Below, in pieces: positions 1 to 64,000 of a stretch of DNA of 64,000 nt (positions are counted from its first letter, which is position 1; each line of letters begins with the position of its first letter). A program made the translations under genes and the position numbers. The DNA lies in the NCBI GenBank assembly GCA_963920705.1, contig OY987232.1, positions 18,141,942-18,205,941 on the forward strand. Direction: 5' to 3'. The notes beneath the pieces are model-generated. The model ran no database searches. It saw only the letters and a list, made by a program, of their open reading frames with translations, and had not been told where the DNA came from. Source of the DNA: Odiellus spinosus. Its lineage: Eukaryota > Arthropoda > Arachnida > Opiliones > Phalangiidae.

Positions 1-3000
1 ACCCAAAACGTAAAGTCGGACCCAAAACGAAAAGTCGGACCCAAATGTCGGACCCAAAACGTAAAGTCGGACCCAAAACGTAAAGTCGGACCCAAATGTC
101 GGACCCAAAACGTAAAGTCGGACCCAAATGTCGGACCCAAAACGTAAAGTCGGACCCAAAACGAAAAGTCGGACCCAAATGTCGGACCCAAACGTAAAGT
201 CGGACCCAAAACGTAAAGTCGGACCCAAAACGAAAAGTCGGACCCAAATGTCGGACCCAAACGTAAAGTCGGACCCAAAACGTAAAGTCGGACCCAAAAC
301 GAAAAGTCGGACCCAAATGTCGGACCCAAACGTAAAGTCGGACCCAAAACGTAAAGTCGGACCCAAAACGAAAAGTCGGACCCAAAACGTAAAGTCGGAC
401 CCAAAACGTAAAGTCGGACCCAAAACGAAAAGTCGGACCCAAATGTCGGACCCAAACGTAAAGTCGGACCCAAAACGTAAAGTCGGACCCAAAACGAAAA
501 GTCGGACCCAAATGTCGGACCCAAACGTAAAGTCGGACCCAAAACGTAAAGTCGGACCCAAAACAAAAAGTCGGACCCAAATGTCGGACCCAAACGTAAA
601 GTCGGACCCAAAACGTAAAGTCGGACCCAAATGTTGGACCCAAAACGTAAAGTCGGACCCAAAACGAAAAGTCGGAGCCAAATGTCGGACCCAAACGTAA
701 AGTCGGACCCAAAACGTAAAGTCGGACCCAAAACGAAAAGTCGGACCCAAAACGTAAAGTCGGACCCAAAACGAAAAGTCGGACCCAAATGTCGGACCCA
801 AACGTAAAGTCGGACCCAAAACGTAAAGTCGGACCCAAAACGAAAAGTCGGACCCATATGTCGGACCCCAAACGTAAAGTCGGACCCAAAACGTAAAGTC
901 GGACCCAAAACGTAAAGTCGGACCCAAAACGAAAAGTCGGACCCAAATGTCGGACCCAAACGTAAAGTCGGACCCAAAACGTAAAGTCGGACCCAAAACG
1001 AAAAGTCGGACCCAAATGTCGGACCCAAACGTAAAGTCGGACCCAAAACGTAAAGTCGGACCCAAAACGAAAAGTCGGACCCAAATGTCGGACCCAAAAC
1101 GTAAAGTCGGACCCAAAACGTAAAGTCGGACCCAAAACGAAAAGTCGGACCCAAAACGAAAAGTCGGACCCAAAACGAAAAGTCGGACCCAAAACGAAAA
1201 GTCGGACCCAAATGTCGGACCCAAACGTAAAGTCGGACCCAAAACGTAAAGTCGGACCCAAAACGAAAAGTCGGACCCAAATGTCGGACCCAAACGTAAA
1301 GTCGGACCCAAAACGTAAAGTCGGACCCAAATGTTGGACCCAAAACGTAAAGTCGGACCCAAAACGAAAAGTCGGACCCAAATGTCGGACCCAAACGTAA
1401 AGTCGGACCCAAAACGTAAAGTCGGACCCAAAACGAAAAGTCGGACCCAAATGTCGGACCCAAAACGTAAAGTCGGACCCAAAACGTAAAGTCGGACCCA
1501 AAACGAAAAGTCGGACCCAAATGTCGGACCCAAACGTAAAGTCGGACCCAAAACGTAAAGTCGGACCCAAAACGACAAGTCGGACCCATATGTCGGACCC
1601 CAAACGTAAAGTCGGACCCAAAACGTAAAGTCGGACCCAAAACGTAAAGTCGGACCCAAAACGAAAAGTCGGACCCAAATGTCGGACCCAAACGTAAAGT
1701 CGGACCCAAAACGTAAAGTCGGACCCAAAACGAAAAGTCGGACCCAAATGTCGGACCCAAACGTAAAGTCGGACCCAAAACGTAAAGTCGGACCCAAAAC
1801 GAAAAGTCGGACCCAAATGTCGGACCCAAAACGTAAAGTCGGACCCAAAACGTAAAGTCGGACCCAAAACGTAAAGTCGGACCCAAAACGTAAAGTCGGA
1901 CCCAAAACGAAAAGTCGGACCCAAATGTCGGACCCAAACGTAAAGTCGGACCCAAAACGTAAAGTCGGACCCAAAACGAAAAGTCGGACCCAAATGTCGG
2001 AGCCAAACGTAAAGTCGGACCCAAAACGTAAAGTCGGACCCAAAACGAAAAGTCGGACCCAAATGTCGGACCCAAAACGTAAAGTCGGACCCAAAACGTA
2101 AAGTCGGACTAAAAACGAAAAGTCGGACCCAAATGTCGGACCCAAACGTAAAGTCGGACCCAAAACGTAAAGTCGGACCCAAAACGAAAAGTCGGACCCA
2201 TATGTCGGACCCCAAACGTAAAGTCGGACCCAAAACGTAAAGTCGGACCCAAAACGTAAAGTCGGACCCAAAACGAAAAGTCGGACCCAAATGTCGGACC
2301 CAAACGTAAAGTCGGACCCAAAACGTAAAGTCGGACCCAAAACGAAAAGTCGGACCCAAATGTCGGACCCAAACGTAAAGTCGGACCCAAAACGTAAAGT
2401 CGGACCCAAATGTCGGACCCAAAACGTAAAGTCGGACCCAAAACGAAAAGTCGGACCCAAATGTCGGACCAAACGTAAAGTCGGACCCAAAACGTAAAGT
2501 CGGACCCAAAACGAAAAGTCGGACCCAAATGTCGGACCCAAATGTCGGACCCAAAACGTAAAGTCGGACCCAAAACGTAAAGTCGGACCCAAAACGAAAA
2601 GTCGGACCCATATGTCGGACCCAAAACGTAAAGTCGGACCCAAAACGTAAAGTCGGACCCAAAACGTAAAGTCGGACCCAAAACGAAAAGTCGGACCCAA
2701 ATGTCGGACCCAAAACGTAAAGTCGGACCCAAAACGTAAAGTCGGACCCAAATCGAAAAGTCGGACCCAAATGTCGGACCCAAACGTAAAGTCGGACCCA
2801 AAACGTAAAGTCGGACCCAAAACGACAAGTCGGACCCATATGTCGGACCCCAAACGTAAAGTCGGACCCAAAACGTAAAGTCGGACCCAAAACGTAAAGT
2901 CGGACCCAAAACGAAAAGTCGGACCCAAACGTAAAGTCGGACCCAAAACGTAAAGTCGGACCCAAAACGAAAAGTCGGACCCAAATGTCGGACCCAAACG

Positions 3001-4246
3001 TAAAGTCGGACCCAAAACGTAAAGTCGGACCCAAAACGAAAAGTCGGACCCAAATGTCGGACCCAAAACGTAAAGTCGGACCCAAAACGTAAAGTCGGAC
3101 CCAAAACGTAAAGTCGGACCCAAAACGTAAAGTCGGACCCAAAACGTAAAGTCGGACCCAAAACGAAAAGTCGGACCCAAATGTCGGACCCAAACGTAAA
3201 GTCGGACCCAAAACGTAAAGTCGGACCCAAAACGAAAAGTCGGACCCAAATGTCGGACCCAAACGTAAAGTCGGACCCAAAACGTAAAGTCGGACCCAAA
3301 ACGAAAAGTCGGACCCAAATGTCGGACCCAAAACGTAAAGTCGGACCCAAAACGTAAAGTCGGACCCAAAACGAAAAGTCGGACCCAAATGTCGGACCCA
3401 AACGTAAAGTCGGACCCAAAACGTAAAGTCGGACCCAAAACGAAAAGTCGGACCCAAATGTCGGACCCAAACGTAAAGTCGGACCCAAAACGTAAAGTCG
3501 GACCCAAATGTTGGACCCAAAACGTAAAGTCGGACCCAAAACGAAAAGTCGGACCCAAATGTCGGACCCAAACGTAAAGTCGGACCCAAAACGTAAAGTC
3601 GGACCCAAAACGAAAAGTCGGACCCAAATGTCGGACCCAAAACGTAAAGTCGGACCCAAAACGTAAAGTCGGACTAAAAACGAAAAGTCGGACCCAAATG
3701 TCGGACCCAAACGTAAAGTCGGACCCAAAACGTAAAGTCGGACCCAAAACGAAAAGTCGGACCCATATGTCGGACCCCAAACGTAAAGTCGGACCCAAAA
3801 CGTAAAGTCGGACCCAAAACGTAAAGTCGGACCCAAAACGAAAAGTCGGACCCAAATGTCGGACCCAAACGTAAAGTCGGACCCAAAACGTAAAGTCGGA
3901 CCCAAAACGAAAAGTCGGACCCAAATGTCGGACCCAAACGTAAAGTCGGACCCAAAACGTAAAGTCGGACCCAAAACGAAAAGTCGGACCCAAAACGAAA
4001 AGTCGGACCCATATGTCGGACCCAAAACGAAAAGTCGGACCCAAAACGTAAAGTCGGACCCAAAACGAAAAGTCGGACCCAAATGTCGGACCCAAACGTA
4101 AAGTCGGACCCAAAACGTAAAGTCGGACCCAAAACGTAAAGTCGGACCCAAAACGTAAAGTCGGACCCAAAACGAAAAGTCGGACCCAAACGAAAAGTCG
4201 GACCCAAACGTAAAATCGGACCCAAAACGAAAAGTCGGACCCAAAC
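1..4246. repeat. 18-19 bp satellite with 69 bp higher-order unit
   Basis: The whole segment is built from GTCGGACCCAAA-containing monomers. There are four kinds: a 13 bp form ending AAAT, an 18 bp form ending AAACGTAAA, a 19 bp form ending AAAACGTAAA and a 19 bp form ending AAAACGAAAA. They most often follow in the order 13+18+19+19, giving a 69 bp higher-order unit. Rare variants recur at fixed distances (a GGACTAAAAA variant at 2109 and 3674, a CCCATATG variant at 2201 and 3766, both 1565 bp apart), so blocks of over 1 kb were also duplicated. Because 69 and 57 are multiples of three, long reading frames run through both strands. I read these as by-products. The array continues past the left edge and ends in unique sequence near 4246. 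Confidence 0.97.
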
Positions 4247-5633
4247 AAAAAAGTGAGACGATATTGAAGTGTCATTGGTGTAGCTATTCTTATGGGGCTT
4301 AACCATCTTGTTTAAGTTAACTGGAATGAAAAATTGTCTATTTTTAATCAAACGGATAATATACATCAGAATTTAGTAGATTTTATCCAATTAATAAAAA
4401 TTATACGAATTCCGAGCTCTACCAATAAAAATCCACTTAAAAATTCAGTGTTTACCCTAGAAACAAAAATTCAAATTAAATTCAAATGGATCTAGTTCGG
4501 AAAACAAAAACCTAGTTTCAAAACCTTATTTGATTATAATTTAAGACAACTAGGTTTATAAAACAAGACAAACCTTGAAGAGAAAAAAAAGAAGTCTAAC
4601 TAGGTTAAAAGTTAATTATCTTTTATCATAATTAGGTCATTAGAGTATGTCTCTCACAAATAAACAAATGGTTTTGACTTAGTTAAAGTGTAACTATAAC
4701 TGAATTTAGATGAACTCCAAATGGAAATTGAGTCATATTTTCGGGTTGATCGTTAAAAAACGATTCAAAACATATATACATACGTCATAGAACAAAATTA
4801 CAGCGACAGTAAAAATATAAATTTTATAATCGCTATTTTCGAAATTATTAATAATTTTCTTCGACAATATTAAAGATAACAGTTAATTTTAAATTAATAT
4901 GTTGAATTAAAATGGGAAATTAGATTAAAGAGTTTATATTTAATAGAATTATCCCGCCATACGCTTAATTAAGTTAAAAAAAGGTTTAATATCATGATAA
5001 TATATATTTGGTCAACGTAAAAATCACGCGTTCTGTTACCCGAGTGATAATGTCACTTTCGCGCGATCTTTTTCGTAAAAGTACTTAATTAATATCTTTC
5101 GTACAAATTTAATTATCGTTAATTAGGTTTCAGAAATAAAACTACGTCACATATCGGGAAAAAAAGTTTTGTAAAAATGCCTTGTTTCATGAATATGGTT
5201 AGAGCGTAACTTTAATATTATAAAAATTCTAATATTAACGTTGTTTTGAGGTCACAATCGAGCTAAATAGATGTAGTGGAGGTTTTTTTCGGCAATTTTT
5301 GTTATGAGAGAGAGAAAGGCAATTTTAATTACAACACATTTTCCTCCCAGATAAATTTCATATGGCTTATGGAAACATTACATTTACACTCTTGTTAAGC
5401 TATAGAGACACACTTGTTCATTACGCATTATATAACAAGTTAAACACGTTGCATAGCTAAAACTACAGGCTGATGAATAAGCGCATTTACGTGGCGTTTT
5501 GATGTTAACAAAGCTCAAAATTGTTTATAAAATTATTTATTGATCAAAGAAATATGACCAAAAATGTGAGTTAATCTTTATGTTTAATTTAACTTTAACT
5601 TAATGGTAAACACGTTATATTAAATTCACGTAT
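4247..5633. other. AT-rich intergenic stretch with one dispersed repeat
   Basis: No coding exon is recognisable on either strand. Positions about 4708-4820 are a dispersed repeat that returns in the same orientation at about 18691-18812 inside an ABCB intron (shared TCATATTTTCGGGTT and a run around TTACAGCGACAGTAAAAAT). The rest is unremarkable AT-rich DNA. Confidence 0.6.
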
Positions 5634-6415
5634 GATAATCGACCCTCGAGATAGATTATCATTTGATAATCGACCCTCGCGATAGATTCCCATATGATAA
5701 TCGACCCTCAATATAAATTCCCATAAGATAGATTTCCATATGATAATCGACCCTCAATATAAATTCCCATAAGATAGATTCCCATATGATAATCGACCCT
5801 CAATATAAATTCCCATAAGATAGATTCCCATATGATAATCGACCCACGCGATAAATTCCCATATGATAATCGACCCTTCAGATAGATTCTCATATGATAA
5901 TCGACCCTTCAGATAGATTCCCATATGATAATCGACCCTTCAGATAGATTCCCATATGATAATCGACCCTTCAGATAGATTCCCATATGATAATCGACCC
6001 ACGCGATAAATTAAAATATAATAATCGACCCAAGAGATAAATTAAAACATAATAATCGACCCACGCGATAAATGAAAATATAATAATCGACCCACTTGAT
6101 ATATTAAAAATATATTTAAATTTAAATAGAAAATATTTAAAATATAATAGACCCACGTGATAGATTAAACATATTTAATATATAATAATCGACCCACGTG
6201 ATCAAATAAAATATAATAATCGACCTACGAGATAAAAATAAAATATAATAATCTACCAAGCGATAAATTAAAATATAATAATCAACCTTCGCGATAAAAT
6301 ATAATAATCGTCCCACGCGATAGATTAAAAATATTTAAAATATAATAATCGACCCACGCGATAAATTAAAATATAATAATCGATCCTCACGATAAATTCC
6401 CATATAATAATAAAA
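5634..6415. repeat. 31 bp tandem array upstream of the ABCB gene
   Basis: Units of 31 bp have the core GATAATCGACCC followed by a GATAGATT or GATAAATT block. The left half is well conserved and includes some 46 bp compound units carrying an extra ATAAGATAGATTCCC. The right half (about 6010-6415) is decayed and AT-richer. The array stops about 30 bp before the first ABCB coding exon, so it occupies the position of the promoter or of a 5' UTR intron. The short reading frames in it are repeat artefacts. Confidence 0.93.
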
Positions 6416-6445
6416 GTTTCTTTTTTTCAATTTCAGTTATTTATA

Positions 6446-9400
6446 ATGAAAAATAATATTCTGAAAAGTGAGGTCGACAAACGTGACTTTCAAGTGGAAC
6501 CAACGTTCACAAATTCCGATGATAGATACAACACTTTAAGCAGCGAAGCGCATTTGGTCAGGTACTGTGATTCATTGATAACTATTACTGGTTTATCTTC
6601 TAATTATTTTGGAAAAACAAAAAAACTCTACTATCAAATATAAAAATTTTTTTCCACAATTTTAAAACACATTTTGTACCAAATAAAATATTTTTCTGGT
6701 CTCCAAGAAATCTAAAAATTAAGTTATTGAGGTTACATTTAAAGCATACTAAATGTATATGAAAGCTATTGATAGAGAACTTTGAGCTAATTTTTATATT
6801 TTTAAGTAATTATCAGTCATAAATTATAATAAATAATGGTGCCCAATTAAGATATCAAAGGTTAGAAAAAATCATCACTAAGTGCTTAATATTTCATTGA
6901 TTCTTATATCAATTGCGTTTACCGATGGTGTAAGTAAATAATATCAATATTAGATCATTTCTTACTATTTCTCTTAATTTTGATTATGATTTGAAGTTCA
7001 TGAACAAATTACCAATTGGATTAGAGCTCGGATTAATAACTAATCTTTTATAATATATTTTAATCTCGGATAAATTTAAGTTAATATAAATCCGCAAATT
7101 CTATAAACAGAATCGTATTCAAATGCTGGATACGAATTAGACCCGGAGATAAAATTTTAATTAATAAACGAATTATCCATCAATTTATTCGAACGGATAA
7201 CGGGCCGAGTTAAAAATACGACGTTTCTCGAAATCCGTAATATAGAATGAAATATAATAATTCCATTTTGTTCATCTAAATCGAAAGGAACAATTCTAGC
7301 TTCGAGATCTCAATTTTGGGTTAAAATAGACGAAGAAACTCTTTGGTTTCAAATTGTTCGTTATCGGCGAATGAATAACTTTATAACTCGTATCAATTTC
7401 CCAATTTAACAATGAATAGGAATCGCGTTAGTTTGCCGTTACATTCGGGTATCCGTTAATATCTCGAATAAGAAATGGATATTTTAATATCCGATTGACA
7501 TTCACGATGCTCTTATTCAATTAACCAGTAACCTAGCTAGCCTAGTTCTTTCAAAACAACTAATTTTTCTATTTTCCTTACTTGTAGCATTGACGAATGT
7601 ACTATTAAGGAAAAACATAGTGTACCTTTCTTTAAATTGGTAAGTTTTAAAATTTTAAATTAAAATCATGAATAACCAAATTAATCCCAATTTATTTTTA
7701 AAATCAGTTTCGATTTGCGTCCAGAATTGATCGAGTTTTATTGGTTACAAGTTGTTCCGTCGCTGTTATTGGTGGACTCATAATTCCTATGATATTAGGA
7801 TGTTTCTCTAGCGTATTTCAAAATTTCGTCGATTTAGGCCTAGAAAGATGGGCTCCATTCAATTGCGAACAAATGGAATTTTTTCAAGGAATTTTAGACA
7901 GCGGAGGTGACTTACGTTTCGCTCTAAGGCTCTTTGGGATTAATGATACTAAAATTATGTAAGTTTAATTATTATAATTAATAATTAGAGCTTGGAATTT
8001 AATTATTAATATAATAGATCTATTGAATTAAATTCAGATATTATCCGTTTGATAAAATCTCTTTTTATCCGAGAAAATGGCAACTAATCCTAGAATATTA
8101 TCCGAGTTATTTAAAAATTGATTAATCTTCAAAAATAATAAAGCTTCTTCTGGGAATCGAACCTCGGTCTCTGCAACTACCAAGCTAGTGCGTTACCAAC
8201 TTGGCAACATTTAATCGAATGATTAAGCTTAATTAGGAGTTTAGTTTCATGACCAAAAAATGGTATGGAAAATTTTAGACCCAACTACGAGTGTCCAAAC
8301 CAGTAGCGGCGGACGGTTCTTATTTTGGGGGGGGGGACATTTTTCGTTAAAGAACTTGGAAACAAGTTGCTCAAGACCAATATACCTGATACCACGCTGA
8401 GTGAAGAGTATTGTTAGAAATTAAAAACGTCACCTAGTTTATGAATTGAAGAATTATGTGCCTTTTTTTTCTTGCTAAAGTTCAGCCTGGTAAGGTATTG
8501 TAAGATAACTCCAAACAGGTTGAAATTATAGACTGATTTTTCTTATAATTCATTGAATTCAATTATATTCTGAGATTAATCAGAGTATTGACTGAACAAT
8601 TTGGGGAGGGACACGTATATTGGTTGTCCCCACCTGGTTTAATTGAGGGGGGACAATGTCCCCATGTCCCCACCCGTTCCGCCGCCACTGGTCCAAACTT
8701 TAACCATCGATATTGGACAATCCGTTGGAGCTAGGGAAAAGTGCCCATGGACAATTTTGCTCCTTTAACTAAGCTTAACAATATATTTTAATTTATATAA
8801 GTGTCCTTTGAAATATATTTCAATTATTTTCGACAAATTCTGAGAATGATAATTTTCTTATCCATCGTTATCCGTTTTAATTCGAGTTAACTCGTTAATA
8901 GATAAAACTTCGGGCGTTTATCTTCGGATAACCCTAACACCCATTTAAATTTTATCCAAATTTACGACTTTGTATATTCACAAACAATTTATCCGAAAAT
9001 AAAATATCGGATAAAATATTAATATCAGGAGATAAATGGTTATCCGATTCAGATAACTTTCAATTTTATCTTTGCAGAAGCAGACAAATGGTTTCATTAC
9101 TAAGAGTTTTAAATATCCCTCCTGGAAAAGAAGATTCAACCGTCGAAATTCCTCTATATGCGTGAGAATTTATTTGATTTTAGATTTAACTATAATTTAT
9201 TTCTCTACAGTATATATTTATGGCGGTAGTCATTGGGTAACTCATCAAAAAGGGGTAATTATCAAACGAGCCACAAACGCTATCAGTTCGCGGTTTTCAC
9301 TTAAATTTAAATTGAAATCTTCTTTAGTTCATGACGTAATTTTGATAATTATTACGTCAGATATTAGCGAATCTCGTTTAAAAATAACTTAACTGATCAT

Positions 9401-12400
9401 TTCCGTACCTATCTCGTGTTCTATTATCGCTAGAACTTTACTTCCGGCGAATTGTAAAAAAGTCGGACGTAGTTTGTGGTATAATTTGACAATTTTAAGT
9501 TTAATTTTAATCTAGTTACGATAAGAAACGTATATTATAACAGTGTTTTACGGATAAACTCCGAGATGTCGCTACGATAGAGGTTATATTATCCTAGACC
9601 CCGTCTACGTCTGGCCTACAGCGTGCCCAACCGCTTCCGCTAGAGGTAGGGGGATAGTGGGGAAAGAGGTAATCTTAGAGCTCAATAGACAATCCCTAAC
9701 CCCAGATAAACTGCGACCCCTATTAATGAAAATCAGTGCCATCTGGTGTTTCTTAATCGTAATAAATAACCCTTTACTACCGCTTTAAAGATATAAAAAA
9801 ACAGTATAACCAGAAGTATATGAAACCCTCCTTTGAAGTCTACTACTCTAATGTTCGATATAGCGCTCCTCTCTGTATGGGTAAAATTCCCAATTTTACG
9901 AGATCGGAGGGGTCTTACTTCATACCCCACTGTCTACGGAAAATTGGAAATTCTCTCTCTCCACAAACTACGACGTTTTTTTGACGAACTCCAAGGCTGC
10001 TAGAGATATTCGCTCGACGAATTCCCGCTCCGAAAATATCTACCGTTAGGAGGCGTACGAATCACGCTTTTTGCAACTAACCCATACAGAGAGGGGTAGA
10101 CAAGACCAGATAGTAATAGACTTCAAAGGAGGGTTTCATCGGCTTCTGATGTTATCTTGTTCCATTTCAGCGATAATTTGGCTTACCCTCAAGACGTTTT
10201 GGATTCAATTCGTGACGAATTGATGTCAAGAGTGGCTAAAACTTGCTTTAAAATGTTGATACTGGCGTTGATGCAACTAGTCCTGCTTTACCTCACCGTA
10301 TCATTCGCTAACCTATCAGCCGCCAAACAAGGTTTTCGAATAAGGTCTTCGTTCCTCAGGTCAATACTCAGACAAGAAATTGCTTGGTTTGATAAAAATC
10401 ATTCAGAAAACTTTGCCGTAAATATAACCAAGTAAGACGACTGAAAATAGGCTTAGCTGGATTCATGGAGATTCTGAATTCCTACGCATCGATGGGTCAG
10501 CGACCAATGAGCAAAGTCATATCGTTAAGGTGAAAGTTCCCATAACATTTGATTGGTTGCTGACACTTCAGGATCTCCATGAATCCAGCTAAGCCTATTT
10601 TTTTCCCGAGTTAGTTTTATATTCTCCTAAACATAATTAATTCTGTTTTTCAGCTCTTTAGATGTAATCCAAGAAGGATTGGGTGAACGTTTAACATTAA
10701 CGATACATTTTGCAGCGACTGGCATATTTTGTATAGTAGGAGCATTCGTTAGTGGTTGGAGACTGAGCCTAGTCGTAACGTCATTAATGCCATTCGTTTG
10801 CCTCGCTGCGGCACTAGCTTCAAAGGTAATATCAGAAGCCGATGAAACCCTCCTTTGAAGTCTACTATTCCAATGTTCCATATAGCGCTCCTCTCTGTAT
10901 GGGTAAAATTCACAATTTTCCGAGATCGGAGGGGTCCTACTTCATACCCCCATGTCTACGGAAAATTGGAAATTCTCTCTCTCCACAAACGACGACGTTT
11001 TTTTGACGAACTCCGAGGCTGCTAGAGATATTCGCTCGACGAACTCCCGCTCCGAAAATATCTACCGTTAGGAGGCGTACGAATCGCGCCTTTTGAGAAT
11101 AACCCATACAGAGAGGGGTAGACAAGACCCGGGAGTAATAGACTTCAAATGAGGGTTTCATCGGCTTCTGGTAAAATCAGAAGTTTGATTGTTAATAGAA
11201 GCAAGAGTCTACCCATAAAAGTAGCTTAATACTATCAGAAAAGGTCCAGACAAAATAGACAAAAAAGTCATCACCCCTGTCTTGCTCGCGTGGTTTGGAC
11301 TCTTCCACGATATTTTGAGTCAGGAGAGAGGGACGAAATTTAGGCACGAATTCCGAGCTCTATTAAAATATATTTTTTTGTTGTTCAGTATCAAACCGTA
11401 TTCATTCGCAAAGAAATGGCAGGATACAGTAAAGCGGGAGGAATAGCGGAAGAAGTATTGTCTGGTATTAGGACAGTCATGGCTTATAATGGAGAAAAGA
11501 AGGAATTGGACAGATACGTAACAAATCTACGTCAAACCAAAGACAGAGGCGTCAAGGGAAGTGTCATCCTTGGTGTGGGCTATTCCATTATTTGGTTTCT
11601 AACATACGGTAGTTTCTCACTCGCTTTGTGGTACGGATCAAGATTGGTAATTGGAAGCCGTTGTGACGTAGACGAATTTACCTCAACCGAGATGCTAACA
11701 GTAAGAAAGTTATCAAGCCCTGTTCGCTCTAACTCTATCGCTACGGTCACACGAATTGATTCTTAAACTTGAATTAGGTGTTGTTACTACTCCTCAACTG
11801 CGCCATATGTATGAGTCAAACGTCACTCAATTTTGAAGCATTTACCGCGGCTAGAGGGGCAGCAACCAAGATTTTTGAAATTATAGACAGAGTAGGTTGA
11901 TTTAATGTTAATTATGCAAGTAAAAACATAAATACTAAAGCAGGGTGACCACTGAAAATTTGAAAATCCTATATAGGAAATGTCTTTGCGAAATATAGGA
12001 AAATATAGGAAGAATTTCATGTAAAATATAGGATAAAATAGGAAGAAATAAGTCTAAAATATAATGATAAAATAGGAAAATAATTAATTAAAAGTAGGAA
12101 CCATGTTTATTATTGCGTCACAACTCTCGCCACCGGTTTAAACACGGTATTAATACGATCCAATTGCTTAAATAGTATGGAATTTTACAGACTATTTTAA
12201 CTGGAAAATGTACGGTTAAGCTAAAATAATCTTATCCAGCCACGGCTGACAGTATGATTTAGAACTTTATCCTTAACTAGAGATTTTGAGTAGAAATATA
12301 GGAGAGTATAGGAATTGACATTAAATTATAGGAGAAAATAGGAAGGAGGTGAAAAAGTGGTCAACCTGTTCTCTTCATTCACCCTTTAACTATCTAATAT

Positions 12401-15400
12401 ATTTTAAACGTGTTAGGAACCCATTATCGACAGCAGTTCTAATGCTGGTGTAATGCTGCAAACAGTCTATGGCCAATTGGCGTTTAGGAATGTTGTTTTC
12501 CAATACCCAATGCGACCAGATGTTTCGGTAAAAAAAATTTCTTCTTCACCCCATTATTAGTTTAACCAAAAGTCTATAATATTATTTAATAAAAGTAAAC
12601 AACGCCCCGTAGCTTAATACTATCAACAAAGGTCCAGTCCATCAATTAAAACTAACTAACGAGGTGTTGTTTACTTAAATGGAATAAATTGACAGACTTT
12701 TGCCCATATTCATTAGACTTAACTTTACCACACTAACTTTAAAACTAATTTTTAACATAAAGGTACTTCGAGGTGTGTCTTTCGAAGTTAACCCTGGAGA
12801 TACTGTGGCATTAGTTGGATGTAGTGGAAGTGGAAAAAGCACAGTTGTTCATTTATTACAAAGGTTTTACGATCCCAGTATTGGTCAAGTTAGTAAAAAC
12901 AAATATTACCAGAAGCCGATGAAACCCTCCTTTGAAGTCTATTACTCCCGGGTCTTGTCTACCCCTCTCTGTATGGGTTACTTTCAAAAAGCGCGATTCG
13001 TACGCCTCCTAACGGTACATATTTTCGGAGCGGGAGTTCGTCGAGCGAATATCTCTAGCAGCCTTAGAGTTCGTCAAAAAAACGTCGTCGTTTGTGGAGA
13101 GAGAGAATTTCCAATTTTCCGTAGACAGGGGGGTATGAAGTAGGACTCCTCCGATCTCGTAAAATTGGGAATTTTATCCATACAGAGAGGAGCGCTATAT
13201 CGGACATTAGAGTAGTAGACTTCAATGGAGGGTTTCATCGGCTTCTGAGTGAACTTATTTCTCATTTCCCACAATTTATAAATTTGCCCAGATTCCCCGC
13301 TAATTAATTAGAATTAAATTGCAATGACGTCAGCCTGCGTCGTTAAAACGTGTCCTGTAAAACACAGGAAATACTGACTTCCAAATAGAAATCAAATTTA
13401 ATTTTAACGGTGTTTGGAAATCCTTATGAACAGTAATTTTTGTAATGACGTCATTCCTTAATTCCAGTGCCAAAAAACAAGATTTTAACAATCCCAAGCC
13501 TTGGATATTTTCTGTTTTCAAGGGGGGATTAAGGCATATTTTACAATGGAGTAAAATTAATATGATTTAAATTAATTTTTAGGTTCTTTTGGATAACACT
13601 GATATAAGAAACTTGAATTTAGGATGGTATCGAAGCCTAATTGGTATCGTTGGTCAAGAACCATCCTTATTCGAAACGACAATAGCCGAAAATATCCGAT
13701 ATGGAAATATGGAGGCATCAGACGGTGCATTAGTACAAGCAGCCATCGCTGCCAATGCTCATGATTTTATAATGAAACTTCCAAATGTAAGCAGAAGTAG
13801 ATGAAACCCTCCTTTGAAGTCTACTACTCTAATGTTCCATATAGCGCTCCTCTCTGTATGGGTATAATTCCCCATTTTACGAGATCGGAGGGGTCCTACT
13901 TCATCCCCCCTGTCTACGGAAAATTGGAAATTCTCTCTCTCCACAAACGACGACGTTTTTTGGACGAACTCCAAGGCTGCTAGAGATATTCGCTCGACGA
14001 ACTCCCGCTCCGAAAATATCTACCGTTAGGAGGCGTACGAATCGCGCTTTTTAAAACTAACCCATACAGAGAGGGGTAGACAAGACCAGGGAGTAATACA
14101 CTTCAAAGGAGGGTTTCATCGGCTTCTGCGCAGATTTGCATTTTTAAAAAGGGTTTAAAGTTAAAAATATAATTCCTCGACCATTTAAATTTAAATATTT
14201 TCAGCAATACAACACGTTAGTTGGAGAAAAAGGTACCCAATTAAGTGGCGGACAAAAGCAGCGAATTGCAATTGCCAGAGCGTTAGTAAGAAACCCCAAA
14301 TTTCTATTACTGGACGAAGCCACGTCGGCTCTGGATTCAGTCAGTGAATCTCTAGTTCAAGCCGCTTTGGAAACTGTACGCAACAAACTCATAATCTATT
14401 TCGACTTGTATTTTGTTTCGTAACTTTATCATATTTTGTTAGGCTAGGAAAGGTCGTACAACTATTATAATTGCTCATCGTCTTTCAACAATTCGTAACG
14501 CGGATAAAATCATCGTTCTAAAGAAAGGAATTGTGGAAGAAATTGGATCCCACGCTGAACTAATGGCCAAAGAGTCTCACTACTATAAATTTGTTTGTTC
14601 GCAGGTATGGTCCCTAAGACCGCTACACATTGGTTGCGTCATGTGCCGGCGATTGCTTTAGCGCCTAACGTTCTATATTACCGTGAACTCTGATTAGCTC
14701 CCTCTATACGCAACGCTCCAAAAAAGGGTTACGCATCAAACCCTGTACACACTAGCCTGTTTTGGAGTGTTGCGTCGCGTGCGCCCATCGTTTTAGCGCG
14801 CGACGTTCGATTGTGCACGTGATCAGCTCGCTCTAAGCAACGCTCTTACACATTAAACCCTGTACACATTAGCTTGTTTTGAAGTACTGCGTCGCGTGCG
14901 CTGATCGTTTTAGCGCGTGACGTTCGATTGAGCGCGTGAAATCTGATACGCAACGCTCCAAAAAGGGATAATGTGTAGGGGGCTTTAGTATGTTTTGAGC
15001 GTTGTTAGTTTAATTTCAACTTAATTAGCATCTCTTCCAAACTAGCTAATGCGTAGATGGTTTCAGAAACAGCGTTTTAAATACTTGATACGTTTCAGGC
15101 CGAACTGACTAAAGAAGTTGAAAACAAACATATGGAGATTATGAACATTGACGACGTTATAATTAAAAACAACATCAATAATAATTTAGATGAAACGGCA
15201 GAATACAAGAAACATCGGAGGCATTCGTCTCTTCTTGATACGATTATGAGAATCTTGCCTATTGAGGTATGTCTATCTACTTTATCTGATCTTGAGTCTC
15301 CTAATTTGAATTTCAATAAATTATAGGAGCTAACTGAGAAGAAAAAGAGATCATATAAAAACTTTCACCAACAAATTCGATTACTAAGACTGTGTCTACC

Positions 15401-18400
15401 AGAATGGTATCTTCTCCTGTTTGGTATCTTGGCATCAGTCGTAATGGGAATGTCTTTTCCAGTTTTTGCAGTCATATTCGGTGACTGCATTAATGTAAGT
15501 TACTAAAACCAGAGGTATATAATAAACCCCTTCGGGGGGAAGTATGAAAGGTAGGCAAAATCGACGAACAACGAGTGCCCGGCGTAAATCGCGGCGGATC
15601 GACACACCGCTTTACTCCCAAAAAATAGTTACACCATTTTGAACCTCACTAAAATTTCCCTACGCGCGCTTCCGGAACTCGCGAGCCGAAGTCAACCTTC
15701 GACTCCATTTTAACAGACAGCCTGACTCCAGAGACAGGAAGTTCTAAACACAAATCGAGCCGTCTTGTTTATACAAAGACCATTTACTAGAGTAGCGACA
15801 TTGAGAAGTCCAGCGCGAGCTAGTGGTATAGATAGTCAGCAGCGGGCTCTTGTTGTTCCTGATTTTTAGCATTGGTAGTATAGGGGCTTTCATACTTCCC
15901 CCGAAGGGGGTTATTATATACCTCTGCTAAAACCAAAAATATGATAGGTTTAACCTTTTGACCTCTCCATAAAGTTTAAAAACAGATCTCTCTAGTTTGA
16001 AAGCGATTATGACATATTTCTTTCCCCTACCAGAAGTAATCTTAAATTATAACGGCTCGTAGTGGCCAAGGCTTAACGAAAAATAATTAGATTGTGACAA
16101 ATAATGCGTATCTTTTTAATCTACTTATGTTATTATATATTTAATTGTTCAATCTATCAAATAATTAAGTTTCTGCGATCGAACAACAACTCTAAGCATG
16201 GTAATTAACTAAAAGTTTTGGGAAATTTATCGATAGACGTTGATGCTAAGAGCTAATTAAGTGGGAACCTGCCTGTAGTTCGAAAAAGGTTTATAGAAAG
16301 GGGATCCAAAGAATTCTCTATTGTAACTTCTATCAGAAGTAGATGAAACCCTCCTTTGAAGTCTACTACTCTAATGTTCCATATAGCGCTCCTCTCTGTA
16401 TGGGTAAAATTCACAATTTTACGAGATCGGAGGGGTCCTACTTCATACCCCCCTGTCTACGGAAAATTGGAAATTCTCTCTCTCCACAAACGACGACGTT
16501 TTTTTGACGAACTCCGAGGTTGCTAGAGATATTCGCTCGACGAACTCCCGCTCCGAAAATATCTACCGTTAGGAGGCGTACGAATCGCGCTTTTTGAAAC
16601 TAACCCATACAGAGAGGGGTAGACAAGACCCGGGAGTAATAGACTTCAAAGGAGGATTTCATTGGCTTCTACTTCTATCCTTTCTTTCTAAAACTAAACT
16701 GGTTTAGTTAAAATATATTAATTTCTAATTAGGTCCTAACGGCTTCAAAGAGCACTGCTTATCCAAAAATTAACGAATACGTCCATCAAATGTTGTTTAT
16801 AGGATCAGGTCACGCAGTTGCAGCGTTTCTTCAGGTATATTAAATATAGATTAACTTGTCATAATTATAAATCGGGTACTACATCAAATCATTTCTTAAT
16901 CTTTCAAGAGTGTCCTGTACAGTGTTGCGGGAGAAAGGCAAACCCTAAGAGTACGAAAGAAGGTGTTTCGATCACTACTAGCACAAGTAAGTACTTAAAT
17001 TAAACTAGAAATAAATTTAAAATTAAAAATAGGCTTAGCTGGATTCATGAAGATCCTGGTTTTCTCAGCGACCAAAGAACAAAGGTTTAGTCGTTAAGGC
17101 GAGATCTCAATGAGACTTCTAATATTTAACATTCGATTGGTTGCTGACCTTTCAATGCAAATAAATTCAGGATTTTCATGAATCCAGCTAAGCCTATTTT
17201 TTGGGTAAGTTTTAAATTTGTTTCTAGTGTTAATATTTGTTTGAAATTTTGTTTACTGGTGGATTAGGACTAAAAAACAATCAGTTGTTGTTAGGGTTGC
17301 ATTTTCCCGTCAAACAAACATTAATTATGGTTTAATTTCAGGATATCACGTGGTTTGATGACCCCAAGAATGCAACAGGAGCATTATGTGCCCGATTATC
17401 TATAGACGCGTCGAAAGTGCGAATAGCAACAGTCGATAGAATTAGCACTTTCACAAACGCATTAGCAACTTTGGTAACTTGTTTCTACGTGGTGTTTTCC
17501 TGGTCCACCGATTTGGGTCTCATCTTCCTGGCTTTCATGCCACTAATATTTATCAGCACCTATCTTAGTACGAGCATATTTGGTAGCCACCATTTTCAAG
17601 AAAAATTATCTGAAGAAGGAGCGTCCAAAGTAAATAAAAACTGAGCTATTACTAAAGCAGCGTTCATACTAGTTCATATTAGTTCTAGCAGAAGCCGATG
17701 AAACCCTCCTTTGAAGTCTACTACTCCAATGTTCCATATAGCGCTCCTCTCTGTATGGGTAAAATTCCCAATTTTACGAGATCGGAGGGGGTCCTACTTC
17801 ATCCCCCCTGTCTACGGAAAATTGGAAATTCTCTCTCTCCACAAACGACGACGTTTTTTTGACGAACTCCGAGGCTGCTAGAGATATTCGCTCGACGAAC
17901 TCCCGCTCCGAAAACATCTACCGTTAGGAGGCGTACGAATCGCGCCTTTTGAGAATAACCCATACAGAGAGGGGTAGACAAGACCCGGGAGTAATAGACT
18001 TCAAAGGAGGGTTTCATCGGCTTCTGATAAAACTGAGCTATTACTAAAGCAGCGTTCATACTAGTTCATACTAGTTCTAGTCAAAATCTTTGTTTTTTAA
18101 TTCTGTCCTATAGACTGCAGTTGAAGCAATAAGTTGCATTCGTACCGTGACGTCACTTCACCGACAAGAAACGTTTACAAAGAAGTTTTTGTTCAGTTTG
18201 AAAAAGCCTTACAGGTATGGAAAAATTAATTAGTAGATATGTCTCTATTCGAATCTTATTATTATCATAATGTTTACAGGAGTGTGAGTCGCACAGCGCA
18301 TTTCAAAGCAATCTCCTTCGCCTTTTCTCAAAGTACAATGTGTTTTGCAATAATCGCTTGCATCTATAGAGGTAGTTACATCGTTACAACGGGAAAATTA

Positions 18401-21400
18401 ATTTTTAAAGGATTATTCACGTAATAACATTAATTTTGTCGTTAATTTTACTAACTAGAGATATGTAATTGTACAGATTCTATCTTGATTCTTTAGTGTT
18501 AGTCAAGCAATCATTGTGGGGATATTAGTGTTTGGACAAGCTTTAACTTACGCCCCTGAATATCAGAAGGCTAAGCAATCGGCGGACAGAATATTCGATC
18601 TTCTTGACAGAAAACCAAAGAAAAAGGAAACTTACAATTCAATTACTGGGGCGCTTCAGGTACGAGTGAAATAAACTTAAATTTAGTTTTCAATGAACTC
18701 CAAATTAAAATTGAGTCATATTTTCGGGTTAATCGTTAAAAAACGATTCAGAATATATATACATATGTCATAGAACAAAATTACAGCGACAGTAAAAATA
18801 CATATTTTATAATTTTTAAAAAAAATCCCCGCAATCTACGTCATCACTATAGTCACGTGATTTCGATATTGTAGAGCCAAGAAAGATCAGATCCTTCTTG
18901 GTAGAGCCAGAAGCCGATGAAACCCTCCTTTGAAGTTTATTACTCCCTGGTCTTGTCTACCCCTCTCTGTATGGGTTAGTTTCAAAAAGCGCGATTCGTA
19001 CGCCACCTAGCGGTAGATATTTTCGGAGCGGGAGTTCGTCGAGCGAATATCTCTAGCAGCCTCGGAGTTCGTCAAAAAAACGTCGTCGTTAGTGGAGAGA
19101 GAGTATTTCCAATTTTCCGTAGACAGGGGGTATAAAGTAGGACCCCTCCGATCTCGTAAAATTGGGAATTTTACCCATACAGAGAGGAGGGCTATACGGA
19201 ACATTAGTGTAGTAGACTTCAAAGGAGGGTTTCATCGGCTTCTGGTAGAGCCTACAGTTGATTCTCGCACGTTCTGACACGTGACATGGAGCCTAGCTTT
19301 TAATAAAAATTTGCGCCATTTTGCTTGCAAATATTTTCATGGTGAATTATATTTTTTTAACCAATTCGTGTTAATTTCAGTCTTTGGACACTGAAAAATA
19401 TACCGGTGGAAAGAGTGTTCAATTTTCCAACGTACATTTCTCGTATCCAATGAGATCAGAAATCAAAGTTCTACGTGGTTTAGATTTAACCGTTCCAGCC
19501 AATCAAACGGTAGCTCTCGTTGGAATGTCCGGTTGTGGTAAAAGCACGTGCATTCATCTATTAGAACGATTTTACGAATGCAAGAAAGGGGAAGTGGTAA
19601 AAAATACTATATAATTTAATTTTTAATTTCAATCGAATTTTAAATTCTAATTATTTTTTAGTTAGTGGAGAATATTAACATTAAAGACTACAGTATCCCT
19701 CATCTACGTTCTATTATTGGTCATGTTGGTCAAGAACCAGTTCTTCTAGGTTACTCAGTTGCCGAAAATATCGCTTATGGCGATAATTCTAGAAGAGTAC
19801 CTTACGAAGAAATAGTCAACGCTGCCAAAACAGCAAATATTCATAATTTCATTTGCTCACTGCCCCAAGTAAGTAACAGTAACACAAGTTATTCCAGGGT
19901 TGCCACAGTTTTTTCAGATCCAAATTCCCTGATTATTCCCTGACCTTTTCCAACGATTTTCCCTGACCGTTTCGACTAATACTACCCAATTTTTAAGCTT
20001 TTATTGTTTTATATAATCGCGTTCGCCAAACTGCAGGCGTATCTTTGTTCTAATCTATACAACTGACACGGTCAGCTGTGAAATTTTTCCGCAGATAATG
20101 ATTGTAATTTCCTGGCTTCTTGAAAGATCTTTAAATTCCCTGACTTTTTAAAATATCTTAAAATTCCCTGTCTTTTTTGGTTCATTTTCAAATTCCCTGA
20201 CTTTTCCAGGTTTCCCTGACCCGTGGCAACCCTCTATTCTTGAGCAATTTTCAACTAAATGAATTTAATATTACAGGGATATGACACTGTTCTTGGAAAT
20301 CGTGATAGCCATTTAAGTGGTGGAGAAAAGCAGAGAGTCGCAATTGCCAGAGCTTTAGTTAGGAACCCAAAGATTCTTCTACTCGATGAAGCCACTTCCG
20401 CTTTGGATTCTCAAAATGAGAAGGTGAATTCAAATTCTTAATTTTCATTTTTTGACTTTAGTGGTTCCAGAAGCCGATGAAACTCTCCTTTGAAGTCTAT
20501 TACTCCCGGGTCTTGTCTACCCCTCTCTGTATGGGTTAGTTTCAAAAAGCGCGATTCGTACGCCTCCTAACGGTAGATATTTTCGGAGCGGGAGTTCGTC
20601 GAGCGAATATCTCTAGCAGCCTCGGAGTTCGTCAAAAAAACGTCGTCGTTTGTGGAGAGAGAGAATTTCCCCTTTTCCGTAGACAGGGGGGATGAAGTAG
20701 GACCCCTCCGATCTAGTAAAATTGTGAATTTTACCCATACAGAGAGGAGCGCTATATGGAACATTAGAGTAGTAGACTTCAAAGGAGGGTTTCATCTACT
20801 TCTGGTGGTTCCTAATGTATTACCAAAAGTTTATCACTAAAAGTAAACAACGCCCTTTAGTTTAATTCTACCAGCAAATGAAATAGACATTTGGTTTGAA
20901 CAGAAGTAGATGAAAGCCTCCTTTGAAGTCTACTACTCTAATGTTACATATCGCGCTCCTCTCTGTATGGGTAAAATTCCCAATTTTACGAGTTAGAAGG
21001 GGTCCTACTTCATACCCCCCTGTCTACGCAAAATTGGAAATTCTCTCTCTCCACAAACGACGACGTTTTTTTGGACGAACTCCAAGGCTGCTAGAGATAT
21101 TCGCTCGACGAGCTCCCGCTCCGAAAAACATCTACCGTTAGGAGGCGTACGAATCGCCCCTTTTGAGAATAACCCATACAGAGAGGGGTAGACAAGACCA
21201 GGGAGTAATAGACTTCAAAGGAGGGTTTCATCGGCTTCTGGTTTGAATAATATCATATGAATAAGCTATATATTTCTATTTATTAGATTGTACAAGAAGC
21301 TTTAGATAAAGCAAGACAAGGTAGAACGTGCATTGTAATTGCACATCGTTTATCAACTGTCCAAAACGCCGACATGATTGCCGTGATACAAGACGGAAAA

Positions 21401-21493
21401 GTCGTTGAAAGAGGAACCCATTATGAACTTTTAACGAAACGGGCGCTTTATTATAAAATGTTTCGAATGCAAAATGATTCTAGAAAATTTTGA
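6446..21493 (+). CDS. ABCB1-like: ABCB-type full ABC transporter (P-glycoprotein-like)
   Basis: ATP-driven efflux pump, expected in the plasma membrane. Twenty-five exons join in frame to about 1373 residues: 6446-6561, 7588-7639, 7708-7958, 9078-9161, 10171-10431, 10654-10825, 11389-11700, 11778-11891, 12417-12527, 12763-12888, 13583-13786, 14205-14375, 14443-14604, 15099-15266, 15327-15494, 16733-16834, 16909-16986, 17342-17629, 18114-18214, 18280-18420, 18497-18659, 19381-19596, 19662-19868, 20277-20423, 21287-21493. The order is TMD1-NBD1-linker-TMD2-NBD2. NBD1 has Walker [10 protein letters not shown] (about 510-518), Q-loop VGQEP, signature LSGGQ (about 614) and Walker B FLLLDE. NBD2 has GMSGCGKST (about 1163), VGQEP, signature LSGGE (about 1269) and ILLLDE. 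Both H-loops read IAHRLST. All introns are GT-AG. CAG at 6434-6436 just before the ATG suggests a spliced 5' UTR. AATAAA lies at 21616. Substrate cannot be read; bile-salt or peptide exporters of the same subfamily are alternatives. Confidence 0.94.
7059..7401 (+). repeat. 343 bp dispersed repeat, left copy
   Basis: Nearly identical, in the same orientation, to 24546-24888. It includes the GGATACGAATTAGA block and the TTATCCATCAATTTATTCGA block. It lies in ABCB intron 1, and its partner lies downstream of the gene. No terminal inverted repeats or coding potential were seen. Confidence 0.88.
8150..8213 (-). other. tRNA-like or tRNA-derived SINE fragment
   Basis: On the minus strand a box A-like TTGCCAAGTTGG is followed about 35 nt later by a box B-like GGTTCGATTCCC, the spacing of a tRNA-type internal promoter. 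The T stem pairs poorly and no clean acceptor stem is visible, so this looks like a tRNA pseudogene or SINE head rather than a working tRNA. It sits in ABCB intron 3. Confidence 0.4.
8301..8690. mobile_element. Non-autonomous hAT-like transposon (390 bp)
   Basis: The ends are CAGTAGCGGCGGA and TCCGCCGCCACTG, an imperfect terminal inverted repeat continued by G-rich and C-rich arms (GGGGGGGGGGACA against TGTCCCCATG). A perfect 8 bp target-site duplication GTCCAAAC occurs at 8293-8300 and 8691-8698. CAGTGGCGG-type ends and 8 bp duplications are typical of hAT elements. No transposase is encoded. It is inserted in ABCB intron 3. Confidence 0.88.
9811..10148 (+). mobile_element. Foldback element FB1, copy 1
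   Basis: 338 bp, forward orientation, in ABCB intron 4. The left end is CAGAAGTATATGAAACCCTC and the right end is the complement-like GGGTTTCATCGGCTTCTG. The flanks (GTATAAC and ATGTTAT) do not form the 7 bp duplication seen at other copies. Confidence 0.93.
10442..10605. mobile_element. Foldback element FB3, copy in ABCB intron 5
   Basis: Inverted arms AAAATAGGCTTAGCTGGATT and AATCCAGCTAAGCCTATTTT enclose about 90 bp, so the RNA or single strand would fold into one hairpin. It fills most of the 222 bp intron between exons 5 and 6. Related copies lie near 17027, 41845 and 59445. Confidence 0.85.
10833..11170 (+). mobile_element. Foldback element FB1, copy 2, at a splice donor
   Basis: 338 bp, forward, inserted 7 nt inside ABCB intron 6. 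The 7 nt between exon end and element are GTAATAT, and GTAAAAT follows the right end at 11171-11177. The target-site duplication is therefore the 5' splice site itself, and the original donor is kept next to exon 6. Confidence 0.94.
11205..11345. mobile_element. Foldback element FB4, truncated copy
   Basis: Matches the left half of the fuller copy at 25169-25865: GTAGCTTAATACTATCAG, then the block reading AAAAAAGTCATCACCCCTGT and the TTTGGACTCTTCC block. It lies in ABCB intron 6, just right of FB1 copy 2. Confidence 0.75.
12567..12702. mobile_element. Foldback element FB4, internally deleted copy
   Basis: It has both FB4 ends (CAAAAGTCTATAA on the left, ACAGACTTTTG on the right, with GTAAACAACGCCCCGTAGC and GAGGTGTTGTTTAC arms) but almost no interior. 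It lies in ABCB intron 9. Confidence 0.75.
12910..13247 (-). mobile_element. Foldback element FB1, copy 3
   Basis: 338 bp, reverse orientation, starting 21 nt into ABCB intron 10. Both CAGAAG/CTTCTG ends are present. The flanks ATATTAC and AGTGAAC show no target-site duplication. Confidence 0.93.
13792..14128 (+). mobile_element. Foldback element FB1, copy 4
   Basis: 337 bp, forward, starting only 5 nt into ABCB intron 11 (donor GTAAG, then the element). The flanks do not match as a 7 bp duplication. Confidence 0.93.
14640..14965. repeat. Degenerate GC-richer repeat block in ABCB intron 13
   Basis: Three imperfect repeats carry GCGTCGCGTGCGC-like, TTTTAGCGCG and ACGTTCGATTG blocks separated by ACGCAACGCTCC, partly as inverted copies. 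It is much richer in CpG than the surroundings. No reading frame or element ends were identified. Confidence 0.6.
15510..15926. mobile_element. Foldback element FB2, copy 1
   Basis: About 417 bp with terminal inverted repeats of roughly 40 bp starting CAGAGGTATATAATAA and ending TTATTATATACCTCTG, each followed inward by a CCCCTTCGGGGGGAAG stem. A perfect 7 bp target-site duplication CTAAAAC lies at 15503-15509 and 15927-15933. No coding capacity. In ABCB intron 15. Confidence 0.94.
16334..16671 (+). mobile_element. Foldback element FB1, copy 5
   Basis: 338 bp, forward, in ABCB intron 15. The last base of the right end is changed (CTTCTA instead of CTTCTG). CTTCTAT occurs on both sides as a 7 bp duplication. 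Confidence 0.92.
17027..17204. mobile_element. Foldback element FB3, copy in ABCB intron 17
   Basis: Inverted arms AATAGGCTTAGCTGGATTCA and TGAATCCAGCTAAGCCTATT. Weaker pairing continues outward (CTAGAAATAAATTT on the left, AAATTTGTTTCTAG on the right, then GGTTGCATTTTCCC near 17300), so the full element may span most of the intron. Confidence 0.8.
17689..18026 (+). mobile_element. Foldback element FB1, copy 6, flanked by 54 bp direct repeats
   Basis: 338 bp, forward, in ABCB intron 18. Instead of a 7 bp duplication the element is abutted on both sides by the same 54-55 bp sequence (17634-17688 and 18027-18080), with one extra A and one T/C difference. Confidence 0.93.
18691..18812 (+). repeat. 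Dispersed repeat shared with 4708-4820
   Basis: Same orientation and high similarity over about 115 bp, including TTAATCGTTAAAAAACGATT-like and TTACAGCGACAGTAAAAAT blocks. In ABCB intron 21. Nature unknown. Confidence 0.75.
18908..19244 (-). mobile_element. Foldback element FB1, copy 7
   Basis: 337 bp, reverse, in ABCB intron 21. A perfect 7 bp target-site duplication GTAGAGC lies at 18901-18907 and 19245-19251. Just left (about 18878-18902) is a short remnant with the AGATCAGATCCTTCTTGG ends of family FB6 (see 50288). Confidence 0.96.
19895..20233. mobile_element. hAT-like CAGGGTTGCCA element, ABCB intron 23
   Basis: The left end is CAGGGTTGCCACAG and the right end GTGGCAACCCT, with repeated AAATTCCCTGAC and TTTTCCCTGACC blocks between. 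These ends are common in hAT-type non-autonomous elements. A clear target-site duplication was not found. Confidence 0.7.
20468..20804 (-). mobile_element. Foldback element FB1, copy 8
   Basis: 337 bp, reverse, 45 nt into ABCB intron 24. A perfect 7 bp target-site duplication GTGGTTC lies at 20461-20467 and 20805-20811. Confidence 0.96.
20901..21240 (+). mobile_element. Foldback element FB1, copy 9
   Basis: 340 bp, forward, the second FB1 copy in ABCB intron 24. A perfect 7 bp duplication GTTTGAA lies at 20894-20900 and 21241-21247. An FB4 end fragment (GTAAACAACGCCC) lies between the two copies. Confidence 0.96.
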
Positions 21494-21938
21494 ATTTCAA
21501 CTAACACCTTAGATCTCCATCACAACGAACGTTACGCGACTTTGACTAACGATTTTTAAGTAATTATATAATTACCGATTGAGAAACGCGTAATTACATC
21601 TGTAATTAACATTAAAATAAATAAATTATGGCTAAAACCTTTAATTAATTTTTAAGTGAAATATCTTAATCATAAAAAATTATCATCCCATTTTAAACTC
21701 ACACTTTGAAAGCGAAAAAATGGTGACTGCCTTACTTTTAGTATTAAGAGTTTGTGTTACTTATGGTACTATAAGTAATATATTCATAATTTCATATAAA
21801 TTCATGGCGTGATCTCGTCTTGATTGTTTTTAAATTTAATTTAATTTAGCCTCCCTAATAAAAACAAACGATTGCATAATCACCATGGAATTGTATTTTT
21901 TTTTCCAGATTTAATAATTTCGTTTAAATGATAACTAC
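21494..21938. other. ABCB 3' flank
   Basis: Holds overlapping AATAAA hexamers at 21616-21625, about 120 nt after the stop codon, the likely polyadenylation signal of the ABCB gene. No further coding or repeat feature seen. Confidence 0.6.
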
Positions 21939-22276
21939 CAGAAGTAGATGAAACCCTCCTTTGAAGTCTACTACTCTAATGTTCGATATAGCGCTCCTCT
22001 CTGTATGGGTAAAATTCCCAATTTTACGAGATCGGAGGGGTCCTACTTCATACCCCCCTGTCTACGGAAAATTGGAAATTCTCTCTCTCCACAAACGACG
22101 ACGTTTTTTTCACGAAGTCCGAGGCTGCTAGAGATATTCGCTGGACGAACTCCCGCTCCGAAAATATCTACCGTTAGGTTGCGTACGAATCGCGCCTTTT
22201 GAAACTAACCCATACAGAGAGGGGTAGACAAGACCCGGGAGTAATAGACTTCAAAGGAGGGTTTCATCGGCTTCTG
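21939..22276 (+). mobile_element. Foldback element FB1, copy 10
   Basis: 338 bp, forward, downstream of the ABCB gene. Flanks TAACTAC and TAACTAG match at 6 of 7 positions, a slightly decayed target-site duplication. Confidence 0.94.
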
Positions 22277-22304
22277 TAACTAGTAACTCGCAAATTTGGT
22301 TTTG

Positions 22305-22617
22305 CAGCGTTGCCACAGTTTTTTCAGATTCAAATTTCCTGACTTTTCCAGGTTTTTTCCCTGACCTTTTCAGCTAATACTACCCAATTTTTAACCTTTT
22401 ATTTTTATATTATATTGCAATTGCGTTCACCAAACTTTGTTGCAGGCGTATCTTTGTTCTAATCTACATAACTGACACGGTCAGATAAGAATCTTTTCTG
22501 CGGATAATGATTGTAATTTCCTGACTTTTTAAAATATCTTAAAATTCCCTGACCTTTTGGTTCATTTCCAAATTCCCTGACCTTTCTCTGTTTTCCCTGA
22601 CCTATGGCAGCTTTGTA
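22305..22617. mobile_element. hAT-like GTTGCCACAG element, truncated
   Basis: Same CCCTGAC-rich interior as the copy at 19895-20233, with GCGTTGCCACAGTTTTTTC on the left and TTTCCCTGACC before a poor GGCAGC right end. Related sequence also lies at 27242-27375 and 27594-28506. Confidence 0.65.
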
Positions 22618-22760
22618 TTTCATCAAACCTGTTCGCTCTAGTGATTGGCTCTGGCTTTGATTATAATGAGTAGTTATAAATTGATTAAACAGTCGAGCAT
22701 TGCTTAATTTACTGCCGAAGGGCTTCGAAGAGTTCGAGAAAACGTGTGAAAGAAATCGAC

Positions 22761-22995
22761 TTATCATTTCAATTGAAAATGAAGTTCAATTTGATCCATA
22801 ATCACTTCTAATATGATGATGACGCTACAGATTAGTAAGCAGGCTAGTAGAGCGTAAAATGGAGGTGTCATTTCAAAGAGACTCAAATCGGCAGCACTAT
22901 CTTGCGGTTTCTTCCAAGTAATGTAATCGATGTTATAATTAAATTCAAAATCCAAGTACGCGAAAGGTTTGCTTTCAAAAAATGGATGCAGCCTG
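22761..22995 (-). pseudogene. Orphan exon with a C-terminal membrane segment
   Basis: On the minus strand a good acceptor (a run of T then CAG near 22996) opens a frame to a stop at about 22761. It ends with a strongly hydrophobic stretch (FYALLACLLICSVIIILEVI) after an Asp/Ser-rich lead and a short polar tail. The shape of acceptor, last transmembrane helix and stop resembles the last exon of an ionotropic receptor-like protein, but the match is only by eye. No upstream exon is visible in the next kilobase, which is occupied by an FB2 element. I treat it as a stranded exon or gene fragment. Chance is possible. Confidence 0.35.
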
Positions 22996-23063
22996 AAAAA
23001 TGGTGCAAAAAAGGCACCATTTTGAAATATTAAGACGTATTTCCTTCAGGGAAATGGTAAAAT

Positions 23064-23481
23064 CAGAGGTATATAATAACCCCCTTCGGGGGGAAGTATG
23101 AAAGGTAGGCAAAATCGACGAACAACGAGTGCCCGGCGTAAATCGCGGCGGATCGACACACCGCTTTACTCCCAAAAAATAGTTACACCATTTTGAACCT
23201 CACTAAATAATCCCTACGCTCACTTCCGGAACTTACGAGCTGAAGTCAACCTTCGACTCCATTTTAACAGACAGCCTGACTCCCGAGACAGGAAGTTCTA
23301 AACACAAATCGAGCCGTCTTGTTTATACAAAGACCATTTACTAGAGTAGCGACATTGAGAAGTCCAGCGCGAGCTAGTGGCCTAGACAGTCAGCAGCGGG
23401 CTCTTGTTGTTCGTGATTTTTAGCATTGGTAGTATAGGGGCTTTCATACTTCCCCCCGAAGGGGGTTATTATATACCTCAG
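23064..23481. mobile_element. Foldback element FB2, copy 2
   Basis: 418 bp, same orientation and almost the same sequence as 15510-15926. The right end reads CCTCAG rather than CCTCTG. Flanks GTAAAAT and CTAAGAG do not form a clean duplication. Confidence 0.92.
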
Positions 23482-23929
23482 CTAAGAGATGTCTTGAAAG
23501 TGCCTAAGAGATACGTTACGTCTTTAAAGTGGCAAAGATCTGCCTTGAAGTTACCAAAAAGGTATTACTAACAATTTTACGTTTTTGTAAAAAGAGCTAG
23601 CCAATGGCGTCCCTAGAAATTATTTCCATTAAAAATATGTCTTGAAATTGCCTAAGAGATATGTAACTATGGTTAGATGATTTTAAATAGTTTGGCATTG
23701 CTTAGTTTATTTGGGTACTGTCGATGTACTGTTACTGTTTATAATAATAAAAAATTAACTCCTAACCCTAAATAAATAAAATTAAAAAAATAATACAAAC
23801 ATTAACTTCGTATGGTTTATCCCACAGCTTTGTTCCATCAAAGTAACTAATTTTGTGGTCTTCGACATTTGCCCTGTGAAATAAAAAATCGGGCTTGTGA
23901 TCCTAGCTAACAATTTAAATATATCCTAC
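23482..23929. other. Intergenic, no gene seen
   Basis: AT-rich sequence between two foldback elements. Short repeats of AAGAGATACG/AAGAGATATG type occur, but no exon, RNA gene or element ends were recognised. Confidence 0.5.
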
Positions 23930-24268
23930 CAGAAGCCGATGAAACCCTCCTATGAAGTCTACTACTCCAATGTTCCATATAGCGCTCCTCTCTGTATGGG
24001 TAAAATTCCCAATTTTACGAGTTAGAAGGGGTCCTACTTCATCCCCCCTGTCTACGGAAAATTGGAAATTCTCTCTCTCCACAAACGACGACGTTTTTTT
24101 GACGAACTCCGAGGCTGCTAGAGATATTCGCTCGACGAACTCCCGCTCCGAAAACATCTACCGTCTAGGAGGCGTACGGATCGCGCCTTTTGAGAATAAC
24201 CCATACAGAGAGGGGTAGGTCAAGACCCGGGAGTAATAGACTTCAAAGGAGGGTTTCATCGGCTTCTG
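23930..24268 (+). mobile_element. Foldback element FB1, copy 11
   Basis: 339 bp, forward. A perfect 7 bp duplication ATCCTAC lies at 23923-23929 and 24269-24275. Confidence 0.96.
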
Positions 24269-24545
24269 ATCCTACGTATAATATTGTTATTCGAACGTAC
24301 TTAAAGTTGAATGCTCTTAGTGCAAAATTGGAGCTATCTTGGTATTTGATTTTTTGGCTCTTCATATCCCAAGTTTCCTAATTAATTAAGTAAATTAATT
24401 TAAATTCCAGTCCCCTGATCATATAATGAAATTACTTCAATCGTCCCATAATTTGTTGGATACGGTTTTATAAATCTATTAAAAAAGAATAAAGGATGAT
24501 GAATAATTTTGGATATCAATTAATAACTAGGCTTGTTTTCGGATA

Positions 24546-24888
24546 TTTTAATCTCGGATAAATTAAGTTAATATAAATCCACAAATTATATAAACAGAAT
24601 CGTATTCAAATGCTGGATACGAATTAGATCCGGAGATAAAATTTTAATTAATAAACGAATTATCCATCAATTTATTCGAACGGATAACGGGCCGAGATAA
24701 AAATACGACGTTTCTCGAAATCCCTAATATAGAATGAAATATAATAATTCCATTTTGTTCGTCTAAATCGAAAGGAACGGTTCTAGCTTCGAGATCTCAA
24801 TTTTGGGTTAAAATAGACGAAGAAACTCTTTGGTTTCAAATTGTTCGTTATCGGCGAATGAATAACTTTATAACTCGTATCAATTTCC
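24546..24888 (+). repeat. 343 bp dispersed repeat, right copy
   Basis: Direct-orientation partner of 7059-7401, about 17.5 kb away. The two copies bracket almost the whole ABCB gene. Confidence 0.88.
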
Positions 24889-25168
24889 TTACGATGGCTA
24901 ATTATATTTAAAAATAATTTAAATATATCAAAGAATACCTGTATTTGAAGTGACTGTCGGGTCTTGTATAAAAATATTCGGATAAATTCATTTTAGACTA
25001 ATAAAACTTACAACTCACGTCCAACGAAAATATTTTCCAATCTAATAACAGCAAGATAACGCAAATATAAATTGTTACAAGTTGTGTAAAATATTCATAA
25101 CTACTAAAGGGCGCTACTGTATTATGATACAGTTAATATTGATTGAAAGATAGAAATAAGAGTTACAT

Positions 25169-25865
25169 CAAAAGTCTATGACTTTATTCCATGAAAGTAA
25201 GCAACACCCAGTAGCTTAATACTATCAGCAGAAGCCGATGAAACCCTCCTTTGAAGTCTATTACTCCCGGGTCTTGTCTACCCCTCTCTGTATGGGTTAT
25301 TCTCAAAAGGCGCGATTCGTACGCCTCCTAACGGTAGATATTTTCGGAGCGGGAGTTCGTCGAGCGAATATCTCTAGCAGCCTTGGAGTTCGTCCAAAAA
25401 ACGTCGTCGTTTGTGGAGAGAGAGAATTTCCAATTTTCCGTAGACAGGGGGGTATGAAGTAGGACCCCTCCGATCTCGTAAAATTGGGAATTTTACCCAT
25501 ACAGAGAGGAGCGCTGTATGGAACATTGGAGTAGTAGACTTCAAAGGAGGGTTTCATCGGCTTCTGCTATCAGCAAAGGTCCGGGTAAATGTACTAACAG
25601 CTTCTGATTCGAGACACTCTAGCGCCACTCAGCGGAGAAAATCATTCCGGAGTTGGAAGGAGGGAAGATAGCCAAGCGCGGCCCGCCTAATTCCGTCCCT
25701 CTCTCCAGACTCAAAATATCGAGGAAGAGTCCAAATCACTCGAGCCAGACAGGGGTGTTGACTTTTTTGTCTATTTTTAAGTGACGACGTAAAACTAAGC
25801 CTTTGCTGATAGTATTAAGTAACGGGGTGTTGTTTACTTTTATCGAATAACGTTATAAACTTTTG
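25169..25865. mobile_element. Foldback element FB4, fullest copy, with FB1 nested in it
   Basis: Outer inverted arms start CAAAAGTCTATGACTTTATT and end with the matching AAACTTTTG. Inside them are GTAGCTTAATACTATCAG and its complement CTGATAGTATTAAG. FB1 copy 12 interrupts the left arm, so FB4 was there first. Without it the element is about 350 bp. The interior carries a GTGACGACGT stretch and a TCTCTCCAGACTCAAAATAT block shared with copies at 33556, 40180 and 60175. Confidence 0.85.
25229..25566 (-). mobile_element. Foldback element FB1, copy 12 (nested)
   Basis: 338 bp, reverse, inside FB4. A perfect 7 bp duplication CTATCAG, taken from the FB4 arm, lies at 25222-25228 and 25567-25573. 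Confidence 0.96.
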
Positions 25866-26305
25866 AATATAATAATGAGCTTGAGAATTAAATACAGAAC
25901 GTACTTAATTACAATCGATCAATACTTAATTACCAAGAAATGATGAAAAACATAGTCATGTTTACAGCTCGATAAATTCAAAACCAACTTAAGTTAAAGG
26001 CAGGAAAAAAGCTAGTCTCCCTATGAGGGTTGAATAATCTTTATGTACTCAGGTTAGGATGTCACATTTAATGCCGTGTACAAAATAAACCTTGTTGAAC
26101 TATATAAGCTGAGCATATTCGTTTTATTCAAAGCAATTAATGACTTTTGTTACGAAAAAACACATATATTGTTTTTCATTATAACCAGAAACTAACGTTT
26201 TGTCAATAAAATGCGACCGAAAAAATATATATCTGTTTCGGTTGGGATATTATAATCAATAAAAATAGTGATAATTTGCCTTGGTCAGAAGCTTAAATTT
26301 AAAAC
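25866..26305. other. Intergenic, no gene seen
   Basis: AT-rich. Part of it (about 25904-26050) is similar to 27395-27550, with a shared AATACTTAATTACC, an AAATGATGAAAAA block and ATGAGG, so a diverged duplicate flanks the 30 bp array on both sides. Confidence 0.5.
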
Positions 26306-27222
26306 GGTAATATCTGTCCATTCTAATAAATTATACCTGTCCATTAAAAATTGTAATAAATTCTATATCTGTCCATTCTGAGTTGTAATAATTAATATCC
26401 GTCCATTCTGAGTTGTAAGAAATTATATCTGTCCATTCTGAGTTGTAATAAATTATATCTGTCCATTCTGAGTTGTAATAAATTATATCTGTCCATTCTA
26501 AGTTGTAATAAATTATATATGTCCATTCCGAGTAGTAATAATTGGTATCTGCCCATTATGAGTTGTAATAAATAATATCTGTCCATTCTGAGTTGTAATA
26601 AATTATATATGTCCATTCTGAGTTGTAATAAATTATATCTGTCCATTATGAGTTGTAATAAATTATATCTGTCCATTCTAAGTTGCAATAAATTATATCT
26701 GTCCATTCGAAGTTGTAATAAATTATATCTGTCCATTCGAAGTTGTAATAAATTATATCTGTCCATTCTAGGTTGTAATAAATTATATATGTCCATTCCG
26801 AGTAGTAATAATTGGTATCTGCAAATTATGAGTTATAAAAAATAATATATGTCCATTCTGAGTTGTGATAAATTATATATGTCCATTCGGAGTTGTAATA
26901 AATTATATCTGTCCATTGTAAGTTGTAATAATTGGTATCTGTCCGTTCTGAGTTTTAATAATTTATATCTGTCCATTGTAAGTTGTAAAAAATAATATCT
27001 GTCCATTCTGAGTTGTATTAAATTATATCTATCCATTCTGAGTTATTATAAAATATATCTGTCTATTCCGAGTTGTAAGGAATTATCTCTGATCATTATG
27101 AGTTGTAATAAATTATATCTGTCATTCGGAGTTGCAATAAATTATATCTGTCCATTATGAGTTGTGATAATTAATATCTGTCCATTCTGAGTTGTAATAA
27201 ATTATATCTGTCCATTTGCAAT
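26306..27222. repeat. 30 bp tandem array
   Basis: About thirty units of the type CTGTCCATTCTGAGTTGTAA plus TAAATTATAT, with single-base variants and a few one-base length changes near the right end (after about 27060). A unit length divisible by three keeps frames open on both strands. No protein is inferred. Confidence 0.95.
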
Positions 27223-27241
27223 CGAAAATGAAGTTCAACAA

Positions 27242-27375
27242 CAGGGTTGCCACAGTTTTATCAAATTCAAATTCCCTGACTTTTCCATGTTTTTCCCTGA
27301 CCTTTTCCAACGATTTTCCCTGACCTTTACTACCCAATTTTTAACCTTTTATTTTTTATATTATATTATAATATC
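27242..27375. mobile_element. hAT-like CAGGGTTGCCACAG element, left part only
   Basis: Left end CAGGGTTGCCACAG and CCCTGAC-rich interior as at 19895, breaking off in AT-rich sequence. Confidence 0.65.
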
Positions 27376-27593
27376 AAAGAGCACAAAAAGTAAATAAGGA
27401 AAGTAATTAATAGCAGTCGATCAATACTTAATTACCGTGAAATGATGAAAAAAATATGATATGATAAATTCAAAACAGCTCAAGTTAGAATCAGAAAAAA
27501 AACTAGTTAGCCTATGAGGTCGAATACCTTTTATGTCCCTAGTTAGGTTGTCACGTTTAAAGGACCACTCTCACCAGAAATGGATTTTCCTAT

Positions 27594-28506
27594 CAGGGTT
27601 GCCACAGATTTTTCATAACAAAATTCCCTGACTTTTCCAGGTTTTCCCTGACCATCTACACCGTTTTTCCCTGACCAATTTAAAGGTTTAAATTAGTAGT
27701 AATAGTCCTGGTCGATTTGCCGGAAATGGGCCCTTGTCTCATAGCCGCGCCGCCATCTTTTTGTAGTAACAGGCTGCCAGACTATTTCTAATTTTATTTC
27801 CCACAAACCAAATTCAAGTTGTTAGTCCAACGCTTCCTATATGATAAAGTATAGGAGGCGTTGGTTAGTCTGTCGTTATTTTCACACTACAAAAAGATGG
27901 CGGACGATCACGTGACAAAAAGTTTTCCCCGCCAAAATTTTCGCGAGGTTCTCTAGACTTCCGGTTTTGGAAATCGACCAGGACATGCAATTACAAGTGT
28001 AAAACGTGTTTTATTCTTCAATAACTCCGCTTGAAGACTATATAAACCCCTTTTTGTGTGTTTTATCGGAACTCCAAGGTTTCTAGAGATTCGCGTAGGA
28101 GCTCTCCCCAAAAATAGGTGTTCTGTTAGACAGTATACTATGAAAAAGTATTCATAAAAAAACGTGTTTTTCTCAATAGGGACTTTCCATAAATGTTTTG
28201 AAGGCTCTGATCCCATATAATAAATTTTTACACATATTTATGGAAGCATCCCTGGTCTAACTGAATCCATGAGATTCCACAATTTTATTTATGGATAATA
28301 TGAAAATTCCCTGACTTTTCCCTGACCTTTGGACAATTTTAAAATTCCCTGACTGTTTAGACCAATTTTGAAATTCCCTGACTTTCCCCTGACTTTTTAG
28401 ACCAATTTTGAAATTCCCTGACTTTCCCCTGACTCTCCCCTGACTTTTTACACCAATTTTGAAATTCCCTGACTTTCCCAGGTTTTCCAGGTCTGTGGCA
28501 ACCCTG
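27594..28506. mobile_element. hAT-like CAGGGTTGCCACAG element, long copy
   Basis: Perfect 14 bp terminal inverted repeats: CAGGGTTGCCACAG on the left, CTGTGGCAACCCTG on the right. Repeated AAATTCCCTGAC blocks lie at both ends. The 913 bp interior contains a GC-richer core (about 27715-27930) with an inverted pair CGCCATCTTTTTGTAG and CTACAAAAAGATGGCG that could be a second, nested element. No transposase. An 8 bp target duplication is not evident (TTTCCTAT against ATAATTGA). Confidence 0.8.
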
Positions 28507-29750
28507 ATAATTGATTCGGTAATTCGGCCAAGAAAAATTAAAATAAATTAACCCTCTTCTATTTTTGTAATTATGAAAATTACAAAGAAAATTAGTCTTT
28601 TAAGACTCATCCCATCAATGTAAAAATTATTATTTCTTATTTAGAAAATGAAAATAAAACTGAATTGAACTGAATTGAAAGAGTGATAGACAAATAAATA
28701 AAATCGTGAATTAAATAGAAAATATACGTGTTAAAACCTGAAATTTCACAAAAAGAGAATTAGCAAATGATGGTTAAACTTTAAATTAATGAAATATCAA
28801 CCTTTCAAACTAATAAAGATATTATAACATCAATTTTCTTATGAAACGCGAATCTATACGCGTTTAAAAGTGAAATTATTTCAGTTAATAACTTGACCCC
28901 GATGTCATAATGAAATGACATAGAGGTCAAGGGTTAGTAAACCTTAAACATTAACCCTATAACGTATGCGGGCGAAAGGGGGCCTAACCGCGACCTGGGT
29001 TGTGTCGCCTGGTAAGCTTAATTCTAGGGTGTAGTTAGTAAACTTAATTATTGAAGACAAAAAAAACCTTCCGAGTTCCCTAAACATAACGTCAAATTTG
29101 ACTGAGATTGTAAGAAGTAAAGCTACGAGCAACGTCCACGTTAGGGACGCTACTCGACCTCGGAAGTAAAAAAAACCCGACCAATTTGGGGGTTATTATT
29201 TTAAGTCCCACGAAGATCTGTAAACGTGCACTGTGAAAATAAAATGATACCGCTCGCTCGAGTCATTCGTGACCAACGCGTCGCGACCCTAGTTTGGTCA
29301 CGAAACCATATCGCGCTCGGTATCCTATAATGAGCGGGCCTAATTATAAGTCTCGAGGATTACGAACTCCCACGCAATTGTTTGAACTCAAGCGTTGCGC
29401 CCTTTCTCTTGGATCCCCCGAAGCAGTCACCTTGAGACGCAAACATTATTACACTTTGACCCTAACAAGGAAGCTAGCCTCCACCGCGCTTCGTCTAAAA
29501 AATGGCGCACTCTTCGTCCGCCATTAGTGGACGAACCCCCAAAACCACAATTAAACAGTTCTACACATAACCGAAAAGGAATTAACCAATTCGGCAAAAA
29601 ACACCAGAATCCAGCGACGGTTGAAAATGAGAAAGAGCGAAATGAACCTTTATGAATTTCCTCGAGACTACCATTGGCTAAATAATTAGAGGGAAGCCCT
29701 ACTTAAACGGTGACACGTGGCTAAATCCAAGAAAATCCGAAGTTTTCTAC
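28507..29750. other. Intergenic, no gene recognised
   Basis: About 28930-29560 is noticeably richer in G+C and CpG than its surroundings (for example CGCTCGCTCGAGTCATTCGT), but short frames there have no recognisable domain and no splice pattern supports them. It could be an eroded transposon or an unrecognised 5' region. Confidence 0.45.
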
Positions 29751-30330
29751 TCAAAATATGGAAAATGGCTAAACCAAATTGATGCTGAGTGCAAAAAAGC
29801 GAATTTAAAATCCTCTCTGCGAGAAAACTGTTCAATATTTTTAAGTTAAATTTTGAATAAGCCCTATTTAGACCATAGTACAGCCATTTTAACTCAAAAG
29901 ATAGAAAATGGCTAAACCAAATCGATGCTGAGTGCAAAAAAGCCAATTACAAATCCTCTCTACGAGAAAACTGTTCAATATTTTTAAGTTAAATTTTGAA
30001 TAGGCCCTATTTAGACCATACTACAGCCATTTTAACTCAAAAGATAGAAAATGGCTAAACCAAATCGATGCTGAGTGCAAAAAAGCGAATTACAAATCCT
30101 CTCTACGAGAAAACTGTTCAATATTTTTAAGTTAAATTTTGAATAAGCCCTATTTAGACCATACTACAGCCATTTCTACTCAAAAGATAGAAAATAGCTA
30201 AACCAAATCGATGCTGAGTGCAAAAAAACGAATTTAAAATCCTCTCTACGAGAAAACTGTTCAATATTTTTAAGTTAAATTTTGAATAGGCCAAATTTAG
30301 ACCGTACTACAGCTATTTTATAAAGTTTGG
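29751..30330. repeat. Four tandem copies of a 143 bp unit
   Basis: The block GATGCTGAGTGCAAAAAA recurs at 29781, 29924, 30067 and 30210, exactly 143 bp apart each time. Units are nearly identical and contain TTCAATATTTTTAAGTTAAA and TTTAGACCATACTACAGC. A recent local duplication. No coding meaning seen. Confidence 0.93.
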
Positions 30331-31835
30331 GCGAAATTTACTTAGCTGAGTGTCACCAAAACAATGAACAGAAAAAGGTGACTCTACAAACAAGTATCTT
30401 ACAACTAATCCCAAGAGGCTCATTAATTTTAAACTTAAATTACGTTAATTAACTGTTAAGTTAAAATCTAGGTCTACGAGCCCCTAAATTAGGATATATT
30501 CGTCTCTGTCGACGTTAATTTTAAGCTAAAGAGTCACCAACAAAACACAAATTTGACCTTTAGGTCTTAAACTCTAGCTTACCCCACGAAGGTCTGGATG
30601 TTCTCGTTGTACGGACATTATGAGATCACCTTAAATTAGCCATGATATGGATTCGTGTACACATGATGATTAGCTGTTGCTTTCAAGGATCGATGTTAGA
30701 ACTAAGGTACAGACCACCTGTTTCAAATAAAAAACAATGAAGTTCGAATTAGAAAAAGGTAGACAAATTATGAAACAGGCCAATAGAGATAAGCCACTCT
30801 AAAAGAATATTTCCACAATATGTCCAAATATGATCCCCATCTTGAAATGGCCGTAACTTTACAATGCAATGCCTTCATTGTTGCTAGGGAGTAAATTAGG
30901 CTAATTTTTATTGACAAGGAAGAGGTAGTAAACCTTTTGTTGTTGAACTTCATTCTTAATTTAAAACATTTCGTGTTATGTAAAGTTCCTATTCGTAAAA
31001 TTAAGGTTGCCTAGGCCATATATTTTTGTACGTTTATGATTATATACGACGTATTATAGGAACTTACAAAGTTTATTAATAAAAGATTGACGTTAAAAAT
31101 GCTTACCTCTTTCGGCGCCAAAACTTGGTGGTCAATGTTCCTTCCGTTGGTAGCTTTTTTGGTAATCACTAAATCCACCGCGCTCGTGTTACGCTCATTA
31201 TACTTTCAAACTGTTTCCCGTACCTTTGTTCTTGTAGAATTACAAAATGTTCACATGAACAACTTGAAATTATGTTTTTAAATTAGTTTTCATCTAGAGT
31301 TAAAGATGCATCAAGCCATCAACCGCCAATCGCAGAATCGCTGAAAAATTCAAAATTTAGCCTTAACAGAGTTGCGCAATCCACAGCCGAACTTAGGCCT
31401 AAATCAACACCAGGTCCAGAAATAAGTAGAAATAATATTTACTACCCCGTGTCTTTTCCAAATGTCCCATAAAGTTATATTCTTGAGAGGGGGTCACTGG
31501 ATATTTGTCTGATAAGAAAAAATACTTTTTAATACAGGAAATCTAGCAATGACTGATAATTTTAAAATGTTAGATAACTTTGGATTTGTTATGGGAGAAA
31601 ATTATCTTATTTCCGTACCCGGCTAGCAATCTAAACTGGATGGCTATTGGCTAAACTAGACTGAACCGGTCGTCTGCTATGGTTTTAATTCGTGATCTTT
31701 GACCTTAGTAGATAGGTTTTCGGCAACGATAGTTTTCTCAGTCTCGTGAATATATTAGTAGAAAACTTTAAATATATGTCTATTAATAAATAATTTTTAT
31801 TGTTATTATTCCATTTTCGTAATTCGTATAGTTGA
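30331..31835. other. Intergenic and promoter side of the AKR gene
   Basis: No exon or element ends recognised. Two near-identical short runs of the TTAAGTTAAAAT type occur. The last 100 nt before the AKR start are AT-rich, with ATATTAGTAG and TTTAAATATATG stretches but no convincing TATA box. Confidence 0.45.
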
Positions 31836-33478
31836 ATGTGCAACAATTTTCGGAAGATGCTACTACCAACTTTAGGATGTAAGTTTTATTATATTGCTAA
31901 ATGCTAATGAAATGTGGCACGTGACATCTTTTAAAGGCCTCGATATTCTGGCTCTTTAAATTTAAAGGGACAGATAGTAGAAGCCAGTGTTAAACTATTT
32001 TAATTAAAAAAATTATTCATCAGTGGGAACTTACCAAATTAAGAATGGTCCAAAAATATCTGAACTTGTTGAAGCTGCGGTTGGACCAGGAGGAAAATAC
32101 AAATTAATTGGTAAGTAATCCATTAAGCTTTTCCCCCTTTAACGAGAACTGTTAACAAGTGCATACTTTATTTTATTACAGATACCGCATCAGTGTACCA
32201 CAATGAAGAATTTATAGGGGAAGCCCTGAAATCGTTATTTTCAAAATCATCTTTAAAGAGAGAAGATATATTCATCACGAGTAAACTTGGTAACTATTTA
32301 GTTTTGAAGCATATGGCAGGCGGAAAATTTGTCTTTTCTAATAACCCGTATTATAGGACCCTCGGAACAAGGATATGAAAATTGTATTTCAGCCGTTAAA
32401 AGGTCTTTGGAAAAGCTACAAACTTCTTATCTCGATCTATATCTAATTCATTGGCCCGGTGTTTCTGGAGGCGTACCACCATCAGATCCAAAACACGCTG
32501 CTCTAAGGAAAGAGAGTTGGAAGGCCATGGAGAAAATGTACGAAGATGGTGAGCTTGAAATAGATTTTTCTTATACTTTACCCCATTTTTATGATTTGAA
32601 GATCAGGTTTAAGTCTTTAAATACTAGAAGTCTTCGTGTACGCGTGTACACAAGTCTCAGGGCTCTGTAACTCCCCTTATAAATGCTATTAAAAGTATAG
32701 GTAAACTACCGTTTCAGGTCTCTTAAAGAACATAGGAGTTTCAAATTATACCGTCAATCATTTGGAAGAACTCCTGACTTACGCTACTATTATACCCTTT
32801 GCGAATCAAGTAAGAAAGTGACTTTCATCACAAGAGCGATAGAAATACACATTCTTTTGAAAAGAAAAACCTAATATTAGGGTGTAAACCGCTAAATTTC
32901 TCATTCTAAAACTAGTAAATGATGTTAAAAGTTGCGAAGAACGTGAAATATTACTTATAGATAATTATAATTAGGTCGAATGTCATCCGTACTTGTCACA
33001 ATGTGAACTAAGAAAATTCTGTAAGGATAGCAACATTCAAATACAAGCGTATTCGTCGCTCGGATCAGCTAAAGGCAAAGATGAAGTAATAATTTATATA
33101 TTTTAGTTATCAAATCTAGTGAAAAACCTAAACCTTTCTCACGAATTAGAAAATATGCGAAATTATCTATAAATTGTTTCAGCTTTTATCCGACGAAGTT
33201 GTCAAGGAAATAGCGTCTTCTCATGGAAAATCCGAAGCTCAAATACTACTTAAATGGGCGATACAAAATGAATTGTGTAAGTTAATACAATTTAAGTTAA
33301 GTCTCGCCATCATTAACAATTTAATTTATCAGGTATCATTCCTAAAACTGAAAACCTCGAACGTCTTAAAGAAAATAGCGATCTTTTCAATTTTGAACTA
33401 TCAACGGAAGATCTTAAGAAACTCGATGGATTAAATAAAAATTTGCATTACTGTTGGGATCCAAATGCTATACAATAA
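31836..33478 (+). CDS. Aldo-keto reductase
   Basis: NAD(P)H-dependent reductase of carbonyl groups, cytosolic, (beta/alpha)8-barrel family. Eight exons join in frame to 290 residues: 31836-31878, 32024-32110, 32182-32289, 32357-32548, 32718-32809, 32975-33085, 33183-33276, 33333-33478. The N-terminus reads LPTLGLGTY, the usual first strand. The catalytic tetrad is complete: Asp44 and Tyr49 in DTASVYHNEE, Lys78 in FITSKL, His111 in LYLIHWP. Later motifs are IGVSNY, the NQVECHPYL strand and IIPKT (cofactor site). The C-terminus ends YCWDPNAIQ. Length is slightly below the usual 310-325, mainly at the N-terminus and loops. An in-frame TGA directly precedes the chosen ATG. The second in-frame ATG (31857) is a possible alternative start. 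Which AKR subfamily or substrate cannot be read. Confidence 0.92.
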
Positions 33479-33555
33479 ACTAAATATATATATTTTTAAT
33501 TGTAATCAAGATTAAATTTAAAATTTAATATATTTTGAGTTAATTTCATTTGACT

Positions 33556-33745
33556 GAAAGCCTATCACTTTACTCCATAACAGTAAACAACGCCCCGTAG
33601 CTTAATACTATCAGGAAAGTTCCAGTTTTACGTCATAGCCCGTCACTCAAAAATAGACAAAAAAGTCATCACCCCTGTCTGGTTCTAATGATTTGGACTC
33701 TTCCATGATATTTTGGGTCAGGGGAGAGGAACTTTATTACCCTAT
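33556..33745. mobile_element. Foldback element FB4, truncated copy
   Basis: Left arm (GTAAACAACGCCCCGTAGC and CTTAATACTATCAGG) followed by the GTCATCACCCCTGTCTGG block. The right arm is missing. It begins about 80 nt after the AKR stop codon. Confidence 0.78.
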
Positions 33746-33778
33746 ATTTACTTTCCATTAAGTTTTCTTCACTTTTTA

Positions 33779-33862
33779 ACAGTTAGCCAAGGCCTAACAT
33801 TTAGCCAAGGCCTAACATTTAGCCAAGGCCTAACATTTAGCCAAGGCCTAACACTAAGCCTA
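33779..33862. repeat. Short 18 bp tandem repeat
   Basis: Four to five copies of AGCCAAGGCCTAACATTT, nearly perfect. Confidence 0.9.
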
Positions 33863-35222
33863 CTGCTTTAATATAACTCCAACGTCTCCAAGTTAAACTG
33901 GCCACATATTTAATTAGAATCCCTAATCTTTGTATTCAACTAGTCTCAAAGCTTGAAGTTCACCCCTTAACCTAAGTGTCCTCCGAGGTTGCAGAGATCA
34001 TGTAGTTAAAGTTCGTCCCTTTGAAAGTCTTAAATTGGCCACATATATCGAATTGGAATCCCATAAGTTCGCGACTTAGCCATAAATTATCAAAAATTGC
34101 AAACCTCAGTAGCTACCGCAAATTCCTCGAGACGAGGTCATGAAGTTTAAGTTCACTGCTTCAAAGACAAATTGGAATCTTCTCTTCCAAGTCTTTGTTA
34201 CGTTATTAAATACGATAATGATGATAATCTAAAGCCCCTAAACAGTTTTGAGGTGTGGCAAAGATCTTGATACGGCAAATAAGATCCCTACATTCTTTCA
34301 AAGATATAAATTTTGGTTTGAGTACGATTTTGAGGAAACAAAATGATCATGTTTACAAATAATTTTTAATATCTTACAGATTTCTTTCCACGGTGTCAAA
34401 ATAACTTCTCAAAAATTCCCGTATAAAAAGCGGTACCAAAGTACGGCCACTCTTTTAGTCACTAAATGCTTATCGTCTCGATAAGTTACCTCATTTTTTT
34501 CTTTAAAAACTAATCAATTTCTTTACATTATTATAATTTAATGGAAGAATAATCAGTTTCCCACCCGAACTTATGAACAAAAAGGTTTTTTGGGCAACTG
34601 TCATGGATTTTTAAGTTGTTTTAATTGATTTCGATCGTTAAAATGCGTAAAAACAATCAAAATTCAGTTTAACAAAGTTGCGAAATGGATTAGCTAAGCC
34701 TATTTCGGAGACCATCTTAGAAATGAACTAGATCTGCCATTTCTTCGAGCAAATTTTGTAATAAACGGCGAATTATCGCTAAACTTTGGTTGAAATTTAA
34801 CGTTTTTACGCATATTTTAAAACTAAATCAATTAAAAATAACTGCGTCTACGAAATCTAGCATCTTTTTAACGAGTTATAACGTTTCTGAAGTCAAAATC
34901 TTTCTCGAAAGGGTTGGAATTAATTTATTTAAGCACCGTTTCGATTAAAAAAAAACAAACTAAGGCTCGTATAAACTTCACACTTCGAGAGGGGAAACAA
35001 AAACAAAACGGAATTAAACCACTTCAATCCTTATCAAATTAAATATCTGGCGGGGCGTAGTTATTTTTCTTTCAAGTTACGGTATTTATAAGTTTTCTAT
35101 TAGTTAAAGAATAGTTAAAGCGTTTAGCACCTCTGTTAATTTTTGTTGAGGGTTTTTTTTCTTGTTTTTAAAAGTTAAAATAAATTTAATTATACGATAT
35201 AGTCATTGGCGACAAAACTTTT
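33863..35222. other. Intergenic between AKR and LRRFIP 3' ends
   Basis: No gene seen. Both neighbouring genes end towards this stretch, so their 3' UTRs are expected in it. No strong element ends recognised. Confidence 0.5.
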
Positions 35223-38200
35223 TCATGTTTTGAGTAACGCGTTTCGAGCGGATTTGAGCTTATCAATACGTTTCTGTAGGTGAGTGTTTGAAGTCTCCAG
35301 CTCTTCAATTCTCGCCTGAGCTTCTCGATACTGAAAATTGGTCATTATATTCAGAACTTAGTCGGCTATCGCTACCCGACACCAGAGCTTATCTTTATCT
35401 TACTCGGAAAGTTAGGCTTAACAAGAATGAATTAGATTTTGATCTTGTTGTTAATGAGTAATGCTCCTTAAGCCTAGTTTGATATGTATTAATATGCAAA
35501 TACATTGTGTTTCTCGCGTGATTGGTCAGAGGTACTCAATCTTCTAGCTTTCAAATTCATTTATAATTTATTTGGAAAGTTAGGCTTAACAAGGATCAAT
35601 GGGGAGATTGATATCTCGTTACTGATGCAAAAGAGTGCCTCTTAAGCCTAGTTTTAAATGTTTTAATTGCTTATTGCATGATTGGTCAGAGATATTTAAC
35701 CTTCTAGCTTTCAAATTAATTTATAATTTAATTAGAAAGTTGGGCTTAACAAGGATCAATGAGGAAATTGCTATCTCATTGTTAATGATGCAAAAGGGTT
35801 CCTCTTAAGCCTATGCCTAGTTTTAAATGTTTTAATGTGATCATCTAGCTTTGAAACTATCCATGGATCCTTGCTAAGCCTACTTAGTAAGTTAAATCGA
35901 TTTCTAGCTTAAATGGGACCAGAAAACCTGGGTTTAAGAAGCCTAACTATATTTTTGTTTCGTTCAACTGTCTATTAGAGTGAAATAGTAAAAAACAGAC
36001 TAACCTCCCTTAGAAGTTTTCGTTTTTCAGCCTTGAGTTCATCTTCTATTTTTTCACCTTCTTCGGCCGCAGTCTTAAATCGAGCCACTTGACTTTCAAG
36101 ACGAGCCACCTACAATTTTACACAAAAATTAAGTTTTCCCGACTTATTTTTGTACATTTTATTTAAAATCTGACTTATTCGCGACACATCCCTTAAAAGT
36201 TTAATAAAAAATGTAAACTTACGCTGGCCTGCAGTGTGGCCACTTCCTGTTCACTCTTTTTCAATCGAAATTTGTAATCACTCGCTTGTTTACTGGCTTC
36301 TCCTAAACACACACGCGTACAAACTCATTAAAATACTAAATTTATCGAGACTTCAATGGGAACTAGCTGCTACCATTAATTGCTAAGCCTAAATGAGTCC
36401 ATCCTCGAATCTTACGATTACAGCGAGATATTCATGCGTGTATAAATTTAACTGACATAAACTAACTGCTTTTTTATAATGAATAAGCATGCGACTCCCA
36501 AGTTGCTCTAAGAAGTGTGCCGTTAGTTAATTTTGGGCCTTTTTTGTTCCAATGTGCGACCAAATTTTGATTTAAAGTTAATTATTCCGTTCTTACTTTG
36601 AATTTCTTCAGCAAATTCAGGGCCACAGGTACTACTAAGTAACGACACTGAGATAGTTCCCGTAGGGTTTGAATTTGTCAAAGGCATACCGTCAATTATT
36701 AACCCGTTTCCCGTTAACTGTTCAACTAGTTTCGACGATTTTTGACGTTCTTCTTCAAGGTCCAGGCGTAGCCTGTAAATCTAAATTAAGAAAAAAATAA
36801 AATAAAGGTTTCTATTGCGTTTAAACGCAGATCAAATTTGCGGAAATTTACTTCGTCAAGCAGGTCTTGTTTTTCCTCCGCAAATTTTTTCAATCGTCCA
36901 TCTGTGTCGTAAAAGTTTTGTATTGTTAAAATAGGGCTAGGCTAAGCCTAAATTGATTCCAAGCTACATTTTAGTTTGTAAGTTTTCCCCCCAAAGATTA
37001 AATTAGATGATCTTACCTAGAGAACCTTCACCGGCTTCGTTTAAAAGATGGGCAGCCTCGATGGAGACAAGCGTGGCTTTGGTAATGGACGGTGGTCTTT
37101 TAGGTTTCTCTTCATCTTCGTCGCTGTCTTTTCTTCGACTCCGCACCCTCCTTTCAACTCCATCCCTGATTTCTTCTTTCATTTCCTCAGAATCTTCCCC
37201 ACCTTCTCCATTCGTTAGCTCAACACCTACTATACAAAGCCCGTGCTCCTGAAATTAAATAAAGAATACGGTGTTTTAAATGATTACACCTTTTTTCCTC
37301 CTTTTGGCGAAGAACTTACCTCTATTAGTTCATCTCTTTGTTTAAGAAGTTGTTCTAGAAGGTCTCTTTCTTCGTTTAATTTTTTCAAGTCTCTTTTGCA
37401 TTGATCGTAAGCCCGATTTTTCTCTCGAAATTCTCGTTGACTTAAGAGTAATTGTTCGTCAATTTCTTCCAAATCCTCCTTTAACGTATCAACCGAATGG
37501 ACTAGAGCAGATTTCTCATTGTCCAGCTGAGCGTTGCTAACCATCGCTCGCCGAAATTTTTCTTCTAGATCCGTTAATTGATACCTGAATCAAAGGAAAC
37601 GAAACATATGCCATTCAAAAACTACAAGGCTTAATTACAAGACGCAAGAGATTCCCGTTTGTTCACAACCATCGTTATTTGGTTGAGATGGGGTCACGAA
37701 AAAAAATCTTACCTTAGTTCTCTATGCGTATTTTCAACAGATCCTTCCCTTTCGGAGTTAAGTGAAGATGGACCGTGATGCGGGGCATTGGTCGCGGAGG
37801 TTGCCGTCGTGATAACAGCCGAATCTTCGGAACTACTTCTCCTACTAGACGCTGGGAATGTTGGAGACCCAACATAGGCACTATTTCCTCCCAAAATACG
37901 TTGGGGACTCGATGACACCTCTCTTCCATTTGCTTTAATAGCGCGCAGAGGATCACTTAAAAGCTCATAGTGTCTATCACTGTGATCATCATTCTTCAAA
38001 AATAAAAAGGGAAAAAACGATTTCAAGATTAAAACAGTTTGCTTTGCTAGCCACGAAATCACGCGTAACGAGCTTATTTAGTTTAAGTTACGTATCGGTT
38101 AACCAAAAATCCTAAAACTGATTTTGAAACCGGGACAAATATATTACAAACCTCTTTCTGTTGTTTTTCAAGCTCTCGCATACGAATTTCTCTGGCTTCA

Positions 38201-41200
38201 GCACGAGCTTGTCGTCTTGCTGCGAGACGAGCTTCAGCCTTTTAAAACAAAAATACATATACACAATTAGAAACAAGAGAATTGGAGTAATTGGCTTTAC
38301 CAGAAGTTAATATTATTTAACGGGATAAGTTGCTTATTCTTATGTAGCTCAAGGACAATATTTCGTAAACATAGCTCCTTATCAGAACTATAATTAATAT
38401 TTCACCAAAACTAGAGAGTTAAAGACTTCCCAAGGATGAGTTTTATCACCGTGCCACAGAAAATACTTGTTTACAAAATTGCGTAAGAATTTAGTGTATC
38501 GACACTAACATAAACACAATTATTACGAACATACCATATCAAATAACGTTTCAATGACCAACAATTCATCCATTTTGTTTCTAACTAATAAATACGAGAT
38601 GAAAAATAGTATAGGTACTAGAAAAATTAAAACACCTGCGAAAACATCTAACATTATAAAAGGTACACCCCCCCAAAACTATCACGTTGAAGATCCAGGC
38701 TGCTGAATTTTACTCGGCTATCATATATTATCTGACATATGTCGGTGACGTTACTGATAAGAACCAGAAGTCGTACATAAATTTTTGGAATGGTTATGTG
38801 GATACAAGTGATTTAAATATCTTGGAGGGCTTAACGTAAAAGGTTTATCGATATCAGAATGGATTATTGGAGATTTTCATAATTGCTTAAAGATTTCCTT
38901 TATGTTTTCTATGGTTTAAAGGAAGCATGAAGCTTTGAAACAAATTTCGCACCGAGAAGAGGGGCTCGGTGTACATTTAACATGAAAATGCTACAGTCTA
39001 ACCACTTGCTTCGGTAGGTGGTATATTTTACTTTTACTTATCATAAAAGTAAAGGAATTGTGAAGAGAAAATCACGTGCAATGACGTCCCTTACCTAAAA
39101 AAGTTAAGTCTGATCTGAAGAGGTCCTCAAGAACACTACAAAAGTCTTGAGAAAATCTTTAAGACTTCCCCAAGACCTCTTGAGACTACATAAGACACCC
39201 GAAAGAGTTCCCTAAGACCTCTTAAGACTAAATTTTTTCGGTAAGCGGTAACTTTTAGAGTTTTATACTCCCTTTAAGCTAGATATCTTTTTATTAAATA
39301 TTTTTAATCATGAGGATGATAAAACAATATAAGAGTTAGCTGTTAACTTTCTAACAAGAAATAATACAACTAAAACTGGCATCAAGCCATAAATCTCCAA
39401 TGAAAGAAAAACACCCAAACATGATGAGTAACGCGGGCAAAACAAAACTAAAGCGTGAAAGATTAACAGTTTAAATAAACGACTTCCAACTGTCAATAAA
39501 AATAACTTCAACGCGGAAGTTTTAATTTTAATTAGTGGGTTAAAGTTTACTTTAATTGTGATACAGAATCTCAAATAAGTCTATTTAAATTCCTATCTCA
39601 ACAATATCTAAAAATTAAACTAAGTGTTTGGCCCAAAAGGATTTTTAACACAATCTCGGACAATCTGACAAACAAAATTAAACAAAAACATACTCTGTAG
39701 TTGCGAATGTAGAACAAAACTGGATATGAACTTTCGGGGAAAGAAGAAACATTTCCATAGCTGCTTTTCAATTTCGATTGCGGGTAGAAGAGTTCGTCAA
39801 AAACAATCATTTTTTCGTTTTTTAATCGCGAAATATGTATATTGTCAATAATTTTAACTGCAACTAGTTATAATTTTCAAACTTCCGACAATATTTTAAA
39901 CTAATACGGCATTAAATACGGCAGTAAATTTCTAAACATGGATCTTAAATCCTGTAGCTAAAAGAAGGGACCACTCTCTCCGAAGGTTTAAAGCCTAATT
40001 CAGAAAACTCTTTCCCGGGGAATGTTTCTCCATAGATTGCTTCAAGAAACTATTCTGAATAGAGTGGAAGTTTATATAGATGGTTCACTCCTAATCCGCT
40101 GGGACTAAAGTGATACTTAAATGTCTTCCCAAGAACTAGAAAAGTAGGCTTAACTAAGATCTATGAAGAGTTCGATATATCTATATCATTAACAAGTCTC
40201 TAGACAATCTCCTGAAATCGAAAGTGCCACCCTTTGGAGAAATTTCTGAGTTGGGAGGGAAGACAATATAGCCAAGCGCGGCCCGCCTAGATTCCAACAC
40301 TCTCTCCTGAATCAAAATATCGAGGAAGAGTCTAAATCACTCGAGCCAGACAGGGGTGATGACTTTTTTGTCTAATTTTAAGTGATGGACGATGACGTAA
40401 AACTGGGCCTTTGCTGATAGTATTAAGCTACTTATGGAATTAAGTGATCGACTTTTGTCTAGATGATAGCAAAAATGACTAAATCGAAGTTAAGTATCCC
40501 TTTAAGTAAATTCTCCCCTTTTTCTAACATTTCTTTATTCTACTTGTCTCGTTGGAAATGAGTCAGAGTAGCCGAGGTTCTCTCATAAAACCTAAAAATG
40601 GCCTCAATATATATTTTTGCTTTACAATAAATTTACTAACTGACTTAAAACGTTGGTATTTTTTTTTCCCTAAAGGAAAAAATGATGATCATTGATGACA
40701 GAGGATGCTGACAGTGTACGTTAACTCTCTGCCAGCCTAGAAGGAAAGGGGCCGGATTTGTTTTTGGCTATTTTGGGAATCTTAGGGTTTCTTGCCTGAC
40801 AGCAGTCAAAGTTCTTGAAAGACTAGGCTATAGAATCTAACCTTGAAATGAGGGGCATATTGGCATCGAAAGATAACTTATATTAACTAAAAGTGCGGGT
40901 AAAATTATGAAACAAGCGATTTTCTTTAAATTTCTTATCATTTGAATATTTCTTATCTACTTGTAAAATCTATAACAAACAAATATATTACGATAGAAAT
41001 CAAATTTTAAGAGACTGATCTCAAGCCAAACTCGCTAATCTAATATTAAGGGAAATTCCCGAACCTGTTTTTACTTGCTTGACATAAGATAGTGAAAGAT
41101 ATCTGCATAACCAATCAAGATAAATCTTCTAATTCCGTCAAAAAGGGCTCAAATTTGAAGATTCCAACAGAATTTGGCAAAATAGACCAAATGAAATAAC

Positions 41201-42726
41201 TTGATTTCATCAAAAATGGACCATTTTAAATTTTAGTCCACTTTCGTTGAATACAGGCTTTTTTCATTTGGTCTATTAGGTTGAATCAGAAATAGATGAA
41301 CCGAAATTATCAACGAGAGCTTAGATTGGGAAATGCATTTTATTTGGAGTGAATGGGGAGGGTAAGCACTGGGGGAATGGGCTTCCTCGGCCTCAATGAA
41401 ATACCGAGGAGGATCTTGGGAAACTGATCGCCCCACGTAGCGACGGCTGCAAACCAAGCCAGGTGGCGCATTCAACGTTTCTCGGCTAGGCGAAATTCCG
41501 CGGGGGAGGGGGCTACAACTGTCGTCTAAGAGAGGGGAAACGGAGAACTTGCCTTTGGCGTTAGAGGAATAGCTCGTTGATAATTTCGGTTCATCTATTT
41601 CTGGTTGAATTCTGTTGAAATTTTAAAATTTAGACCATTTTAGATGAAATTAGATTTTTTTCCACATTGGGAAAGCTATTTCTTTCGTTATTCTATGTGA
41701 GCAAATTGAAATTAAAAGAAGAACCGACGCCAAGAGGATCTTAAAACAGCCTAGGGAATTTTTTCAATTTCTCAAGTTTATATTCGCGAGCTTGACGCGA
41801 GTTCAATTTGACAAGGACCCCAATCAAATCTGGTTGCATATCTACTTAAAGAGGAAACCACGGAGAGTTTGATATCCCGTTAATGAATCTCTAGCATTGA
41901 AGGATTATCGACCAATGAGCATGGCCCATAGTTAAAGCGAAATCTCCATGAGGGTTCCAATAACATTTGATTGGTCGACAACCCTTCAATGCGTAGAAAT
42001 TCAGGATCTCCAGGAATCCAGCTAAGATTATTTTGATGGTAAGTTTAAAATTAATTTCTAATTTAATATTTGTTTGTAATTTTTGTTTACTGGTGGATTA
42101 GAACTATTTGAACGAAAAGGAATGGATAAAACACTTTTTAATTAGGTTGCATTCTCCCTTTAATGAATTTTAAAAGCCTTGAAATTATTTTTACCAGATT
42201 TTTTGAATAATACGTTCATTTTCCTTCCTATCTAAATTTAACTACGACGTCCTAGTTTAATAAATGACTTGAAACTTCATTTATCATACTTTATCAAATG
42301 AAAGAAGTTTTATTCATTATTTCACTCTCGTTGAAGGAGAGATTCGAGTTGATCGAGATAATTAAAAAAAACCCTAGTTTATTTTTGGAATCACCGTGAT
42401 AAGAAACATATTTGAGAAGTTTCAAACAATTACAGAGTAGTTTTTGGAGTTTTAATTAATTTCTAACAGCCTGCTAATCAGCAGATCCCAAAAATTTCAC
42501 CCTTACCTTCTGGCAACGTTTAGAAGAAAGATTTAATATAGAATTTAAAGTATATGAAGTGTTTTTTTGGCCCTAAATAGCCTGGAGTGTTCTGGAGGCT
42601 ATTTAATCTAACTTATTTTTACTTTACCTCTTTTGCTATTTGATCGAGGGCTTGCTCTTCAGCGCTGTAAAGTTTATTTGTGAGGCGCCTACGTCCACTA
42701 GCACCAGCACTCCCAGAAACAGACAT
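35223..42726 (-). CDS. LRRFIP: LRRFIP-type coiled-coil protein (Flightless-interacting)
   Basis: Orthologue-like to LRRFIP1/LRRFIP2, adaptors that bind Flightless-I and modulate Toll-like and Wnt signalling. Ten coding exons join in frame to 496 residues: 42628-42726, 38152-38238, 37713-37993, 37320-37584, 37017-37248, 36852-36901, 36597-36780, 36223-36302, 36005-36109, 35223-35330. The N-terminus has the family hallmark [15 protein letters not shown] followed by [20 protein letters not shown] Ser-rich low-complexity stretch (about 85-150) follows, then a long coiled coil (about 155-245), an EHGLCIV block, an [19 protein letters not shown] block, and a C-terminal coiled coil ending [19 protein letters not shown]. 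Each of these matches the order in vertebrate LRRFIPs. Intron 1 is 4.4 kb, far longer than the rest, and carries several transposons. Alternative splicing of the Ser-rich exon is common in the family but is not visible here. Confidence 0.93.
35400..35880. repeat. Three tandem foldback repeats in an LRRFIP intron
   Basis: Three imperfect copies, about 155-170 bp apart, each begin AAAGTTAGGCTTAACAAG and end CTCTTAAGCCTAG, so each is itself an inverted repeat. They fill most of the last LRRFIP intron. Confidence 0.8.
40180..40440. mobile_element. Foldback element FB4, right-hand part
   Basis: Shares the CTGAATCAAAATATCGAGGA block, the GACAGGGGTGATGACTTTTT block and the CTTTGCTGATAGTATTAAGC arm with 25.6-25.8 kb. 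The outermost end is degraded. Confidence 0.75.
41287..41603. mobile_element. Foldback element FB5
   Basis: 317 bp. Terminal inverted repeats of about 31 bp start CAGAAATAGATGAACCGAAA and end with the complement TTTCGGTTCATCTATTTCTG. A perfect 7 bp duplication GTTGAAT lies at 41280-41286 and 41604-41610. The ends resemble those of FB1 (CAGAAGTAGATGAAACC). The GC-richer interior has no coding capacity. In LRRFIP intron 1. Confidence 0.93.
41845..42036. mobile_element. Foldback element FB3, diverged copy
   Basis: The right arm TTCAGGATCTCCAGGAATCC and interior ACATTTGATTGGTCGACAAC are present. The left arm is diverged. A GGTTGCATTCTCCC end-like motif follows near 42145, as beside other FB3 copies. 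Confidence 0.7.
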
Positions 42727-43900
42727 CTTTAAAAAATCCTATTTCACCAAAGGCTTATAGCACTCTCCAAACAATCTGAAAATGTATTTAATATGGATTA
42801 ATATCTAATTATTGATAACCTAAAAGGAAAAAGAGGTAGGGTTATTGATTGCCGTATCAAGTACACCCTTTTATAACAGGGTGGCTCATCACCAGGAGTT
42901 ATATTTCCCTGACTTTCTGGGAACGTTTTGAAATTCTCTGACCTTGCCATATGTTTTTTTTTTTTAAGTTTTTACAGGTCATACGCGCCTAACCTGAGTA
43001 AAATGAGCCTGGTTTCATAAATTTAATTGCATCTCCATTAGGATACGAGAGTCAGGAGGGAAGAAAATAGTTTCAAGCAAATTTGCTGACAGAATAATGC
43101 CATTTATAATATTCACAATCTCGCGCTTGTGTCTATGACATGGAAAAGATCATTTAAGTTTAAACTGATCAAAAAAGGTTCAACAATCATGTTTTAAAAC
43201 TAAGAAAATTAGTATAGGCTTATTACATTAAAAAAAGGGGTATATCCAATTTAAAAAAAAGGTTTATGATAAATTGAGAATACAGTATATCGATTCGTTT
43301 ATCTCTAAATGAATGTCCAGTGAATCAAGTGAGAAGTTGGCTTTTATCAGATAGATACATGACCGCTAAAGGGGGGCAAAAGTGTTCTCCCCAATTTTGT
43401 ATAATAACTGGTTATGTATGCGCTGTGGAGTTTAGGCCTTTTGTGTTGAAGCTTTTTCTAGTTGCTTATCAAAGTAATTACTTAATATAACAATCTCAAA
43501 TGGATTGGTTAAAAGCATACATTGTGTAGCAAGAGGTTCATCGTCCTTAGGGAGTGACTAAAAATAATCTAATCTAGTGGTTCCATAGTACAAAACACAT
43601 TTTTAAACTTTATGAAATTAAGTACAGATATTTGGAAGGCTAATAGGTGAAAGTTAACTACCTAAGACTAGCCTATAGGATTCTTTAACTAGTTAATAGT
43701 TAGTACTGGCCATCCAGCTCTGCAAGGTGGAATAACAGGGCTTATAAGGCCGAGCTCATTAAACCATTATCAAATTGATCACACACCCAAAAAGATTAAA
43801 TAATTTAACTTACCATCTCAAACTAGCTTTCTGGGCTTTGCATACGGTCATTTCAGAGTTTGAAACAGTTCACTTTGTCCGTTAGAGTTATTAATTAATA
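42727..43900 (-). other. LRRFIP 5' UTR region with probable non-coding first exon
   Basis: On the minus strand the start codon is preceded by about 48 nt of leader and then a CATTTTCAG acceptor at about 42775. A good donor (GATG then GTAAGTTAA) lies at 43813/43814, so a non-coding first exon probably spans from 43814 to roughly 43900. This would place the promoter in the gap shared with the Bcl-2 gene. Inferred from splice signals only. Confidence 0.5.
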
Positions 43901-44556
43901 ATGTTATCTGGAACAAAAAAATAAAAACTAAATATATTTTAATATTTATTCCAGCCTAGGCTTAAAAACCTTTTTTCTACTTTTGGTCAGTTGAACTCAG
44001 TTCACTTCAATCACAGGGCTGGACAAAACTTTGCGGGTTAAATGTGGTGAAAAGACTAACTAGAGCTGTAAATAATAAAGAGAGAAAAAAATTTACATCT
44101 TCAGTCAAGTTCAGTTCAGACTTAAAAATAATGAGCCATTATTATTATTTCATATTTTTCGATCAAAACTATATTTCGTATGATTACAAGTCTAAGGATA
44201 GAGTTCCATCCGTTCAGTCTCACTTTGTTTAGGATCAGGTCAAACCGGTATGCTACCGGACAATTTCATATGTGCCACTGAACGTAGCTAATAGTTTATG
44301 TATGCCTATCTTGTTTTTCTAGTTTTGCACTCCATGATGAAACCCTCCTATTTCCTATGACTCACGATAGTAGAGAATAAACTGTATTCTAACAATGAAA
44401 AGAATGTCAAGGACGGCAGTTACGTTATTTAGTGCTCACGTAGTAACACCAAGCCTTGGCTAATTATGTTTTGTTTAAAGGCCAGTAATTAATTTCATTT
44501 CCGTGAAGAATAAAAAGTCGAAAATTGTAGGATTTTAATGAAGGATAAACAAAACT
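43901..44556. promoter_or_regulatory. Shared divergent promoter region of LRRFIP and Bcl-2 genes
   Basis: About 650 bp separate the probable LRRFIP first exon from the Bcl-2 start codon, and the two genes are transcribed away from each other. No clear TATA box. A short ATGATGAAACCCTCCTA at 44335 resembles an FB1 end and may be a remnant. The regulatory role is inferred from position. Confidence 0.45.
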
Positions 44557-46023
44557 ATGGAAACTAAACTAATCGTTGTTGAATATTTGAAACGAAAATT
44601 GATTGTTAATGGTATAGCTATTCCCGAAACATGTTTGGATAGTATTAAAGTTACAGACAGAAAAGCAAACTTGGAACTTTTCGAAGTGGTGAATGCCCTT
44701 TGGACCTTGTGCAATGAATTCCGAAGCCAATTTTCGGATAGCTTTGAACTTATGATAGGTGAATTAAAGGTATCCAAGGATATAAACACAGCGAAAGCGG
44801 ATTTTAATACAGTTGCTGCGGAGTTGTTTTCCGAAGGCGTGAAATGGTCTCACATCATCGCCTTATTTGTGTTTTCGGGTGAACTTGCAGTGGCCTATGG
44901 TAAACGTTCGTGGATGGACTTAATAGACCCTCTCTCGGATTGGGTATCATCATTTGTTGAATCTACCTTGCGCCACTGGATGATGGACCACGGAGATTGG
45001 GTGAGAAGTTATTGCGTTATGTTTAGGTTTTAGTGATTACTGATTATCTCCGCCTTGTAAAGTTGTAATTGCCAAAGGGGAAGTTAAAATACCGAGGGTC
45101 ATGGTCTAATAGGTTGTAGGCAAAAATCAATACTCTAAAATCAAACAATCCTACAATATATTTGGGATGAATCTTATATCAGAATTAAAGGGAGAATGAA
45201 GGCAGACAAGTTTTTTATTTCTATTAATAATATGATAAAAAATGAGACTAGGAATGCCCAAGACAACTCCTTTCCACAGGTTAACTACTTTGTAAGTGTA
45301 GCAAACGAAGTAAAAGTCTGTTTGAGTCTGAGAAACAACTAAAGCCTACAAGAAAAACGAGCTTTTTCAACTTAAGCTAGTGCTGCCACCTTGTGACCCG
45401 CGAGTTATTGTTATTTTTGGGAAGTTTTAAATTATACTTTTATTTGAAAATGAATAACTTCATAACTGAAAAAATAGGAAAATATAGGAGAAAACCTTAA
45501 ATAATAGGAAGTCTGGTCACCCTTCACCTTCGCCAAGCTCGTGAATTTAATCACGAGACATTGAGAAATTTGCAGAGGCTGTCTTTACGCGTTACATCGG
45601 TTTTAACGAAAGAATCAGCTTTCCCACTAAGGAAATACCTTTTAATTTGTTCAAAAATAGTCCAAATTGGAGAATGCCAACAGAATTCAACCAAATTCTT
45701 TCAGAATTCTATTGAAAAGTGAAAACAGCCTCGGGAATTTTTTCAATTTCTTCTGAATATTAATTTGGAAGCTTGACGCGAGATAAATCTAACAAGGTCT
45801 TAATCGAATAAGGTCTACTTTAAATATTACTAACTCAATGGTAAAGGAGACGTATGGTTAATTACAACAATAATTTATCTTTCAGATGGGCATTATAGAC
45901 TACAAGATTAGTCGCGCTGACATTAAGGACAACCCGTGGCCGAGGTTGAAGAATTTAGTATGTGGTCTGGCAGCTGGTGCGTTGGGAATATTCACGTTAA
46001 GAGCGTTACTTTCGCAAAATTGA
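44557..46023 (+). CDS. Bcl-2 family apoptosis regulator, multi-domain
   Basis: Regulator of mitochondrial apoptosis, expected at the outer mitochondrial membrane or ER. Two exons (44557-45000 and 45886-46023) give 193 residues. Motifs in order: BH4-like VVEYLKRKLIVNG (7-19), BH3-like LWTLCNEFRSQF (48-59), BH1 ELFSEGVKWSHIIALFVFSG (89-108), BH2 HWMMDHGDW (140-148) running into MGIIDY across the intron, and a hydrophobic tail (about 172-190) ending SQN, a tail anchor. The intron after the BH2 Trp is a position conserved in many Bcl-2 genes. BH1 lacks the usual NWGR core: KWSH stands there, so the Arg that normally holds the BH3 Asp is absent. The BH3-like GD pair is CN. The overall layout with BH4 suggests a pro-survival type, but a BOK- or BAK-like role cannot be excluded. 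AATAAA signals lie at 46085 and 46138. Confidence 0.93.
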
Positions 46024-47269
46024 AAAAAAGATCGAGCCTTCCCGCTTCCCTTTCAAAATGATTCAACATTGAACTTATTTCTATAATAAACATTAAAATT
46101 TTAGCGCCGATTCCTTAAAGTTGTACATTTCTGGAATAATAAAGAAGCCACTAAACTATTTTAAACTTAATCTTTTGTAATTTTTTCTGTATGCCAAAGA
46201 TTTGTACATAAATTTATTTCAATAAAATATTTTGACGTGAAATTATGCGTAAGTTAGCTAACGAAAAGGGGGACAGTTTTCACCAGATATTTTAGATCTA
46301 AACACTTTATTCATTAAGAATTTAACGACGCTAATGTCGCGAATTGATATTAAACTTCATTGGGAAAAAGGAGTCGACGTAAACTCTCTTTGAACACTAG
46401 TATAAAGGTTTTAATTTAAACGGAAGACTTTAAACGCAGCCTGCCTTGATTCACTCTTGTCAAATTGTTCTCGCGTCAAGCTCACTCAGAGTCTAGGTCA
46501 AATTGTTCTCGCGTCAAGCTCACTCAAAGTCTAGGATCTATCCTATTATTTTTGAGATAGTTTTGCGGTATAGCTAGGGGAACCTTTAGAGATTCAGCTG
46601 CCTTCGTTGTCTGCAAAGCCAAGGCCTAGCTATTAGAACCAAACTGGTTCTTTTTCCCTCCTAAATTTTATTATAACAAAGTTTGACGGGATTCAATACT
46701 TGCCTATAGCGTTAAAAATGGGATTTTATTCTATGAAAAAATATTTTTATTTGCGGTACTAACATTATCTATTTACAAGTTCTCTGCCTACATCGTGAGA
46801 CGAAGTCATTTAGGCATTTTTTTTAATTTGGTGGGGATAAATTGCATTGGTGGATTTTAAAAGCAGTTATTATAGAAATAAGTACCTCAAAACTTCCTCG
46901 CTTTACCGTTCTCATGAAGATATTTGCAACAAAATAATTGGTTTTGGAGTACTCTTCTTGATTTGAACCAACGGAAAACTATGTCTCCACTCGGCAACTT
47001 TGTTAACACTTATTTGAAGCGAGAATGAAACATCCAAAAGGCAAAGTACTCGACAATTGTTCAGGATTCTAAATACGAAAGAGAAAATTTATAAGAAAAC
47101 CTGCTTTCAAAATGTCATTCTTCTTAATTTGGAATTAGGCCCGAATTAGGCTTAGCGTAAAATCAACCAGAAAGAGCTTTACCAAGCGTAAAAATTATTG
47201 ATCCTAGTGTCTATCTTTTCAAGATATGATTGTAAATCTATTTCTAATCAAAGTAGTATCAAATCTTTC
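46024..47269. other. Region between convergent Bcl-2 and FBXL4 genes
   Basis: Contains the Bcl-2 3' UTR (AATAAA at 46085 and 46138) and presumably the FBXL4 3' UTR. At about 46455-46540 a 44-47 bp sequence with TCAAATTGTTCTCGCGTCAA is directly repeated twice. Single relatives of it occur at about 45770, 47915 and 58150. Confidence 0.55.
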
Positions 47270-50200
47270 TTACTCTTCAATAGGTTTTTCCGTAATTTCT
47301 CTAGTTCCGGAAACATCAAGTTGTTCCAAATAGGGGCAGAACTTTGAAATGAGCCACAGATCATCATCCCTTAGAGACCTGGTTTAAAATTTTAAACAGA
47401 TACAACCCAAGAACGAACTTTAGAACCTTGAATGAGCTAGACTACGTCAGTCCGTGTCCTCACGTACTTTATCATGGCAACACGAAGGCAAAGTAGTTAA
47501 AAGGGGGCTTACCTACTTCCCTCAGTCTTAAAACTTAATATTTTACAAGTGAGGATTGAACTCAACACTAGAAGGTCGAGATAACAAAGCGAGGTAGTTT
47601 TTGGGTCTAAATAAGCCTTGGCCAAAATAGAAATAGCCTTAATAGTACGAAAAATCTAAAAAACATACCGTATCGAAGTAAGCATAAGTTTTCTCAATTT
47701 GACGCCGCACTTAGAAATAAGGTTTTGAATACAACCGCTACTTGATTCCAATCTAAAACTAATTTAAAATATAGTAATTTTAGGCTTAATTTATCTAAAT
47801 TTGTACCGCGTAAATAAGAGTCATCATTATATAATTTATTTTAAAGAATGAATATATCATCGTACTAAAACTGGATTAACTCTAATTCCAGAAGATTAAA
47901 GATTAAATTCACGCGCTTGACGCGAGATCAAATTGACAAGGCCCGAATCGAGTTAGCTAACTGTAGTCCTCAAACTCTAAATTTTGTGATACATTCATGC
48001 GTGTATAAATTAATTAATGGTCTAGTTAGTTATATATACATACCACCAACCAATGTCTAAGTTTTCTAAATTGCTACAGGTTTCAGCAATGTGCGATAAA
48101 CCATCTGGTGTCAACTTCATACCCCGCCACAGATCCAACGTGACAAGACCGCTTTATAAGAATAATTAAACTAGGATCTATTCCCTTTAAAGCTAATTGA
48201 AGTAACAATGTATAGTACCTGTTTGGTTCTAGTTCAAAAACAACGTTATCATGGGAAGAAATATTCCAACAATTTCCAATTGATAAGTGTTTCAATTTCT
48301 TGCAATTTCTAGAAATTAACAAGAGAAAGAACTCAAAACGGAATGGTCTTTGACTTAATTTTCATAATCAGTCAAATTTGAAAAGGTTTTCACTGTCAGC
48401 GTTGCCAGATCAAAAGTCTTAAATTATAGTACCTGGTTCCAAAAATTATCGATTTTTCTAGAAAATTATAGTACGCTATATTTCAGGGCTCCCAGACCAC
48501 CTATAATACCTATAATTACCTATAATTCTGAAGTGATCCTATAAAAACCTATAATTTCACTTTTTAACCTATAATACCTATTTTTTGGGGAATTTAGGTG
48601 ATAAAATTCGAAAAGAATGATCTATATAACTATAAAAATTATACTTTTGCTTGAAAAAGTGCAAGGTTTCCTCTCCTAGGTCACTGGTAATTATTACTCT
48701 ATTTTTATAGAGGTTAGGTAGACTGTCGAGAGTGGGCGTGAGTAGCTAGTAGTGCCAAAGAAAGGCAGAGGGACAGGTCTATAGGCTATAGAATCTATAT
48801 TGCATTACATATCAGCGAAACCTACCTATAAAACCCCTATTTTTCGAAACTAAAAACCTATAAAAAGTCCTATAAATTGATATTTTTGGACCTATAAATT
48901 ACCTATATTTTTGGCTTTTAAAACCTATAATACCTATAATTTTTTCTGGGCTATGCGCTGGGAGCCCTGTATATTTTTGGCGCGAATTTTGAATTCAAAT
49001 GCAAATATATATGACGTCGCCCACGAAAATGTTATTTTGTTATGAAAAAACTGTTGAACAGCCTACACTTCACTGGCAGTGGCACGCAGGGAACTTAGCG
49101 GCAGTTAAAACACATCTTATATCCCTATTGCCAAGGCTAACTCGCAGCTCTCGGGCTAGCCTATCACACGCTTTGCCTCTGCAGAAATACAAAAGCAGTA
49201 GGTTGTGGATCCCTAAGAGAGGAGTAATGCTAAGAGGGGGCCATGAGACGAAGCACAAAGTTGACTAAAATCAAAGTTTTCGATATGAAATCGACTATTT
49301 AAAAATTATCGCACTATTATCGACAAACGCACAAATTATCGCAAAAAGCGTACTATATAGTACGCCGTTGAAATTATAGTACGCCCAGAATTTTTTCTTT
49401 AAATTATCGAAATGTACTATAATTATAGTACGTCTGGCAACGCTGTTCACTGTGTAAGCGACATTTTAATGCATTTTTTTACCTTTAATGCAGAAACTAA
49501 ACTATATTTAGGGTTAAACATAAAAATATCGGTATATACCTTAGAATTTTCATCAACGGACGGTCTCTAATTAAAGTATCTGATAAGCAAAGTACTTCCA
49601 GATTGACTAGCAGAGAAATTTTCTCGAACGCGTGATCAGTTTCCACTTTTGTGCAACCTGATATATTGAGTTCTATGAAAATAAAATTCCCTTACTAATT
49701 AAACAACAGAAGACTTGATTTTTATCTTAAAGGGCATGCTGGGACAAAATGCTGGATTACCCAGTACGACACGCTACGGGTGCTGTTTACTTTTATGGAT
49801 CAAAGTCATTGACTTTTGATAATATGTATTAAAATACTGAAGTGGGATTACCTTTTAAATTGACAAGTTCTTGAGCAATGTACCTTAAAGAGCTATCAGA
49901 TATGAAAGTACATCTGGCTAGCCTTAAACACGATAAGACGGGTAGCGTGCCGGGTTTAGCCAATATTCCACGCTCTATGAAGGAACAAAAACCTTGCTGA
50001 GAGACGTTTCTGCACCAAGATAAGTTCAACCATCGCAAATGAGAGGCAAAATCCAAACGCTCACTCAAAAAATGTAACGTACAGACATTTATCTATAACA
50101 TATTTACGCAAAATGTAAATATTTTGAATTTTTGAATGAGTCTCTCGTCAGTTGCGTTCAGCAACTCGGTTTTTTTTTAAATATGCGGGGATTAAATGAA

Positions 50201-53200
50201 GGAATTCTACAAGTTATCTAATATCCCTGTGAAGCAAATTCTTCGCTTATATCTTTGAAATTGGACTTTTCAAGTCTTAAGTATAATCAAGAAGGATCAG
50301 ATAAGGAGAGGAAAAGTGGGGCTGCGTTGAGTTAGAGAGAGAAGAGCCAACCTCCCACTCGGGTGAAAAGGGGGGATAGGAAATTCTCGAGGTAAACTGT
50401 TGTCACGTGGTCGCTAGCGTCGTCGGCTACTACGCGTCTCATAAAGGATCCGTTTTACAGACGTGACAACAATTTACCACGAAGCATCTCTACCCCCGTC
50501 TGTCCCCCGTTCTCCCAGAGTGGGAGTTTAGGTCGACGCAGTAGGAACCGCGCCGTTCCCACTTTTCCTCTCCTTATCTGATCCTTCTTGGTATAATGGA
50601 CTACTAAATGTAATTGATTAATAAGACAATTCTCTACGCATTGCTGAACACAGCCTCAAACTTGACAACGACTAACCTTAGTACAATAAGGTTGAAGGTT
50701 TAATATCTTGTATAACGTTGCATCGTAACAAAGACTTTTAAAGGACCTAACAAAGATTGATATCAAAATTTGAATAAATCGATCTTTGGTTTTAAATGGA
50801 GGCCAGCTTTCGTTTAATTGGTTTCACGCGTGCCAAACCCTCACTAATGTCCAGCTAACAGAGCCAGCACTCGCGAATAAGAAAATCAAGAATTTCCTCT
50901 TAAAGAGGAACATGCACGGGGTTTTGATTATAACGTAGACAAGGTTTGGACTCTTCACCACAAAATTTATTAATAATTTCTCTAACCTGCATACCCTGGC
51001 AGCTCTACAAAGAGACGCTAAATCCAGGTAAGATAGAATTTTGTGGCATATTTCATACTAAGAAGAAATGTTTTAAAATATATTACTCTATTTGAGATAG
51101 GGAGTGATCAAAATTATTTTCAACACTTACCGGTAGTTGAAGAAAATAATTTTCTTTCGTACTTATTGAATCTTCATTTTCATAATCAGTATTTTGATTG
51201 TTGGAGGCAACTGGTTGGAGGTAGGAACTAGCTTGAGTGTTACGAAAAATGGAACCAACCAAAGCTACGGCGTCCAATTGATAGTAATACTCCAAGTCTG
51301 CTTGATTGAACTCCAATAGGAGACGGCTACGTATTATGAAATTATTGACATATTGAGGTTAATGTATCAGAACAATCTAGATTTAAAATATATTTCATAT
51401 AACTACACCTAGTGGGCCAAAATACTGCTCTACTTAATTTTTTCTCCTCTCAATAAAAAAATCATAACTCGACAGTTCATTCACACATTACTGCCAATGA
51501 CAATTAAGAGTTTGGTTTCCTAGATGTGGATTTAAATATTAAGCTATCATCACACACAGTAAGTGAAAAATAAATGTTTCTTAAAGTAAACACGCAACGT
51601 GACTCGATTCAGACCTCGCCAAATTGATAGTAGTCATTTTTCCCATTGAAGATAATGCTACTTAAATTTTGTACACATATGATTAAAATTTTAAATAACT
51701 CGGCTTGAAGTGGACCTATCCTAATGAAAATTTAGCTAGTCATAGTTTACATAATGGGTAATGACGTCATATAATGCAAATTATCTAAAGTACAATACAC
51801 CATGAGTTACGACTTTTTAAAAATCGACATTTTTCCCATTGAAGATAATGTTATTTCAATTTGTGCATGTTTGAATAAAATTTCAACTAACTCGACTTTG
51901 GGTGGACATATCCTAATGAAAATTTAGCTGGTCATAGTTTACATAATGGGTAATGACGTCATATAATGCAAATTATCTAAAGTACAATACACCATGAGTT
52001 ACGACTTTTCAAAAAAAGTCATTTTTCCCATTGAAGATAATGTTATTTCAATTTTGTTCGTGTTTGTATAAAATTTAAACTAACTCGACTTTGGGTGGAC
52101 AAATCCTTATGAAAATTTAACTGGTCATAGTTTATATAATGGGTAATGACGTCATATAATGCAAATTATCTAAATTAGAATACACCATGAGTTATGACTT
52201 TTTAAAAATCGACATTTTTCCCATTGAAGATAATGTTATTTCAATTTTGTTCATGTTTGTATAAAATTTAAACTAACTCGACTTTGGGTGGACATATCCT
52301 AATGAAAATTTAGCTGGTCATAGTTTACATAATGGGTAATGACGTCATATAATGCAAATTATCTAAAGTACAATACACCATGAGTTATGACTTTTTAAAA
52401 ATCGACATTTTTCCCATTGAAGATAATGTTATTTCAATTTGGGTCATGTTTGTATAAAATTTAAACTAACTCGACTTTGGGTGGACATATCCTAATGAAA
52501 ATTTAACTGGTCATAGTTTACAGTATGGGTAATGACGTCATATAATGCAAATTATCTAAAGTACAATACACCATGAGTTACGACTTTTTAAAAATCGTCA
52601 TTTTTCCCATTGAAGATAATGTTATTTCAATTTGGGTCATGTTTGTATAAAATTTAAACTAACTCGACTTTGGGTGGACATATCCTAATGAAAATTTAAC
52701 TGGTCATAGTTTACAGTATGGGTAATGACGTCATATAATGCAAATTATCTAAAGTACAATACACCATGAGTTACGACTTTTTAAAAATCGACCTTTTTCC
52801 CATTGAAGATAATGTTATTTCAATTTGTTCATGATTGTATAAAATTTAAACTAACTCGACTTTGGTTGGACATATCCTAATGAAAATTTAGCTGGTCATA
52901 GTTTACATAATGGGTAATGACGTCATATAATGCAAATTATCTAAAGTACAATACACCATGAGTTACGACTTTTCAAAAAAAGTTATTTTTCCCATTGAAG
53001 ATAATGTTATTTCAATTTTGTATACATTTGAGTAAAATTTAAAATAACTAGGCTTAGGGTAGGCATATCCTGATTAAAATTTAACTGGTCATAGCTTGCA
53101 TAATGAGTAATGACGTCATATCAGTTAAATTATCATGAAACAAATACACCATAAGTTATGAATTTTCAAAAAAAGTCATTTTTCCCATTGAAGATAATGT

Positions 53201-54885
53201 TATTTCAATTTTGTTCGTGTTTGTATAAAATTTAAACTAACTCGACTTTGGGTGGACAAATCCTTATGAAAATTTAACTGGTCATAGCTTTTATAATGAC
53301 TAATGACGTCATATAATGCAAATTATCTAAAGTACAATAGACCATTAGTTACGACTTTTAAAAAATAGTCATTTTTCCCATTGAAGATAATGCTATTTGA
53401 ATTTGTACATGCTTGTATAAAATTTAAACTAACTCGACTTTGGGTGGACATATCCTAATGAAAATTTAGCTGGTCATAGTTTACATAATGGGTAATGACG
53501 TCATATAATGCAAATTATCTAAAGTACAATACACCATGAGTTACGACTTTTTAAAAATCGTCATTTGTTCCATTGAAGATAATGTTATTTCAATTTTGTT
53601 CATGTTTGTATAAAATTTAAACTAACTCGACTTTGGGTGGACATATCCTAATGAAAATTTAACTGGCCATAGTTTACATAATGGGTAATGACGTCATATA
53701 ATGCAAATTATCTAAAGTACAATACACCATGAGTTACGACTTTTCAAAAAAGTCATTTTTCCCATTGAAGATAATGTTACTTCAATTTTGTATACATTTG
53801 AGTCAAATTTAAAATAACTAATCTTAGGGTAGACATATCCTGATTAAAATTTAACTGGTCATAGCTTGCATAATGAGTAATGACGTCATATCAATTAAAT
53901 TATCACGAAACAAATACACCACGAGTTATGGCGTGAGATCATGCACTTTGACAAGGCTTGAATCGAGTTTATATTTTAATCCTAGTAATTTAGATTAATT
54001 AATTTAAACTTATCAATATAATTACTTTGTTTTAAAATCATGGCGTATCAAAGGAGGTGAGAAGATTCTCGATTCATTCAATACGATTGGATTTTCCTTC
54101 TCTGTTCTTCGCCATAAAAGGAACCATCTAAGTTTAAAATTAAATCATTTTTGAAGCAATTACTTATTCACTTTGTCTTTGGATCAATATATCTGAACTC
54201 TTTCTAGGACCCTGAACCAGTAAGTTTCACCCCGTAGCGTACTTTTGAAATTAACGCTACTAACATGGTTTTTAGTAAGCCAATTGGCCAGAAAAAAACT
54301 ATCAGACAATTAAATTCACTTACTGTAAGCTGTTTTCTTCAAATCCATAGATAGTGTTTAAAGCTCCAGGGTTATAAGTTTCGTAAACATTAACCTCGTA
54401 TGGGTACACTTTAATCTCGTATTTCACATCTAGTAAGATTAAAAATTCAATCGTTATTAGGTTGCATTCTCCCTTTAAGGAAAGTTTTTCAAATTTAACC
54501 TACCAACAAAATCTTGGTTCTGAACGTAGCATCCGGATACTTTTGGACAATTTTTCAAACTTTGCAATGGCAACTTGTTGAACGGGTCTTTATTTGGCCA
54601 ATGACCGTAATGTCTCTGTAAAAAAATTAATAAAGAAGTTTAATTAATTGGAAATTAATCCCCCAACAAATAAAATGGACAGGTAATTGATTTGATACTT
54701 ACAAAAGAAAATGTTTGCATAGCATCACCATAAACAGGATAAACTGTAGGTCTACCGATCAAGTTCAACGAAGAGTAGGATATCCCCACATTTTCAGCAC
54801 CACTTCCGTATTGAGAACTAACACCCAATACTTCTGAGGCAAACTGAATAATGGAGAGACTTCCGAATGCGGGAGATGCAATCAT
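47270..54885 (-). CDS. FBXL4: F-box/LRR protein 4 orthologue (mitophagy regulator)
   Basis: FBXL4 is an SCF ubiquitin-ligase substrate receptor at mitochondria that limits BNIP3/NIX-driven mitophagy. Thirteen exons join in frame to 536 residues: 54703-54885, 54504-54615, 54324-54429, 54026-54127, 51131-51326, 50987-51057, 50677-50746, 49852-50092, 49540-49672, 48219-48308, 48044-48151, 47669-47758, 47270-47378. The N-terminal half is the FBXL4-specific discoidin-like domain (FASEVLGVSSQYGSG, YGHWPN, VNVYETYNPGA, WFLLW, LLEFNQADLEYYYQLDAVAL). The F-box is LQLPYEICHKILSYLDLASL (from residue 231), followed by NLQPY and LRRs (WLNLSWC, LVTLDLWRG, LDIGWC, EQLDVSG). Exons 11 and 12 join only through a GTATGT donor that makes GWC, as in vertebrates. 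Two differences from the 621-residue human protein: no N-terminal hydrophobic leader, and a C-terminus about 50 residues shorter. Confidence 0.93.
48397..49445. mobile_element. hAT-like non-autonomous element, 1049 bp
   Basis: Ends CAGCGTTGCCAGA and TCTGGCAACGCTG are perfect inverted repeats. A perfect 8 bp duplication TTCACTGT lies at 48389-48396 and 49446-49453. Subterminal AAATTATAGTAC/GTACTATAATT blocks are repeated at both ends. No transposase. A different element is nested inside. It lies in the FBXL4 intron between exons 9 and 10. Confidence 0.93.
48484..48969. mobile_element. Nested element with CAGGGCTCCCAG ends
   Basis: 486 bp. Perfect 12 bp ends CAGGGCTCCCAG and CTGGGAGCCCTG, TATATTT on both sides as a 7 bp duplication, and multiple CCTATAATACCTATAATT blocks near both ends. 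It sits within the hAT-like element at 48397-49445, so it arrived later. Confidence 0.88.
49750..49835. mobile_element. FB4 end fragment in FBXL4 intron
   Basis: About 65 bp with ACGGGTGCTGTTTACTTTTA and AAGTCATTGACTTTTG match the right end of FB4 (25.8 kb). It lies between FBXL4 exons 8 and 9. Confidence 0.65.
50288..50590. mobile_element. Foldback element FB6
   Basis: 303 bp. Inverted ends CAAGAAGGATCAGATAAGGA and TCCTTATCTGATCCTTCTTG continue into GAGGAAAAGTGGG. A perfect 7 bp duplication GTATAAT lies at 50281-50287 and 50591-50597. GC-rich interior without a reading frame. In the FBXL4 intron between exons 7 and 8. A remnant of the same family lies at about 18878-18902. Confidence 0.93.
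51640..53945. repeat. 193 bp tandem array with CRE and octamer motifs
   Basis: Twelve units of 192-193 bp fill most of FBXL4 intron 4. Each starts near TTTTTCCCATTGAAGATAAT and contains the block GGGTAATGACGTCATATAAT. Every unit keeps a perfect TGACGTCA (near 51762, 51953, 52147, 52340, 52532, 52726, 52919, 53111, 53305, 53497, 53690 and 53881). Ten of the twelve also have a perfect ATGCAAAT six bases further on. Two diverged units (about 53010-53200 and 53780-53945), four periods apart, carry a TTAAAT variant there, which shows multi-unit copying. Confidence 0.94.
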
Positions 54886-55838
54886 TTAATATTATTAGCA
54901 AAGACGTATCTTTGCCATAAAACATTCATTTGAATCATATTAATTCATGTTGAGAAACAATTTTTCTTAGTTTATTTAACTGCAATGGGAAATGATTGAT
55001 ACTACCGATTCCTTTTTCTCCTCCTTATTAGTAACGTTTCATAATGTAAGGGTTGACAGGCTGACAGCAGACATTTGTCTAGCAGACGATGCAAGAGACG
55101 AATTCCCACTTCCAGCAGGGCTGGAAATAAAATCTGAAATTTTCAAAACTAATCCATGGCTTAATTATTAATTATTATTATTAATATCTTGGACCAGTTT
55201 TTTGTTTAAAATACTGAGGACCACTGGTCCCATGGACCAGTTTATTAATTCTAATAATATTTTAGAAATATATTGAGGAGGGCTACTAATTGGACCAGTT
55301 TAGTTACTCGCGCACCGATGGCTCGAACTTCCATCAGCCTTGGAAGAATAAGGAATAAATTAAGACAATGCGCTTCGTTTTGAAAATCAAAAAACATTTC
55401 TAAGAACATTTATTGAAAAAAAGATTTAGTTAAGGGTATAAAATTTAACAAATGTTAAAAGTATTTAAATATTTTTAAAATGTATCAAAAATTAAACCAC
55501 ACATCAAATATACTTTGTGTAGCGTAATTACATTGTTTTTTTTTTCCAATAAGTAGGCATCATTTGAAGAACTAGTAAGCGCTAAGTTCCAGTTTGTATA
55601 TATTGGACGACATTATAAATATAATTTAAATTAACTTTTCCGTCATTATCAAGGACTAAATGATATTTGGAAACTAGTTTCTCCGAATCTCTTATCACTG
55701 AATCAGTTATATTATTGAGAATTTTAGATTTGGACTTTTAACAATATTGTTAATAGACATTTTCTTGGAAAACGTATGTTTTGTTTGAACTACAACTGGT
55801 TAGTCAAGTTTAGAGGAACAACGTGACTTAGTTTTATA
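54886..55838. other. FBXL4 upstream region and SOAT 3' flank
   Basis: No exon found. The FBXL4 start codon is preceded in frame by TAA three bases upstream, so a further coding exon would need splicing into the body of exon 1. The stretch contains a local GGACCAGTTT-type repeat (about 55190-55300) and AT-rich sequence. Confidence 0.5.
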
Positions 55839-58800
55839 TTACTCCGGTTTGATTTCTTCAGGTCTATAACACACCCATGACCTTGGCACAAAGAAGTCAA
55901 GAACAGCAGATTCCTGTAATAATACATTATTTATGGTGATTTCAAGTTTTGGGCCAAAATAGCCATGGGCGAACAAGTCTTGGGCCTAAACAGCCACGGG
56001 GAACTAGTTTTGGGCCTAAATAGCCACGGGGGAACTAGTTTTAGGCCTGATAGACACGCAGGACCAAATTTGACTCTAAATAGCCATGCAAGGCCAAGTA
56101 TGGCCCAAAAATAGCCATGCAAGGCCAAGTATGGGCCAAAAATAACCATGCAAGGCCAAGTATGGGCCAAAAATAGCCATGCAAGGCCAAGTATGGGCCA
56201 AAAATAGCCATGCAAGGCCAAGTATGGGCCAAAAATAGCCATGCAAGGCCAAGTATGGGCCAAAAATAGCCATGCAAGGCCAAGTATGGGCCAAAAATAG
56301 CCATGCAAGGCCAAGTATGGGCCAAAAATAGCCAAGCAGGATAAAGTTTGGGCCTAAATATCTGTGCAGGATAAAGTTTGGCCCTAAATAACCAAGCAGG
56401 GTCATGTTTTGGGCCTAAATAACCAAGCAGGGTCATGTTTTGGGCCTAAATAACCAAGCAGGGTCATGTTTTGGGCCTAAATAACCAAGCAGGGTCATGT
56501 TTTGGGCCTAAATAACCAAGCAGGGTCATGTTTTGGGCCTAAATAACCAAGCAGGGTCATGTTTTGGGCCTAAATAACCAAGCAGGGTCATGTTTTGGGC
56601 CTAAATAACCAAGCAGGGTCATGTTTTGGGCCTAAATAACCAAGCAGGGTCATGTTTTGGGCCTAAATAACCAAGCAGGGCCATGTTTTGGGCCTAAATA
56701 ACCAAGCAGGGTCATGTTTTGGGCCTAAATAACCAAGCAGGGTCATGTTTTGGGCCTAAATAACCAAGCAGGGTCATGTTTTGGGCCTAAATAGCAATGA
56801 AGGATTAAGTTTTGGTCTAAATTTCATGAGCTGTATAAATTAGAAAAGAACTGTAGCTCACTGCTTCTTACAAAGAATAGAATGAATGAAATTGCTTACG
56901 TAATACTGTGGGCAATTTGTTCTGGCGTAAATCTCCGTGCAGTAAATGGTCATGAAAATTCCAGGTCCAATGAACATACTGACCCAGAAGAAAATGTTCC
57001 AGAAACGAGATTTTCTTTTGTCGGTCAAAAATACAAAGAATACTAAAAAATATTGAATCAATCTTTAGATTTCAATGTTAAATATATATTTAATATTAAC
57101 TTACTTCCCATTCCTAGAAAGAGGACAAGCATGACTGGATAAAAGTAACTAAACATCAGCGACACAATATATTCGTGAACTACAGCTGACAAAATGAAAA
57201 CCAAAATCATTGGTAGACGTCGATTTGGCTTGAATATCTGGATAAAATATTGAAATTATTAACACTAGCACGCGTAGTGAGTTGTCTATTGTCTATCCCC
57301 CTTCAAATTTTCAATTCTTACCCTATATATATCTCTGTAAACGTATGTGTAAAGCCAATCATGAACTACGATATTCCAAGTTCGATAATAATTGGCGTAA
57401 GTGGTTGAATTCCACCAATCCTGTTTAGTAAAATTATATATATAGTGACTGCACTCTCTAATATGCGCTAAAACAGACGCGCACAGGCATTTTCGCGCAT
57501 TTCAAGCTCGTGTGCACTCATACGGGGGGCGCGCGTGCTTGAAACGCATGAAATGTGTCTGTCGTCATTCGTATTTAGAAATAATGATATTTCTTACCTT
57601 ATAAAACATCCTGTCTCCAAACCTGAGCATTTCCGCGAAGGCATTCAACCAAGCGTGAAGAATAAGAAAGAAATTTATGAGTAAGACGAGAGTCCCAGGC
57701 ATCATGCAACCAAACATGGAGAGTAAGAATCCTCGGTAAGACATAGGTTCGTGTCCAAATCGTTGGAAGACGGGAACGCAGAACCGTTGAAATATGTAAT
57801 AAGTGTAGAATAAACAGGCTACAACTTGAACAAAGTTACTAGTGACGTAGCGCCATCTGATTGGTCCCGGCATACGCGGATAACTATCTCGATAGACCAA
57901 TGTCGGTGCGAAGAGAAAATATAAGAAACTACTGAAGCTCGGACAAGGACTATCAAATTCCGTCGTAGAACTAGAACTACTACTTTCGTGGTTAACTAGT
58001 GATTCGTTTTTAATACTTTCACTATTCGTAGTATCATTTTTATCTACGGAATGACTCTTATTTTCACCTAAAATGGAAGAAAAAACTCTCACACATTCAA
58101 TTCGATATAAAAATAACTATTAAGAACCCGTCATAGGTCACAAGAAGATTGATTCTTGGCACAAAATCAATTTGACAAGGCCTGAATCGAGTCAGGTTGC
58201 GTGTCTACTTTAAAATTTACTTTAAAGTTAAGCCTTGGCACCAATAAGGCTCACATTCAATGTTCTTGTAAACTTCTACGGGTTCTTTGTAACAGAATAT
58301 CCATAAGTATAACAATGAAACACCTAATCATGGTGTTTTCAGAGTACGGAATAGTTTTTTCCGTATGAATTGAACTTTTTAACTAAAATTAATCGTGATA
58401 GAGACCCCCTGGTGGTTAAATATGGCAAATATCTTTAGGCCAAGGCTTACGAGTTTGTTTAACAGGCTTCTAGTGACAGCTAGAAGATGATATCTAAATG
58501 AATTCTCTTGAAAAAACAAAAGCAAAGCTTGAAATACGTTGCAGGAAAACGGGGCTTTATACTTATGGATATTACGATACATTTTAATAAAATATGTTAC
58601 GCAAATCTAGTTTTTTCTACCTTTAGATTTAGAAGCCCAATAACTTTTAACCCTTGGAACATTTGATCGTACGAAAGCGTACGATTTCATGAGCAGGCGA
58701 ATCTAAATTTGAGAATTATCATATTCTCAAAGTGCCGTAAGATTTGAATTGTAATAATGAAATCATTACCTGCTCGCACAATACAATGGCCGATGAAGCT

Positions 58801-60825
58801 GGTGGTAAATCATCGCGTAATACTATCGCGGCTGGCAAGATAAACATGAACAAAAGGTACGCGAAAAAAAGACTCAGGAAGATGGTATCAGTTACTTCTG
58901 TTAATAAATAAAACCGTTAACATCTTATCTTAACCGTTAAACCCAAAGAAATTTACTTTTCGAGTGAATCGCGGTTCCGTTGTAAGCCCAGAAATGGAAT
59001 ACTGGGAATACCAACAGTATCACAGATAGCTTCATACAAAGCCACGTCATTATAACGATTGGAATTTTTCCAAAAGCGAACTGAATCATTTCAAAATCAA
59101 GGTTAAATTTTCCCGTTTCTAAAAGATCGTATAGAAATGTTTGCACGAACAGAACCACCAACATGGCTACAAATATATGATATATCGTTCTAATATGGCT
59201 GATTTCAAAAAGTTCCCTGGAATTAAATAATTGAATGATATTTTAATGACCATTCTATGCTGGCCATTACGATTGACACCAAGGCTTAATGAGTACTCAA
59301 TCTCTACGTAGCATTGTCAGTCTGTCTGACAAGGGAGCATTCAACCAAACAAACAATTCCTTATCATTTAAATAAGCCTAATCCACCAGAAAAAACATCT
59401 TAAAAACAAATATTGAACTAGAAATAAATTTAAAACTCATCCTGAAAATAGGCTTAGCTGGATTCATGGAGATCCTGAATTTCTTCGCATTGAAGGGTCA
59501 TCGGCCAATCAGCAAAGGTTTAGTCGTTAAGGCGAGATCTCCGTGAGACTTTCAATAACATTTAATTGGTCACTGACCCTTGAATGCGAAGAAATTCAGG
59601 ATATCAATGAATCTAGCTAAGCCTATTTTTTGGGTAATTTGTTTGTAATTTTTGTTTAGGCCTTTTTTAAAGATAAGGAATCAATAAAAAGCCACTTGTT
59701 GTTAGGTTGGGAACTGATAAAGATATTCAAATCATTCAGCCTTGTTTTGAACTGTTAAATTATTAACTTACGTTAAAAGGGACTCTCTTATTACAAATTC
59801 TTTGTCTGGAAGCTCATCATCAGGTCCAAGACTGACCCTGAATTAGAGCAAAAAGATTTCTTGAAGATATCCATCTCTAATAATTGGACAATTTTGTATT
59901 TACTTAGTTTTTGATTTCGTGACAGATTTAGTATCAGATGAATCATAGCTGGAACTCCGGATAGTTTTGGGATTCAAGTTTTCTAATTCCTGATTAATTT
60001 CGCTAACAAAATCAACCAGGTGTTTGTCCAATCTTCCTAGAGTTCTTAGTCTCATTTCTTCTATTCGATCCTTTATCACATTTTTATCCGCAACCTCTTC
60101 ACCAGAATCATCTCGTGTCAGACCAATCTCATTCGTTAATGCTTGCAGACTTCCTATTATAATTTAGTAGCGTTGAAAAACGTGTCTATCAGGGGCTTGG
60201 AGAAATTCTGGAGTTGGGAGGGAAGACAATATAGCCAAGTGAGGCCCGCCTAAATTCCATCCCTCTCTCCTGACTTAAAATATCGAGGAAGAGTCCAAAT
60301 CACTTGAGCTAGACAGGGGTGATGACTTTTTTGTCTATTTTTAAGTGATGGGCTATGATGTAAAATTGGATCTTTACTGATAGTATTAAGCTACTTACTT
60401 ACTTTTATGGAATAAAGTCATAGACTTTTGCTTTCACTTAAATCTTTGCAAAAGTTTGAGACAAACATTTACAAGCCGAAGCTTATTGTATAAAAAATAC
60501 TTTTCATCATCAACTTCTGACAAATTCATTACATTTTTCATTCTCGGGTTATAATTTAAAGATCATCTCATAAACCTTCTTAGATTGCGTGATAAAAAAT
60601 TGGGACAAACACATCAAACCCTTCCAAGGTTGATTGCGACATTTATTTGAGAAAACTAATAATATTATCTTTTAAAAACGCGATTTCCTTATAAATCTAC
60701 AAGCAAAGTTCAAAACAAACTAGGTTAAATTATAAATAAAACCAACGCTTACCATTTTCTAAACGAGTTCTGTTAGAAAATCTATTCCTAAGATTGTCTC
60801 CTAATTCCTCTGGCGAGTTACTCAT
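55839..60825 (-). CDS. SOAT1-like: Sterol O-acyltransferase (ACAT/SOAT), MBOAT family
   Basis: Multi-pass ER enzyme that esterifies cholesterol or related sterols with acyl-CoA for storage in lipid droplets. Eleven exons join in frame to 592 residues: 60753-60825, 59904-60153, 59772-59837, 58957-59216, 58770-58897, 58621-58702, 57598-58067, 57322-57420, 57105-57237, 56900-57042, 55839-55913. A polar, charged N-terminus (about 1-115) is followed by [19 protein letters not shown], hydrophobic helices, [24 protein letters not shown] (341-351), [20 protein letters not shown] joined to DWWN (the FYxDWWN acyl-CoA motif, 441-447), the active-site His497 in [18 protein letters not shown] and the C-terminal VPRSWVC. 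A Ser/Asn-rich insert of about 45 residues (287-330) precedes PTLVYRD. Diacylglycerol acyltransferase 1 shares the fold, but the FYxDWWN context, PTLVYRD and C-terminus fit SOAT better. Confidence 0.95.
55945..56820. repeat. Two adjoining 31 bp tandem arrays in the last SOAT intron
   Basis: Left array (about 56080-56335): 31 bp units ATGCAAGGCCAAGTATGGGC plus CAAAAATAGCC. Right array (about 56390-56800): 31 bp units AACCAAGCAGGGTCATGTTT plus TGGGCCTAAAT, almost perfectly repeated about 13 times. Transitional and diverged units lie on both sides. The two unit types share length and the GGGCC-AAATA skeleton, so they probably derive from one ancestor. Frames of 109-134 codons in them are repeat artefacts. 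Confidence 0.94.
59445..59630. mobile_element. Foldback element FB3, well-preserved copy
   Basis: Arms AAAATAGGCTTAGCTGGATT and a slightly mutated TGAATCTAGCTAAGCCTATT. The interior includes GAATTTCTTCGCATTGAAGG and its complement. Weaker pairing extends outwards to GGGAGCATTCAACC near 59334. In SOAT intron 3. Confidence 0.85.
60175..60426. mobile_element. Foldback element FB4, right-hand part, in SOAT intron 1
   Basis: Same orientation and extent as the copy at 40180-40440: TTAAAATATCGAGGAAGAGT, GACAGGGGTGATGACTTTTT, CTGATAGTATTAAGC and the end GAATAAAGTCATAGACTTTTG. Confidence 0.8.
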
Positions 60826-62039
60826 CTAAAAGGACATATTTGAGCTGAATTTTACTGAATTTGTACAAGGAATAATTTCATAAATAGCACTTAAATGTTA
60901 TTTAACTAATGAGTAGATAAGTGTTTAAAATAACATAGTAAAATGTTATTAATAATGTAACTTTTTAATCTTTCTACGACGATTAGATAAACCAGTAATT
61001 TAAGAAGATAGTGAAATTAGGTCATAGTGGTGTTTTTTCGTTTAAAAAGACATAAACCTAAAGGGAAACTAAAGATCTAAAACAAGGGAACATCATAGAC
61101 CGGCCTTTAAATAATGATGGTTAGAGTTTAATTTGGACTTAAGCGAAAAACAACTGGCTTTCAGATGATATCTAAAACCGAGGACAAACCCTAACTTGAA
61201 TGTTGATCATCAGAGGCGGTGAGTCTAGGTTTTTGGGGTCCCCATACAAACACTACACAGCCGTATGGCTAGAAACGTTGTTATACTAACTTTTACTAGC
61301 AGCCAAATTACTCGATACGATACTAAGTCTAACATGAACTGATTGTGTGAAGCGGATGTCTCATCAAGATTTGACACATATTTCAAACATGTGTGTAGGA
61401 AGAGACTTTTGTTTATTTTTTCGTGGGGCTTTGAATTATAGAAATAATCTTCTATTTCATCTTGCCCCTAGAAATTAAAATAAAACTTACCTTTAGAAAC
61501 AGAAACCAGGTAAAACTTTGCGTAACGAGAATGCCTTTACTGCCAGACCTGAGGGTTGGGTACTCACGCACTGAATGAAATCACTGTTCATTAGTTTCTT
61601 AGCACTGTGAATATGATATAGAATGCTGATAAGGGCTAGCCCGCAAATTTCCAATACTCAAAACCTTGATACGAGACAGAATGATAAGACTATCTAAAAT
61701 AATATTGCGTAACTACTACTTCCAAGAAGTCGTAAATAAACTCATTTAACTGACGCTTCATCTTAACAGCAGAAAGAGCAGACAGCCTCAAGAGACTGAA
61801 ATTCGTGACGGCAGAGAGAATTTCGAAAGGGAGTGGAGTCGTGGACTGTGGAAAGAGCTTAACGTCGTCTGCTAAACTTATCTGGCTAGGTCGATTTTCG
61901 GCACGATGCGTTTGCAACCTATCTAAACCAAATTTATATTAAAAATAGACAAAAATTACATTAAACTTGACCAGCTAATATGGATAAATTAAACCAATTT
62001 GGAAAAAAATTCGGATACAATCAACGAAATACTCCAAAT
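60826..62039. other. Upstream of SOAT, no gene seen
   Basis: Expected to hold the SOAT promoter. No TATA box or recognisable exon. A 75-codon minus-strand frame near 61.8 kb has no domain. Confidence 0.45.
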
Positions 62040-63420
62040 AATACCTTATTGGTGCCTTAATGAACCCTATGGAGATTAACGTAGCGAAATCTGACTATTT
62101 TTTTTCATTTCCTAAAATACCAAAAAAAGGGAAAATGAAGTTTTCAAATTTTCGCCGAGTTTCAAAATGTCAAAAGTAAAGTTTCTAATCTGGAACATTT
62201 TTTCGTGGATTTCGGTTGATTATGGGGTCCTATTTCCATTAAAGCGAGTTGAGACCAATCCGTTAATCAGTTTTGTCAAAATAAAATATTTAAAATCCAG
62301 ATTAGCCATGCTTAATCTCCATAGGGCGCCAATAAGGTATTATTTGGAGAATTTGGTTGATTTTAACCGGGTTTTTTCTCGTTAAAAGATATTTAAACGA
62401 TATAATTATAATTAACGTAACTAATTACGAGGAAAAAACCAGGTCAGAATCAGTCAAATTCTCAAAACCATACATTATCCGCGCCCTATGGGGATTTACA
62501 TGGCGAATCTGGATTTTAAATATTTTATTTTGATCAAACTAATGAACTGATTGGTCTCAACTCGCTTTAATGGAAATAGGACCCCAAAAGCGATCGAAAT
62601 CCACCAAAAAAAGTTCCAGATTCGAAACTTTATTTTTGACGTTTTTGAAATCGGCGAAAAAATCAAAACTTCATTTTCCCTTTTTTGGTTTTTTTCGAAA
62701 ATGAGCAAAAATAAAGTTTCGAATCTGGAACTTTTTTTGGTGGATTTCGGTTCCTTTCGGGGTCCTATTTTCATTAAAGCGAGTTGAGACCAATCAGTTA
62801 ATCAGTTTTGTCAAAATAAAATATTTAAAATCCAGATTAGCCATGCTTAATCTCCATAGGGCGCCAATAAGGTATTATTTGGAGAATTTGGTTGATTTTA
62901 ACCGGGTTTTTTCTCGTTAAAAGATATTTAAACGATATAATTATAATTAACGTAACTAATTACGAGGAAAAAACCAGGTGAGAAGCAGTCAAATTCTCAA
63001 AACAATACATTATCCGCGCCCTATGGGGATTTACATGGCGAATCTGGATTTTAAATATTTTATTTTGATCAAACTAATGAACTGATTGGTCTCAACTCGC
63101 TTTAATGGAAATAGGACCCCAAAAGCGATCGAAAACCACCAAAAAAAGTTCAGGATTCGAAACTTTATTTTTGACGTTTTTGAAATCCGCGAAATCTTCA
63201 AAACTTCATTTTCCCTTTTTTGGTTTTTTCGAAAATGAGCAAAAATAAAGTTTCGAATCTGGAACTTTTTTTGGTGGATTTCGGTTCCTTTCGGGGTCCT
63301 ATTTTCATTAAAGCGAGTTGAGACCAATCAGTTAATCAGTTTTGTCAAAATAAAATATTTCAAAATCATATTTCGCCACGTTAATCTCCATAGGGCGCCA
63401 ATAAGGCATTATTTGGAATA
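62040..63420. repeat. 535 bp tandem duplication built of inverted repeats
   Basis: 62271-62805 and 62806-63345 are nearly identical and 535 bp apart (for example AATCCAGATTAGCCATGCTT at 62294 and 62829). Within each unit the sequence around CCATGCTTAATCTCCATAGG returns as a complement near CTATGGGGATTTACATGGCG, and a palindromic centre TTAAACGATATAATTATAAT is present. Diverged outer pieces extend the structure to about 62040 and 63420. The overlapping 60-100 codon frames are shadows of this repeat. Confidence 0.9.
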
Positions 63421-64000
63421 TTTGGGAAAAGCGCGCCGTGTAAAACTCGCCTCTCATTGGCTCCGCGGGATCACGTGGTTGTTCTCCCGGGAGAAAGACT
63501 CCCTGCCTAGTTCATAACGAGGTTAGAGCAGGCGTATGCCTCTAGCTTTATTGATTTACCGATTTAATATCTTTGAAATAGAAGTGGCTTTCTACACGCT
63601 ATACTCTTAGGCTGATATTAATTTATTAAATAATTTTGATTGATTTTAAATCATTAAACATAATAAAATAATATTTATTAGGCATATATATTTTATAAAT
63701 CTTTTCATATTTTGTAATAATAATACGAAGACTTTGTAAAGATCCATAATTAAGGCTATAATTAGTGTTTAATTAGTATTTTTTGACGCTATGTCGTGTA
63801 AATTTGACCAAAAATGAAAAAAAATTGTTTTTAACCGTAATTTGAATCAAAATATCTTTATAATTAAAGTTAATTGATAAAATTAAGTTAATTAAAGTCT
63901 TATTTACGCGTTTTGAGGTTAAAAGGGGTTTATTTTGCTATATAAAAGTGCCAGGAGTGTTTTTAAGCCCTTATATACTCCAAATCAAATTTAATCATGA
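63421..64000. other. Right edge with a short CpG-rich patch
   Basis: 63428-63510 is GC-rich (GCGCGCCGTGTAAAACTCGC, TCACGTGG, CTCCCGGGAG) inside very AT-rich sequence. It could be a promoter core of a gene beyond the window or the end of a transposon. The rest is AT-rich without exons. Confidence 0.4.

Follow-up and report, generated by a model that had tools for sequence, protein, structure and literature searches.

FB1, an abundant hairpin MITE family of Odiellus spinosus, and its dense cluster at an ABCB transporter gene

Introduction

In the literature on MITE clustering and 7-bp target duplications, the nearest system to the FB1 element described here is Galileo, a member of the P superfamily found in Drosophila; FB1 itself could not be searched in print. 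Galileo has a 7-bp duplication with the consensus GTANTAC or GTATTAC, located inside a 15-bp palindromic motif, according to the part of the source available to us (PMC4168063). In that description Galileo is an inverted-repeat element with a palindromic 7-bp duplication, and FB1 is likewise. On the other hand, FB1 is a 338-bp MITE without a coding part, and no transposase has been linked to its ends. Its duplication shows no G/C preference at the ends and has a weak third base, and the flanking bases are also different.

Two other systems should be mentioned. MITEs bearing P-element ends are known from Anopheles gambiae (PMC1562414, in the available part of the text). These P-MITEs, as presented there, are flanked by duplications of 8 bp, and their partner P subfamilies are known, whereas FB1 has a 7-bp duplication and no partner has been found. 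Tm1, a foldback-like element of root-knot nematodes, is an inverted-repeat element with MITE-like members, as is FB1. It appears as Mutator/Foldback in the title of its description, and the accessible part of that paper gives 9-bp duplications and composite ends made of tandem repeats (PMC3169594). The FB1 ends are simple in comparison, with a duplication of 7 bp.

We have studied FB1 starting from a window of O. spinosus DNA, by which we mean the whole 64-kb stretch that was analysed, located on the chromosome labelled C8. It contains a gene for an ABCB transporter, and all the FB1 copies of the window are found in or next to this gene.

Results

The FB1 element

FB1 is about 338 bp long. Its terminal inverted repeats have about 37 bp and extend imperfectly to about 80 bp. 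Copy 17689, the only one folded (copies are named by their first position in the window), forms one long hairpin: -84 kcal/mol as DNA versus -39 for shuffled sequences (z -10.3), and -155 versus -91 when folded as RNA (z -11.3). No open frame of at least 100 amino acids lies wholly within any FB1 copy of the window, and Rfam at gathering scores gives no match in the window. A 23-base core of the element, searched with up to two mismatches permitted, has 12,807 matches in 443 Mb, including 12/12 window copies; the reversed-pattern control has 0. Short uniform length, no coding capacity, inverted repeats with a target duplication and a high copy number are all found, and the assignment of FB1 to the MITEs is well supported.

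A perfect 7-bp duplication is present in 54 of 77 copies (48/65 outside the window, 6/12 inside), with an end shift of up to 2 bases permitted. When lengths of 6, 7 and 8 are tried, a perfect 7-bp duplication is the best fit in 36 of 46 copies. The 54 sites, oriented with the element and with the strands unpooled, give an AT-rich palindrome, T-n-n-[nTnntAn]-n-n-A. T is found in 39 sites at position -3, in 39 at base 2 and in 33 at base 5; A is found in 43 at base 6 and in 35 at +3. Base 3 of the duplication is weak (A in 22, T in 20).

Some variants have also been seen, two of which are included in Table 1. A third one, with a deletion at the left end (GTTCCATATAGCGCTCC), is seen on C7 (four entries) and C4 (one entry) among the matches listed, a hint, spotted post hoc, of a chromosome-bound spread of one variant.

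The ABCB cluster

The first-pass annotation of this DNA had described twelve full copies of 337-340 bp, eight forward and four reverse, with none in the other 48 kb of the window. A blastn search with copy 9811 as query gives the same twelve, at the same positions and with the same strand split, and no other match at E 1e-3. The count of six perfect 7-bp target duplications, private to their copies, is also recovered. As had been proposed, FB1 is a genuine family of transposons and its copies do not stem from tandem amplification. The placement of nine copies in ABCB introns and three downstream holds on exon borders read by eye. All these features are collected in Table 1.

Table 1. Features of the window, and FB1-related features located elsewhere. 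Positions are those of the window unless a label precedes them; a slash inside a sequence marks a splice site.
Feature	Position	Strand	Remarks
ABCB / P-glycoprotein type full transporter	7702..21493	+	Many exons; exon borders and splice sites read by eye
FB1 copy 1	9811..10148	+	ABCB intron; end 22 nt 5' of 3' splice site at 10170; duplication sought at flanks, none seen
FB1 copy 2	10833..11170	+	7 nt past 5' splice site (TCAAAG/GTAATAT-FB1); 6 of 7 duplication bases match
FB1 copy 3	12910..13247	-	ABCB intron; duplication sought at flanks, none seen
FB1 copy 4	13792..14128	+	ABCB intron, 5 nt past 5' splice site (AAAT/GTAAG-FB1); duplication sought at flanks, none seen
FB1 copy 5	16334..16671	+	ABCB intron; duplication CTTCTAT, perfect when last element base is taken as changed
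FB1 copy 6	17689..18026	+	ABCB intron; 52-bp direct repeat on both flanks
FB1 copy 7	18908..19244	-	ABCB intron; perfect 7-bp duplication
FB1 copy 8	20468..20804	-	ABCB intron; perfect 7-bp duplication
FB1 copy 9	20901..21240	+	Intron shared with copy 8; perfect 7-bp duplication
FB1 copy 10	21939..22276	+	3' of ABCB stop codon; 6 of 7 duplication bases match
FB1 copy 11	23930..24268	+	Downstream of ABCB; perfect 7-bp duplication
FB1 copy 12	25229..25566	-	Downstream of ABCB; perfect 7-bp duplication; left flank matches third dispersed family
Direct repeat at copy 6	17637-17688, 18029-18080		52 bp, 98%; replaces the 7-bp duplication; left unit stops exactly at element
Second palindromic MITE-like family	10441-10605, 16999-17272, 41884-42123, 59356-59640		Ends GGCTTAGCTGGATTC; inside and outside ABCB locus
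Third dispersed repeat family	11252-11345, 25644-25866, 33557-33729, 40234-40434, 60197-60430		Inside and outside ABCB locus
Satellite/minisatellite array	1-4245		13/69-bp units
Satellite/minisatellite array	26324-27216		30-bp units
Satellite/minisatellite array	51631-53904		193-bp units
Satellite/minisatellite array	55943-56822		31-bp units
Near-tandem repeat	62160-62891, 62693-63425		About 733 bp, 95% identical
FB1-like element	L047:4161-4750		590 bp; FB1-like ends on both sides, interior mostly different; probably a related family
FB1 copy, middle duplicated	L039:1462-2010		About 200 bp of the middle tandemly duplicated
Facing pair of FB1 ends	C12:4696032/4700835		Altered ends, about 5 kb apart
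Facing pair of FB1 ends	C1:1867823/1873056		Altered ends, about 5 kb apart
Triple of FB1 tags	C15:12314184-12321364		Three flank-chosen tags in 7.2 kb; tag picks about 0.4% of ends

The likely first membrane exon of ABCB is near 7.7 kb, as read by eye (tblastn gave no match there), and the stop codon is at about 21.49 kb. Three pairs of inverted copies surround ABCB exons: 10833/12910 (four exons), 12910/13792 (one exon) and 17689/18908 (three exons). The first pair is 95% complementary over 346 nt; each of the other two is 95% complementary over 239 nt, ungapped. With exons lying between such inverted copies, ABCB RNA may be affected. More intron sequence is found outside FB1 in the ABCB introns examined, which rules out a reading of FB1 as an introner, an element whose boundaries make the intron. 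We should also note that copies 10833 and 12910 have GTAATAT in common, in opposite sense. An inversion between them as the cause of the missing duplications is ruled out: the intervening exons run in the gene sense.

The local crowding that had been noticed is evident. The twelve copies lie in 15.76 kb, or 761/Mb, which is 26 times the genome mean of 29/Mb (Poisson at the genome-mean rate, P 1e-13). The genome mean is the wrong yardstick for the density of this cluster, as the distribution of the family makes clear.

Distribution in the genome

FB1 is clumped genome-wide, at scales from 16 kb to 1 Mb. We have used two lists of places: list A has 146 ends of FB1 type whose inner sequence is altered (100 listed, ending in C13), and list B has 104 ends chosen by four bases outside the element (100 listed). 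Among the matches listed in both, 14 pairs are at most 16 kb apart, 8.6 times the 1.63 expected from uniform placement, where the counts take in two triples (C2 and C15) which are possible local duplications, facing pairs of list A may be one element, and the C1-C13 length of 290 Mb used in the expectation is an estimate. On the same basis there are 46 pairs within 100 kb (10.2 expected) and 267 within 1 Mb (102 expected). Pairs within list B and between lists, 6 at up to 16 kb with 1.08 expected, are independent of a shared end variant and cannot be caused by one.

On C8, all tags among the matches listed are found beyond 11.9 Mb, in the arm which includes the window: 16/16 for list A and 9/9 (8 elements) for list B. 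The enrichment of this arm over the genome rate is 4.0 times with list B (about 116/Mb) and 6.6 times with list A (about 190/Mb), where the limits of 11.9 and 19.4 Mb were drawn after list A was seen, and the latter value rests on the same data. The whole window, with 12 copies in 64 kb, has 188/Mb, and nine further copies (from ten BLAST pieces) are found in the 40 kb around it. FB1 is also present outside the distal arm, with a copy at C8:7.50 Mb. The clustering across the genome, which the first-pass annotation had left to a map of all copies, is seen in both place lists and in the C8 arm, on the basis of the matches listed.

Transposase matches on C8 show another distribution. Most of those listed are below 11.9 Mb, a cut made post hoc: 11/12 for PF21787, 9/10 for PF05699 and 3/3 for PF21789. 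C8 looks divided into a transposase-rich part and an FB1-rich part.

Direct reads of 4-kb loci give a neighbour density lower than the pair counts suggest: A second copy is found in 4 of 10 such loci, taken on ten chromosomes around close relatives of copy 17689, about 109/Mb. In six arbitrary 10-kb stretches, a sample too small to estimate density, a single diverged piece is present and no complete FB1. The C15 triple reflects either dense clustering or local duplication.

Density at the ABCB locus is high at the 16-kb scale even when the regional rate is used. Given 21 copies in 104 kb, a scan for 12 in 15.4 kb has P 0.0006 (23 of 40,000 uniform placements), or 0.00075 with one copy counted twice, for a locus that was picked for its density. 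The other 48 kb of the window include parts of AKR, LRRFIP, Bcl-2 and MBOAT genes and no FB1, so lack of genes is not the reason for its absence there. Two other dispersed repeat families range from 10 to 60 kb in the window.

The density of the target motif is ruled out as the cause of the cluster, as the locus is not denser than the upstream region (4.3-9.8 kb) in any of three versions of the motif. Motifs per kb in the locus, upstream and downstream (25.6-64 kb) are 11.1, 15.1 and 11.7 for version 1, 9.5, 13.1 and 7.8 for version 2, and 4.3, 8.5 and 5.9 for version 3. Only version 2 is slightly denser in the locus than downstream.

Relatedness of the copies

We have aligned 78 FB1 copies; 17 of them, which had been selected for their similarity to 9811 or 17689, are omitted from the permutations. 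The mean divergence within the cluster is 4.74%, compared with 4.44% between the cluster and 8 flanking copies, 4.84% for 7 copies on other chromosomes whose choice did not depend on sequence, and 5.61% for a C1 sample of 34 more diverse copies, chosen by an exact core from 0.2-1.7 Mb of that chromosome. Cluster copies differ from the consensus by 2.9% on average. The permutation test for tightness of the cluster gives P 0.60 with 27 copies and P 0.063 with 61 copies, which include the C1 sample; it is only against this sample that the cluster is slightly tighter.

The nearest relative lies inside the cluster for 3 of the 12 copies when 61 are compared (2.2 by chance), and for 5 of the 12 when 27 are compared (5.05 by chance). 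Divergence and distance are unrelated (Mantel r 0.02, P 0.44), and adjacent copies differ by 4.9%, versus 4.7% when shuffled. When the cluster label is mapped on a tree of 61 copies, it requires nine changes. Constraining the cluster to a single clade makes the tree 37 log units worse, but with an AU p of 0.06 this arrangement is not formally rejected. Relatives of 9811 (40 of 877 candidates scored) are on C8 in 5/39 cases, FB1 tags in 16/146 (P 0.43). The list of relatives of 17689 (40 of 179 candidates scored) does not contain 25229, which is 98.8% identical, and for this reason has not been used for the cluster. To judge by these comparisons, the twelve copies look like independent insertions and not local hops: they are as divergent among themselves as from copies elsewhere, and neighbours are not closest relatives.

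Discussion

The most likely reading is that FB1 is a MITE mobilised in trans and that the ABCB cluster consists of separate insertions, the dense end of a clumping which extends to the whole genome. FB1 would be a non-autonomous hairpin element moved by a cut-and-paste transposase, which would duplicate 7 bp at AT-rich palindromic targets. Copies from a pool spread over the genome may have inserted many times, independently, in the same accessible stretches, where intronic insertions would be tolerated. The ABCB locus would be one such stretch within an FB1-rich chromosome arm.

Local transposition had been suggested as an explanation of the cluster: one or a few founder copies would have seeded the locus by repeated short hops, like those of the Drosophila P elements, which cover about 50-150 kb according to the part of PMC7776569 available. 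A few close pairs are in fact present in the cluster (17689/25229, 1.2%; 16334/20468, 2.1%). Nevertheless, the cluster copies are no closer to one another than to copies elsewhere, their similarity is unrelated to position, and several have their closest known relatives on other chromosomes (17689 on C5 and 23930 on C1, both at 0.6%). Only an old local origin with later mixing would escape these data, and we consider local hopping very unlikely. It is also improbable, if slightly less so, that some feature of ABCB, such as germline transcription, a replication origin or a promoter, attracts FB1 above other genes. The contrast between twelve copies here and none near the other gene parts of the window, as well as the scan at the local rate, may be read in this way, but FB1 clumps elsewhere (the C15 triple is an example, unless it is a local duplication), more copies surround the window, and 3/12 copies of the cluster are outside the gene. 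A preference for ABCB in particular is not needed. We would give somewhat more room, while still considering it unlikely, to a joint reading in which the 16-kb clumping beyond the regional density, not due to hopping, motif or relatedness, reflects a chromatin or replication feature drawing a P-like transposase, and the inverted copies in ABCB pair to give exon-skipped or circular RNAs.

The superfamily of the transposase is a separate question. The 7-bp duplication and flanking palindrome of FB1 fit Galileo, as far as the available part of its description goes (PMC4168063), and P-type transposases (PF21787) are plentiful in this genome, with 150 scored out of 386 candidates. No FB1 ends were found in 12 P-type transposase loci taken with 1.5 kb on each side. 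The facing pairs on C12 and C1, the latter being altered FB1 ends, have no transposase among the matches listed in transposase profile searches; the P-type loci examined and the transposase matches listed did not reveal an autonomous element sharing the ends of FB1. FB1 might instead be a hAT-type MITE with an unusual 7-bp duplication, an assignment which we consider the less probable one. The ends of hAT elements are CAG-like, and in their target duplications the second base is T and the penultimate one A; FB1 ends start with CAG, and its duplication has T and A at the same places. hAT transposases are also abundant, with at least 150 matches (150/150 scored of 220 candidates). However, hAT duplications have 8 bp, not 7 as in FB1, and the T and A close to the ends of the duplication, common to P-type and hAT elements, are not decisive. 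The P superfamily is somewhat more likely than hAT. As the third target base is weak, we have lowered our confidence in this assignment slightly, to little better than an even chance.

In summary, FB1 is a MITE family of an ordinary kind, present in very large numbers and markedly clumped. Its dense cluster at ABCB is an example of a genome-wide habit and nothing special to the gene, because the copies look like separate arrivals. For ABCB itself there is no consequence beyond the possible effects of many intronic hairpins. With about 12,800 copies, many clean target sites and strong clumping, FB1 is a good natural record of the insertion sites of one transposase, in which insertion preference can be separated from local hopping.
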